A stretch of 64,000 nucleotides of DNA, taken from assembly GCA_000310025.1 (NCBI GenBank), contig FN649758.1, positions 861,485-925,484 on the forward strand, in the 5' to 3' direction. The position numbers and the translations under genes were made by a program. This DNA is from Ectocarpus siliculosus. Its lineage: Eukaryota; Sar; Phaeophyceae; Ectocarpales; Ectocarpaceae. Under the pieces are notes generated by a model that was given only the letters and a program-made list of their open reading frames with translations, ran no database searches and was not told where the DNA came from. Below are positions 1 through 64,000 of this stretch, piece by piece (the stretch's first letter is position 1; each line of letters starts with the position of its first letter).

Positions 1-1
1 A

Positions 2-32
<31 letters not shown>

Positions 33-63
33 CTCCCCTGCCCGTCTCTCGCATTCCCGCCAG

Positions 64-406
64 TTCCTACTGGGAGTGCGAAGAGATAGGTCTGAGTAGT
101 TGCAATTCGACAAGGGGCTGGTGCGACTTGGGCTTGTCTATTGGCTTGGCGGGCGTGTTTGGACTTGCGGGAGCCTTGGCGGCTGGCTTCAGCTTTGCTA
201 GCTTTGGGTGCTTCGAGCGAAGCACCACTGGCATGAGGGCGGTGGTATGTACGGGCGTCGGTGGCATCCTTTGGTGCATGGTGTGGTCAGTCGGTGTCGT
301 GATTTGGGGGGGGTTGGATGGGGTAGTCTATGTCGGCATCATGTGGGGCGTCGGTTTCCTATTGGCGACCAACACCACCGGTTGTATCTTGTACGACAAG
401 GGTTGA
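64..406 (+). CDS. Last exon of a Cys-rich three-helix membrane protein (copy 1, 5' part outside window)
   Basis: This is the 3' exon of a paralog of the gene at 24765-26098. The C-tract and pyrimidine-rich run at 1-60 end in CCCGCCAG, the same acceptor as in the second copy. The exon then reads SYWECEEIGLSSC and RGWC, followed by three hydrophobic, glycine- and tryptophan-rich segments, and stops at TGA 404-406. Most differences from copy 2 are substitutions and the frame is open throughout, so this exon still looks functional. The rest of the gene (signal peptide and Cys repeats) must lie left of the window. I do not recognise the family. By analogy with copy 2, the protein has a secreted cysteine-rich domain held in a membrane by the C-terminal helices. 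Function is unknown. Confidence 0.6.
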
Positions 407-1635
407 CCGAAGTAAGACATTATAGCGTAGGCATGCCTTCATTTCAAAGCAACGTATAGGAGAGGCGCGTGGGCCTGGTGTAATACGTGGCCGTTGTGCA
501 CAGCATTGGCACTATGGGAATAAGGTGTAAGGTAGGCTGCAGCCTGTCTTTATTCAGTACATATGTAGAACGTCCAGAATTGTGTGCCCTTGCAATTGCC
601 TCACAATTGTATACGTCAGCAAATATGGATCTGTATTGGCTCAGCCACCGAGATACAAGTAGACCAGTCGCTGAAGCCCTATTCTGCGGTTGGCCAAGCC
701 CCAGAGTAGGAAAACAAGTAGGGTTCCTACAATAGTATCACATCTTGAATACGTGTGGCCCAAACGATAAGCATGGTGTTGCATTCATCTCTGCCTGTAA
801 CTTTTGTCTCAGCTTCCCAATATTGTATTCCGAACACATCGGTGTGGATGACGATGTGTTGAATTTGTGCTTGGATGAGCACAGGGGAACTTGTGTCCTC
901 AAGATGACACGAATATTCCAAGACTCGGTGCGTTGTGTGACCCAGGCTAGCGCGTAGAAACTACATCGAAAGGTGTAGAGCTGACGTTCAGAGCGAATGG
1001 CATGGGATGATAGTACAACACACGAAAATAAACCCACGTTTCCATTGGCCAACGGTTAACGAGTACAAATGAATGAACCACCACCGGCGACATAGAACAC
1101 GATCGCCTCATGTCCGCTCACGAACAATTCGGTTCCTTTCGAGTACCGACTGCGAAAATAGTACGAACGAACAGGTACCATGCAGTAAACGACTCATTGT
1201 GAGCCCCATTCTCGCTCCTCCTCCTGCCCGCAAACAAGGTCCTCAATCGAACCACATAAAATTACACTTGTCATCAATGCCCATCCACAGCTCGCACGCC
1301 TCAAGATGCAGAACATGGCGCCACAACTCACACGGTGCTTGTGGAGGCAAAGCCCTCGACGTTTCACGATTATTACCCACGGAACGTTGCTCGATCTGCA
1401 AGCACGAAGGTGCTGCAAACTACTGTAACAACGCTATTCATCACAAAGCAAAACGACGGGATCAAGCACCCATCTTCTCCGTTGTTTTCGCGGATCTCTC
1501 GCTGCCAGAAACACATACCACCCTCTGAAGTGCCTTCTGCCCAACAGCGATGTCCGAGTTTACGGGAAAAAAAAACAAAAACGCCTCTCGCCCTCATCGT
1601 TGCAGCCCCAACGGGACAGTTCTACCTCCCATCAC
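407..1635. other. 3' flank and intergenic DNA of the duplicated block, copy 1
   Basis: No convincing gene. Parts (about 410-560 and 1440-1640) align by eye with 26100-26250 and 26790-26940 of the second copy, so this is the convergent intergenic space between the membrane-protein gene and the thioredoxin copy. Open frames here do not agree between the two copies. Confidence 0.5.
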
Positions 1636-1906
1636 CTAGGCACTCAAAAAGAGGAGTGGCAGGGTGCCCGCATCCCGCAGGGGGGGTCGTGCAGGCATCT
1701 TGGGGCGGCCGCGGCGGGGGAGGTGGGGCGCAACCGTCCCTTCCCTGGCCAACGCCGCCCCCACCCAGGCAATATCGGAGTTGCTGTATGGCACAACGCC
1801 CTCCGTTCGCGTTATCTCATTGCCCTCCTTGAAGAGGACCACGGTTGGCACCCCGTTTATGCCGAACTTGTGCATCTGATTGGGGTACACACTTGTCTGT
1901 GTCGAT
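1636..1906 (-). pseudogene. Decayed last exon of thioredoxin y-like gene (copy 1)
   Basis: The - strand still reads HKFGINGVPTVVLFKEG, which matches KFGVNGLPTLVLFKEG in the intact exon at 26974-27282 and contains the cis-proline region of thioredoxins. The acceptor (CTCAG before ATCGACACAGAC) survives at about 1906, but the frame shifts just after IDTDK. The C-terminal helix and Ala/Pro-rich tail are also out of frame or degraded. The intron upstream is interrupted by a Copia element at 1985 and resumes at 13970. No exon carrying WCGPC was found for this copy. It is a dead duplicate of the gene at 26974-28738. Confidence 0.7.
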
Positions 1907-1984
1907 CTGAGTTGAATGCGACGAATGGAACGGGGCCACAGTTGGGAGGAAGGTCGAGACATGTTCACTCGAGGCCTTACTTCT

Positions 1985-2222
1985 TGTTGAGGCAACAACA
2001 CTGTCACTGCAGTTGCTGTACAGCTATTCCTTCAGCTGTGACTACAAAGTAGCTGGCATGTGATGCGAGGTTAGGTAGGCAAACACACAGAGTGATATTA
2101 TTATCCACACAGACGCCCAAGCTGTCTTCACCTGACGGTTACAGACTTGGCAACGCCTTCACAATACCGCATAAACCCATGCAGTAGAATAGAGTCGTTC
2201 TTGTACCGCAATTACTCCAACA
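1985..2222 (-). repeat. 3' LTR of Copia A
   Basis: 238-bp repeat matching 13732-13969, TGTTG at one end and CAACA at the other, next to target duplication CTTCT. Just inside it (2223-2310) the motif TGTCCTCTC occurs three times. On - this is a purine-rich GAGAGGACA, a plausible polypurine tract beside a 3' LTR. Confidence 0.93.
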
Positions 2223-2501
2223 TGTCCTCTCAAGAACTACGTCATTCTAGTAACAATGCATCAGATCCAATTCTCTCTCAATGTCCTCTCGAAAACAATA
2301 TCCATGTCCTCTCGAAACAATGCTATCTTAAGAACTTCTGACTCAATATCAATGGTTTTGCCTTTCTCAGCTGCGTTGCATCAGCAGCGATTTATTTTCC
2401 TTCGACACAAATCTCCCGAATTTTCTTCTAACATGTACACACACATACATACACTATCCAACCCTCAAGACATAAAGTCTGATTACGAAGAGGGGAGGTG
2501 A

Positions 2502-3998
2502 TCAAACTCCTAACAGCATGCCACGGGCGCGGAGAAACTCCGACGGGTTTAGCCCTTTCGTAAAAATGTCCGCTTTCTGAAGCGACGTCGATATTTGCTT
2601 CACGTCTACGACTCCATCAGCTACCAGCGACCTTACGTGGTGAAACTTTACGTCAATGTGCTTCGTCCTTGGGGTGATACGGAAGCTGCGAGTTAATTTT
2701 AGAGCTCCTGAGTTGTCCTCCCACACCACGGTTGCTTCTTCCTGAGTCTGATTTATGGTGTCCAGCAGGTGGCGGAAGTACTTGATGATGTTGCACCCCT
2801 TCGACAAAACCACGAACTCTGCTTCAACGGAAGAGGTCGCCACCACCGTCTGCTTGGATGATGTCCATTCCACCGGTCCACCAGCGAAGTACAACGCGAC
2901 TCCCGTGGTGGAGTAGCCCTTGTCTAGGTCGCCTGCAAAATCTGAGTCGACAAACGCCGTAATGACGTTTCCATCTCCGGCGTCCTCGCCGTAGCGTACA
3001 CCGATTGATATCGTACCTTTCAGGTACCTGAGTACGCGTTTGAGTTTCTGCATCGCCCTCGGACCTGGTTTCGCCATACTCCGCGTCAGAACCATCACGG
3101 AGTGAGTAATGTCGGGCCTTGTGCACCTGCTGAGATATAGAAGCGAGCCTGTGGCGGAGCGGAAATATGTGGTATCCTCCGCTGACAGCACCTCGTCCTC
3201 CAAGACGGACACCGGTCCAGCCTCAGACGGAGATGTCGTCGGACGCGCGTCGGCCATGCCGAACTTGTCCAACACTGCGTTGGTATACGCTTCCTGTTCT
3301 AAAAGAATTGTCCCTGCGGCTCTGTCTCGGCTGATTCCCATACCGAGTAGGAATCTGGCTCCTCCCAGGTCCACCGTTTCGAAACGCTCATTCAGCTGAT
3401 CGACTATGCTCAGCACTTTGTTCTTGCCCTCCCCGGTCAGCAGAATGTCATCCACATAAACGAGAAGGAGCACATCTCCGTCGTCCAGGATGTACAAGCA
3501 CGGTTCAGCGGTGCTCTCAACAAATCCGATCTTCAGGAGAAAGTCGTGCAGAGTGCCCCACCAGCCTTTTGGGGAAAAACGCAACCCGTAAAGCCATGCT
3601 TTGAGCTTCCAGACTTGCCTGGCTCTCCCGCTGTCGCACGAGAATCCTTCCGGGGGAATGACGTACACTGGTTTCGACCTCGGTTCCATCCTCGCGTGGA
3701 GGAACGCCGTCCTGATGTCGGCTTGGCGAAGAACAAGTCCATTCTTGGCAGCATGCGCAACTATCAGATGGACGGCTTGGAGAGACGCTACCGGTGCAGT
3801 ATTGTCTGTTCCGGTCTCAGCTTCGTGCAATCCTTGCACTACGATTGTCGATTTCTGTCGCACAGCGATGCCGGCCTCGTTGTACTTCCATTTGTAGATG
3901 TATTTTGACGGGATGATTTGAGCATCGCACGGGGGATCGACCCACTCATAAACGTCGTGGTCTAGCAAGGAGCGATTCTCCTCCTCCATGCTTTTCAT
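2502..3998 (-). CDS. Copia A reverse transcriptase and RNase H region
   Basis: 498-residue open frame. It starts with the usual Copia RT lead-in (WVDPPCDAQIIPSKYIYKWK) and has DIRTAFLHA, the YVDDILL catalytic motif of the polymerase and AWLYGLRFSPKGW. The RNase H part has TAFVDSDFAGD, SSVEAEFV and WEDNSGALKL, and it ends with KADIFTKGL near the C-terminus as in Copia polyproteins. The domain looks whole. It is part of a fossil element. Confidence 0.9.
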   Translation of the reverse strand: MKSMEEENRSLLDHDVYEWVDPPCDAQIIPSKYIYKWKYNEAGIAVRQKSTIVVQGLHEAETGTDNTAPVASLQAVHLIVAHAAKNGLVLRQADIRTAFLHARMEPRSKPVYVIPPEGFSCDSGRARQVWKLKAWLYGLRFSPKGWWGTLHDFLLKIGFVESTAEPCLYILDDGDVLLLVYVDDILLTGEGKNKVLSIVDQLNERFETVDLGGARFLLGMGISRDRAAGTILLEQEAYTNAVLDKFGMADARPTTSPSEAGPVSVLEDEVLSAEDTTYFRSATGSLLYLSRCTRPDITHSVMVLTRSMAKPGPRAMQKLKRVLRYLKGTISIGVRYGEDAGDGNVITAFVDSDFAGDLDKGYSTTGVALYFAGGPVEWTSSKQTVVATSSVEAEFVVLSKGCNIIKYFRHLLDTINQTQEEATVVWEDNSGALKLTRSFRITPRTKHIDVKFHHVRSLVADGVVDVKQISTSLQKADIFTKGLNPSEFLRARGMLLGV

Positions 3999-4034
3999 CC
4001 ATCCAACAGCATCTGGTCCGTTGACCGCTGCGCT

Positions 4035-5650
4035 TTAGTTCGGTGGATCGGCGGGCATGTATCCTAGTTGGCCAGGTATCCCTTGACCAAGGTTCCCGAT
4101 CTCACCTCCGATCACCAGCGCGTATTCCGTTTCGAACACCTGCTCCGTCGTAAACAGGTTCAGACGGTCCCGCGGCCTTGTCGTACGACCGCTTTTGCGC
4201 ACCGCGGGCGGTTCTTCGTCCGGTCCGTCGTTCGTTTCTGCCAGTTCTCGTTCCTCGTCTTTTGTCTCGGCCCCAGTGATGATGCCGGGCTGGAAAATCT
4301 GGCCTTGTTCGGGAAAAGGGTCAGACCCGTGCATGGGGCGAGCGACGTCGCGGGCATCTACCTCGCGGAATGACACTTCGGCAGAGTTTGTAATTTTGAG
4401 TGGTTCCGCCGGGTCCCATAGCCGCCACGTCTTGCTGGTTGTATTGTATCCCACCATGTAATACTTCTTGGCCCTGGCAGAAAACTTATCGTTTCGCGAG
4501 CGAGCTTCTACGTGTTTAAACGCTACAGACCCCCACTCATGCATGTGCTTCAAGCTGCCGAGTGGTTTGTCCTCCCAAACCTCAAGTGGTGCTTTGCCGT
4601 CCAGGACGTCAGTAGGTGTTCGGTTCTTGATGTAAATGGCGGCCTTCACGGCTTCCGCCCACAGTTGACGCGGTAGGTGCGGAGCTCCAAGCATGAGACT
4701 ACGTGCTGCACCGATGACGGTCCCGAAACCGCGTTCGGCGACAGCATTCCCTTGAGGGACGTACGGGGGGCTTGTCTCCACAGCGATCCCGAAGGACCGA
4801 CACATTGCTAAGAACCTACCCTTGAAGTCGGCTGCGCCATCGCAATGGATTTTCCCGATGCAGATGCCCTCGGGATCGGCGACTTCTTTAATCAGTGTTT
4901 CGAACGCGTCAGTCACTTCATCCTTTGTCTTCAGGGGAATGCCCCACCGCATGCGAGATTTATCGTCGGTGAACATTGCGATATGCTGACATCCGCTATA
5001 CGATGGCACACCATGTTTCCCCCACAGGTCGAGATGCATAAGCATCATTCGCGTCAGTGAACGGGCGCGGCCAACCGGGGGGTGACTCGCCTTCTTGCTT
5101 TTAGATACATCGCACACTTCGCAGTCACCTGGTTGAATGTTGGTGATGAACTTGATGCCGGTGCCTTCCTTATCCGAGAGCTGCTTCAGGGCGCGCGCAT
5201 TGCAATGTCCCATCCTCCGGTGCCAGACACCGGCATCGGTATCGGCACGGAAAACCAGCGGAGAACTAGGCAGGTCGAGATTCAGGTCGTCCAGGATGAG
5301 ATTCACGACGTACATTCGAGGCACCTCTGCTGTTGATATGGGGAAAGACAGGTTCCGGCTTCGCAGGGCTGGAGGTGCCGAGAGTAGATCCGTCTTCACC
5401 CCCTTCTCATCCAACGCTCCGACAGAAAATATGTTTGCTCCAAGGTCCCGCACAAGCAGAACCTCCAATTCTATCGGGACGGGTTGACCTTTGTCATTCT
5501 TGAGTTTGAACTTCAGCGTACCTTTCTTGGTGGCGCTGGATGTGCCGCACGAACCCTTGATGCGGACGTCGCAGTCAACCAAGTCGACTACATGTTGTGA
5601 GACTGGGCTCTCGCCGCTTACCATGTGTCCCGAAGCGGCGGTGTCGATGA
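4035..5650 (-). CDS. Copia A protease and integrase region
   Basis: The - strand shows the aspartic protease signature FIDTAASGH at the upstream end. Next come a GAG-pre-integrase zinc region (WHRRMGHCNARAL, CEVCDVSKSKK) and a DDE integrase core with HLDLWGKHG, FTDDKSRMRWG and an ERGFGTVIGAARSLM block. A KNRTPTDVL segment and a C-terminal acidic linker follow. This order matches Ty1/copia. The frame is interrupted upstream by the nested element starting at 5653. Confidence 0.88.
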
Positions 5651-5652
5651 AC

Positions 5653-5915
5653 AGGAAGGTTTGTTCGTCGAAGCAGATAGAATAAACTGGTGTTTATTTT
5701 GTAACAGTCGAATTAGAATTTGGCTTCATTTTCTACCGGAAACCCAGGGTCACGGTGTTTGGAATTATTAGTCTATAGTTGGGGGTGTCATTCCGTGATC
5801 GAGTCCACGCAGGGGCTGTAGCAAAGTCGGGTAACGTGTGACAGCTACAGAGCGCGTGAAGCAACGGAAGGACAGCAGCAGCCGCCTAACGCAGTAGCGG
5901 CGGCAGTTTAGAAAA
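5653..5915 (+). repeat. Split direct repeat A1 (left end of YR element)
   Basis: 263 bp from AGGAAGGTTTGTTCG to GTTTAGAAAA, repeated at 11597-11859 with no difference that I could find. Confidence 0.88.
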
Positions 5916-5970
5916 GGGCGGGACGGGACACGGCGCAAGCATTGGGGAAGTGACCAGCACGCGACTCTCC

Positions 5971-5978
5971 ATATAAAG
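5971..5978 (+). promoter_or_regulatory. Possible TATA box of the nested YR element
   Basis: ATATAAAG lies 56 bp inside the left repeat, upstream of all + strand ORFs of the element. This is position and motif only, with no other promoter evidence. Confidence 0.3.
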
Positions 5979-6160
5979 GTGTGTACTCGTGTCCAACATC
6001 CATCGTGTCGGCCGTGTTCCTATTCGCGTCCCGCTACTCTTGTGACCTCACCGCTGCGTGCATTTAGCACGAGGGGGGAGGGTGCAGTAAGATAAGCGGC
6101 GGCAAGCCAACGCAGTCTCGCTCGCCGCGCCGCTCAGATAGGTCCCTTCCCAAACATGGG

Positions 6161-6250
6161 ATGCGGTTCATCCCAACCGAGACGTACTCTCGCTGAAGAA
6201 AAAAAATGCGGTTCGTCCCAACCAGATGTACTCTCTCTGAAGAAAAAATT
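6161..6250 (+). repeat. Two-copy 45-bp direct repeat inside YR element
   Basis: Units start at 6161 and 6206 with ATGCGGTTC and end in an A-run after CTGAAGAAAA. It lies in the non-coding leader of the nested element. Confidence 0.7.
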
Positions 6251-7054
6251 CAACGGCAAAAAGAAAGAGCGGGGCCTGTTGTATGGTCGCACGCTGACTT
6301 GTCGCGGTTGATAGCAGCCATTGTACTGCACGGGGTGGAGGAACCCTGCGGCATCGGACATAACCAATCGACCCGCGGCAGTAGGGCATGATGCTGTCAC
6401 GATTATGCACATGAGGCAGGTGCCTTGTTTTCTGTTTCCCCCGGCTTACTAGGGACTACTTGCCGGTACAATCTTGTCTGTGCCGCGCACAGAGGGCCCT
6501 ATAGCTGAAGGAATCGACGATAATATGCCCACTCACGTAAGCAATCGTCTCCACGGATGGTATTGACAAGTCCCCACTGATGGTATCGACAAGTCCCATG
6601 GCATACAAAGCGGCCGCATACGTAATCGGAAAGTGCATTCAACAGCATTCACGGGAACGGATAAAAGCAAAAACACATGCATGCGAGAGAAAGACTCAAA
6701 GAAAAAGACTGAAAAACAATGAAGACGAGAAAAAAAAAACGAGACAGCGAACTACGTGCTGTATGCATAAGGAAAAAGAAGATGAGAAAAAAATAGGGGG
6801 GGGAGGTGGATGTGACACGCGAGGTTCGAACTCGCGAGGAACGTCAGGTAGCGGTCCATGTGAGTGCATCACGGTCTCGAGGGGCATCACGTCAAATTTA
6901 TTGCCGCCGTGACACAAACCTTCTATAAGAATACGTCACGTCCATCGACGATTAAGCGACCAAAAACGCCCGGACAGCAATTGATGCATGCCAAAAACTC
7001 GTCAACCTGCCGTAGGATTGTCTATGCGGAAGTGATCTCAATGAAAATAAAAAA

Positions 7055-8835
7055 AACAAGGACACGCACCAGCACGGGACGCGCCAATAGTGGAAGCACT
7101 CGTCCGTGCTGTTGGCGAGTGGAAGTTAACCGATCTCAACGCAACGAAACACGAAGTCATACATGTATCAGCACGGGATGCGCCAATGAGTGGAAGCACC
7201 CGCGCTGTTGGCGAGTAGAGTTAACCGAATTCAACGCAGCGGTAGAAAAATACCACAAATCATGCATCAGTACGGGACGCGCCAATGAGTGGAAGCACCC
7301 GTGCTGCATATGTGATGTCAGCCTCAGCACGGGACGCGCCAATGAGTGGAAGCACTCGTGCGGTTGGTGAGTAGAGTTAACCGATCTCAAAAAGAAAGAA
7401 CAAAACGCCGTACATGTATCAGCACGGGACGCGCCAATGAGTGGAAGCACCCGCGCTGTTGGCGAGTAGAGTTAACCGAATTCAACGCAGCGGTAGAAAA
7501 ATACCACAAATCATGCATCAGTACGGGACGCGCCAATGAGTGGAAGCACCCGTGCTGCATATGTGATGTCAGCCTCAGCACGGGACGCGCCAATGAGTGG
7601 AAGCACTCGTGCTGTTGGCGAGTAGAGTTAACCGATCTCAAAAAGAAAGAACAAAACGCCGTACATGTATCAGCACGGGACGCGCCAATGAGTGGAAGCA
7701 CCCGCGCTGTTGGCGAGTAGAGTTAACCGAATTCAACGCAGCGGTAGGAAATACCACAAATCATGCATCAGTACGGGACGCGCCAATGAGTGGAAGCACC
7801 CGTGCTGCATATGTGTTGTCAGCCTCAGCACGGGACGCGCCAACGAGTGGAAGCACTCGTGCTGTTGGCGAGTAGAGTTAACCGATCTCAAAAAGAAAGA
7901 ACAAAACGCCGTACACGTATCAGCACGGGACGCACCAATGAGTGGAAGCACCCGCGCTGTTGGCGAGTAGAGTTAACCGAATTCAACGCAGCGGTAGGAA
8001 ATGCCACAAATCATGCATCAGTACGGGACGCGCCAATGAGTGGAAGCACCCGTGCTGTATATGTGTTGTCAGCCTCAGCACGGGACGCGCCAACGAGTGG
8101 AAGCACTCGTGCTGTTGGCGAGTAGAGTTAACCGATCTCAAAAAGAAAGAACAAAACGCCGTACACGTATTAGCACGGGACGCGCCAATGAGTGGACGCA
8201 CCCGTGCTGTTGGCGAGTAGAGTTAACCGAATTCAACGCATCGAAAACGAAGTCGTACACGTATCAGTACGGGACGCGCCAATGAGTGGAAGCACCCGTG
8301 CTGCATATGTGTTGTCAGTTTCAGCAAGGGACGCGCCAATGAGTGCTGTTGGCGAGTAGAGTTAACCGATCTCAAAAAGAAAGAACAAAAACGCCGTACA
8401 CGTATCAGTACGGGACGCGCCAATGAGTGGGCGCACCCGTGCTGTTGGGCGAGTAGAATTAACCGATCTCCACGCATCGAAAACGAAGTCATACACGTAT
8501 CAGTACGGGACGCGCCAATGAGTGGAAGCACCCGTGCTCATATGTGTTGTCAGTTTCAGCAAGGGACGCGCCAATGAGTGGAAGCACCCGCGCTGCGTAC
8601 AAGTATCATCAGTGCGGGTCGCGCCAATGAGTGGAAGCACCCGTGCTGCATATGTGTTGTCAGTTTCAGCGAGGGACGCGCCAATGAGTGGAAGCACCCG
8701 CGCTGTTGGCAAGTGGAGTTCACCGTATCCAACGCATCGAAAAAAAAAAAAAAACACGTATCAGCACGGGACGCGCCAATGAGTGGAAGCACCCGTGCCG
8801 ATGGCGAACCGGGGTTCACCGAATCCAAGAAAATA
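7055..8835 (+). repeat. Hairpin tandem repeat array, about 22 copies of a 39-nt unit in 251-bp higher-order units
   Basis: The core unit is CAGCACGGG, then 21 nt containing GCGCCAATGAGTGG, then CCCGTGCTG. The two 9-nt arms are perfect reverse complements, so every unit can fold into a stem-loop. Variants in the left arm (CAGTACGGG) and the right arm (CCCGCGCTG) keep most pairs. The units sit in a larger repeat of about 251 bp (starts near 7411, 7662, 7913 and 8162) with AGTAGAGTTAACCG spacers and degrade toward 8835. The array lies upstream of the gag-like region of the nested element. Its role is unknown. Short ORFs through the array only reflect the repeat. Confidence 0.9.
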
Positions 8836-9121
8836 TATATATAAAAAAAAAAAAAAGAGAAACCATCGCTAGTGTTCCAAAGAGAGAAGTATTCGGGATT
8901 GGTCGACGTCCGGTGACCGTAGCGTCAGCAGCAATAATCACTCCATTCAATCCACAGGCGTCGAGAATGAACTAACGCGAGCTCGCGATATAACAACGCG
9001 TCGTTCTGGGCCCGACGAAAACCCACGTCAGATAGTTTCGCCCGAAGATAGGATTTGTAGACCATTCTAACTGCAGATCCAGGCGCGCGATCGACTACGC
9101 CCACGATGAAGAGGAAAAGAA

Positions 9122-10069
9122 GTGTTCCCGCAACGCCGCCCTGACGCTCGCCCGCCGCCTGCCGCCGGTCCGCTGCTTATACGACTCCAACCGCGACCAG
9201 ATGCCGACACGGGCCTCCACGCGGAGCGGCAGGGCAGCGGCTGGGCAAGCAGGGCGAGGTCGGGCGGCGACACCTTCGACACCACGCACGAGAGGTCTAC
9301 CGCGCGATCGGTGGCGAGCTCGACGGCTCGCCCCTCGACGCGCAGCGGATCACGTACTCCCGCGAGGCGTCGAGCGGTATCCTCCTCGCGAGCGCCAGGG
9401 ACAGGCACCCGCGGCGACCCCCCCGCTGATGAGACTGAGCTCGCTTCTCTCCGCGGGCTGGTGGACGGCCTGAGGGAGGAGCTGCAGCGGAAGCGCGATG
9501 AGGCTGCCGGTGATCGCCAGCAGCTTCAAGCAACGATCGACGACCTGATCGCCACCCAAGCAGCAGGACCTGGCCTTCCGGGGGGGGGTGCAACTTGTGG
9601 GCACAACCGCCCCACCATCGGCCTCTCGGGCCCCCGCTACACCCAGCGCCGAGGCGGCTAAGGCTACGGCAAAGGATAGAGCGCGGATGTGGGGGGACCT
9701 CCGCCGGGTAAAAGCGTGGCTCATCCTGGGGCGGCCCCCGGCAGTTTCAAAACTGTCGCAGATGGAGTGGCAATCCTTGCTTCGCAAAGGCGTCCTGGTG
9801 ACAGAGAAAGTGGCGGCATCGCTCGACACGCTCGTGGTTACTGCTTCGCCTTCAACTCGTCGTCCGGTTGCCATGATCGTAACTGCCCACACATCCACGC
9901 CCAGAACCCTTCCCACGCTAGGCGCGGAGCGTCCGAAACTCCGGCAACCGGCGCGCGCGGCGTTGGCCACGGCAACGGGGGAGGGCGCGGAGGAGAGGCG
10001 CGCGCCGCTGGCGAGGGCGGCGCGAGACCCAAGGCCGCTGGCTTCTTCACCCACGGGAAAGACAAATAG
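9122..10069 (+). CDS. Gag-like region with CCCH zinc finger (YR element)
   Basis: GC-rich open stretches in the same phase as the recombinase that follows. The first part is Arg/Ala/Pro-rich with a possible short coiled coil (DGLREELQRKRDEAAGDRQQ). The second has GYCFAFNSSSGCHDRNCPHIH, a C-x8-C-x4-C-x3-H finger like the one near the end of gag-like proteins of DIRS elements, and then a Gly/Arg-rich tail ending FTHGKDK. It is a fossil with about one or two breaks. The assignment to gag rests on the finger and on its place upstream of the recombinase. Confidence 0.55.
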
Positions 10070-10162
10070 GGGTGCGGGCTCTCCCGCGTAGCGGGGGGGC
10101 CTACCTCGGATGGCAGCGCACCTGCGGCTAAATCGAACGGCAGCACGCCGGTCTACACGAGG

Positions 10163-11317
10163 TTGGCTCCAGGGCTATCAGCAGGTTCAGGACCTGGGAC
10201 AGGCAGGACGGGACTTTGTTACCGACGTCTTGGCATGCAGCTCGTCGAGCACTCAGTTGCGTCTTCGTCTAGAAGGACTTACACGTCAGGCTTCAACTCT
10301 TGGTGCACGTTTCGCAGGCTGACGGAGAAGCCCAAGTTCCTAGGGCAACGTGCCGGGGACCTTCATGTGTGGGAGTTGATAGACTTCGTAGCCTGGTGTT
10401 TCGAGTCTGAGGGTAATCTAGCGAGTACAATATCCGGAAAACTCACGGCTGTACAACATTTTCATAGGCTGGAAGCTTCTGTCGAGCTAGACTTGTCGTC
10501 TCTGATGTTGAAATGTGCGCTAAGGGGGATTGCGAGGAACCACGTGGCTGTGGGGACGGTACGCCGTGTGCGCCTGCCTGTGTCTTGGCGTATGCTGCTG
10601 GACGGGGAAAGCGCAAGCCAGAACTGGGGGGAAGGGGGCAGAGTGATGTGGCTGTGTCTGTGCTTGTCCTATCTCTTTATCACACGGTCTGATGAGGTGT
10701 TCGCGAATGATGCGGGCAGGGTGCATGAGGCACACTGTCTTACGAGGGCGGACGTAGCATTGTTTGCTGGCGAGACGCAATTAGTCTTTAGTCACTATCG
10801 TAGAGCAGACCGTGTCGAAATGAGGTTTAGAGGGCACAAGGCCGATCAAGAGCAGAAAGGAAACATACGGGTTCGTACGCGAGACGAAGTCACCGGACCG
10901 CAGTCAGGTGTGAGAGCACGCGGTGGCGCGGTGGCTCTTGTGGTGGAGCTGTTATCGTGTCATGCGACGTTCCCTGACTCCGCACCGTTGGCTTCGTACC
11001 GTAGTGGAAGAGCAGTGAGAGTAGTGAGGTATACTGCTGCCCTCCGTGCACTCAGAGAAGTGGTAGCGAGGTCGGGGCGTAACCCCCAGGAGTACGCGTT
11101 GCACTCGTTGCGAATTGGAGGCGCGACGGCTCTTGCATCGGGCGGAGACATCGCAGAACGAGTGATTCAGAGAGAAGGGAAGTGGAGGTCGGATGCATAC
11201 AAGCCGTACGCGCGAAACAATGTAGAGGATTCGCGGCGAGTGTCACGGAAACTTACAGACGGCAGTAGGATCGTATCGAGACAGCCGGGGGAGGGGACCG
11301 TCTGGGGGAACGGATAG
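10163..11317 (+). CDS. Tyrosine recombinase (YR) of the nested element
   Basis: 384-residue open frame. The N-terminal part has a core-binding-like segment (SSRRTYTSGFNSWCTF, then DFVAWCFESEG). The catalytic half shows the first arginine in LFITRSDEVF, the HxxR box in LHSLRIGGATALASGG, and the candidate nucleophile tyrosine in AYKPYARNN. These are the R-HxxR-Y residues of the phage-integrase/Crypton/DIRS recombinase fold. The HSLRIGGAT box resembles eukaryotic transposon YRs rather than bacterial integrases. The ORF looks whole. With the split direct repeats, this enzyme is the likely integrase of the element at 5653-12166. A Crypton origin is the alternative. Confidence 0.85.
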   Translation: MAPGLSAGSGPGTGRTGLCYRRLGMQLVEHSVASSSRRTYTSGFNSWCTFRRLTEKPKFLGQRAGDLHVWELIDFVAWCFESEGNLASTISGKLTAVQHFHRLEASVELDLSSLMLKCALRGIARNHVAVGTVRRVRLPVSWRMLLDGESASQNWGEGGRVMWLCLCLSYLFITRSDEVFANDAGRVHEAHCLTRADVALFAGETQLVFSHYRRADRVEMRFRGHKADQEQKGNIRVRTRDEVTGPQSGVRARGGAVALVVELLSCHATFPDSAPLASYRSGRAVRVVRYTAALRALREVVARSGRNPQEYALHSLRIGGATALASGGDIAERVIQREGKWRSDAYKPYARNNVEDSRRVSRKLTDGSRIVSRQPGEGTVWGNG

Positions 11318-11358
11318 TTGACTTATTCGGTAGTCGTCCAGAAACTGACCTCGATGTG

Positions 11359-11597
11359 GGTGTTGTAGAATGGTGTGTACCATTTGAGGACTTGGTCAGT
11401 TTTGGGACTCCTGCGTTTGCAGTCGTAGTCCCCCGGCTAGTATTTGTGGGGAGAGAGATGGATTTGTAAGAGTTGACGCCGGCCTTTGCAGCTAACGCGG
11501 CCGGAGAGACGATGAGCGTTTCGTGCGTCTCTCTCCCCAACACGTAGCCTAGAAACCGAAGAAATAATGAAGCAATTCGAAAGAAAACAAAATAAAA
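11359..11597 (+). repeat. Split direct repeat B1
   Basis: 239 bp from GGTGTTGTAGAATGG to CAAAATAAAA, directly joined to A2. The same sequence recurs at 11928-12166 at the right end of the element. Confidence 0.88.
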
Positions 11598-11859
11598 GGA
11601 AGGTTTGTTCGTCGAAGCAGATAGAATAAACTGGTGTTTATTTTGTAACAGTCGAATTAGAATTTGGCTTCATTTTCTACCGGAAACCCAGGGTCACGGT
11701 GTTTGGAATTATTAGTCTATAGTTGGGGGTGTCATTCCGTGATCGAGTCCACGCAGGGGCTGTAGCAAAGTCGGGTAACGTGTGACAGCTACAGAGCGCG
11801 TGAAGCAACGGAAGGACAGCAGCAGCCGCCTAACGCAGTAGCGGCGGCAGTTTAGAAAA
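11597..11859 (+). repeat. Split direct repeat A2
   Basis: Copy of 5653-5915. It abuts B1 and is separated from B2 by 68 bp (11860-11927) found nowhere else in the window. This is the internal complementary-region position in PAT/Ngaro elements. Confidence 0.88.
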
Positions 11860-11927
11860 TCCCGCCCTCCCATCCCTTTTCTTTCGAAGGTGGGGGCATA
11901 AGTTCGGGAATATTCGGTATCTAGTCA

Positions 11928-12166
11928 GGTGTTGTAGAATGGTGTGTACCATTTGAGGACTTGGTCAGTTTTGGGACTCCTGCGTTTGCAGTCGTAGTCC
12001 CCCGGCTAGTATTTGTGGGGAGAGAGATGGATTTGTAAGAGTTGACGCCGGCCTTTGCAGCTAACGCGGCCGGAGAGACGATGAGCGTTTCGTGCGTCTC
12101 TCTCCCCAACACGTAGCCTAGAAACCGAAGAAATAATGAAGCAATTCGAAAGAAAACAAAATAAAA
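11928..12166 (+). repeat. Split direct repeat B2 (right end of YR element)
   Basis: Copy of 11359-11597. Copia gag sequence resumes at 12167. Confidence 0.88.
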
Positions 12167-13674
12167 CCCTCGTATGCTCGGCGGGCGCTGTCTTGTCCAC
12201 TGCACGAAAAACATTGGTGTACGCGACCAGCTCCTCATGCTGTATCGCGGCAGGGGGGTCCTTTTCCTGCTCGTAGGAGGCAGCAGGTTCCTCGGTTTCC
12301 TCTGCTGTGGCAGGCGCAATCGGCACCTGCAATGGGACAGCACGTTCCAACAATGGTAGCGAAGCTGTGGCAGGCGCAGCCAACACCTGCCCTACATTGA
12401 CATCGGACGCCTCCTCAGGGGTCGATGCAGCAGGCGCAAACGGCACCTGCTCGGGATCGCCTATGGCGATGTCGAACGATTCCAGCGTGAGGTCGACCTC
12501 GCGCGCGTGCGTGAGCCACGCCTGTGTCGTGGCTTCCGCGGTCGTGTTGACCTGCTGCTGCTGCTGCGGTTGCTGTTGTTCACGGTTCGAAAACCGCGTG
12601 GCATTGGAGGCGCGAAGCGGGCAGTTCGTCCAGGTGTGTTCCGTAGAATTGTGACAGTAACTGCATAAGCCGTCCCTGTCGTACCCGCGTCTTTGCTGTG
12701 TGTGGTTTGGCCGTCCAGAGGGCCGGTTGTCGGAAGACGCACCACCAGCTCCGTTGCCAGAAGTTGCGCCGCCATGGTTCTTCTGGTCGTTGCTGTTGTT
12801 CCCCCTCGACGACCCGTTGTTACGGTTCGACGAGTTGTTCCAGCTGCCACGTCCGCGTCCACCGCGCTGCGCGCGTCCACGACCATGATGACCGCCGCCC
12901 TTACGGAAAGAACGCGCTCCGCCGTGTGTGACGGTATTCAGCGCACGGCTGCTGCTTCCGGACGCGTTCTTCGAGGCAACTTTACCACGAATGTGCATCG
13001 CGTGGAACGAAGTGGATCGGTCGGCGACCTCCTCGAAGGACAAGACGCTCCCAGCAGCCTGGCCGCACAGCAGCCCTGTCTTGAACTCTTTGTAGTGGTC
13101 GTCCGGCAGTGCTTTCAGGAAAGCGAACGTACGTCTTTCGGTGGTCAGCCACCGTGTCGTTATACACGGCTAGCTCCGTGCAGATCCGGCGCATGTCTTG
13201 AATAACATTGGCCGGATCAAAATCGTGGTCCGCAGTAACTGCCAAAGATATGAACTTCTCGTGCAGCTCCTGCGTACGGTATACCCCAGCGGCCTGGTAC
13301 TTTCGTTCCAGGGCGAGGAATGCTCCACGACCGTCTCCGTTGTAGGAAGACCCGATAGGCGCGTATGCCTGCACAGTCTGTGAGGCCGCGCTCTGGTAGC
13401 CCCCGGTTTCAGATGTGGCGAGCATCAGCCGGGAAAAGACCTGTCCGTTCTTGTCCTGGTATCCTTCCAGGGCAGTTTGGTATGCCAAAGTCTGGTTTGG
13501 CGTAGCGCTTGGTCCAGGATCCGTAGGGGCTTTCTCCACTCCCAACAGAACCTTGTGCAGCTTGTCCTCCATAAATAAGGAAGTCTGCAGAGTTCGCCAG
13601 CCGACGTAGTCGCCTGGGTCACCACTGAACTTGGCGAATCCTCTTCGGATCTCGCCTGACGAGCCGGTAGCCAT
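12167..13674 (-). CDS. Copia A gag region
   Basis: Two overlapping open stretches on -. The first (from 13674) begins MATGSSGEIRRGFAKFSGDP and resembles the Copia capsid domain (UBN2-like, with KLHKVLLG and YQDKNGQVFSRLML). The second is Arg/Gly/Asn-rich, then has a CCHC zinc knuckle CSYCHNSTEHTWTNC typical of Copia nucleocapsid, then a Gln-rich stretch. It is cut off by the nested element at 12166. It is a fossil with a few breaks. Confidence 0.85.
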
Positions 13675-13731
13675 GCTTACCGACGCTTGTGACTCTGGTG
13701 TACTAGCTCGAGCAACTCGAGGCTCAAAACC

Positions 13732-13969
13732 TGTTGAGGCAACAGCACTGTCACTGCAGTTGCTGTACAGCTATTCCTTCAGCTGTGACTACAAAGTAGC
13801 TGGCATGTGATGCGAGGTTAGGTAGGCAAACACACAGAGTGATATTATTATCCACACAGACGCCCAAGCTGTCTTCACCTGACGGTTACAGACTTGGCAA
13901 CGCCTTCACAATACCGCATAAACCCATGCAGTAGAATAGAGTCGTTCTTGTACCGCAGTTACTCCAACA
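13732..13969 (-). repeat. 5' LTR of Copia A
   Basis: 238-bp partner of 1985-2222, followed at 13970-13974 by the target duplication CTTCT. As coding is on -, this is the promoter-bearing 5' LTR. The host intron sequence resumes directly after the duplication. Confidence 0.93.
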
Positions 13970-14090
13970 CTTCTCCATGTCAAAGGTGACGTTCGTTGTG
14001 TACCTCCAATACAGAAGATAGCAAACCATGTTGATTTTGCCGTGAGAAATCACGGAACCTCCCAAATTTTCAAGAACGCACGTATTTCTC
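13970..14090 (-). other. Remainder of thioredoxin copy 1 intron, beyond the Copia insertion
   Basis: TTCTCCATGT, then TACCTCCAATA, AGCAAACCATG, TTGATTTTGC and CACGGAACC aligns with 27358-27470 of the intact copy in the same order. It continues exactly from the sequence broken at 1984. Similarity fades near 14090. Confidence 0.75.
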
Positions 14091-14594
14091 CCACAGTCGT
14101 CCTGTTGGACTTCCCGCGGCCCCTTCTTCCCCGCATATGTTCCCTACTGAAGATAACGCCTCCAGACAGCCGTTCTTAGGAAACCCCTCCCCCTTCTTCC
14201 CGTCATTCATATCAAACCCGCCCAGTTTTCCACGTGGTGCTTGCTGGCGACTCTTGCACCCTTACGGACATCGTCGGCGGACCTGTCGACGTTGGATAGA
14301 TCCGCTCCTGTAGCTTCAATGAGAAAGGCAACGCATGATTGGTTCTCGCGCACAATTTGGAAGGAGTTTGCTGCCCACCACGCCTCAAAGCCAGCAGCAT
14401 AGATTCAATGTCTGTGTTCTACTTGCGGTCGTGTCATCGCCAAAGTATCCGTCAAGTGTCAGCACAACTAGCCGCGACAAATCATATTGCTCAGCACGAA
14501 AACACTGCCGAGCAATCAATGTCGACCGGGGGATAGAGAAATTTCCATAAAAACTCCCCAATCGGCTGTACATGTTTCCAAAACCCGCAAAGAG
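14091..14594 (-). other. Possible decayed coding sequence on - beside Copia B
   Basis: Several - strand frames read protein-like stretches, for example NMYSRLGSFYGNF near 14560 and AAGFEAWWAANSFQIVREN near 14390, but in different phases. No family is recognised and no splice model is convincing. It may be one host gene with 21916-22041, split by Copia B, or non-coding DNA. Confidence 0.25.
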
Positions 14595-14926
14595 TGATCG
14601 ATAATTCGGGTGGCTCGGTTGTGTGTGATGGGAGCGTAGAGCAGCTCGGCCATGACGGGCCGCACGGGTAGGTAAAGACGTGTAGACGTGGTGAAAAACG
14701 TGTTGTATTCATCGGGGGCGTGCTTGAGCTCGTCATTCCATCACGGCATCAAGTCACGCATAACGCTTTAATACCTAGAACGAATCTCCATGAATCTCCA
14801 CCAATCTACTACACTCCCAAGGAAAACACAAAGAAACTTCTTGTTCCTCCGTAGTTCGTCACTGCAATCCCCGCATATTTATACGCAATATACCACCCCC
14901 ATGCTATGCTACGAGTATATCGAATA
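14595..14926 (-). repeat. 3' LTR of Copia B
   Basis: 332-bp partner of 21562-21893, preceded by the target duplication AAGAG. The ends are TG and TA rather than the canonical TG and CA. Confidence 0.93.
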
Positions 14927-15234
14927 GCCCCCCTGCTCGTATGCATCGTCATGCTCCAACAAAATATCAAAGTCATCCTTATCATACCAGTTCATCCCAA
15001 AACAAATCAAAACCAAGACAAAATCGAAAACTCCAACACCAAAACAATACCTCCTCCAAAAACAATCAATCGCATACCAACTCTTTCTTCCAAATCATCA
15101 AGAAAAATCCCTAACATTAACCTTCCAAAACACTACCATCTCCACTTGACCCTCTCTATCTCTTGTTCAAACTCGTACATATCCTCTCTCTTCCACTCAA
15201 CGGCAAAGCACGATTTGATCCCAAAACACCTCTG

Positions 15235-16640
15235 TCACTGCAAATTCATCACAAAGTCTCTGTGCAACGCAAAAGATTCCTTGCTGATAGCCTTCGTCAA
15301 GAAATCTGCATGCTGAAACTCCGACGCCACATGTGTAATCGAAATCTCCTTCCTCTCTACCAGTTCCCTAATAAAGTGATGTCGTACATCAATGTGCTTC
15401 GAGTTTGAGTTCGTGATCGGGTTGTGCGCAATCTGAATCGCTCCCTGATTATCCTCGAAGATTTGAATGCACGGCATACCTGCATCTGGCAACATAAAAC
15501 GCCAAACTTGCCTCAAGAAAAGCACCTCCTTCAAGACGTCGGCAATTGCCACATACTCTGCTTCCGTTGTGGAAAGCGTAACGCACTTCTGCGTCCTCGA
15601 AAACCAAGTCACACACCCACCCCCACACATCACTAGTCCTCCTGAAACCGACCTACGGTCTGCTGCCTTGCTCGCATAGTCAGCATCCACGAACACCTGC
15701 ATGCTCATGCCAGTCACCACACCCCTCTCAAATGTAATCCCCATCCAACTCGTCCTACGCACGTACCCTAAAATACCAAGTGCTGCCTTCCAGTGCACCA
15801 TCTTGGGAGACGCGCAATACCGCGCTACTGCTCGTACTGCATTCGCGATGTCCGGCCTGGTTTGAGTGGCCAACCACATCAGGGATCCTACCAACTCGCG
15901 GAAAGGGACATCAGCACACGCTTCGTCCTCGTCAAAGTCGGTGAGCTTCATGCTCACAGGCAAGGGCACACTCTTCCCCCACTCTACGCCGTACTCTGCA
16001 GCCAACTCTTCTGCAAACCTTTGGCTGCGAGATCCTCAAAAGGCCTCTCTCTAGATCTCTCTGGTAAAAGCACGCGGAGTACCACCTCAACTCCCCAAGG
16101 TTCTTCACGGGGACCATCTCGTTGAGGTCTCTGCCAAACTTGTCACATCTCTCCTTCTGCCCTACGGCAAAAATGTCATCCACGTGGACCACGATGATCA
16201 TGATCACACATCCATCCTCCATAAATCGAAAAACACATGCATCCGCCAAACACTGCACAAATCCTAAAAGTAAAAAGCACCTCGTCAGGTGCGCATGCCA
16301 TTGTCGTGACGCCTGCTTCAAACCGTACAGACTCTTGCATAGCTTCACGATCAGTCCAGATAACCTACCACAACCTTGCGGGAGACGCATGAAAACATCC
16401 TCTTCAAGCTCAGACTGCACAAACGCCTGCTGAATATCGAAATGACACAAGTCAAGGTTCTGCTCACATGCCAAAGCTGCCAACAAACGCACACTAGACA
16501 CGGATACGGTGGGTGCAAACAATTCTCCAAAATCAATCGAAGCCCTCTGCATGTCCCCCCGCGCTACAAGTCTTGCCTTGAATTTCGTCGGCCATCCGTA
16601 CTCGTCTGCCTTACAGTTGAATACCCACTTGGCGTTGATG
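15235..16640 (-). CDS. Copia B reverse transcriptase and RNase H region
   Basis: RT motifs are FDIQQAFVQSELEEDVFMRLP, LYGLKQASRQWH and VVHVDDIFAVG. RNase H motifs are QVFVDADYASKAADRRS, TLSTTEAEYVA and IFEDNQGAIQIAHNP, ending HADFLTKAI. It lies downstream of integrase as in Copia. It is a fossil with about one or two breaks in this part. Confidence 0.88.
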
Positions 16641-16657
16641 AAGTTTTCTACTGGTTG

Positions 16658-19600
16658 CTACACCGGACTAAAAGTACCTGCATCCAACAGACCGAAGAAC
16701 TCCCGACCGACTGCATCATCCCACAACTCTGAATGTTGGGACCGCATGGCCTCCTTGAACGTTTTCGGCACTCGGAGTTCGCTGGCGAGGCAGTGAGGGA
16801 GGTCCGGCATCTTGTCAGGAGGGCGCTTGGCACGAAGAGTGGCTTCCACGTCCTCGCGGGTGGCGAACATTGCTGCGAACATGTGCAGGCCCCCCGGCCC
16901 TCCAGCTCCTGCGGCCCCCCCGCTCCCATGGCCTGCTAAACTCGTATCTTGCGGCGGTGGGGGAGCGGGAGGGGCGATGCTGGCGGACGGTGGCAGGTCT
17001 CGACGTCCTTGATCGACGGCCTCCCGGGTGGCGAGCGACGAGACGAGCGCATCCTTGCCCATCATCGACAGCAGCCCAAGGCGGTGTTGGAGAGCGGTGC
17101 CGCCACCTGACGGCGACGGCGGTTGCTGTTGCTCATCCATGAAGCGCACTCGGTCGCCGCGCGTACGGCCATGCACTCTGGTTTCCTTCTCGCCCAATTC
17201 TCTGACCGCTCGCTGTGAAAGCGGCGGGTGAGCGGGAGCGGCGGCGCTTGCGGGCGGGGGTGTCGGCGGTGGACGGGGCGGCGTGGCTGCGGTGGACGGC
17301 GGTGCACTCGAAGACGCCGTGGAGATCGGCGACGCGGCTCCGGACCCTGTGAAGATCGACGGAGAAGTGGGCGGCGGCGAAGCGGTGGTCGCTGTGGGCG
17401 GGGTGTAGGTGTACGTCCGCGATGCCCATGGCGGTGGCGGTGCGGCAGCGGCTGCAGGAACGGCGGCGGCCGGCGAGGGCGCCGCGGTGACCGAAGAGCC
17501 CCCCCCGCTGGCCGGTACCGGCGCCGGCACGGCGGTGCGGCGGTTGATCCACACGACGTTGTTGGACAGGCAGATCCTTCCGGTGTCGGCGCGGAGAACG
17601 ACGGCAGTGGCGGCGGAGTGGTTGCGCGCTCCGTGCATGTAGAAGCAACGCACGGATTGGACGTCCGCCTTGCTGGCGCGCTTCACGCGCATCATCCCCT
17701 CCTGGAAAAAAGGGACGACGTTGAGCGGCGGTTTACGTCCGAAGAAGGCCTCGAACGGCGACATCCAGGCCGGGTTGGCCGACGTCGCGGAACGGTTGAA
17801 GCAGCCGGAGGCCCAGATCGCCGATGCAAGCCACAGCCGGTGTCCGTTGGCGTCCATACCGGGGATAGAGGCGAGGTCGACGTGGCCCATGGAGAGGACG
17901 TGGCGACGGGCGGCGTGGCCCCCCTTCATAGCGCGCCAGATTGCGCTCTCGACGACCGCATTCTGCTTCGGGGTGTCGGGTGCGGTGTACTCGCGCCGGA
18001 TGCCAGCGGCGTCGCAGAACGCGACGAAGGCAGCACTGGTGAACTCACCACCGTTGTCCATGCGGAAACACCCCGGAGTGCCGTTGCCGTTCAGGTCGGC
18101 GAGGAAGCGCCGCGTGTACGTCAGGGTGTCGCTCTTGGCCCGCATGCCGTACGCCCGTTGCCACCGCGACGCGCTGTCCACGAACATGATCAGGTAACGA
18201 GAACCATCGAACGCCTCAGAGTACGGGCCGGTGATGTCGATGTGCACCTTGCCGAACGGTACCGCCGCGCGGGTGACTCCACGCCGCGGCACCGGGGCCC
18301 TCCTGCCCTTCGCCTCGATGCAGCCGACGCATGGCTGCAGTTCCCCCACCAATTGAACACCCTGCTGCTTTGCGGTTTCCCTCATCAAGAATTCATTCAC
18401 GTGGCCGGTGGAAGCGTGGAACAAATTAATGTCGATGGTGGACGTGGGTTTTCCTACAGTGAACGCTGGACCACCGGGGGCGATAATCGCCAAAGCATGG
18501 GAAAGGGAGGGGGGACCTACATCTTGCTTCACACGGCACTCGACAACAAAGTCTCTGAGCACGTCCAACTCATCTTGCATCACAGCGAACGCATCGGGGG
18601 GCTTCACGGACTCACATACGCCTAATGGGTCGGGATAAAAGTCACCCGGCGGGACCGAGTCCTGTCCGTTCATCAAGCCTACATCCAAGAACATACTCAT
18701 GTCCATCAAAGGCAAATTATCCTGGGACTCAAGGGGCATGATCTCTATCTCTCGCGACACATTCGGGTTCACGACTGAGGGGGACAGGACGTCGGATGAG
18801 GCGATGGCTGCGGCTAGGGCAGGCTGAAAATCTCGGATCGACGGAGACACTAAATCAACATCGATAGGCGTGGAAGCATCACTCGGAGGTACTACACCGG
18901 AAGTGGTGGACGGGATGCTCGAACTCGAAGGTACGACACCGGCAGCGCCGATGGGCGGGAAGCTCGAAGCCGAAGGTACAACACCGGCGGGACCGATGGA
19001 CGGGAAGCTCGAAGCCGAAGGTACAACACCGGCGGGACCGATGGACGGGAAGCTGGAACTCGGACCGCATCCTGCACCCGATCCTGAAATCTGAGAAGGG
19101 GGAGGGGGGTTTTGCGCGAAAAGGCCAGTACCAACACCAGGCGGAGACGCTTGGCGGACAACGGGGGGAGGGACAACGGTAGAGGGGATTACATCACCGT
19201 CGCGGTACGAGGGAGGCAAGCGGGTGGCCGATAGAGAGCATCCGATATCCGAGTATGCGAAACTAAGCCGACCACCGAAAAGGTGCACACCCCTCTCATC
19301 CAACATTATCCTGTGCTTTTTCTGCGTGTGGTGCAGAGAGAACAAGTTGAACGAAATCCCTGGTACTACGTACACGTCTGTCAATTGGACACAGAAATCC
19401 GCTTCCCCCGATCGACCTCCTGCCATGTGAAATGCCAGATTGACACTACCTACGCACTCCACGCGCAAATAAGCACCATTGCCTACTTTGATGAATTCTT
19501 TGCCGGGGGGGACAGGCGAGATGTTGTACATCTTGTAGCTGTTACTCACAAAATGGTTGCTTGCACCGCTATCAGACCAAAATACCTCCCTACCAGGACT

Positions 19601-20725
19601 GTATTCGCAACTCTGTGCAGATAAAGCAAAGCCAAGATCATCACCACATGCGACACTGCTTACATCACTCGAAACCGAAAGCGAACTCATCTCGTCAGCG
19701 GACACAAAGTGTGCCATCAGGGAGTGGAGATGCCCAGGCGGATAGGTTGCTGCTCCGGGAGAGGGCGACTGGGGCGGGGCATGGGTGGAGTGCTGCTGCT
19801 GCTGCGGCTGAAACGACGGCGGTGGCGGAGGCTGCGATGGTGGCTGCTGCTGCTGGTAGTACGGTGTCGGAGGCGGGTAGTACGGCTGCTGCTGGTAGTA
19901 GTCTGGCGAAGGCTGCTGCTGCTGCTGCTGCTGCTCCCACCCGCCATACTCGGTACCATTCGCGGGCCCCCCGTAGGGCATAGCACTATACGCGTGCATC
20001 ACATTAGCGTGCCCGTACGGAGGCCGCCAAGGCGGTTGTGGAGGACGAGGGGGCGCTGCATACCTGTGCTGATGCTGTCCTCCGTAGCCGCTGTGAGGTC
20101 CGTGCTGAGGCCCACCGCCCCAGCCCCCCCCACTGTAGCTCGGCTGCTGCGGCGGCGGTCCGTGAAGTTGCTGTTGCTGAGGCTGCTGTTGCTGAGGCTG
20201 CTGTTGCTGAGACTGCTGCTGTTGGGGTTGCTGTTGCTGAGACTGCTGCTGTTGGGGCTGCTGCTGCTCCTGCTCCTTCCGACGGTCGCGCTGGGTGTAG
20301 CACTGGGCGTTGGTGTGGAACAAGCGCGGATGTAGGTAGCAGTGGTCGTTGTCGGCTCCTCTCTCACCTCCGCCTTTCTTGTTTCCTCTCACCCTGCTCC
20401 TGCTCCGACTCCGGGCGCCTCCGTCTCCGTCCTGACCCCCGCCGTTTCCACTCGACCCATTTTGGACACGTCCATCGCCCCGGATGCCACCGGAAGCGAC
20501 GAACGCGTGCCCCGCGCCATTCTTCGGTTCCCCCTCCCGACGGCGAACCGAGTCCGCATGAGCATCTCGCACAGCCTTTTCAATTGTCTCGCGCGAGGGG
20601 GGAATCGGTGACATGGTCAGAATCTTCTTCTCTACCGAGTACTCGTCGGAAAGGTGGTATACCATGTGGGCATTGGCATCATCGTCGGAGAAAACAACAC
20701 CGTGCGAGGCGAGCCTACTGCGCAA
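16658..20725 (-). CDS. Copia B gag C-terminal part, protease and integrase
   Basis: 1355-residue open frame. Its N-terminal part completes gag, then comes a basic Arg/Gly region and a long Gln/Pro/Tyr-rich tract that explains the CTG/CTGTTG runs near 19.8-20.3 kb. The protease has VFWSDSGASNHFVSN. Three near-identical repeats with the core FPSIGPAGVVPSAS lie at 18.89-19.06 kb. The integrase has HASTGHVNEFL and CVGCIEAKG (HHCC zinc region), HIDITGPYSEAFDGS, RMDNGGEFTSAAF and QNAVVESAIW. A Pro/Ala/Ser-rich linker leads toward RT. This is very likely one polyprotein domain block of the element. Confidence 0.9.
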   Translation of the reverse strand: MRSRLASHGVVFSDDDANAHMVYHLSDEYSVEKKILTMSPIPPSRETIEKAVRDAHADSVRRREGEPKNGAGHAFVASGGIRGDGRVQNGSSGNGGGQDGDGGARSRSRSRVRGNKKGGGERGADNDHCYLHPRLFHTNAQCYTQRDRRKEQEQQQPQQQQSQQQQPQQQQSQQQQPQQQQPQQQQLHGPPPQQPSYSGGGWGGGPQHGPHSGYGGQHQHRYAAPPRPPQPPWRPPYGHANVMHAYSAMPYGGPANGTEYGGWEQQQQQQQPSPDYYQQQPYYPPPTPYYQQQQPPSQPPPPPSFQPQQQQHSTHAPPQSPSPGAATYPPGHLHSLMAHFVSADEMSSLSVSSDVSSVACGDDLGFALSAQSCEYSPGREVFWSDSGASNHFVSNSYKMYNISPVPPGKEFIKVGNGAYLRVECVGSVNLAFHMAGGRSGEADFCVQLTDVYVVPGISFNLFSLHHTQKKHRIMLDERGVHLFGGRLSFAYSDIGCSLSATRLPPSYRDGDVIPSTVVPPPVVRQASPPGVGTGLFAQNPPPPSQISGSGAGCGPSSSFPSIGPAGVVPSASSFPSIGPAGVVPSASSFPPIGAAGVVPSSSSIPSTTSGVVPPSDASTPIDVDLVSPSIRDFQPALAAAIASSDVLSPSVVNPNVSREIEIMPLESQDNLPLMDMSMFLDVGLMNGQDSVPPGDFYPDPLGVCESVKPPDAFAVMQDELDVLRDFVVECRVKQDVGPPSLSHALAIIAPGGPAFTVGKPTSTIDINLFHASTGHVNEFLMRETAKQQGVQLVGELQPCVGCIEAKGRRAPVPRRGVTRAAVPFGKVHIDITGPYSEAFDGSRYLIMFVDSASRWQRAYGMRAKSDTLTYTRRFLADLNGNGTPGCFRMDNGGEFTSAAFVAFCDAAGIRREYTAPDTPKQNAVVESAIWRAMKGGHAARRHVLSMGHVDLASIPGMDANGHRLWLASAIWASGCFNRSATSANPAWMSPFEAFFGRKPPLNVVPFFQEGMMRVKRASKADVQSVRCFYMHGARNHSAATAVVLRADTGRICLSNNVVWINRRTAVPAPVPASGGGSSVTAAPSPAAAVPAAAAAPPPPWASRTYTYTPPTATTASPPPTSPSIFTGSGAASPISTASSSAPPSTAATPPRPPPTPPPASAAAPAHPPLSQRAVRELGEKETRVHGRTRGDRVRFMDEQQQPPSPSGGGTALQHRLGLLSMMGKDALVSSLATREAVDQGRRDLPPSASIAPPAPPPPQDTSLAGHGSGGAAGAGGPGGLHMFAAMFATREDVEATLRAKRPPDKMPDLPHCLASELRVPKTFKEAMRSQHSELWDDAVGREFFGLLDAGTFSPV

Positions 20726-21477
20726 AACAGCAAATCTCCCGAAAGTACTCTTTGCGGGGTCTCCCCTACTTTCATCTCAAGAGCGTGATATTGAGATGAC
20801 AGCCTTTCTTTTTCGGCCCTGGCACGCGGCTCGTAATAATTGAGGAATATCTTCCAACCTCCACTAGGACTCCCATCGGCGATGATCTGGGTTAGGATTG
20901 GCATGTATGTCACTGTCGTGATCAGCAGGTTCCACGCCGTTATTGCCTTTTCTACCCGTCCACTCGAATGCACCCTACGCATCTCCTCCATGCTCACGCC
21001 TTCTTTCCCAACTGGAATTTTTTCTTCAGTCAGTACTACGTCACGCACTCCTTCCTGGGCAAACATAGCTACCATGTTCGATCGAAAAATCAAAAACTTA
21101 GCCTGCTCATCCTCCCCTTGCTTGAAAACACCATCCCAAGGCGCTAGGCGCTTAGTCTCAGTCATTCGAACCGTCCCTGCGTTAATGGGTACTCTACCCA
21201 TGTCCCCTGATGAGACGTGAAGTCGACCGGTGAGGGCGTCGGCGAGTGTGCGGGCGATTTCGTCGGTCGTCGGGTTGGCCGATGGCCGCCCCGCGTGTTG
21301 CTGGTGGCGATCCTCGTGCTCTCTTCCGGTCCGGACGTCATCTGTCCTCCGCTCCTCTGCTTCTTGCCTCGACATCTCGGCCAGTCTTGCTTCTACCCTT
21401 TGTTCGACCAAGTAGTTGATCCGGGCTTCCTCCTCTGCTAGTCGGGCGCTCACTCGATCTTGCTCGGTGTCGTTCAT
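20632..21477 (-). CDS. Copia B gag N-terminal part
   Basis: 281-residue open frame starting MNDTEQDRVSARLAEEEAR, a charged coiled-coil-like N-terminus. A capsid-like domain follows (KFLIFRSNMVAMFAQEGV, then WNLLITTVTYMPILTQII and ERLSSQYHALEMKVGETP). It overlaps the next frame at 20632-20725. It is part of a fossil. Confidence 0.8.
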   Translation of the reverse strand: MNDTEQDRVSARLAEEEARINYLVEQRVEARLAEMSRQEAEERRTDDVRTGREHEDRHQQHAGRPSANPTTDEIARTLADALTGRLHVSSGDMGRVPINAGTVRMTETKRLAPWDGVFKQGEDEQAKFLIFRSNMVAMFAQEGVRDVVLTEEKIPVGKEGVSMEEMRRVHSSGRVEKAITAWNLLITTVTYMPILTQIIADGSPSGGWKIFLNYYEPRARAEKERLSSQYHALEMKVGETPQRVLSGDLLFCAVGSPRTVLFSPTMMPMPTWYTTFPTSTR

Positions 21478-21561
21478 CGGTGGCTGCTGCTGATCGCCGC
21501 AAAGCGATACTCCAAACTAAGCTCGACTCGAATCTCGTAGACGACGTGTCATACGCTAGCG

Positions 21562-21893
21562 TGATCGATAATTCGGGTGGCTCAGTTGTGTGTGATGGGA
21601 GCGTAGAGCAGCTCGGCCATGACGGGCCGCACGGGTAGGTAAAGACGTGTAGACGTGGTGAAAAACGTGTTGTATTCATCGGGGGCGTGCTTGAGCTCGT
21701 CATTCCATCACGGCATCAAGTCACGCATAACGCTTTAATACCTAGAACGAATCTCCATGAATCTCCACCAATCTACTACACTCCCAAGGAAAACACAAAG
21801 AAACTTCTTGTTCCTCCGTAGTTCGTCACTGCAATCCCCGCATATTTATACGCAATATACCACCCCCATGCTATGCTACGAGTATATCGAATA
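21562..21893 (-). repeat. 5' LTR of Copia B
   Basis: 332-bp partner of 14595-14926, followed by AAGAG at 21894-21898. It holds a TATTTATACGCAATATA stretch that could serve the LTR promoter. Confidence 0.93.
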
Positions 21894-21915
21894 AAGAGGG
21901 CATGCCTCAGCCCTG

Positions 21916-22041
21916 TTAGATGGCAGGAGCACCAAACTTGACAAAGCGGGCATTGATGTTGTTCAGAAACGCCTCACGGTGCGGGAAACAGTAACCTCCG
22001 TCGGCACCAAACCGGTGCAGTGATGGTTGGCACGATGCACA
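21916..22041 (-). CDS. Unidentified short coding-like segment on -
   Basis: 42 codons reading FGADGGYCFPHREAFLNN then INARFVKFGAPAI and a stop. The composition is protein-like and a pyrimidine-rich stretch lies upstream at about 22050-22090, so it could be a last exon. No family is recognised. It sits just beyond the AAGAG duplication of Copia B. Low confidence. Confidence 0.25.
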   Translation of the reverse strand, partial: CASCQPSLHRFGADGGYCFPHREAFLNNINARFVKFGAPAI

Positions 22042-22206
22042 ATCAGCAGACCACCGAAGTAAATAATAATAGAAAACCTGCAGTTTGGTTGTCGCCTCTT
22101 TTTCTGTTGCCCTGCCGTGGTTGAAACCGTGGCGCGCGGTCGTTTCAGTCTATCCGCTTGAACCGTCTGGCACTGCCAGGTACCATATTCACTACTTGAA
22201 CACAGT

Positions 22207-22645
22207 GTGAGGCACCTCATGAGCCCCACGAGACCTTGTGAGACCTCATGGCACCTCTTGGAACCTTATGATGGTTCATGAACCCTGCTGAGACCTGAGC
22301 GTGCCTCATATTACTTCATTAGACCTCATGGAGTCTCATGACTTCTTGGATCACAAGGCACCTCTTGAGATCTCGTGATGTTCCATGAAACCTTATGATA
22401 CCTACAATGACACTTCATGATACAGTATACCTAAGGAGATCTCATGGCACCTCATGAGACCTCGTGATGCTCCTTGAAACCCTATCGTACCTCGTGGCAG
22501 CTCACGAGCCTCATGAGACCTCATGGTACCTCATGACACTTTGTGAGACCTCATGAGACCTCAGGAGACCAGATGATGCACTCATGATACCTCATGCGAC
22601 CTCATGATGCCTCATGAAATATCATGAGACCTCATGAGACCTGCG
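22207..22645. repeat. Degenerate CCTCATGAGA/CCTCATGG tandem repeat
   Basis: About 40 imperfect copies of a roughly 10-bp unit with consensus near ACCTCATGAG, including CACCTCATGAG, GACCTCATGG and TACCTCATGAC. The TCATGA core is itself palindromic. No coding potential. It looks like a minisatellite. Confidence 0.85.
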
Positions 22646-24764
22646 GGCCTGTGGATTCTCTCACCGATGTACTACAGATACATACCCAAGGGGGCATTGC
22701 GAATCGAGATGCAGGTGCAGCTCCTCTACTGTGTAGTCTCTCGACAGGCGCAGACGTGTTGCACCTCGCATGATATGTTTCAGCCAACGTCGTCTATGTA
22801 TGTACCACGCATGCCCACATACTAGTCTATGCTGCACGCATGCCGGCCCGCCGCAGAGGTGTGTTTTCAAATTCAAAAACTGACGTGACGTCCATGCCGG
22901 CTGGATACAACACGCGCGGTGCGACACGGCGAACTCGAGTGAAACGGCAGCAATCGCGAGCCTACAGCGTATATCACGAATGCGAAGATCACCGGCCACG
23001 TGGGTTCGCTCGTTGTGTAGAGCCAGCTACGTACCGAAAACAATAGCATTTCCAGCGCCTCGCTGTGCGAGATCCCGCATGTAGAAAACCCTTGCAACCA
23101 ACCACCTGGCCTTGAACTGGGCCATACATCTACACTACGCGCCGCATCTCTCTATCCGCGTCAGCCTTCCGTTCTCCTTGATCAATCGCACTTTATCGAA
23201 CGTCTTTTACGTGAAAAGTGTGGGTGAGTTAGGGCGAGCCAGGTGCCGAGGCCATTAGGGTGCTGTGTTGTGCAAGTAAGAGAACAAGAACAGACCTGAA
23301 GTGCGGCCAAGTCTCCTGTTGTATGTGTACAACAGGGGCGGCGGGACATGAGGGGGCTCCGCATTATGAATGACTTGGTCGACGTAGTTTCTGTTGCGCG
23401 AACAGCCCCTCTGGGCCAACGTGCGGGACCGACCCCCATTTTCGTCTCGATCCTTCCGTCACGCGTGCGCACCAACCCGTGAGGTGGTGAATACTTGATG
23501 CTGCGCATAGACAGGCCATAAAGGTTAATCTATAACGTTGCGGCACCTACTCTGTACTGTCTCGTGGGCCGATCCTTCCCACCGAAGGAATTTTCCCAGT
23601 GGCGTAAACACCCCAAGAAATTTCGTGGTTGGAATCCGGCCTCTGTTCGTGCTAAAAAGCCATTTCACACTTTCACACGGCATAACACCAGCACAGAGAC
23701 ATCCATAGCACTACATAGCACGGCCATACACCAGCTATCCAGCGAGTACACCGCAAGGCAAGTAAGTGCGCCACGGAGTGAGGGATGGTTCCTGGCCAGC
23801 AGTGTAAACTAGACATGCATACAAGGTAATCATTGGAAAAACTACAACTGTAGGCAGATGATCCTCTTCCATCCACTGCCGCAGTGCTTAGGAGTGCTCA
23901 CCTTGTTCGAATTGTCGAATTGGCGGGCCTCAAGGTGGTCTCCATGTCGGAATGTTGGAGAGCAACACACGGCCTGCAGGGTTCAAGTCTGACCAGAATG
24001 CGAACGAAAAAGTGCAGCAGCAGGAACTGCTGTGCATCTATCTATCTTTCGAGTCTTCGACCTCCTCCATGATTATGATATCGGCAGCAGCGAGTGATGA
24101 CTACGTATACAGCAGTAGTACGTACCATCGGAACGAAGGAGTGTCACCCCTGTGTGACCTTCAAGCAGTGGAACTCCGACACAACATACCGAGGATTTCT
24201 CGAAGGAGGTGGTGGTGCTGCTGCTTTTGTAGCTGCCGCCGCCATACCGTATTGAAGATGGACTTCGTACATGGCAATCTGCGAGCTGATTATTATGTGG
24301 TGATCAACTACAGCAGTACCGCTGTTCATTGGCGCGACTCCGGACACCTCAACCAATGCAGAATATCTGACGTCTTATTCCGTCCTGATTATAGTGGTCA
24401 GGCCGCTACCCTTGTGAACTGTACAAGGACACCAGGCTCGTGTTTATCCGCGTCCTTCCGACCGTGCCAAAACAAAAAACACGCTTGTCCCCACATCTGT
24501 TTGTTGTTTCACGCACCCTGTTGTTGTGCCGTTGCCGCCCCGCAGATGATACGTAAGACGAAACGTTTTAGACATAAATGGCCACTTCCGGTACCGCTTA
24601 CATCGCATAGAATTTTTACGATCGTTTCCCCGCACCTCGGCGTCTCTGTCTACCCAGTTCTGAAGACAAGGTACAAGATCCGCACTGACCCTGCATGAAC
24701 ATGTTCTGGGACACGTTCTTATGTCTACCCCCCAGGTCCGCTCGTCTCATTCTTCACTTGCACT
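22646..24764. other. Intergenic, no supported gene
   Basis: No recognisable domain on either strand. A 248-codon frame on + (23952-24698) starts at a non-ATG codon and has no family features. Confidence 0.5.
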
Positions 24765-26098
24765 ATGGTGGTACGCGAGGCTAGAGTTGTTTGCTCCATA
24801 TTCGTTTTTCTGGTGCTGTCGAGTTCCTTGGGTATTGTACGGGGAGAATTCCCGGATTACCCCATGACCTTCGCCGACATGAAGGTATTGGCGGGATACT
24901 ACACAGAAGACGGAAAGTACTTGGGAGGCATTCCTAAGGCGGACGGTGTGAGCAGAGAGATCTACGAGTGTGCAACCGAGGCACCTTCCAGCTGGGCTCA
25001 TGCGAGTGCAAGTCTGTCGACAACGAAAGCTACTGCTCCGCTTGGATCTGCATCCAGGTTACAGAAGAGGAGGAGTGCAACTCCGACGGAGGCAGCTGTT
25101 TCGTGTCCACCAATACCGACTCCGTCCTATGCCAGTGCGACCTCGAGACTACCTCTGGCCTGTATTGTGACTCGTGGTCGTGCAAGCAAATAGACTCTGA
25201 GGGCAGGGTGGAGTTCGAAGAGTACGGTTGCCAGCGTGAAGCCGAGTCGGGACACTATTGCGAGGCTTGGAACGGAAACGTGACTGCTAGCGATGAAGTC
25301 GAGGTGGTGACGTGCGAGTGCGTGGCTACTTGGAACGGTGATCACGTGTGGTGAGCGGAAGGGGTGCGCGGCTTGTGTTGCTTTCCGCTTGTAGGTACAA
25401 TGAAAAGCGTTTTTCGAATGTCTGCCCGCTAAAGAACGTTCACGGAGAGACCTGGGCAAACATACATCAGGAGCTCAGCCAGTCTCTAGCTGTTGTTTAG
25501 TTTTTCTTTGCCGCATGCGTCAAGGGAAAACCGCCAGGCCAGTGTGTAGCGCATTTTCGGTTAAGGAACCTCCAGCCTTTCTCGCCGCCTGGGTTCTGTT
25601 GCGGGAGGCTTCCTGGCGGGGTGGCTGGGGTTGAGAGGTAGTGGCGTCGTGTTCATTCTCGAAGCGTCTGGCGCCTCAACCGTTGGGCGAAACTGCTGTC
25701 TGCAAGGCTTTTAACCATATCATCCCCCCCCGCCCCTCTCTTTCATTCCCGCCAGCTCCTACTGGGAGTGCGAAGAGATAGGTCTGAGTAGTTGCAGTTC
25801 GACAAGGGGGTGGTGCAACCTAGGCTTGTCCGTGGGCTTGGCGGGCGTGTTTGGACTCGCTGGGGCTGTGCTGGCCGGCTGGATCGTTAGCGTTGGTTGC
25901 TTCGAGCAAGACATCACTGATTTGTGGGCGGTGGTGAGCATGGGTGTCGGCGGTATCCTTTGGTGTATGGTGTGGGCAGTCGGCGTCGTCATTTGGGGCG
26001 GTGTGGATGGGGCAGTCTATGTCGGAATCATGTGGGGTATCGGTTTCCTGTTGGCCTCCGGCACCGGTTGTTGGTATCGCAAAAAAGATCGGCAGTAG
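24765..26098 (+). CDS. Secreted cysteine-rich protein with three C-terminal membrane helices (copy 2)
   Basis: Host gene with two exons, 24765-25350 and 25756-26098, and a 405-nt intron. The donor G|GTGAGC and acceptor CCCGCCAG are strong, and the joined codon TGC keeps the frame. The N-terminus MVVREARVVCSIFVFLVL is a clear signal peptide. A cysteine-rich region then repeats a C-x-C ... YC-x2-W-x-C pattern (ESYCSAWIC, GLYCDSWSC, GHYCEAW, HVCSYWEC). The end is three Gly/Trp-rich helices and a basic tail KKDRQ. The phase changes once near 24970-24990 (between IYECATEA and GTFQLGSCEC). This is a one-base shift, a sequence error or an unrecognised short intron. The gene is convergent with the thioredoxin gene, and both were duplicated together. 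Family and function are unknown. A cell-surface role is inference. Confidence 0.7.
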
Positions 26099-26973
26099 TA
26101 CGGCATCCCAATGTAGCCATGCCTTCACATCAAAGCAACGTACAGCAGAGGCGTAAGAGGCGTAAGGGTCTGCCGGGACGTATTGCCGTTGCACAGTGTT
26201 GGGATCCTTAGGATAAGGTGTAGGTCGTAGCCTGACCTTTTCCGTACGTATGTACTGTAGACGTCCACAAATATACCCTCTTGCAAGTAACTCGCCAATA
26301 TATGCGTTAGCAAACAAGGATTCGTACTCGGTAAACCGCCGAATTGCAAGTAGCCCGGTCGCTGATGATCTATCTACACTTTCAAGCGTCAGTTCAAGAA
26401 AACGTAGGCTTGCCAGTACCGTATGTTGTGAACGTGCCGCAAACTCGACAGCATGGTGCTGCAGTCACCTCTGGCTGTAGCTATTGTCTCATCTTCCTAG
26501 TGGCGTATTCCAAACGTGTTTGAATGGATAACGTCTGACGTCCAGAGTGGGAGGGACTACAACACACAAAACACACGCACTTCTTTCCATTGGTCAGGCG
26601 GTTGACCCGGTTGATGCAATAAAGAAACACCCACCCACCCATTCACACCCATACCCGCAGACTATTGACATCGTACACGATCGTCCCATGTCCCCTCATG
26701 AGCACGTGAAATTCAGCGAATGGTGAATTGTTAGCCTCACTTCTCGCTGCCCCCCCTCCGTATTTAATGGAAAATCAACACGACGCACTGACGCAGTCTC
26801 CCGCTGCCAGAAACAAATAACCCCGTAGAGCGTCTTCTGCTCAAAAGCGATTTCCGAGTTTACGACAAAACCCCCCCAAAAAACGCATGTCGCCTTCACC
26901 GTTGCAGCCCGCGCGGGACAGTTTGACCTCCCAACATTCTTGCGTTCAAAGAGATAAGCTCTTAATTCTGCTC
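26099..26973. other. Convergent intergenic space (copy 2)
   Basis: Holds the 3' ends of the membrane-protein and thioredoxin genes. AATAAA at 26619 on + is a possible poly(A) signal. Parts align with 410-1635. No other gene is seen. Confidence 0.45.
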
Positions 26974-28738
26974 TTAGTTCTGTGGGGGAGGGGGGCACGC
27001 ATCCCGCGGCGGGGGCGCACAGGCATCTTGTGACGGCGGCGGCGGGGGAGGTGGGGTGCATGCGTCCCCTCCCTGGTCACTGTCGCCACTAGCCGCTGCC
27101 GCCCCCTCCGTCGCCGCAGCCGCCGCTCCACCCAGGAAATATCGGAGCTCTTGTATCAACATTTCGGCGGGCATCACGCCTTCCATCCGCGTTAACTCCT
27201 TGCCCTCCTTGAAGAGGACCAGGGTTGGTAGCCCGTTCACGCCGAACTTGCTCATCAGATTCGGGTACTTGTCCGTGTCAATCTGGGTTGAGAAGACAGG
27301 AGATGAAAAGGGGCCACACGTGAGAGGAAGGCGGACCATGTCCACTCGTGGCCTTATTTCTCCATGTGTGTCTAAATGTGGAGCTATTGCGTACTTCCAA
27401 TAAGGAACATGGCAAATTGTGTACGCCTGGTTTTGCTGTGAGACATTTCGGAACTCATCCCAACATTTGTTAATTGTTCGAAAAAGCGTCGGGCATTGAG
27501 TAGTCCATACACTTTCAAGGAAGATAGGCCATCCCTCGCCTTTTGAGTGCCTGTTAAGCAACTTCACAGACCAAGCTGTAACAAAATTTGGGTGCTTCCA
27601 CTGCGTGTGCACCTTAAAAATCTTGAGCTCGTCCTTCATCTTCGGCCCGACAACGGCAAGGTTGTCCGACATCATGCTGCAAGGCCCGCACCACCTGCAT
27701 CACAAGCGTCAACCGCAAATAAAAAAGAAGGGTTGACGGTCATAGATAGAGCTACATCTTGCGGACTCGAAGAAGGTGTGCATTGATGACGGGATGCAAC
27801 GAAGACATCGCTGATGGCACCGGACGCTGTGTCGGAGGCTGTAGCATGCTCCGTAACCGAATGCCATGCGCAGAAAAATGGCGGTACCTTGCACGTACAG
27901 TGCGCATGAATATGCGCGAAAGCTCAGGTATCTATGTAACACGACAAACGGTGCGAACGGCGAGAGCACAAACAAATGTCCATGGTACTCGCAAGCGCGT
28001 ACATCTACGGAGAATGTCTCTACGCCGGTGGTGACGTTGGCATTAGTGCGTCGCCGCCGTGAATAAGTGTGGTGCAACACACAATCAGCCGCTCACGCGC
28101 TCGGATAATCACAACCCTTTTTGGGGACCATACTCGTAACTGGCCCTCGGCGAAATCTGACGCCCATACGACGGTTGTCCAATCGGGTACGTAAGACTTC
28201 GTCCACGTACGGATTGCCGCCGGCGTCCACCCAATCCACCTAGCCCGCACGCGCGGTGGTTTCTACAACGTACTGCAGCACGCTAGCGAGGTCAGGAAAG
28301 AACACACCGCTCTCTCCTCGGTAACACTAAAGTGAGATACAGTTCCAGGTTCCTGCTGGACGACGCGTTGGAATGTCAACGGTTGATGGCAAAGCAACTA
28401 CAACGTTTTGGGAGACATCAAAATTAGTGTTCCCGTAAGTATCTGCCCCTGTCACTACTCTGCGCGCGATGCATTTGGAGGGTGGGTTTATACAGCAGGT
28501 CTCACGTTGCATAGAAGTCGACCAGGAGTGCGCCAGGCTCCTTCTCAAGCATATCTTCGAAGTTCTTGTAGGTTGCCTTAGCGAACAGCCTGGTGCTGCT
28601 AGGCCGTTCGCCACCGCAGACGTAGGAAAGCGCTGTCGTTCTTGGGGATCTCGGGCCGGTCTTTGCGTCAACGCGGCCCCCGTCTGCTGGGGTGCACTCC
28701 GAACATCTGCCGAACGAGGTGAAGGAGCACACGTCCAA
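26974..28738 (-). CDS. Thioredoxin y-like protein with Ala/Pro-rich C-terminal tail
   Basis: Host disulfide reductase. Three exons on - are resolved: 28506 up to about 28738 (5' limit open), 27613-27694 and 26974-27282. Introns are 27695-28505 (donor AC|GTGAGA, acceptor ATGCAG) and 27283-27612 (donor AAG|GTGCAC, acceptor ACCCAG), and all phases fit. Joined, they give LLVDFYAT, then WCGPCSMM (the redox-active CGPC), IDTDKYPNL, and FGVNGLPTLVLFKEG with the cis-proline. The domain is full length and most like plastid thioredoxin y. After RYFLGG comes a tail of about 50 residues rich in Ala, then Pro with repeated DAC-PPP units, unusual for a thioredoxin. No ATG lies in frame upstream of the core up to a stop at about 28760, so a further 5' exon, probably with a targeting peptide, is missing from this model. 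Confidence 0.85.
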
Positions 28739-28759
28739 GTCCCAAGCAACGAGGTCAAC

Positions 28760-29823
28760 ATTGATTCACAGGGAGCAAGACTAAGGAAGCAGCAATGAGC
28801 GTACCGGCGGAGGTTGCCTAAAGTCAAGGACTCCTCTTGTGCGCAAGCCAATAATCGGGGGAAGTCAAGGAATTTTGCGCGCGAGCTACAATAAGATTTC
28901 GTTCTTCTCTCCGCACCATAGCCAGCAATTGACGGCTGTGTAGGATGTACCTCATGAACTGACGCATTTGTTCATCGCCAAAGTTAAACTTGAAATAAAC
29001 GCGGCGCGATGTGGGGGAAAGGTGCACGCGGCCGGTGCGATTGTGGTGAACGGTTTTGGGGATCATTCAATGCTTTTCTGCCTTATCAGGCATGTTCTGG
29101 ATTGGGGCAAACGTATGTTTGTCAAGGCGGCGCAGGTAGATTGCATATACCAGACAGGAGCCGCCGTGAAAAAGTTAGGTCGGAATCTCCACACCAGAAA
29201 CTACTCCTGATACTGCTGTACAGAAAACCTTGAACAAAGAAAATTATCGCGTTGACGTTATGAAAGGTGCACTCGCCAACTGAAACGTGTTTTTGTTCGT
29301 AGCATGAGCTTCCCCGGGCATATAACGCCTTGGACCTGTAGAAACCCTGCATCGAAACTAGGATGGTGAGCAGGATGCGAACGATACCACACGCCCTCTA
29401 CGGACTATCAAAGCTCAAATGGACCTCTGCAACAAAGACGTGGCTGTCTCGAAAATGGCGGCGCTGGGAACCATCTAGTCGAGTGCATTCCGACATGGTC
29501 TTAATCGATTTTGGGATTCTCTTCGTCATGGAGTCGTCGAGCCTTGAAAGGTCGGTCGATGGAGTCTCGTATCCTGTGAAACTTAAGGTTTCGATCGTGC
29601 CTGACTCAGAGAGGGCTATTTGCTTGTCTCGGCGCGAAGGACTCCTATCTGAACCGAAACCATGTGTGTCCTTGATCCTTACAAGGACTACATGTAACTT
29701 GAGTATGCGGGCGAAATCACCCTCTCCTAGCTCACGTTCTTCGCCGCGCATCGAATGTCAAATTGTACTCTGAATCAATCCTCAACTGCTGGATTCCGTC
29801 GTCTTTACTTTCGCACGGGACTG
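28760..29823. other. Intergenic, no supported gene
   Basis: The 5' exon of the thioredoxin gene should lie here but I could not fix it. A - strand frame at 29398-29751 (117 codons, hydrophilic, with DKQIALSESGTIETLSFTGY) has protein-like composition but no known domain, start context or splice support. Confidence 0.4.
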
Positions 29824-30523
29824 TTAAGGCCGCGGTGGGGATGGCAGGTTTCCTCTTCAATAATCCAGGAAACGCCTGCATATCTCAGTTTTCCAAAGTC
29901 TAACTCCAGTACGAAACTTCAATCGTCCGCGCACCCCCCGTCGTGTACAATGTTAGTGTCTGAGATTGTAGCCCTTGCGATACACTACAGATTAGTGGTC
30001 CGTCATTTTCCAAACGATCCTTCTATCATCGAGATCGGTGCGCTACAAGCTGGATTGCTGAAGCTGCTGTGCGGTCCGATTTTGAAACGCTTCAAGCACC
30101 TTTGCAACGGCGAATCAGCGCCTAAGTGAGTCTGTGGCGCCGCGAACTTCAGCGCAGCTCTTCCTTCGTATGTTCTCGTTGCCACAGTCGATTTGACTGC
30201 CTCCGGTCATGTATATGTAGGTCTAGCCAGCAGCAAAGGTGCTTGAAGCGTTTCAAAATCGAACCGCACAGCAGCTTCAACAATCCAGCTTGTAGCTCAC
30301 CGATCTCGACGATAGAAGGATCGTTTGGAAAATGACGGACCACTAATCTGTAGTGTATCGCAAGGTCTACCATCTCAGACGCTAACATTGTACACGAGGG
30401 GGGGTGCGCGGACGGTTAATTTGTTATGGCAGTTTCGTACTGGAGTTAGACTTTGGAAAACTGAGATATGCAGGCGTTTCCTGGATTATTGAAGAGGAAA
30501 CCTGCCATCCCCACCGCGTCCTT
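29824..30523. repeat. Large imperfect inverted repeat, arms about 285 bp, spacer 127 bp
   Basis: The left arm (29824-30105) is the reverse complement of the right arm (30233-30523) with scattered mismatches. Inner ends are GCACCTTTGC and GCAAAGGTGC. Outer ends are near TTAAGGCCGCGGTGG and CCACCGCGTCCTTAA. Both arms, read outward to inward, encode the same short peptide (HYRLVVRHFPNDPSI, LLKLLCG), so a piece of coding or transposon sequence was duplicated head to head. A transcript through it would form a long hairpin. No transposase is seen. Confidence 0.9.
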
Positions 30524-32323
30524 AAAGAAACACGACGTTCAGAACAAGGGCCTTTTTCCTTTGTATTTGCCAACAGGAAGTGCACGAGGGATGCACGCGA
30601 GCCTTGTTCTTGTTTAGGATTTGCCCACAGCCGTGTCCTGGAAAGCCATTTTGGTGCGACGCGCGCCACAGCTTGTTGTCATTACCACTACAATAGTATT
30701 CCTTGCCCGCCATATGATCCGCCCCCTGCTCCCGGCTGCACGGCTATGAGTACACCCCTTGCTCCCGGCGATTCCCTACAGCTAGCTGTGGGAAGCACCA
30801 CGATGCTGTAGTAAAATATTTTTGTTTCTGAAATGAATGCGTTATGAATGGGGTAAAGCAGGGGCGAGTACAATGGTGTTGGAAAATATCTCTTCGCCAG
30901 CTTTTTGACGACACGCCTAGACATGTGGGCTGCTTTCGGGGGGGACGAGGCCAGGGGGGGGGTGGTATACTGCGTCATTGTTGCGTTTGCAAGCCGATCA
31001 TGCAAGGCACGCGAGCACCACCAGTAAACCAACCCCTCTAGGATATATGCAACGTCTGTCCGAGTGCGAGCACAGCTCATTGTCTGGCCGCATAAATACA
31101 GCAGTGACTCCTTCTTTGCATTGCGTGCATTTTGACTCATGAATCACAGCAACCGCCCGTTCACGCAGAAGTATGCATATTGCGTCTGACCTTGCCCTCA
31201 CCACCCCCGGCAGCACGAATCCTTTCGCACAGACCACCAGCAATGTCACGCCAACAACAGACCCCACGAAGTTCCTCATTGCGCTGGCGGGGCAGTCCGG
31301 GAAGTTAAAGCGTGATCTTAATACACATCCGTCGAAGTTGTGGTGTGGTGGTGTCCTTATTGAGGTCACCCATCATCAGGTGTTGGGCTGCTGTCTGCGA
31401 GCTCCCTCACAGGGCGGTGACAGGATTGTAGTTGTTAGCAGTTGCACGGCAGTTACGACAGAGGTTCAACGACCTCGATCACGTGGCGCCAGCAATCAGT
31501 ACACGCTTCTACCTGTCGCCATGCTATGCACACACATTATGTAGCAAGGAGAGAGCGGCTTCGCCGGAAATAGCTGCGGCAACTTTGTTGCGAATGTCCT
31601 AAAGGTTGCTGTTTTTCGCTTTTTGGGAGTTCCTCCGCATCGGAAAAAAAATATTCTGTGTCGCCCCGGACCTACCGCACTGCGTTCGAAAACGGCAGAG
31701 ATTTTCGGGGGCACCGGCTATTTCCTGGGGAAGGTGGCGCAGAGCGTAGATCATGAGGTAAACAGTTGGGTTGTCAGTTTTCTTGCCGAGGCGGTAATCG
31801 CTCATGTACAGAAGTATGCGCATATGTTTGATCCAAGTCTAACCAAGTCTGAGTTAGCAAAAAAAGGTCTGCCAATACCACGCATGGTATCCAAGAACAT
31901 CATTGTTGTACTGCTGTATGCATACTACCTGGTAGATATTTTTGGAACACACAAGATCGCGACAAATCCGAGGGTTCATCACCAAAAGGGTTTTGTAGCT
32001 CGAATGGTCAGGAAGATCAAATCGAGCTGACACAAACGTGAATTTCTTCCTGTAACAATTTCGGCGTTCTTGACCACATCAAAATACACAAGCCAATCTG
32101 CGAATTTCGAATCATGATCGCCGCACGCGCGCCGAACAGTGCGGGTAGAGACTGACGGTAGGTGGCGGTGTAAACTTGTACAGAAGGACACATTGCTCCG
32201 TGCATCGAGAGCAATGGTCACTGTTCAAGGCCAGAGGCCTGGTGCCGGTGGTATCGCTTGATACTCCGGCATACCACTTCGACACTCAAGTCGGCCCACT
32301 AGCCGTCTTGCTCATCATTCTCT
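30524..32323. other. Region downstream of ROCO gene A, no certain gene
   Basis: From about 31660 it aligns with 47640 onward (downstream of gene B). The - strand reads HLPQE-x3-APE-x-LC in both copies with mostly synonymous changes, and near 32090-32170 both read SLPALxGxRA. These could be further 3' exons or fragments of a co-duplicated gene. A + strand frame at 31623-32030 is not preserved in the second copy. Confidence 0.4.
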
Positions 32324-32455
32324 TTAGACGTCGACCACTTTAGTGCAACGACAAGTTGCGTCCATCACCATCTGCAAAAAGAACCGTTCGCCCCTACGAT
32401 AATCCCCGGTCTTGTGAATGACGCACACTACCCTCGCACCGCGCACTTGATGTAC
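32324..32455 (-). CDS. Possible extra 3' exon downstream of ROCO gene A
   Basis: After an acceptor-like ATTCAG it reads VHQVRGARVVCVIH and ends at a stop. The second copy (48531-48625) also has CAG and then VHRLHAARVVCVVH. Both the acceptor and the protein sequence are kept, which suggests coding. The exon at 32652 ends in its own stop, so how this segment would be joined is unclear (alternative 3' end or separate gene). Confidence 0.35.
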   Translation of the reverse strand, partial: VHQVRGARVVCVIHKTGDYRRGERFFLQMVMDATCRCTKVVDV

Positions 32456-32651
32456 CTGAATGCCTACAAGGGCTGGAAACTGATTCACACTTTCTCCAGT
32501 TCGTACAGTAGGTTCCTCTTTTGATGATTTCCAACATGTTTGCAACTCCAAGGCGTACTTGTCTGAACCCTGTCTTTCGACAAGTATGCAGAACGAAAGT
32601 GCGCCATCTAAGATAAGGTGCATAACCTGCACACGCCTCAAAGCCGGGCAG

Positions 32652-33038
32652 CTATCTGGTCGGTGCGGCACGCGATTCCAGCCACTTTTGAACGTTCTTG
32701 TTCCGCACCCACACCATTCCCCCCTTCCCGTCGGCTACACGCTTCATCTCGTCTCTGAAGTGAACGTAGCCATCACCATCCTTGGCGTCCTTACACCTTT
32801 TGATTTCCTCCTTGTCCATGAACTTCTTCAGCGCTTCGTAAGAGGCCCTCGTACCCCTTTGCATGTCGGCACCGATTGCTTCCTCACCCGTTACAACACG
32901 ACGTAGCGCATGTTCGTCAAGAGTGCGGTCGACTAGCTCTCCCACCAGTCCGTCTCTCACGTCCTTCAGGAAATCCGAGGGGTCCACGTTCAGTCCTGTC
33001 GTGGCGTTCAGCGCTACCTTCGCGGTCACCACGGCCAC
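32652..33038 (-). CDS. ROCO A last exon
   Basis: 387 nt, acceptor CTTCTAAG, phase 0, ending at a stop. Reads VAVVTAKVALNATTGLNVDP, SYEALKKFMDKEEI, GYVHFRDEMKRV and GGMVWVRNKNV. The frame is kept, while the gene B partner is shifted. Confidence 0.82.
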   Translation of the reverse strand: MAVVTAKVALNATTGLNVDPSDFLKDVRDGLVGELVDRTLDEHALRRVVTGEEAIGADMQRGTRASYEALKKFMDKEEIKRCKDAKDGDGYVHFRDEMKRVADGKGGMVWVRNKNVQKWLESRAAPTR

Positions 33039-36000
33039 CTTAGAAGAGAGCACATCAACAATTTAGGTGCACAAAGAAATCCACCGCAGCTCATCATCAC
33101 CGACGTTGCAAGGCATTGGCCCAGCAACCAAGAGCCCATTATTTAAGCCGAAAACGTAAACACGTACCGCACGGGAGCACATCTTTATTTGGAGTACCCG
33201 TATGACATGTAGTAGGTCCACCAGAAACAGTGTCACCGACTCCGACCAACCTCTTTTAAAAAACTTTGTCTTACCTGAAGCACCGGCGATATTTTCCTCA
33301 CCCAGCCACGCGTCTGCTTAAACCGATGGCCTTCACCACCATAGCCACACGGTACCCTGGTCATGTCGACCGGGCACAAGAAGTGCAGGGTCATGTCCTT
33401 CTTTGCCAAGCCACGGAGCTTGGTCAGCATGCTCTTCTTCCCATGGGCCTTCGACGAAGTGCCACCAGATCCAACCTCCTTGACGACCACAAGCCGAGGG
33501 TAAAGGTAGTTCGGGGCCTGCAAGTTCTTCAGGCGCATTAGGCTTTCCTGGGTACTCTCGAGCACCTTGTCCAGCCTTCCTGTCATCATGCCGAACCCAT
33601 CCTCCACCTCGACCTTCACTTCGCCTAAGCCGTCCGTGATACCGTCGAGAGCAGCCTTCGTGTAGCCAAATCCTCTCCTCACCTCGCCCTGCACGTTGCC
33701 AAACCCTCCCTTCACCTCATCCAACCCGGCCTTGGTGTCGTCAACCCCCCCCTTCATGGTTTTGATGATGCTTTCGACCATTCGCGTCAACCCGTCCTTT
33801 TTCTTGGAGCTACCCTGTGATAGCCATGACGCAAGGACCGGCACAGGACCAAAGCACTCAGCAGCCAGAATGCATCTTCGAGCATTAGTGCAAACTTTTG
33901 TCCCAACAACAGAATCACGATACTTGTTCACCGTGTGGATACAACTGTGTCGGGCATAACGAGGTGGTGGATGAACGTTGAACTAGGCACCATCATCATC
34001 TGCCGTCAGAATGCTCCTTCGCGAACGGGGGGGTACACGTAACGCAAGATTTGGTTGTATTGCCGATACTACCGGTGCTGTCGAGACGTGATGATGCTTG
34101 CGGAGACAACACCGAATGTAATCAGCGACATAGACAATCTGCCTCCGAGGTCATTACCAGCCGAACAAAAAAACAAGCGCACGAAGACACCAACCGCTTT
34201 ACGAAACAACGAAATCCAAGCACCCATCGCCAGCCAACAGCTCCTAGGATGGGTGACGCGTGCGCGGGTATGGGTGGCAGCACATTGTACAACATACGAT
34301 AAGGAACATCTGATTCTGAATTTTGTCGCTTATCACTCCGAGCAAACGTGTCAGAAACTACCAAAAACTGATCGCCGTACAATATGAGCAGCGAGACAAA
34401 CAACTGTCCCGACGCCATACCAGACACAGAACGGCCGTGTACGGCTACTGGGATAATTCCAGAGATCGATTAGAGTGGTCTCGTCACACGCTCACCACAA
34501 CATCGGCACAGTTTGTGACTGACCCAAAGTTTCTTTGTTTCTAAGGTATACTACGGGTACACACGTTGTTGCGGCAAACCTTGCCCAGACTTTCGATTTC
34601 GTATTTCTCTCCACTATCAACCAGATGTGCCACCTATTCTCACCGCCTGGCCATCGAAGGAGTAGTGGCCCTTCAGGGCATCGAACCTCTCCATCACCTC
34701 GTCGAAAATTTCACCTGTCGGGCGAAAATGAGCATAGGAGTCACTCAACATGCCGAAACATGCCTAGTCTGTACTTACGCTCCGGGGTCTTACCAAGTGC
34801 ATTCGATGGCAACCGTAGTAGCGTCATTCCTCCGACCTAGACAACGACCTGCAAGGGTGCGTGCAGACAACGCAGAGGTAGACTCTTGTGTGCCCATCCC
34901 ACAAAAGTTTCTTTTAATCTTTCCGTAGGCCTATTGCCCGAAACAGAGGGGGTGAGGGCTAAGCCAATCACCCCCAAAGAAAAACGATGCTCTGGACATT
35001 TCATTGACAGGCTCGAGCGATTGAACACGGATGTACGATAAAACTTTTGAAATCCTCTGGTTGTCGCCATCCCTAACGATGGGTCGGGGCACACCTGTTC
35101 CAACTGCCCCGCGGAAACTTGTGTCACGCGTATTGATGGTTGCATGGGAATCGCTCATATTCAGGAATGCGCGCATGCATCGTGATGGCTCTTGTTCTCT
35201 CGTATAACATCAAGAACCATTCTCTCATCCGCGCCCCCGTGGATGAGGTTTTTATCCTGCGACAGCAGATACTGTAGACCGCAACAACCGTTACAACACA
35301 AAATAGCACTCAAAGAATGTTTGTGTGCGAATCTTGACAACGCATGTGCTCTCTACCCCAAGAGCAGGCAATCGCTCGTCCTTGCTGATCGGTTTCACAA
35401 CAACACCGATGTCACGCAATGACACCGCCAACACAACGAAAATATCGTCGTAGGAGGAATAGCACGCTCGGCGGGGGCAAGATACGTTGTCACTGCCGGT
35501 ATCGCTCGCGCGCTTTCATTCAGCATCACCAACTCGGAGCAATCGCACGGGGTGTTCGTGAGACTAGCAAACGAAATTATTGAAGTCTCATTTTGCCGCA
35601 TGGGTTTATGGCGACCGAAAGTGTCCCAGTCTCACAAGGTGACAAAAACCAACAGTGAAGATAGATATATGCCACATCGCACGTTGAGCTTAACTTCCAC
35701 TTGTGGGGGTACTCCAACCTCTCCATTGGTCGTGCATACCTCGGTCCATTCGGATGTCGACCATGCGCAAGAGATCGATAGCCGCGGCCCCAAGTCCCTT
35801 GGTTTCGGTACTGCAACGCGGGCATCTGCGTTTCAGAAATGTTTCTCCGGCCTGGGTCACCTGAAAACGGCGTGGATAGGTAATCCTGGTATTGTAGGCG
35901 CGGCGTGAGCTACATATGTACCTACAAGCACCCAACGGTGTTGATGCTAAAAGGCGAACGCTAGGCATGGCAGCAGGGAAAACACACAACTTTAATTCTT

Positions 36001-39000
36001 CAACCACAATCGTACATACCGTACGCAAGAGTACGCAGTCACCAAACCACAAAAAAGCACAACAGAGATGCACATGCTTTCGTTCTCGCCTTTCGGAAAC
36101 ATCCAGATAGCAAAAGAAGAATCTACAGAACCACCAGCAAAGTGCTACAGCTTGCCAGCACAGGCCCTGCGCCAAACTACACCTACTCAAGTCTGGCGGT
36201 AAGCTGGTGCTAATGAGGAACCCTGTGCTCCCAGTTCTCCAAAGCGCCAAACAAACCCATTCACACGGGATTTTCCTCAAAAGCATTGCTGTAGACGTGC
36301 ACTTCGAGAAGAGCACATCCTGCAACATGCAGGTGAATATTGCAAGAACATCGTTACTGCCAATACTACACAAGGTCGACCATGCCCTTGACCGTGCGTA
36401 TGCAAGCAATCACACGCGAATGCAGCTTGGGTGTCAGGAATGCACAAGGGCTGGAGGGATTACCTTGTTGGCCATAAGCATCGCGTCACCATGTTGAGGA
36501 CACTTGAGAGCACCGCCCCAGCGTAGTCCTGGGAAATCCACCAGCATCAAGCTCACCGCAGACATGACGTATGACAGCGCCACCCACGGAGCCGGAGTGC
36601 CGATATCACCGAAGATCTGACCATTGAGCTTGTGGTCGGTTGATGAGTATTCTAGTACCACGGCAAATATCCCGCGCCCACCCAAATCGCCGAGGCCACC
36701 GTGCACAAGCACCCCATATCGCCAGAATGTTTGCACGGCACCAAGACCGCAGCACCGTGTCAGCACCTTTTCAATCGCACCAGGCGGTACACCGAGAAAG
36801 ATATTCCAACTGGCACTCAGTGCTGGGGTGTGCCTCGAACAGAATGTGTCGATCACTTCGCCCACACTATCGGGGCGTTCTGGTTTTAGCCGCAGAAGAA
36901 CTACCTGGCCCTCATCAAGATCGCCTTCGAGCGGGAACGTGAGACCCAAGGATGCAAGCGTGGGGAGAACATACTCGGACAGGCCACCCGGCCACATCGC
37001 ATACGCTAATCTTGGTTCAAGCACGCCCTCGTTCTTGAGCCTGCCCCACGAAGCGATGTATAACGGATCGTCCAGGGTGATACGCGCGTCACCCGTGTCC
37101 CCAAGATTCACACGGCCGTCAAAGGTCTCTTGGTCCTTGTGATTGAGCAAGGGCTTGAGGATTCTCGCCAGCCAAAGTACGTCGAGAAAGACGAACGTTT
37201 CGTGGCGAACGAGGGATCCGTCGAACTCCCTGCATTCACAACATTGTGAAGTACGTCGAGTTGGTAAATCCGTCTGGGGTGAGTGCAGAAACCGCGAGGA
37301 GCGTTTACGGAAGGGACGTCGCCCCCTGGTTTCCGAAACGGGACCAACACAATGCTCGAGAGCAAGATATTTACGTTTGCTACGCGATCACGTTCACTGA
37401 TTGGCAGCGATGCTGCACCTACTATTGCCAGTAGTTCCTACCATGTGGCGAACGAGGTGAGATCAATATCGGAATACCAATTTGGTATTTTTACCTGATC
37501 GAGAGAGCTCCTTCCAAAGCATTCTTGGCGTTTGTGACGATGATCCCTCTCCGCTCAAGCTCATCAACTATTTTCTGCCATTTCTTGCTGAGGTCCTCAA
37601 CCGTGATCCCCTGATACACGACTGTGTTGCCTCCTGCCGTTTCCGTCGCGTCTCCTCTGTCGGGGTGGAGTGACTTGCGCAGTACTACCTCGACCGGATC
37701 GCTGGGCAAGCAACATCCAATCAATAGCGGGTCAAACGCCGTCAGAACATGTCGAATCGTCAAAGACCCCATCCACACACGTGTGGCACAGACGCCAGTG
37801 TCCCGAGAGTTCAACCGAGGGCAACTAGCGTAGTACGGACATGTAAATCCCACAACCGAAAATGTGAATTGGACTGGGCGTGGGCCGGGGGCGTTGGCGC
37901 GGGGTGAACAGCTGGAGACACCAGGGTTTTCCATGGGTACACTTTGTGGGGGGGAAACTAATGTTACGAGCTTAGCTTTGCCTCCGACATTGGGCGGTTT
38001 GGTCTTTTTCTGTTTGCTGCCTACCATATCTACCATCTCGCTGGACTATTGGTCAGGGTGGTTGGGGAGCGTGAACTTTCTGCGAGTGGCGGGATTTTTT
38101 CCGGGTCGTTTGTGACTATGCGTACCATACGTTCGGTTCGCCTATGACCATTGGAGTTCGTGGTGTCGCCACGACGAGTGCCGAAGAAGGACGTACTCAA
38201 CAGAGGCCATAGCGGTCACTTCATGCGAAGACATCAACAAACACCGCAACATTCGGCTAGAGTGGCTGTCGTGCATGAAACCATCGCGAGCCCTGGCATG
38301 CATATGACCTCCGGGGGTATCCGTGCCCTGTGCGCTTTGTAGGCTCTACAAGTACGCATATTGTTGACAGTCTCTATTGCAGACCCCCGGAAGGTTGAAG
38401 CTTAAACGTTGTCACAGAGGGCGTAGACGGTGTTCCTTTTCTTCAGGGTGTCGGCAACGGGATGTCTGGCCGGGGACTACAGGAGCGTTTTCGTTCCTGC
38501 ATCATCTATTCGCCAACTAACAACGCAATGGTGGTGCGCAAGGGCCAGCTTCAAGAGATAACTCAATTGTTTGCATCGCCGCGGTAAGCAGAAGAAATTA
38601 GATACGTTCATGAACGCCACGGACCCCAAAAATTGTGTTTTGTATGTGTTCGAGATGGGGCTGCTTATTCCTCTCAAAAAATGAGGATGAATGAGGATCG
38701 AATCCTCCCGCCCCATTCCTCATGAGGGGAGGTGAGTCAGGAGCCCCAAGTTCCCCCTGGTTCGACTCATCGTCTCCCGTATGTCGCTGCAAGCGGGAGG
38801 GGAGGTGAACTACGTGTCAAGCGTCCCCCATGGTTGGACTCACGAATCTGCCGCAAAGTCGATCGAGAGCCCAAGCGTCAAACCGAAATCAAGCTCACCG
38901 TCCCTGCTCGAGAGAATCCAGAACAATGAGGACTGTATCCCAGCTGCGAGGAAGCACCATCTGAGCTCCTCGGAGACCACCTCCGTCAGGCTTGTTGACG

Positions 39001-42000
39001 AGCCGGTGAAGTAAACTGGGCGGGGGGTGATCATCTTTCATGTCATGCCAGTCGCACGCCCAGTCCCCCTTCGACCCATGGTTCTCAGTGCCAACCTCAC
39101 CATGTTGGCCACCTTCTGCTGGGAAGCAGCTCGTGAAAGAAACGCCGGGCTCCAACTGAACGGGCTGCATACCATGGCGAACCCAGCTCGAAAGCCACGT
39201 CCGACAGGCATGCTCCACTCTTTCGCCAATTTCCGCTGCGTTTCCGCCCGCCAGGTCGCACTTGGTGACCACCAGGATGACGTCGTTATGGGGAACTCGT
39301 CGAGAAATTGATCGCAGCCAATCGCACACACGCAACTCTTCCAGCTTGCGGCAGTCTTCCTCAACTTCGCCGGAGTTTTTGCGTTCTAGCTGCTGCCCGA
39401 ACGCCGCCGCGTTGCACACTAGCACGCAAACCGACCGTGGCGTCAAGAACATCTGCAGAAGCCCCGTGTAGGCAACCTGTCGAACGTGCGTTATGTGAAC
39501 TTGACATCCATGAACTGCGTGGCCTCTCATCCTTGAGGGGTCTGTACAACCCCCCCCTCGAGCCGTTCGGTTTGAATCAAAATGCCACACCTTCTTAGAG
39601 GGGAACCACGGCTCCACGCTATTTGGCGAATGAAGGAAAGTATTGTCGAGACTGTATATCTATTTCCACACACACACAGCTTCTTTGTTTCAAGGTGATC
39701 CCTCCCCACACATTTCGTCATGTTAGCTCAACTCCAGCACATCCAAGCGACATATTTCGAGCTTGTGGATTTGTGGGCCATGCGTGGAATACATAGCACC
39801 CCGAAAGCTGGAACTTTACCCTCTAGAGCAGCAACACCTCGGGCCCACTAACCGGTTTGTCTACTTGTGGCCGAAATCCCCAGGACGATACGGGACAATA
39901 GTAACAATTCTTCTCCGTCAGGACACTCTCTACACAAAAAGAGCGGTAGTCCTCACTGGCTTGGAGGACTCACGAGGGGGTGTTTCGAAATTCGCGAGGT
40001 AGGATGGAGGTTTTCGGGCGCGGCCAAAGTAAACGACCGCAACTGCGTCGGCTCCCGTGTATCCCGATTCAAGACAAACAAAAAACACTACCGTTGTGAG
40101 GAAATACCTACAGCCCCCAACGCTTCAACACCCATCCAATACACGGTCCTGGGTGCTACATGTTTCAAGCCCGTGGTAGCAAAAAACATACTTTTACGAC
40201 ATGATGTCCAGGAATTTCACTTCGTTCCGCGTGGCGTGAGACAGCACTTGTTGGGGGGGCCAACCTGGCATCTAATTTGAGGGCACCATTTCGCTGGTCC
40301 GGGCAGACAGTGCATGCTCCCAGGCGACGGTCTCACGCAAGGCCTCCGTTTAACACCTTTCGAAACATTTTTCCAGCACAAACAACACCAGTTACCTGCC
40401 CAGCGCAGTCGTACACCCGAACGGATGAACCTTCTAGCTCCATGGGCTCCACGTCCGCAAACACCGTGCTCTCCTCCTTCCACTCACCCGTGGGAGTTGG
40501 TTCATTGGCCTTCATGCTCTGGCGCAAGCTATACCAGATGGGCACAGCGAACGATAGAGAGCTGAAAAGTGTTGGTACGGCGCAACAAGGTCCAACCTGC
40601 CGCGAATGGTCTTCGAGAGTCCACATTCGAAAGAATGCCGACACGCGGCAGGAGAAAATAGCTTTGGTTCAATCCCCGGCGAACATTTGGTTCGAACGTG
40701 ATGTTAGATGTCATCGTTGGGCAACGAAAGGCGTGAGATGTATACCGTACTGGTGCGAGTGATCGCACCTCGCCTAGGCCAACTTCCATGTCTCGATTGC
40801 TCCACAGCCTAGACAACACAGGTGCCGCAAAGGGTGGTTTCGAAATATCTCCAGAGCTTCTCTTAAGCCTACCGGTTATGTTTGTGCCACACTGCGAAAT
40901 ACGTTTGGGATAAATGATGCCGGTCAAGCACGTGTGGCGGGAAAGCAGTAGCGGTCTGCAGGAAGACCACCACACACATCACGGACCTCGATTTCCCTGC
41001 TCCTTCCTGCCCGACAAGAACCACCTTGGTACTGATACGCTCGATCCGGCAGGGTTCAGCATAAAGATCTTCGAAATAACTTCTCATGCTCTTCCGCCCT
41101 TTGTCCACGATAGATTCTGGCGGTTCAGCCCAGGGGTTGCCATCGAGAACGATTTTCGCTCTCTCGAGGACGTCAAGCAACCGGCACAGCTGCCCGGGCA
41201 TTGACCCACCTGCCATGTGGCGTAGAGCACGCAGATGGGAAGGGCCCGATATCATCGCATCCATCGGGTAATCACGAGGTAAAAGGCCAGATACTCCAGC
41301 AGTCGTACAGTCTCCTTCGGGGGGGTTGACTAGGCATTGGCACTCTAGCAGCCGATCCGTGAAGAGATATTTACGGTCTGGCTCCATTTATCACCAAGCA
41401 CATGCCCGAAGCTCGGCAAGAGGTGAGCACAAGACTCTGGTGCTCTCCAAATCATTATTGGTGACGTATCGTACTCATCGTTAGCAGAACGAGCAACGAA
41501 GTTGACATATTGACAACGGGACGGTGCACCTGGGACAGCTGGAGCACACGGCAGCTCCATCCTCGAGACAGTTTGACCATCGTTTCCGACGTCGGACGTC
41601 CCGCGTCAATCTCAATACAAGATGGCGCACAATGTGTCAGGAAACCAGTATCGCCCACAAGAGAGACTGCGCCTGCCCTTCGACCAACACATTCAATCCT
41701 CACGAGGGCTACCTGCCGGCAAGCCCTGACAAGCCGGGAAACCACATCTGGTGCTGCTGCTGGTATCGAGGACTGCCGGCGCGATCTTCACCCACTCGCC
41801 AGAAAAGGAATACATAAGCACGCGGATTGCGGTAAGTCCTATTTCCTGGGGACACTGACTTTGGCGAGGGCGCCGCCTTGCCCACGTTGCTGAATTGAAG
41901 CATACCTGACATGCCACAACCTCCCTTATCTTGGTCCTCATCTTGAACGTTCTGGGTGTGGTCCCAGAGAGCTGCCCAATGAAACAAAGTCGCAACAAAA

Positions 42001-44486
42001 CACGCGGGAAGCTACAATAAGGTGCGGAGCCCGCGCGCAAGCGGGCAACGAACTAGCTGGTAGACAGCCTCGGACAAGGCTCGAGGTCTCATAACGCTGG
42101 TCGTTATTGCATTATCCACCCGTGTGCAGTGAAACGCAAAAAAATAGGACGGGCCCGCGGGTACCCAAATTTCCAAGGTACTCGTTGGGAACTTCCCGAC
42201 GTTTTTTTCCCACCTTGGTGGGCGGTCCCGGTACTGGCGGTTATTGCCGTCGTATGCTGGCGTGTACCGGGACCACCGAAAAACGAAAAAACCCGCTTAC
42301 CGCCGAAAACGTACGGCACAAACTGCCAAGCGTACCGCCGTATTGCAATACCGCCCAGCACGTACCGCCATATTGCAAAGCCGCCGAAAGAGTACCGTCA
42401 AATCGGGTTACCGCACAGAGAGGTACCGCCACAAGCGGTATCGTCAGTATCATAAAGGTAGTCCGATAGGTAAGACAATGGACCACTTGTATATCGCAGC
42501 CAAGAAGTCTAGACTAAGTGCCTTGGAGCGTCTCGCCCTCGACATGATTAAGTTGACTGGTGAGTCCAGCGTTTAGAAACATCGAAATACAAAATGTACA
42601 TACTCCCCACGGGGGTGAATAGGTGACGTTGCAGAAGCCAGGATGGAAATCGTAGACCACCTCTCACCTGAGATTTGGTTGCTGTCCAAGCCAAGATGCG
42701 CGAGCTCGGCAAGGGCTCCCAGCTCCTTAGGGACAGTACCTGAGTCGAAACAGTATCGACGGATTTGCTGAGATCAGTAGGGTGTTCAAAGAGGCTTTCG
42801 CATTTTTCTCACGCTCAAAACGGCGTGGATGCGAAAACCGATGAGGTCATCGCAGACCAGAACAACGCAAGACAGTAGTTGATGGTCCAGGTACAACCAG
42901 GAGAGTCCCACCATATCACTACAAAACGTTGCCGAGTTCCTACGTTGGTGTCGTTCCGTCGGATCGGCACGTCTCGCTCTTTCTCTCCATCCAATGTTCG
43001 CCGCATGCGTGTGCCGTGTAGGATGTAAGTCGGGCGTCTGATCCGCCACCGACGATACTTTGTCAAGGACGACCAGATTGACACCAACAATCGCTCAAAC
43101 GATACATCGCCTGATCGCGATCCTTTGTTATCCGCAGCAAATGACGGTCTCACATATTTTTGCGAGTACCGCTGCTGATGGTAATGATGCTGCTGGTGTC
43201 AGGATCGCGGTACTATGTGCAACACAACCCCTCTACCTGGAACATTCAGTGCCGTTGCACGCTGAGGTATGGATGACGGCCTAGAATAACCGGACAGCTT
43301 CTTTGCGACAAGTGTTGCGAAACGATGTACAGTTGGGTTGTGACTCCCTTCTCTTTGGTTCTGATGCGCGCACGCCCCGATTGCTCCATACAGACATGGA
43401 GGCTTGTACAGTATCAGCCGCTAGGCGACGCGCTTTCTCCTGAATTTCTTGGAAACTTCGAAAAGAGCATGCTCTGGGCACCCGCAAAGAGTACTTCGAT
43501 GAATAATTGTGTTCTGTTCTACAGTATGTTGCCAACCCAATACTCCTACTTCCTCTGGCCAGTACGTCGGTAACGTTAAGGGCGATAAGCGTGTGAGGTG
43601 GAACGGTAGTGACGTTGGTATAAAATTTGGGTCCGTTGCCAAAGAAAAACTGAAAAAGCGCAGACGATGCTCACGGAGACAAACATGACCCATGTCGAAC
43701 TATTCCCGATTTTTTGCGTTTTCTTGAGATATTTTGTTTCTATTGTTGTTGGCCTATTGTTCCTCCGCCGAAACAGGGAAACATGTGCCAATTCTCGAGT
43801 CGACTGATGTTTTTCCGGCCGTTGGCCCATGCAGGGTTGTCCGCGAAAAAAAAAGGGTTCTAACCCAACACACGCTCAAGATTTCGAAAAAATATCACCG
43901 AAGGCATCGGACACGGTTAAGTTCTCGTTCAAGCATACCGCTACAGGCGTACGGGCCAGAGAAGGTATAGGAATTTTTTGCAACCGATTTTCTGTATTGA
44001 ATGACGCATCGGGTAAACTTGCAAAAAAGTCAAACAAGCTAGGTAACAATACCCTATAGCAAATCCTAAAACTAGCGCGAAGTAGAAATAGGGCCCCACC
44101 CGAATTGTCTCCCGGCGTCTAGCAGATCATCTTCTCACCAACGCGTGGGCAGTGTACATATTCACATTATTGCGCTGTGCATCTTGTGGGTGGAGGAGCG
44201 ATTTCCAAGGCCCCCTAAGCTCAAAGCTAGCTTTGAGAAACTTGTCTTGTTTCGCGCTCGGCTTACGGTCAAGAGGCGTACAATACCATTCTGTTGCACA
44301 CTTTTCGTCGTACGTTGTGCCGCTGGGTTCTAGAATCTTTCACCAACGTGTTGTAGGTGGTGCGTGCAGTGTGTGCAGGGATCGCGGGGGGAAACTGAAG
44401 TCTAATATTCTCACCTGTGAGATGGTTATTACTCAGGCCAAGAAACGTGAGCTCTTGAAGGGCTCCAAGCTCCTTTGGGATGGAAC
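32652..44486 (-). CDS. LRR-Roc-COR (ROCO) GTPase, gene A
   Basis: Multi-exon host gene on -. Exons in order: 44415-44486, 42668-42739, 41906-41971, 40987-41209, 40396-40528, 38899-39476, 37495-37701, 36464-37229, 35740-35860, 33275 to about 33900, and 32652-33038 with the stop. All junctions but one are GT-AG with matching phase. The open joins are from 35740 to the next exon, and the 5' end beyond 44486. Joined, it has two LRR units and the Roc G1 motif GQEGAGKSSL formed across a splice. Then come G3 VYDCAGQ, G4 TKCD, a COR region starting FVFLDVLWLARILKPLL, and a linker of short repeats leading to the C-terminus. ROCO proteins are GTP-dependent dimers with LRRs for ligand or partner binding. 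In brown algae they are proposed in recognition and defence. No kinase domain is seen. Roughly 1,070 residues are visible. It looks intact, unlike gene B. Confidence 0.88.
33275..33900 (-). CDS. ROCO A exon: repeat linker and Cys/Pro motif
   Basis: The 3' end is fixed (CTTCAG|GTAAGAC). The 5' end is uncertain. Synonymous-type differences from gene B (AAEC-x2-PVP-x-L-x-SWLSQGSS) show coding from about 33900, upstream of the simple acceptor at 33814. It has repeats of about 11 residues (GLDEVKGGFGN, VEVEDGFGMMTG), then LDKVLESTQESL, PRLVVVKEVG, and LHFLCPVDMTRVPCG. Gene A has 25 more codons of repeat than gene B. Confidence 0.75.
33901..35739 (-). other. Intron of ROCO A, one exon unresolved
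   Basis: No domain is recognised. The phase mismatch between the CPRC exon and the linker exon implies that a short exon or an alternative boundary is hidden here. Confidence 0.4.
35740..35860 (-). CDS. ROCO A exon: CPRC motif
   Basis: 121 nt, acceptor GTTTTCAG, donor CGAG|GTATGC. Reads FLKRRCPRC, then GLGAAAIDLLRMVDIRMDR. Gene B has the same exon (52299-52422, one codon longer). It starts in phase 0, fitting the COR exon, but ends in phase 1. That does not fit the next exon as modelled, so a small exon or boundary is missing here. Confidence 0.75.
36464..37229 (-). CDS. ROCO A exon: main COR domain
   Basis: 766 nt, acceptor GAATGCAG, donor AAG|GTAATC. Reads EFDGSLVRHETFVFLDVLW, LARILKPLLNHKDQETF, GVLEPRLAYAMWPGGLSEYV, FLGVPPGAIEKVLTRCC and CPQHGDAML. 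It matches the COR layout (a winged-helix part with LDVLWL, then strands). Gene B's exon is 10 nt shorter and shifted. Confidence 0.88.
37495..37701 (-). CDS. ROCO A exon: start of COR domain
   Basis: 207 nt, acceptor TTGCCCAG, donor AG|GTAAAA. Reads DPVEVVLRKS, GNTVVYQGITVEDLSKKW and GIIVTNAKNALEGALSI. The partner in gene B (55060-55266) has the same length. Confidence 0.85.
38899..39476 (-). CDS. ROCO A exon: Roc G4 and Roc-COR junction
   Basis: 578 nt, acceptor TTCGACAG, donor CG|GTGAGC. Reads VAYTGLLQMFLTPRSVCVLV right after DCAGQ, then RSISRRVPHNDVILVVTKCD (G4) and a helical region to the donor. Open throughout, unlike the gene B partner. Confidence 0.88.
40396..40528 (-). CDS. ROCO A exon: Roc switch region and G3
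   Basis: 133 nt, acceptor GGTATAG, donor CAG|GTAACT. Reads LRQSMKANEPTPTGEW, then the DVEPMELEGSSVRV strand and DCAGQ, the G3 (DxxG) motif. Same size as 60136-60268 in gene B. Confidence 0.88.
40987..41209 (-). CDS. ROCO A exon: LRR cap and Roc P-loop (G1)
   Basis: Acceptor CATGGCAG, donor AG|GTCCGT, phase 1 to 2. Contains LDGNPWAEPPESIV (end of the LRR domain), SMRSYFEDLYAEPCRIER, then KVVLVGQEGAGKS. The GKSSL of the P-loop is completed by the next exon. Confidence 0.88.
41906..41971 (-). CDS. ROCO A exon: 66-nt exon between LRRs and Roc
   Basis: 66 nt, phase 1 to phase 1, acceptor TTGGGCAG and donor GTATGC. Reads ALWDHTQNVQDEDQDKGG then CGMSG. The same exon, same length and splice sites, occurs in gene B (63482-63547) with in-frame substitutions. 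It is shorter than an LRR unit and is not a good LRR. Confidence 0.65.
42280..42460. repeat. TACCGCC/TATTGCAA short degenerate repeat in ROCO A intron
   Basis: GTACCGCC-type units spaced about 25-35 bp apart (for example TACCGCCGTATTGCAA and TACCGCCATATTGCAA). They give a repeating YRRIAIPPS-like peptide on +. It lies between the second LRR exon and the 66-nt exon. Probably a small repeat, not a gene. Confidence 0.6.
42668..42739 (-). CDS. ROCO A exon: leucine-rich repeat (72 nt)
   Basis: 72 nt between acceptor GACTCAG and donor GTGAGAGG, phase 1 to phase 1. Reads TVPKELGALAELAHLGLDSN then QISG. Same length and phase as 44415-44486, so LRR exons can be added or lost without frame change. Confidence 0.85.
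44415..44486 (-). CDS. ROCO A exon: leucine-rich repeat (72 nt)
   Basis: Exactly 72 nt between acceptor CCCACAG and donor GTGAGAATA, phase 1 on both sides. Reads SIPKELGALQELTFLGLSNN then HLTG, one full 24-residue plant-type LRR. More LRR exons may lie upstream but none is recognised before the repeat array at 45.1 kb. Confidence 0.85.
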
Positions 44487-45092
44487 CTGTGGGCAGCACG
44501 TCGAACATTGTATCAGTGGAAGTCATCTATGAACAAGGTACGCACAAGTTAGCGGGGGATAGAACGTAGTACCCCCTGGCTTCCACCTACCCATCCACAT
44601 CTTGGCGGGATGTTGTAGAACCCGTCGTGGAATAGTTCCTAAAGGACGGGAGTGACGACTAGCTTTCCCCGGCTGGAGTCATACTTGCCCATTCTCTACA
44701 GGTCCCATGCCGCCGGATAGGGGACATCTGCCTTCATAAAAATGACGAGTTATTTCGCGCACAAACAAGCTGAACGTGTTTCCCCGATCATGTTTCAGAA
44801 AAAGCGTTCCCTGGGCATGGGCGAGTAGGTATTCTGGAGGCCGCGGGAACACGACCTCAAATTTTCTATGCATACGCCTCATTCAATCCCATCCCGCCGG
44901 AGATAGCGTTGGAATTCATCGTTCTCCGCGGAAGCATGTTCAGCAGTGAGCCATACGTTCGCGTGTAATGTCGTTTACCCCCCCAAAAATTAGTATCAAT
45001 CCCGCATTCGCGTTGGCGGATTTCCGTAACACGCGGAGAGATGGCACCCGCCCTTGACCGACCGGTCCGATTGCTCCACAACCGAGGGGGTA
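44487..45092. other. Upstream side of ROCO A, first exon not found
   Basis: The start of gene A should be here or further right. No signal peptide, start exon or LRR exon is recognised before the tRNA-like array. Confidence 0.4.
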
Positions 45093-46571
45093 TTAGATAA
45101 AATTAGACCATCTGATCAGTCTGACTACTGAGTCAACGTTGACTCGGTGGTCTAATGGTCAGAGCTTTCTTACACAAGGTTCCACGCACGGGTTCGAATC
45201 CCAGTGGTCCACTTACAGAAGAACCGCCATTTGTTTACCAAACAGCAGCGTCTGGCGAGGGGTCCGTCCCCGGAGATCTCTACGCTCAATCCCAGTGATT
45301 AAGCTTCTAACAGCCTCAAGCCCATGTGATCCGGCCGGGTGCTAACGAGCTCAGCGCATATCTTTTATTAGATAAAATTAGACCATCTGATCAGTCTGAC
45401 TACTGAGTCAACGTTGACTCGGTGGTCTAATGGTCAGTCAGAGCTTTCTTACACAAGGTTCCACGCACATATTAGATAAAATTAGACCATCTGATCAGTC
45501 AACGTTGACTGATCAGATGGTCTAATTTTATCTAATAAAAGATATACGCTGAGCTCGTTAGCACCNNNNNNNNNNNNNNNNNNNNNNNNNNNNNNNNNNN
45601 NNNNNNNNNNTAATCACTGGGATTGAGCGTAGAGATCTCCGGGGACGGACCCCTCGCCAGACGTTGCTTTTTTGACAATAGTGACATAATTTCATGCAGA
45701 GAAAAGTGATCCGGCCGGTATTCGAACTCGTGCGGGTATCCTTTATTAGATAAAATTAGACCAACTGATCAGTCAACGTTGACTCGGTGGTCTAATGGTC
45801 AGAGCTTTCTTACACAAGGTTCCACGCACGGGTTCGAATCCCAGTGGTCCACTTACACAAGAACCGCCATTTGTTTACCAAACAGCGGCGTCTGGCGAGG
45901 GGTCCGTCCCCGGAGATCTCTACGCTCAATCCCAGTGATTAAGCTTCTAACAGCCTCAAGCCCATGTGATCCGGCCGGGTGCTAACGAGCTCAGCGCATA
46001 TCTTTTATTAGATAAAATTAGACCATCTGATCAGTCAACGTTGACTCAGTGGTCTAATGGTCAGAGCTTTCTTACACAAGGTTCCACGCACGGGTTCGAA
46101 TCCCAGTGGTCCACTTACAGAAGAACCGCCATTTGTTTACCAAACAGCAGCGTCTGGCGAGGGGTACTGCACGCCCCGGAGATCTCTACGCTCAATCCCA
46201 GTGATTAAGCTTCTAACAGCCTCAAGCCCATGTGATCCGGCCGGGTGCTAACGAGCTCAGCGCATATCTTTTATTAGATAAAATTAGACCATCTGATCAG
46301 TCAACGTTGACTTAGTGGTCTAATGGTCAGAGCTTTCTTACACAAGGTTCCACGCACGGGTTCGAATCCCAGTGGTCCACTTACAGAAGAACCGCCATTT
46401 GTTTACCAAACAGCAGCGTCTGGCGAGGGGTACTGCACGCCCCGGAGATCTCTACGCTCAATCCCAGTGATTAAGCTTCTAACAGCCTCAAGCCCATGTG
46501 ATCCGGCCGGGTGCTAACGAGCTCAGCGCATATCTTTTATTAGATAAAATTAGACCATCTGATCAGTCAAC
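45093..46571 (+). repeat. Tandem array of tRNA-like (SINE-like) repeats, about 265 bp per unit
   Basis: The motif TTAGATAAAATTAGACC starts near 45095, 45367, 45472, 45745, 46007, 46273 and 46540. Full units are 262-267 bp apart. Each full unit has an A-box-like TGGTCTAATGG and a B box GGTTCGAATCC (45191, 45831, 46093, 46359) about 35 nt further on. These are the internal pol III promoter parts of a tRNA. The acceptor and T stems do not pair well, so it is tRNA-derived rather than a working tRNA. Around 45473-45665 a copy is inverted, giving the palindrome TCAGTCAACGTTGACTGA. The next unit was probably amplified by unequal exchange. Confidence 0.8.
45566..45610. other. Assembly gap (45 Ns)
   Basis: A run of N inside the tRNA-like array, next to an inverted copy. 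Copy number and orientation here are uncertain. Confidence 0.99.
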
Positions 46572-47660
46572 GGGGTGCCGAAAGAGCAAAATATGTGTAG
46601 CTAAGGCTTCAGTTCTGGGAACGGTCCTCAATACAATAGACTATGTATGTATGTGAAGCGCGATAAAATCTGCACACAGAGGCGCTTTCATCTAGGTAAG
46701 CACCATGGTGCTGCAGCTGCGTGAGGTTGTTCACGACGGGGCCCACCAACGCCACGCCCCCTACGCACACTCTCCCCCAACGAGCGATATTGGTCCACCG
46801 ATCGCCCAAACAATCGCGGCACTGACGGAGGTACATGCTGCGGCAGACGCCGGCAGATCGAAGGCGTGTCATCAGCGAAAGGGGAGATGCATGATTCAGC
46901 AATTTCCAACGAAACGGAGCAGTTCCGATTAATGACCCCAGTGGTCGCAACATTCTTTTCAAGACAACGTGCACCTGCATGAGGCTGTGACCACTGGGAC
47001 GAGGTGTTGTTGTTGTTGTTGCTGTTGTTGTTGTTGTTGTCGTTGTTGTTGTCTTCACATTGTTCTAAGTGTGCAAAAAAACGGGGAAAAAACCAACACT
47101 TCAGGAACTCACCGGCGAACAGAACAAAACAGGGCACACGGACGGGCGTGGTGTGCAGCCGACAGTATCCTCTCGTTTGAAACACCACGACTACTCAAAG
47201 CCCTTGAACCCAGAGCTCCGGTAACGCTCGCATTCCATAAAGCTCCCGGCAACCCACCTCGTCTGTGGGCTGTGGGCTGCGGGGTGTCCTACTTGTGGCG
47301 TGCGGAGGAATCAGGAATCACGCCACGCAAAAAAAAAAACAAATGAAGGGACAAAAGGGATCCCAAAACAAAAAAGGAGTTGTATATAGCGCTGACGCCG
47401 CTCTTTCCTGTCAAGCCGCTCTCGCCTTGCTGCACAGTGTGTGTGCATAGTGGTGAAAGGTAGAAGAATGCGCCGGTTGCTCGCGTCATGGGATCGGGGG
47501 CGTTGAACATGCTTCGGATGTTGTGTAACTGCTCTACATGTGTACGGCGGTAGCTGTTTCACGAGTCCCTCCGCATCTGATCAATATCTGTGTCGACCGC
47601 GACCTATCTATTGCTGTGTGTACATATCTAGACGGCAGTGCTGTGCATGCTCGCAGTGCG
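46572..47660. other. Intergenic between ROCO A and B, with a TTG microsatellite
   Basis: A TTG/GTTGTT run lies at 47006-47058. It makes Thr- and Asn-rich frames on - that are not genes. No other coding signal. Confidence 0.6.
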
Positions 47661-49107
47661 TTCAAAGGAGGCAGAGAGCTTCGGGGGCATCGGGTGTTTC
47701 CTGTGGAAGATGCTGTATGGCGTGGAAGATGGGATATTCAGCTGCGGGTTGGTTGGCTACAGGGAGTACTATCGTAGCTGTAGTCTTCGGAAAATACACC
47801 CAAGATATTCTGCAAGCCATTAGATCGGAAAAACGACTATACCTCCTCCAACAGGGTCCCTTGCTTGTTATCTTGTTGTTGATGTCGATATTGTTGTTGT
47901 TGCCGTCATTGTCTTTATTGTTTCCACAATTTGTGCACCTAGTCTGACTCCATGGTGTGTCCAGGACCATCTCAACTACGCGTGAAGGGCACGACACGAT
48001 TTTCCGCTTTCCGCGGTCACAATCACCCAAATATACGCAACGAATAAATTATCCAGAAAAACAAGAGGACGGGGAAAAGACGGTAAATTACAAGCAAGTA
48101 TTGCCCAGCATTTCACTCAAGCAAGTCCGAGTTTGTCTCTCGAACAAACGATTATCCAGATAAAACACGCAAAATGAACTATCCGAACGTGCGTCACATC
48201 AAGTGTTTTTTTTTCGTAACCGCTCAGGACGATGAAATCGAGCTGACACAAGCATAAACTTTCTTTGCGCTAATACAACATGTCAGAGCCAATCTGCGAT
48301 TGTCGAATCGACGCACGCACCCCCAACAGTGCGGGGAGACTGACGGTAGGAAACGGTGTAAACTTGTACAGTAGGGCACATTCAAGACCTCCGCGCATCG
48401 AGAGCAGTGGTCCCCTGTTCACGGACAGATGCCCGGCACCGGTGAAATTGATTGGCACTACCGCAAACCACTCCTACACTCAAGTCGGCCCGTTAGCTTC
48501 CTTGCTCATTCTTTAGAAGTCTACCACGTTGAGTCATTCACAATCGGTAAGAACAAATCACCTCTAGGAAAATCCCTCTTCCCGTGGACGACACACACTA
48601 CCCTTGCAGCGTGCAAACGGTGTACCTGCATCCCTACGTTGGAATCTCGACGACTCTGCCTCCACCAAGTTCTGGTGGTCTGGTGAGTTTGAGCGGGAGG
48701 CCCCGACAGAAAGAACAATGGCAGAAAAATACAACAATGTGGACACTATGGTCCGTGCTTGACCACGCGTGAGCTAGGCACAAACCAATACAAAACAACG
48801 CAGGAACGTAGAGGACTGAACAGGAGGTTGAGCTTCTCTCTTCCACCATAACCACCGCCACTCTATGGGTGCAAGAACGTCACTCGATGCACATGGGTCG
48901 TTTACAGTGATATTTTTGACCTCACGTTTAAGGGCCGAAAATTGATGCACACATTCTCCCAACATGTCGGGTGACTCCCAATCTCAACTGCATCACGGCA
49001 TGATTGTCCGTACCCTGTGATCCGGCAAAGTACCTGCAAACTAAAGGGCTGTGTATGCGACAAGGGCGCTTCCATATGCATGCTGCACACCTCCATACCC
49101 CCAGCAT
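47661..49107 (-). other. Downstream flank of ROCO B, homologous to 31660-32650
   Basis: Conserved - strand blocks: HLPQETPDAPEALC near 47670-47720, SLPALLGVRASI near 48300-48350, and VHRLHAARVVCVVH at 48531-48625. The last follows an AG acceptor as in copy A. It may be 3' exons or a second co-duplicated gene. Confidence 0.4.
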
Positions 49108-49499
49108 CTAGCTCGTCGGCGCGGTAATCGAAAGCGAGTCCAACCACGTTGGAACGTTTTCGTTTCGAACCCACACCACCCCCCCCCTCCCGTCCGTAAC
49201 ACGCTTCATTTCGTCCCTGAAGTCAATGTAGCCATCACTATCCTTGGCGACCTTACGCCTTTCGAGTCCCTCCTTGTCCATGAACTTCTTCAGCGCTTCA
49301 TACGAGGCGCTCGTATCCCTTTGCATGCCGGTGCTGACACTCTCCTCACCAGACATAACACGAAGTAGCGCGCCCTCGTCGAAAGTACGGTCAACCAGCT
49401 CATCCAGAACCCATCTTGCACGTCTTTCAGGAAATCTGAGATATCCACGTTCAGTCCTATCGTTGCGTTCAGCGCCACCTTTGCGGTCACCACGGCCAC
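49108..49499 (-). pseudogene. ROCO B last exon, frameshifted
   Basis: Acceptor CTTCTCAG. Starts VAVVTAKVALNATIGLNVDI, then shifts near 49415 and resumes DELVDRTFDEGALLRVMSG in another frame to the stop. Confidence 0.8.
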
Positions 49500-49738
49500 C
49501 TGAGAAGCGAGCACACAAAAAAAATAATAAAGAGAAAATTCCCCACAGCTCATCATCACTGACATTCAATTCACAGCACCGGCACCGTAGCCCCAACTCT
49601 CAAAACCTTTCGGTCAATTAACATCCCGCATGGCAGAGAAATGATCGTTCGCAGTACGACCCCAGCAAACATCGGGGTGAATCAGAATTGAGTCCCAGTC
49701 ACCGACTCTGACAGGCTCCTTCCAAATTATTGTCTTAC

Positions 49739-50260
49739 CTGAAGAACAGGCGATATTTTCTTCACCCAGCTACGCGTCTCTTGAAATCGATAGCCATCAC
49801 CACCAGGGCCGCACGGCACCTTAGTCATGTCGACCGGGCACAAGAAGTGCAGTCTCATGTCCTTCTTTCCCAAGCCACGAAGCTTGCTCAGCATGCTCTT
49901 CTTGCCATGAGCCTTCGGCGAAGTGCCATCATAACCAACCTCCTTGACGACGACAAGGCGAGGGTAATGGTAGTTCGGGGCCTGCAAGTTCTTGAGGCGC
50001 GCAAGGCTTTCCTGGGTGCTCTCGAGCACCTTGTCCAGTCTTGCCGTTATCATGCCCAAACCGTCCTTCACGTCACGCAACTCGGTCTTGGTGCCATCAA
50101 AACCCTCCTTCATCTCAGCCTTCACCTCGTTCAACCCCCCTGTCACAGCTATGGCCACCCCGTCGATCTTTCGAATCAACTCGTCCTCATCCGTGGAGCT
50201 GCCCTGTGACAACCATGAATCAAGGGCAGGGACGGGATAGCAACACTCAGCAGCGGTATA
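49739..50260 (-). pseudogene. ROCO B exon: linker
   Basis: 3' end fixed at CTTCAG|GTAAGAC. Reads GGLNEVKAEMKEGFDG, LDKVLESTQESLARLKN and LHFLCPVDMTKVPCG. 25 codons of repeat fewer than gene A. The 5' limit is uncertain. Confidence 0.75.
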
Positions 50261-50339
50261 CAGAAGCCGAGCAATTGTGTGCAATATCTTTGTCCCCAAC
50301 CAATAGCACCACGGATCTTGTGCACAAACGATGTCGAGG

Positions 50340-52298
50340 CCACATGGGTCGGGCGGGGACTGTACTGTAGGCTAGGCTATGCCACATGGACATGCGAACG
50401 GGATCATCAGGATTCACGACACCAGTATATTGCGGTTTGCTGTTGGTAATACGTATGTATCCCATCGCGACGCGAGGGGGCCGTACACCTACCTCTGCGG
50501 GCACAACTGATGAGTGAGTGAACACGGCAACATCATTATTGCGCCATGTGAAATGTACCAGGATTGTTTCACCGGTCCTACACAAAACCAAGCAACTGAA
50601 AGTAATAGCCGCGAAAACAAAAGGCCGGGTGATGAAATCCTTTGCCAGCGGAGAAGGGACGGGTGGGTAAAGGATGCGCCAGCTTGGGTGAGACGCAAAT
50701 ATATAGAGAGGAGATTGAAGGAGAATATTTGAATGGATGATAGTCGCTGGACACTACGAGCAGGCGTGGCGGAAACCACCCAATCGCAATGCTGCAAGAA
50801 AGCGTGCACGCACTGAAGTGAGCGGCTCTTTCGCCTATTGCCCACACCCTCGACAGAGGGTTATTAACAGAATTTCCAAATTGGCTCTGACGGAAAGTTA
50901 GGTACATACGGTTGCTGCGGCGGAGTCATTCCAAGGTTTTATGCATACAGTGTACCTAAGTGCCTAATTTCTCTGCAACTGAGGGCGTGAAAAACAATCT
51001 CACCGGCGGGCAAGTGAAGGAGTATTGACCTTCCAGGATGACAAACCTGGCCTTCACCTCGCTGAATGTCAAGTCTGCCGTGTGGCAAATGAACGGAAGA
51101 AGTCACTCAACAACCTCTTCTTCCCTCCCGCACGACGTGAGTTTCGTCCCATGGAAAGCTAGCAAGGGGTGACGGCATGTCGAAATCGTATTGGGCTGGG
51201 GTCTGACCACACACATTTGAGTACTTCGCCATCAACTTCACTCCTCCGCACATTTTGCCAAACGCACGGCGCAAGTTGTATGCACAAAGTTCAAGCTCGA
51301 CAACGATCCGCAACGGCGGTGCAAGCACTGTAGCAGAATTTCGTCGCTCCAGCATTCATTTCCTATCATTCAGCGGCTGCACAGGAGATGCAGGACAAGG
51401 ATGAACCTACACCAAACAGGCGCCGAATTCGGCAAAAACAGACAGGTGGCAGCCCGTTGCCTAAAATGTGTGAGTGGATTCACAGGCCGGAGAGATCGAA
51501 CAGGAATGCGATAAAATAAAAGGTTTTACTCCGGTTTGCCAAAGAGGTCCGAGTTGTCGCACACGGTTGCGACGGCTCCAACCACGCCCCAGCACAGCGG
51601 GTTGGCCGTGGGTTTCCTGCCACTGCGAATGGGTCGCAAGGCACAGCCAATTCTTGCCTGTAACGTTCGGTCGCCGTGCGTTTTTTTCCGCCATTTGTTA
51701 TCGGGGCTTCGCTACGGTATGGACGCGCAGGCACCATGCAACTGCAACCGACGGCCAACACGAACGCTAAAATACAATGACTCGTTTTCAGTGTAGAACC
51801 GCATCACTCTTCGTTGTGAGATACTGCCGAACCCAAAGTCGCAGTCAACGAAGCCCATGCACGCCATGACACATAAGATGCCATCTGCTGCGTTTTCTGA
51901 ACCTCCGTGTCCCCATTGTATTGTTGCTGTGCTTGCTTGGTGCATGCAACACGGAAAGGTCATCTTTGCAACAAAACACACGAATGTCTGTATCTCCATT
52001 GTGATTCCTCTGTACCGCAGAGGTCGAAAACATTGCATATGGGGCATGCACAAAGGTTGGAGTATCGCTGATGCGATTGCGTTCATTATTGCGAACATTG
52101 CAGCTATGGCAAAGGGGTGAGGGTGAGATCGTAGTAGAATCAAATGGTTGAGTTCAGTTTCCGCACAGGCACAACTCGCAGTTACGTCATCGGCGAAGTA
52201 AATGGATCAGGTTGAGTATGACAAAGACAAAAATGGAAATCCCACGCTTGTTCATTCGCAACTTCAGTGCTTTTAATTTCCTCCTTATCCGCTTATAC
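50340..52298 (-). other. Intron of ROCO B, no certain exon
   Basis: A - strand stretch at 51107-51355 (LELCAYNLRRAFGKMCGG) reads protein-like but has no match in the gene A intron. Nothing else is seen. Confidence 0.4.
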
Positions 52299-52422
52299 CT
52301 CGGTCCAGTCGAATGTCAACCATGCGCACGAGATCAATGGCAGCTGCCCCGAGCCCTCCGGTGTCCGGACTGCATCGTGGGCATCTACTGCCTTCCAAAA
52401 ACTTGTCTCCACTGCGAGTCGC
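52299..52422 (-). pseudogene. ROCO B exon: CPRC motif
   Basis: 124 nt, acceptor CTTGTCAG, donor CGAG|GTATAA. Reads GDKFLEGSRCPRC and GLGAAAIDLVRMVDIRLDR. One codon longer than in gene A, in frame. Confidence 0.75.
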
Positions 52423-53077
52423 CTGACAAGTGGGGTGCAACACGGTCTCCCGTTAAGTGTAGCGTCGAATCTAGGCGAATTGAGGGTATGCGACCCACCT
52501 TTTCCACCCGCGCATTGCCGCAAACACTCACATTTCTTGGCAAATTGATTTGAGTTCCAACTGCAAGAGCGGACGCCTGGCATACACTTAGCAGAAGCGA
52601 CAACGCACAAGTTTCACCACGCCCGCGCCCACGGCACGCACACGTCCACAGCAATGACAAACACCTCCAAGCCGGAAGACTCGTTTCCCTGTAGACGCGT
52701 GCCTCTGCTAATATATCACCGGCTTCCTTAAATATTAATAAGGCAAATTCACGACCTACAGAGACAACCGACGAGGTGCACATAGACTGACAGGCTTGTA
52801 AACACGTCTTACGGTCAGCAGGTGCGACCACTTCAGTTTGCTTTAGTTCCGGTGTTCGAAAGCCGTACAACTCCAGGCTTTACATGCGAAGAGCAACACC
52901 TCCAAAAAATTGTATACTCGCTTTCAAGAGCACCATGTTGAAGCGTACATCGTTGTCGATTGCACGACAAAGGTTTGTCAACGGCTAACTACGAGACAAT
53001 AGTGCTTGTGCCCAGAACTGGGCGCTTCAGGCGATCAGCAATTGGCCTCTAACCTACACAATTGGTTGAGGGCTTAC

Positions 53078-53833
53078 CTTGTTCACAAAGAGCATCGCGT
53101 CACCATGCTGAGGGCACTTCAGAGAGCCTTTCCAGCTTAGCCCTGGAAAATCCAACAACATCAAGCTCACGGAAGACATGACGAACGACAGGGCCACCCA
53201 GGGCACTGGGGTGCTGATATCTGAGCAGTAAGCTCATTGTCGGTGGGAGAGTATTCCAACACCAAAGCAAATGTCCTGTGCTCATCTTGGACACCCAGGC
53301 CGCCATGCACAAGCACCCCATATCGCCAGAATGTTCGCACGCCACCAAGACCGCAGCAGCGTGTCAACACCTTTTCGATCGCACCAGGTGGTACACCTAG
53401 GAAAATCTTCCAGCTGACGCTGAATGCTGGGGTATGCCCCGAGCAGAAGGTATCGATCGTGTTACCGACAATCTCGGGGCGGTCTGGCTCTAACCTCAGC
53501 AGAACTACCAGGCCCCCATCAGGGTCATTTTCGAGCGGGAACGTTAGACCCAAGGATGCAAGGGTGGGGAGCACATACTCGCACAGACCATTCGGCCACA
53601 TGGCATACGCCAACCTGGGTTCAAGCACGCCCTCGTTCTTGAGCCTGTCCCACGAAGCGATGTCTGATGCATCGTCGAGTGTGATACGTGTGTCGCCCGT
53701 GTCCCCAAGATTCACACGGCCGTCGAAGGTCTCTTGGTCCTTATGGTTGAGCAGGGGCTTGAGGATTCTCGCCAGCCAGACGACGTCCAGAAAGACAAAC
53801 TTCTCGTGGCGAACGAGAGACCCGTCGAACTCC
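53078..53833 (-). pseudogene. ROCO B exon: COR, with 10-nt deletion
   Basis: 756 nt against 766 in gene A. Reads VRHEKFVFLDVVWLARILKP and VLEPRLAYAMWPNGLCEYV. The frame changes after NELTAQIS near 53215. Confidence 0.82.
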
Positions 53834-55059
53834 CTGCATGCACATGCAAAAATGGAGTTTTTTTTTTCAAATCCGTGCAGGATGAGTTCATAATCCGTGT
53901 GGAGCTTTGCCGGAAGCGGTGTAGGTATGTCCTTTCCGAAACCGGCGAACGCGCTCGATTTCGTTTGTGATTGTTTGATGGACATACCACCACGCGAGAA
54001 CAGGAAACGAGGTTTTCCTTGGCGGAGTGGGGGTGGGTTTAGGCGGGTGTATGAGCGCCTCTCTTCGGAAACGCGAGTCCGAGAGATTGAACAACAGGTA
54101 TGGTTCCAGTAGCCCTAGACAACTGCACAATACACCGTGCGCACCTTTGGTGATATCGTGTCTAAGTCAGCAACCAGTGATTGTCGCCGATTGTTCCTTT
54201 TCATAAGCTACACATCACTCGGGTCCTTCGTGATGAACAGTCACCAGTGCCGGCGTCAAAAAAGATAGCACCTGTCAATCTGACCATTGACAAGAGCAAC
54301 AACGAGTCCCGAGCCTGAGGTTTGTATGCGTCTGCTTCTGAACGTCATACTCTCGCCAAAGGTTCTATCCCCTCTGTGGAGGCGTCCCAATCGTTCACCT
54401 GCCCTGCGTGTGTCCGCTGCTCCTGCCTCAACCCATTGCAGTTTAGGCATGAGAGAAAGGGGTACCAACGGCACAATGACGCCTCATCGGTTTTCGCCCC
54501 GTTACCTGCCTCCCTCGTACCCATCGCCAGGAATGCTCAAAACCCAACAGCAGTTGATGTGTCCACACGGAATAACCTTCGTCATCTTCGGCCAGCCGGA
54601 GAGTTCTTTGCATGGTACATGTTTGCAAATTTCTCTGTTTCATGTGGTAGGAATCTCCTTCAATACATTGTAGCGATTCCTGGCTCAATCGCTCATGTCC
54701 AAGCCGCGGCTTGGTGTACGCGCACGGTATGATCGACACTATTCCTCACCGTTAAATGGCAACTTAAGTCAACTGTCGACAGTGAAGATTGGGGATAGGG
54801 ACAGGCCTTGAGGTGTCAGACGGCGCGGGGCATAGAAAAACAGGAGCACTTCACGGAGGAGTTTCGAACTGTCGGCAGAAGAAAAGTAAGCCTTCGATTC
54901 ACCCAGCTGGCGTACGAAAATATCCCATCCCTAACCCAATCCACACGTCGCCCTTCCAGGACAAATTTTGGGTCACACATCCGGGGCTTTCTCAGCAACC
55001 TGTCGATCATTTCTCCACAAACTGTAAAGCGCGCCTCCTGGAGCAATTAGATTCTATAC
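53834..55059. other. Intron of ROCO B, nothing recognised
   Basis: No repeat or domain is seen on either strand. Confidence 0.5.
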
Positions 55060-55266
55060 CTGATCGATAGAGCTCCCTTCAAAGCATTCTTGGCGTTCGT
55101 GACGGTGATCCCTTTCTGCTTAAGCTCGCCAACTGTTTCGTCCCATTTCGTGCTGAGATCCTCAACCGTGATTCCCTGGAACACGGATGTCTTGCCTCCT
55201 GCCGTTTCCGCCGCGTTTCCTCTGTCAGGGCCGGGCGACTTGCGCAATACGGCTTGCACGGGATCT
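55060..55266 (-). pseudogene. ROCO B exon: start of COR
   Basis: 207 nt, acceptor TTACCCAG, donor AG|GTATAG. Reads GKTSVFQGITVEDLSTKW and GITVTNAKNALKGALSI. Open. Confidence 0.8.
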
Positions 55267-57214
55267 CTGGGTAAGCAACGGAAAAAGCAAAACAGGGCCG
55301 AACGTCATTCGTGACGACTGTGAAAGTCGGCGCTTGGCGTGTACCAAGAACTCCATCCACACCCCTGAATGGTACGGTCTACTAGAGTAGTCGACGCAAG
55401 CACTAGCAAGGCACGAGAGGTCGACCGAGGGCACCTCATGAACAAAATGAGGAGACGGAGGCCCCACAAAAAAAGTTGCGGATTCGACGGGGCGTGGGCG
55501 GGGCGCGTATGGCTGGCTGGAGATTCAGGGGGGTTTGGGTCGCCCCGCTCGGTAGTCGGAAGGGTACGGCAGTGCTTGACTGAGCTTCAGAGATGGAGCC
55601 ATCGGCTCTACTGCCGTGATAGGAGTTTGATCCCCAGGCAACCTTTTTGCTCTCCCTTGAATGGTTTCGCTGATATTTGAGAAATTCTCGAATACTACGA
55701 GAAAAATTGTCTGGGTCTCCTGGGTTTCATGTTTGCTTTTAGATTTGGGTTAGAACGAGCGTCGGTCCGCGCGTGTTTCACACAGATATTGCAGGGCTGC
55801 TGAATGCACGGTCGTGAGCCGTAGTAGTGACTGAAATTTCCCCAACACCCCCGCAGGCTCCACGTTGTATTCGACAACGTCTACGTCTCGTGAAGACATT
55901 CGAAAGAATAGACTGCTGTTACACTCCTTCCTAGAGGGCCTAGATATTGCTCCGTAACATACGTGGTTCAATAGCGGCATATCTGGGTGCGCTCGTGCTG
56001 TTCCTGTAGGAGCTATTTCCCAAGTAACGGCGTTATGGTAAAAATGGGCTTCTACTGGTATGGGATTAATGAGCCGCGGGTGACGACTCAATACCTTCCA
56101 GCGGTCTATCTGGGATACTGTGCAAGCTGCGAGACATGCTGCTTCCAGGCAGCAAGCAACCCAGAACGCGCAATTCAATTACTTCCGGAATCATGTTCCA
56201 ACGGATCTTCCACGACCTTGTACCCGCTCCCGCTGGACGCTTGTTGAACATATTACACATCAATGGCCGAGGAACACGAACAATGCATGCTCTCTCTGCC
56301 ACAAGAGCAGTACGGCCAAACGATCGGCACCTAACAGTACGGACACAGACGCAAATGAACAGTGGTAGCTTACACGAAAGTACTTGTAGTGCTGCTGCTG
56401 CTGCTGCTATAATGGCAATGACTCCCATCTATCTTTCTTTCTTATTCTTCCTTCTACCCTGGCGCCTCGCACCAAAAAGGCTCTCTTCTTGTGCATTGTT
56501 TTTACCTTCGGCACAGCAGTTTTGTTTCCAGGTGACCCCTCCCCACACACCGCACAGCAAAAACAAAGGCATCTGCCACGAGCTGTGTACATGCTCCGTC
56601 TTGTGTCGTCATTAACACCAACCAGGAGGCTACATGAATAGTACGCTCAGAAATTCCAGGCACGAGAGTCTGGCGTAGCCTGCAAAAGAACCCGCTGCGT
56701 CTGCTCCCCACACACCGATTTAACGCAATGACGATGACACCCGCCACGAGCTGTGTGTATCGCTCCCTTCTCTCGGCAGTGCTGTCTTGCCCCTCTTAGC
56801 GGTGTTTTGTGTTTAGCTAAGCGCTTCCTCTGTTTCTCCTGGTTTGAACCGAGCAACTACTGTTGCGTGTGTGTGTTCCTTTCCTCTCGTCCGACTCTCG
56901 GGGGCGAGGGCAAGAATTTTCGATGATTTTGGGTACACATCCGTTTCAAGCACGGCCATCTGTTGTCGGAGCGCGACGAAACCGGTGTGACAAAGATTTT
57001 GCCATAATTAGCCTCTTCCTTACATTTTTTTTTTTCCCAGCCGATCGTAAATTGGTGCTCTACAGACCTCATTCTCGTCCAGAGAAGTCGCCAATTTATT
57101 GACGTGCCGTTCCCCCGGGGGGGTTGCGGAAGAGTCGCTCTACAGCGCAATGATTGAAAGAGCCCGATATTTAGAGCCTTTCTCCCCCCCCTGAGGATGA
57201 AGGATAACTGTCAA
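55267..57214. other. Intron of ROCO B, short CTG run only
   Basis: A CTG microsatellite at about 56391-56408. Otherwise no gene or repeat is recognised. Confidence 0.5.
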
Positions 57215-58385
57215 ATTCTTCATTATTGAACAGGGGGTCCCACAAGGTTGCACTCTTGTCCCCAGCATTATTCTAGGTGTTTATTAACGACCTGTTGGCG
57301 TAGAAGCAGTCGAGAAGGGAGTAGAGGTATGGGAAGGGAGTAGAGGTATGGGAAAGCACGGTGTCGGGAATGCTGTTTGCGGATGACTTTGTTGGGTTGT
57401 CTGACACCCCTGAGGGACTGCAAATGCAAATTGATGCGGCGAAGGCGTTTGCTGATAAGTGGAGATTGTCTGCCAACGTTAAGAAGAGTGCCGTCATGAT
57501 ATGCAACGAGGACAGGGAGGAACAGCAGAACATAGATAGAAGTGGAGGGTCGAGGAGCTTGCAGTAGTGGACCAGTTCACATACCTCGGAGTAGAGATCG
57601 CAAAAGACTGCTCGTGGAATGCACACATGTCCAAGGTAGCGGAAAAGGGCAAAGCACGAGCAGGGAAGCTCACCAAGTACTCGCAAACCGGCACCTCGAT
57701 ACACGCATCAAATGGACGGTTTTGAATAGCGAAATCGTACCGCCGCGAGAGTACGCCGGGGAAGTATGGGAAAGAAATAAGAAGGTAGTCAAAGAGCTCG
57801 AAGCGGCGCAGATGAAAGCAGCGAAAGTCATCCTAGGATGCTCCAAGCGCACCAGCACTACAGCCGTCAGGGCAGAACTGTGGATCCAATCCCCACGATC
57901 GGGAAGAGACGCAAGGAAGATGACATTGCAGTATCACATGTGCGGGATGGGAGAGGAGAGGTATCCAAGGATAAGGAGGGAAAAGAAGTGCACGGAATGT
58001 TGAAAGAAAAAATAGTACCTTCATGGATCAATGGATGCTGGGACAAAGCTGAAGGTCAAGTTCAGGACCGGGACATTGGCCTTGGAGAACGTAGTCGAAG
58101 ACTTCGGAAGGTGGACGATGAAGACGCAAAGTTCAAATGTGATTGCGGCTTCGAGTGCGAAGACCGTGTTCATGTAGTCGCGGAATGTCGGCTGTACCAG
58201 AAGCAGAAGGAAGTGCACATGACTGAGCTGGGAAAAGTAGGAGAAAAGTACAGGGAGATGTGTGAGGAATAGGATAGCCAGCAGAAGACGTTAGCTGTAC
58301 TGGGGCATAGGAAGTGGGTTGAAAGGGCGGGAAGCGATATCGGTAGAAATTATATCGGTAGGGTAGGGTCGATAGACTAGGGAAG
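57215..58385 (+). mobile_element. LINE (non-LTR retrotransposon) fragment, 3' half of RT and C-terminus
   Basis: Antisense to ROCO B, inside an intron. It reads EQGVPQGCTLVPSII near 57225, then MLFADDFVGLSDTPEGLQMQ (the FADD form of the RT active site) at 57370, FADKWRLSANVKKSAVM, then EYAGEVWERNKKVVKELE and a Cys/His patch (CDCGFECEDRVHVVAEC, CX1CX3C-type with a following H) near 58140-58190. Missing are the endonuclease and N-terminal RT. The frame changes at least twice (near 57550 and 57990), and a stop follows FINDLLA, so it is dead. It ends near 58385 in TATCGGTAG repeats, a possible 3' tail. Confidence 0.82.
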
Positions 58386-58815
58386 ACATTTTGGAGTCAC
58401 CTTTGGCAAATTAGGAAGAGACGATTGGCCATCGGTGATCGGTCCTGTGGGAACAATGCCCCGTCCTCTCGAGGACGCGTGGTCAATGGTCTAACCGCTA
58501 AGGCATGCAAAACTTTAGAGTATGTCCCCCGCCCTCCCCCCCTGAGGATAAACGGGAAAAATGTCGGGCTTCGCGCACCGCGGCTCATTGCAATGGAGAG
58601 CTCAATGACGTGGGTGACCGACGTATGCAAAAGAGAGCACGTTAATGACCGTGGCGACCCCAAAATATATATATCTGATTCTCGTGGATGGGGCTCGAAT
58701 CCCTCCGCTCACCCGGCAGCAGGTGAGGTTTGCTACGTGTACAGAACTACCCCGGCTCGATGTCGAACGAATCCCAAAACCGATAGCCCAGACGTCAAAC
58801 CGAAATCGATCTCAC

Positions 58816-59395
58816 CTTCCATGCTCGAGAGCTTCTAGAACAGTGAGGGCCATGTCCCAGCTTTGAGGCAGCACCATCTGAGCTCCTCGGAGGCCACCTC
58901 CGTCAGACTTGTTGACCAGCCGATGAAGTAAACTGGGCGAGGGTTATCGTCAGCCGCGTCTCGCCAGTCGCACGCCCAACCCGCCTTCGAGGCGTGGTCC
59001 CCAGTGCTACTCTCACCATGCTCACCAACTCCTCCTGCCACGAAGCAGCTCGTGAGGGAAACACCGGTCTCCAACTGAACGGGTTGCATACCATGGCGGA
59101 CCCAGCTCGAAAGCCACGCCCGACAGGCATGCTCCATGCGTACTCCGATTTCCCTAGCGTTTCCGCCCGCCAGGTCGCACTTGGTGGCGACGAGGACAAC
59201 GTCGTTGTCGGGAACGCGGCGAGATATCGACCGCAGCCACTCGCAAACGCGTAATTCTTCAAGCTTACGGCAGTCTTCCTCAACCTGATCATTGTTTTCG
59301 CTATGTAGCTGCTGCCCGAGTGCCCCCGCGTCGCATACGAGCACGCAAACTGACCGCGGCGTCAGGAACATCTGCAGCAGCCCCGTGTAAGCAAC
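58816..59395 (-). pseudogene. ROCO B exon: Roc G4, frameshifted
   Basis: 580 nt against 578 in gene A: one codon more and one base less. Reads VAYTGLLQMFLTPRSVCVLV and VVLVATKCDLAGG. The frame is lost after DDNPRP. Confidence 0.82.
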
Positions 59396-60135
59396 CTGTC
59401 CAGCGTGCGCGATGCGAGCTTAACATCAAACATCATCGACAACGTGGCCTCTCATTGTTGGAAGTGCGTCGCCTCCAACTGTTAACGAATCCCCATGGAA
59501 CCATTCGAGCCCCTCCAAGATCCGAGCTATATCCGAAACGAGAAGCAGAAACGTGCTCTAGATACCCCCCGCCACCCTCCACACGTTAGGGGCGTAACGA
59601 ATGCCCCTAATCGAATAGGCGCATAGAGCAAATCCAACCGGGGTCTTGTCATTGGCTTGGGGGATGCGCTTCGAAAGCGGCATGGTTGGATGGCAGTTGT
59701 TCGGGGGCGGCCAAAGTAATCCCCCAAAAAGGAATCGGCGCAACAACCGTTTCCCCTGGTTGATGCCAAAAAGTCAAGTTGGCGTACGCGCCAAGATGAG
59801 CACAAACGTTCGCTCAGCCTCGCAGAGTCTGTGCCATACCACACCTGGGCAACACAGTACAACATACAGGCCGGTGGTGAAGCAACTCAAGTAGTCCACC
59901 GTAAATAATATATACTGAAGTACCATGTTCATTACGGCGGGAGACAATACTCATTCAGGAGGACACCTTGGAAGCGAATTGAGTTGACGATTTAGATGGC
60001 ATGGTAAGACTTGCTCCACCTAGTCCATAAGTTGCACGTTAGGGGGAGAGCGAGTGCTCCCCGGGTAACGGTCTCACGTAAGGCCTCCATCGAGCACCTT
60101 ACAAAAAATAGTCTAGCATGCAAAACATCTGATAC
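59396..60135. other. Intron of ROCO B, nothing recognised
   Basis: No supported feature. Confidence 0.5.
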
Positions 60136-60268
60136 CTGTCCAGCGCAGTCGTAAACCCGTACAGATGAGCCTTCTAGCTCCATGGGCTCCACGTCTGCAA
60201 ACACCGTGCTCTCCTCCTTCCACTCGCCCGTGGGGGTTGCTTCATTGGCCTTCATGCTACGGCGCAAG
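60136..60268 (-). pseudogene. ROCO B exon: Roc G3
   Basis: 133 nt, acceptor GTGGCAG, donor CAG|GTATCA. Reads LRRSMKANEATPTGEW and VYDCAGQ. Nearly identical to 40396-40528. Confidence 0.82.
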
Positions 60269-60679
60269 CTGCCACACGTATATGTAGACGAATTTCACGA
60301 CATATGAGCAGCACGCTTTATGAACAACATGTCGCACAAGGGTCTGGTGGGAGAAAATGGTGAAATCACCCGTGGTTGGTTTTCAGGAGCCTTAAGTCGA
60401 AAGCATGCTATTGCGTAGCTGGGGCAAACAGCTATAGTTTGCCCATGTCAGCAACCATCTGATCCTAAGGCCGCTTCTTACGCATGGCGTTTTCTGGATT
60501 TTGGATTTGGGGGGGGGGGGTCCTTTTCTTAGCCCAAACAATTATTTGGGCTGTTTACGCGGGGGAAAATGGCCAATTATCACAGCACCAATATTTCCAA
60601 GGATTTCCGGCGGCCTGTTAGAAATTGGGGGGGGGTCACCCCTGGTCACACCCCGATCATGCCAGAACGAGGAACTACA

Positions 60680-61480
60680 CCGCCTTCTGGCCAAATAGAG
60701 GCCAGTATCATGAAGTCATGCACAAAACCCCTGCAGGTACCCAAAATTCAGGGCGTTCTGCGTCGTGTTCGCCGCACACGAGCGGAAAAGGTCAACCCTG
60801 CCACATTGCTCTGCTGACGTTCTTGCCTTTCCGCCTAAAAGAGCCGTTTTTGCGCCTGCTGTATGTGTGACCAGTTGAAAATGCACGCCAGAGAGAGGCT
60901 TGAGGCCGTCGACATCCACAAACTGTAGCTAATGGTGTGTGGTCATACACATACCCTCTGCTCGCGTCCCAGAAACGAGCGTATTGTCCAGTTTTTGAGT
61001 GAACACGGCCTGCAACGTGAACCGAAATATGTTTCGGTGTTGACTTTTCCACTTTTTTCTTGTTCCGCCGCGTGTTTGCTCCGTGTGTCACCCGGTATCA
61101 GTCAAAAACGCATGCCAGAGGGAGGCTTTAGGCCGGTGACATCCACACACTGCAGGAAATGGCGTGTGGTCATGCACATACCCTCCGCTCACGTCCTAGA
61201 AACAGAGCGTATTGTCCAGTTTTGATTGCACACTGCTTGCAAACGAACGGAAGTGTGTGTTTGGTGTTTACTTTTGTGGACTTTGCCTTTTTTTGCTGGT
61301 TGCTGGTAGTGTCATCAGTCCACAACGCATGCCAGAGAGAGGCTTTTCGCCGACGACATCCACAAACTGCAGCCAATGGGGTGGGACCCTACACATGCTC
61401 TCTGCAGGCGACCCAAAAACAGGGCGCTCGGTGTCTTGTTGGTCGCACACGAGCCAAAACCATGAACTGAACCATGTTGT
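60680..61480. repeat. Tandem repeat of about 220 bp, three to four degenerate units, in ROCO B intron
   Basis: Blocks ACGCATGCCAGAG, GACATCCACA, TGTGGTCATGCACATACCCTC and GCGTATTGTCCAGTTTT recur near 60900, 61120 and 61335, with a weaker unit before and after. Some intervals keep similar - strand peptides (VCGCRR-x2-ASLW), but no full frame. Confidence 0.75.
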
Positions 61481-62090
61481 GACCCCAAAACACTTGAATC
61501 GGCCTTCTTTCCCCCCAAAAAAAACAAATTCCTCGAGGAACCGTAAGAAGGTCGCTTGGGATCTGGATAATTTTTCCCGTGCAGCCCCCCCCTCCCCCCC
61601 CCCAGAGCGAGCAAAACAAATCCCCGAAAAAATCAGAGCTTGAGCATCAGCCTAACGCTTTGTTCGATGCCATCATTTCTGCAACAAAAATCGGAAGATA
61701 CTGCAAGTTGCGAGAGATCGCACCCCATATATATCGACTTGTATTGTCCCTCGACTATTCCACAACCGGCAGCACCCTGGAGATATCGTCGAGAGCTATC
61801 CTTAGACCAACCGACATGTTCCGTTCTTGGAGCAATCGAGCATTGAGAGTTGGTCTAAGAAGGTGGCCACCACTCGAACAGTTACGGTAATCCACAAATA
61901 GAATGGAAACCATGGAGGAGGGCTCCAAACGTGAAAGGGGGAGGACATTTGGCCAACCGTCGTGATAAAACATGTGTTTCTCTGGCAACATCATAGTTAA
62001 TGCTACACTCAAATGTTGACGTGTCGAACGGTTGGGGGCAACCACGTTTGGTGGGAGTGTGGCAAACAGCAAGACAATCACACCACTGAC

Positions 62091-62328
62091 CTCGTTTTCC
62101 CTGCGCCCTCTTGCCCAACAAGAACAACCTTGACGCTGCTGCGCTTGATCCGACAGGGCTCGGTATACAGGTCTTCGAAATAGCTTCTGATACTCCGCGG
62201 GCCTTCGGCCACGATCGACTCTGGCGGCTCAACCCATGGGTTACCATTGAGAAAAAGCGTGAACCCCTCCTCTCCAGCACCACGGAGGACGCCAAGCAAC
62301 CGACGCAAGCGAGATGGCAATGGCGAAC
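62091..62328 (-). pseudogene. ROCO B exon: LRR cap and Roc P-loop
   Basis: Acceptor CGGTAG, donor AG|GTCAGT. Reads FLNGNPWVEPPESIV, SIRSYFEDLYTEPCRI and VVLVGQEGAGKT. Five codons longer than in gene A, and open. Confidence 0.82.
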
Positions 62329-62489
62329 CTACCGAGTAACATATGTCGCGTGGGTATTTTAAGGGAGAAACACCTCCCTCGAGTCGTCAATGATCACGAG
62401 ACCAAAGGATGTACGTCCCAGCGGTAAGCTATAGCGTGGGGATGTTCGCAGTTTCTACGTACCTTAAGGACGCGAGAGAACGCATATTT

Positions 62490-62950
62490 CGGTGATATTG
62501 CACGTACCGGCGATATCCCACCCCCGTGGGATAAAATCAAAGAACGAAATGCCTCATTCGATTGTCGTACGAGGGTTGGGGATATCGCACGGGGATGCGA
62601 TATAATCGACACCGCGTGCCCCGAGTGGTTCCCAGACACTCACTGCGCCAGAAGTACGTCGTGGTTTTATTACGTGAAGGGTATTGGAGCACGCATGGTG
62701 GCATCGCGTACCGCGTATTGAAACAGTGTGTGTTCTGCGGTACGGCCGTGACATGTTGGGTATCGCACGTATCGGAGTTTTCGCACAGGGATCTGCGTCG
62801 AAGCAGTACGACCGCTGTAGGGTTTATTGTTTACTCAGTATCGCCAATATCGGGGTTTGGGTGCGATCGATTTTCAGAGTCGAAATGATTAAATTCGATC
62901 ATCACACTCGGATCGGTGATATCGCACCGGTGGTATAGCACCCCCCCAAG
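62490..62950. repeat. Possible MITE-like segment rich in GATATCGCAC motifs
   Basis: GGTGATATTGCAC at the left, GGGGATATCGCACGGGG inside and GGTGATATCGCACCGG at the right edge, with CCCACCCCCG and GCACCCCCCC at the borders. No clean terminal inverted repeat or target duplication was found. Confidence 0.4.
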
Positions 62951-63481
62951 CGCTAGAAGCTCAAAAGGAAATCAGTTAAAAGTCAGTCCACCCCCGTGCG
63001 TTCTCTCGCATTCTCTGAGTAACTTGCTAAGGTTTCTCTTGTGGTAGATTCAGGATGGACAAAAGTGCCAAATGAGAGCGTGCCGCTGTGGCAGGTGCGG
63101 CATGTACGACAATCAACATGGCAGTTACCGCCCAAGATGCCCCACATCAGTCTTGGTGCGACAGAAACACTAAATAATTATACAAGAACTTGTACGATAT
63201 ACCAGGTATATCAGGCGATATATCAGGCTCGCTCGTTGATACCAATGATGCGCAACGGAGACGGTGCCTGTGCCTGCCTTTCGACGCAAGCATTCACTCT
63301 GATGAGCTGAGCAGTCAATTTAGGCGCTGGTGACGGCATCGAGGACAGCCGGCATGATGTACACGTGCTCGCCAGCGATATGTAGAATAAAACCCACGCC
63401 AACTGCAGTTTGTGTCGCTCACAGGACGGCACTCACTGTGTCGAGGATACCCCTATGCATGCGTGCTCAACATAGGCGTAC

Positions 63482-63547
63482 CTAACATGCTGTAGCCTCT
63501 GTCATTGTGACCAGCATCTTGAGTGTCTTGGGTGTGGTCCCAGAGAG
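63482..63547 (-). pseudogene. ROCO B 66-nt exon
   Basis: Acceptor TCTGGACAG and donor GTACGC, phase 1 to 1. Reads ALWDHTQDTQDAGHND then RGYSMLG. Orthologous in position to 41906-41971. Confidence 0.65.
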
Positions 63548-64000
63548 CTGTCCAGAGAACCGAAAAACAGGCAGTAACGTAGAGCCAGAGTGGACCGGGG
63601 CAGGAAACACAGGGCAAGTGTCAACGCCTTAGGTCGTAAACATGCACGAGAAACCGATAGCACAGGGGACCAAAAGGGCATGAAAGAAAATCATCCCGCA
63701 GCCAGGGGATTGTGGACGTGAGCCACCATGCACCTTGTGAGGATATTGATGTCAATTCCTGTATCAAAACGAAAGAGTGTTGATCACTGATCATTGCTCC
63801 AGCATGGGAGGGGCCGGAAATTTCAAATCGGCTCGTTTTGAGGGCATCTGGTTCTGCACACCAGCGTGCTAAGGCGACCCTTGCCTCCGAACCAAAGAAG
63901 TGAAGATCCCGCTCACGATTGCTACTCCAGTCATGAGGAACAACACGACAAAGAAACGCGTGATTGATGAAACAAAACGCGTGCTCGTTCCGGAGCCTGC
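63548..64000 (-). other. Probable LRR-side intron of ROCO B, no exon seen
   Basis: Lies upstream of the 66-nt exon. No 72-nt LRR exon is recognised before the window ends. Confidence 0.45.

Follow-up and report, generated by a model that had tools for sequence, protein, structure and literature searches.

The element examined here is very probably a derivative of an Ngaro-like retrotransposon, a derivative that arose from a spliced RNA. It lies in the 64,000 nucleotides of Ectocarpus siliculosus DNA that we analysed (hereafter the window), inside a copia-type element. Its DNA displays an exact loss of a GT...AG-bounded block holding the reverse transcriptase (RT)-RNase H, and it is accompanied in the genome by complete relatives, by a recombinase tree with at least three such losses, by a second junction that was predicted before it was found and by insertions free of target duplication. 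The features of the window copy and its surroundings are as follows.

2502-13770, minus strand: copia-type host element, interrupted by the insert (Pfam RVT_2, rve, gag_pre-integrs, Pol_BBD)
2502-4034, 4035-5693, 12006-13169 and 12982-13770, minus strand: frames of the copia-type element; the insert sits between them
5653-5915, plus strand: A1, left terminal repeat (identity with A2; boundary set by 16 differing left flanks)
5916-7033, plus strand: 5' leader (blastn against L032 and L033, 87-97%)
7034-8842, plus strand: tandem array with units of ~95 and ~156 nt, a 250-nt double unit
9201-10066, plus strand: gag remnant; ATG at 9201, frame ending after 90 codons (comparison with relatives)
~9842-9898, plus strand: CCCH zinc-finger motif of gag (residues C-x8-C-x4-C-x3-H)
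10067-10069, plus strand: UAG between gag and the following frame, with no change of frame across it
10070-10184, plus strand: start of the RT-RNase H frame, 38 codons and one base, the leader on the exon 1 side (tblastn, RT residues 1-39; L032 5283-5397)
10184-10185, plus strand: junction CAG/GT, where 2054 nt with the RT-RNase H are absent relative to L032 (alignment to L032)
10235-11317, plus strand: putative tyrosine recombinase, 360 residues counted from its initial ATG (invariant residues; frame open from 10070)
11359-11596, plus strand: B1, 238 bp (100% identical to B2)
11597-11859, plus strand: A2, directly abutting B1 (identity with A1; B1-A2 in other copies)
11860-11927, plus strand: 68-nt spacer between A2 and B2 (repeat comparison)
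11928-12165, plus strand: B2, right terminal repeat (repeat comparison and empty site)

The split order A1 ... B1-A2-B2 that the initial annotation had recognised is confirmed, with both pairs 100% identical. Its length of 263 bp for A stands, while the 239 bp given for B becomes 238 bp, as the empty site reads GATGAAC^ACCCTCG and base 12166 thus belongs to the target. The abutment of B1 and A2 would be the sequence expected at the joint of an element circle. Among 20 other copies, which were fetched as the best-scoring matches to the element and are a biased sample, the B1-A2 joint is present in all 20, the B2 end in 19 (the exception is L013) and the left end of A1 in 16; L016 has only the right end of A1, and L010, L025 and L028 have no A1. 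L025 is truncated by the end of its contig. No inverted repeat pair of at least 20 nt, as the inverted terminal repeats of a DIRS1-like element, with its internal complementary region, would form, occurs within 4500-13500. Simple LTRs with target duplications, the outcome that would have told against DIRS-type ends, were looked for and are absent: the unfilled site in the same copia element is preserved at 16 places and is clean, and none of the 16 complete insertions has a target duplication longer than 2 nt, the flanks showing chance repeats of 0-2 nt. The insertions thus differ from those of LTR retrotransposons.

Between the left repeat and the recombinase, the leader position is filled by homologous sequence in the RT-bearing relatives as well. 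What had been described as a hairpin array is indeed a tandem array, but folding lends no support to hairpins: z-scores ranged from -1.95 to 0.29 over seven array stretches (four from the window, one from L032, two from L031), from -0.57 to 0.29 over the four window stretches and from 0.93 to 2.29 over three non-array window stretches. L032 also has an array upstream of gag, and L031 has one of different sequence. The gag-like CCCH region noted earlier is present, and the same motif occurs in L032, L033, L031 and L050; as Pfam gave no match, the finger is named from its residues. The window gag has lost ~510 bp between 9833 and 9834 and 84 bp, in frame, between 9960 and 9961. Rfam and tRNA scans of the window found nothing, and a search for relatives in viral contigs gave 27 pattern matches, none of which was confirmed.

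The initial annotation had proposed to look for longer relatives carrying RT and RNase H, and these exist in the same genome. L032 and L033 carry gag and RT-RNase H, and their recombinase and ends are nearly those of the window copy; L031 is a more distant RT-bearing relative. RT-bearing loci such as C74 and C79 differ from RT-less copies by ~2%. L032 is ordered A1, array, gag (564 aa), RT-RNase H (768 aa), recombinase (392-aa frame), B1-A2-B2, and it is 98.1% identical to the window copy in A, 97.5-98.3% in B and 98.1% over 1137 nt of the recombinase stretch. In complete relatives gag is followed by UAG and the RT-RNase H, whose end is overlapped by the recombinase frame (in L032, 5283-7586 and 7406-8581, in different frames). 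The RT-RNase H is named by weak Pfam RVT_1 matches (E 0.005-0.02, below the cut-off, in two of the three members) and by YVDD and the D-E-D of RNase H, which we take to be its diagnostic motifs; PDB profile searches gave no RT match. Pfam gave no Dam match either, so that the methyltransferase of PAT-like elements is missing despite the split repeats, and there is no room for one between RNase H and recombinase because their frames overlap. In the window element, a tblastn search with the 768-residue L032 RT-RNase H recovered just the stretches 1-39 and 723-768 of the query (E <= 6e-17); every other match had E 0.2-9.9, and the earlier reading of no visible RT in this copy therefore held. Since it is without the RT-RNase H, the window copy is a derivative and not a full Ngaro member. 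L025 has a longer weak RT match (64.7% over 68 residues; 39% to the L031 RT), which may reflect a small insertion close to the junction.

Next, we focused on the edges of the loss. Relative to the window copy, L032 contains an additional block at 5398-7451 (2054 nt) that reads CAG/GTGTGG ... TGGCAG/GTTCAG, and its removal joins two frames in phase, open throughout. By eye the donor (CAG/GTGTGG) and the acceptor, with little pyrimidine run, are not strong. With up to two mismatches the junction occurs at 108 places, against 0 for the reversed control; three mismatches (117 places) would also admit intact acceptors. Intact acceptors were found at 10 places and intact donors at seven (controls 0), and RT-less copies are ~10x commoner than intact acceptors, although these copy counts may be inflated since some contigs may duplicate one locus. 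On the donor side, the RT-bearing C187 reads CAATCAGCAG/GTGTGG and the L030-type RT-less copies read CAATCAGCAG/GTTCAGG (all four shown: L030, L046, L048 and L049), while L032 and the window copy share CTATCAGCAG. Donor-side variants track the same lineages in RT-bearing and RT-less copies. The deletions in gag served as a control: none of the three (two in the window, one in L030) has GT...AG ends, and splicing was rejected as their cause. The 510-bp gag segment that is absent from the window is held at 14 places, of which five are RT-less by junction (C11, C344, C269, C137 and C71) and six are RT-bearing; the RT-less places that retain it are presumably intermediates.

To follow the loss through the lineages, we used a tree of recombinase DNA with 29 rows. 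In this tree the RT-less state takes three changes, all three forced by well-supported branches, with RT-bearing rows on both sides. Without the distant family, a single RT-less clade is rejected (p 0.0007 with 26 rows, 0.0009 with 25 rows). L039 and L040, whose sequence leaves the element and whose branches are long, were left out of the second and third trees; with both included, the single clade is still rejected (p 0.0014). One clade of the 15 window-type RT-less rows is not rejected (p 0.26), and as these may represent a single event, three losses is the safe minimum. Read in this way, the tree needs at least three separate losses of the RT-RNase H. A history of one gain plus two losses could account for the three changes as well.

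L031 belongs to a family whose recombinase is 63-64% and whose RT is 56% identical to those of the main family. From L031 we predicted, before any search, the junction CAGCAAG/GAACAACTC for an RT-less relative. It occurs at one place in the genome, C183, with one mismatch (control 0). The copy at that place, L050, is 97.5% (1321 columns) and 98.5% (1386 columns) identical to L031 on the two sides of a gap of 2062 nt that reads GTGGGA...TGGCAG. No further place carried the predicted junction.

A single ordinary deletion, by slippage or template switch between copies of GCAGGT and followed by spread and flank exchange, is an unlikely explanation of this pattern. The hexamer does stand at both L032 edges (5394 and 7448) and occurs just three times in the element altogether. 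For the main family by itself, a repeat-mediated deletion would therefore fit, and the unequal gag deletions show that plain deletions happen. However, the edges in the L031 family share only 3 nt (AGG), which means that the 6-nt repeat is not needed, yet there too the missing piece runs from GT to AG, at the corresponding position in the frames and in phase. Moreover, the single RT-less clade is rejected even without that family, and the exon-side variants to the left and to the right of the junction alike track the RT-bearing lineages. One old deletion is disfavoured both by the tree and by the variants at the donor. Far less probable still is the second alternative of the initial annotation, a separate class of recombinase elements with DIRS-type ends that never used RT. 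It would suit a window copy without RT and the abundance of RT-less copies, but 38-39 residues from the start of the RT-RNase H and 46 from its end persist in the window copy, RT-bearing relatives are 98% identical and RT-bearing rows fall on both sides of the tree; because of these remnants and near relatives, we reject it. The annotation's first alternative, a reduced element of DIRS order with RT supplied from elsewhere, is supported by the RT-bearing relatives.

It also seems very unlikely that RT-less copies, once born, became mobile by themselves as Crypton-like DNA circles with no further need of RT. In the recombinase, residues R151, H290-S-L-R293, W317 and Y322/Y325 are invariant across an alignment of four relatives, and we take R...HxxR...W...Y to be the tyrosine recombinase motif. 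Only the L031 protein matched phrog_1 integrase (E 0.0012), and Pfam, NCBIfam and PDB profile searches gave no match for the recombinase. AlphaFold models were of low confidence (mean pLDDT 32.5 for the recombinase, 27.9 for the RT); Cre and integron integrase make up the 21 best of 38 Foldseek rows for the recombinase model, none with E <= 0.001, and we keep these rows as a remark outside the evidence. Self-mobility would agree with the open recombinase frame of window-type copies and with the B1-A2 joint intact in 20 of 20. Excision and reinsertion of circles alone, though, would not bring their number to ~100, and once RT has been lost nothing points to constraint on the recombinase. Of 21 window-type frames, 12 are identical and nine are each one base off, in line with the earlier view that the element moved recently (these are the best window matches, a biased sample); the differences, few and from this same sample, comprise five amino-acid changes, one stop and no silent change. 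Similarly, dN/dS is 0.78-0.92 between L030-type copies and the RT-bearing L037, which itself has a stop, as against 0.16-0.48 between RT-bearing copies.

Birth from spliced RNA, the explanation that we favour, would proceed as follows. A GT...AG intron of ~2.05 kb would start ~115 nt into the RT frame and end at the point from which the recombinase frame can be used. Left unspliced, the RNA would encode gag and RT-RNase H and double as the genome; once spliced, it would encode the recombinase joined in phase to a short RT leader. Occasionally, spliced RNA may be packaged and reverse transcribed by the RT of a complete element, and a recombinase may then integrate the cDNA after its closure via the B-A joint. 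The resulting element would lack RT yet keep gag, the recombinase and both ends, and it would depend on complete elements for RT and gag in trans and probably for recombinase as well. The window copy would represent one such lineage that later lost parts of gag and multiplied.

Possibly, but more tentatively, all this forms part of a retrovirus-like programme, in which the RT-RNase H is a regulated intron and a shared readthrough of the gag UAG yields Gag-RT-RNase H from unspliced and Gag-recombinase from spliced RNA, the latter RNA acting as a second, infectious-like genome from which RT-less elements are repeatedly born. UAG with GG-N4-CGGGCUC directly after it is conserved between families with 63% identical recombinases, in full in five of seven sequences; L030 has one change, and L032 has one A missing before UAG. 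Downstream of UAG, folding did not exceed that of shuffled sequences (z -1.46 to 0.22), which lends no support to a stimulating hairpin. An in-phase intron around the RT-RNase H would directly answer how YR retrotransposons express a recombinase that lies behind RT in a different frame, and would provide a mechanism for the repeated birth of RT-less, recombinase-bearing elements. If true, the programme would be a concrete route from YR retrotransposons to recombinase elements without RT.

With Ngaro, as described in excerpts of PMC8547959, PMC4157794 and PMC6681497, the elements share split direct repeats of the form A1-[ORFs]-B1A2B2, the lack of a methyltransferase, which sets Ngaro apart from DIRS and PAT, and the lack of target duplication. 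Like Ngaro, the complete relatives also have gag, RT and RNase H, and these and the putative tyrosine recombinase all point the same way. Unlike in Ngaro, the RT-RNase H here is bounded by GT...AG and was lost cleanly and repeatedly, and RT-less copies retain the recombinase frame and both ends; the Ngaro deletion variants in the excerpt of PMC8547959 are without ORF1, not without RT. In the open-licence literature, as far as its accessible excerpts go, we found no report of an RT intron in Ngaro elements, and that literature yielded nothing on spliced or subgenomic RNA with a DIRS tyrosine recombinase or on Ngaro readthrough. For Ectocarpus, the excerpt of PMC12477816 gives 15 DIRS/Ngaro families, which total 3893 copies, make up 2.45% of the genome and were recently active, and does not mention splicing or RT-less families. 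Cryptons have only a recombinase and no long terminal repeats, unlike the 263- and 238-bp repeats and the RT and gag remnants found here. TOC1 of Chlamydomonas is a short non-autonomous element of DIRS order whose ends are those of a complete YR retrotransposon; nothing on TOC1 together with DIRS was found in the open-licence literature. SIRE of trypanosomes is likewise short and non-autonomous with such ends (PMC6681497, in excerpt), but retains only end pieces, whereas here recombinase and part of gag are retained and the lost block resembles an intron. A likeness in expression exists with barley BARE, where, according to the abstract of PMC3735527, one of the proteins, Gag, is made from a spliced subgenomic RNA, and a parasitic subfamily relies on the complete one. 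Splicing there favours Gag, whereas here it would favour the recombinase, and the abstract does not cover any retrotransposition of the spliced RNA. Spliced HIV-1 RNAs are packaged and reverse transcribed (PMC1868081, in excerpt); unlike those, the products here were integrated, inherited and multiplied to ~100 copies. A spliced retroelement RNA would here have founded lineages larger than its parent's.

The recombinase protein of the window element had at least 107 scored matches among 741 candidates in the genome (189.5 Mb, 492 contigs), with 63–100% identity; counts for repeats in the protein and DNA searches are lower bounds and may be inflated by contig redundancy. The first longer relative inspected, L031 from a distant family, has a recombinase 63–64% identical to that of the window; it also contains an array, a gag with a CCCH motif of like kind, a frame bearing motifs of RT and RNase H, and split repeats. 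Its RT had at least 87 matches in the genome, several of which adjoin recombinases 93–98% identical to the window's. The RT and recombinase frames are putative, assigned by weak profile matches and by characteristic motifs. Two of the loci with such neighbouring recombinases, L032 and L033, each contain A1, array, gag, a 768-residue RT-RNase H frame, recombinase and B1-A2-B2, and the window sequence is collinear with both. In L033, gag is interrupted by a frame break and RT by a local one, and L032 has one base fewer before the UAG that follows gag. In both families, gag is preceded by a tandem array (6673–8299 in L031, 7034–8842 in the window). Its units are multiples of about 120 nt in L031 versus 95/156 nt in the window, and the sequences are unrelated; the position of the array is kept between the families and its sequence is not.

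Compared with L032, three blocks are absent from the window element: two in gag, of about 510 bp and of 84 bp, and the RT-RNase H block. The latter spans 2054 nt in L032, where it starts with GTGTGG after CAG and ends with TGGCAG before GTTCAG. Once it is removed, codons 1–38 of the RT frame read in phase into the recombinase frame. The two missing gag blocks lack GT...AG ends of this kind. We propose that the RT-RNase H block is an intron. The junction left in its absence (CAG|GT) was found at 108 places in the genome at up to 2 mismatches (89 exact and 11 with one mismatch among the 100 listed), the intact acceptor at 10 and the intact donor at 7. Not all 10 acceptor places are whole elements, as two (L039 and L040) depart from the element soon after.

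From L031, we derived the junction expected if a GT...AG intron were spliced out at the corresponding position, and searched for it before any such copy was known. It occurred at one place in the genome, on contig C183, with one mismatch, and its reversed control had zero matches. This locus, L050, aligns to L031 on both sides of a gap that is exactly the predicted block of 2062 nt. The L050 gag frame is open across the fetched part, from base 2 to UAG at 1205. Beyond B1 the sequence is unrelated DNA, so A2 and B2 are absent there.

In a tree of 880 columns and 26 rows, the second RT-less lineage (L030 type) grouped with RT-bearing L037 (support 100/99), separate from the window type. A single RT-less clade was rejected (p 0.0007; p 0.0009 without the outgroup), and with L050, L056 and L057 added, well-supported branches forced three changes. 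One clade of all 15 window-type rows was not rejected (p 0.26). Exchange of sequence between elements may have occurred but is not needed as an explanation, because the short stretch 5' of the junction tracks the same lineages as the tree.

After such separate losses of the block, RT-less lineages go on to lose gag. The 510-bp gag segment is still present at five RT-less places and gone from the window type, and the gag loss of L030 differs from that of the window type. In L030, the gag remnant and recombinase form a single open frame of 533 codons; L030 and L046–L049 have in common a deletion of at least 8 bases early in the recombinase. Recombinase constraint seems relaxed after RT loss (dN/dS 0.78–0.92 for L030-type copies versus L037, four pairs computed), which, with small numbers, speaks for help in trans. 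One pair runs against this trend, the window versus L032 (0.18), whose path includes time before the loss.

The window contains the following features:
5653–12165 (6513 bp), the RT-less element, inserted in a minus-strand copia-type element
15235–21516, minus strand, a further copia-type element, containing rve and Pol_BBD domains
26974–27699, minus strand, probable exon of a host gene, an open frame that matches the thioredoxin domain Pfam PF00085 (E 3e-13)
33233–33982 and 49727–50371, minus strand, a pair of similar open frames
36434–37387 and 53167–54114, minus strand, another such pair

The last two pairs, with about 16 kb between the members of each, had no match in a Pfam search and probably represent a duplicated gene. 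In the RT-less element, A1 is identical to A2 and B1 to B2. B1 directly abuts A2, so this inner pair resembles the expected joint of a circular copy, and a 68-nt spacer separates A2 from B2. The empty site (joined flanks) was found at 16 places in the genome, with 165 or 166 of its 166 bases aligned, at 99% identity in 15 of them and 96% in the other; all four inspected read GATGAAC^ACCCTCG. We compared 16 complete insertions of 4318 to 6628 bp, namely the window element and 15 from a set of 20 fetched copies that best matched its recombinase. Their flank ends have only 0 (nine insertions), 1 (four) or 2 nt (three) in common, and target duplication is therefore absent. In 14 of the 16, the second base outside the left end is A. 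Among the BLAST matches listed, the shortening of copy L027 lies in the leader and array. Spacings of 569, 377 and 452 bp between A repeats are also seen (G000 C12:1576817-1582939, C22:939326-939965, C10:2008833-2009547). As 569 bp is also the length of A2, spacer and B2 together, some copies seem to carry extra A-spacer-B units in tandem.

Gag and RT share one frame, separated by UAG, in the window, L033, L031, L050 and on contig C187, and readthrough could thus fuse gag to the frame downstream. The bases around the UAG agree between families; like surroundings (TAGGG..., CGGGCTC) were seen in L031, L032, L033, L050, L051 and the window (10067–10069). This UAG is a candidate readthrough site, at which gag would be fused with whatever frame follows. 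Unspliced RNA would then give RT-RNase H and spliced RNA the recombinase. The RT of a complete element could copy the spliced RNA, because this RNA keeps both ends needed for replication.
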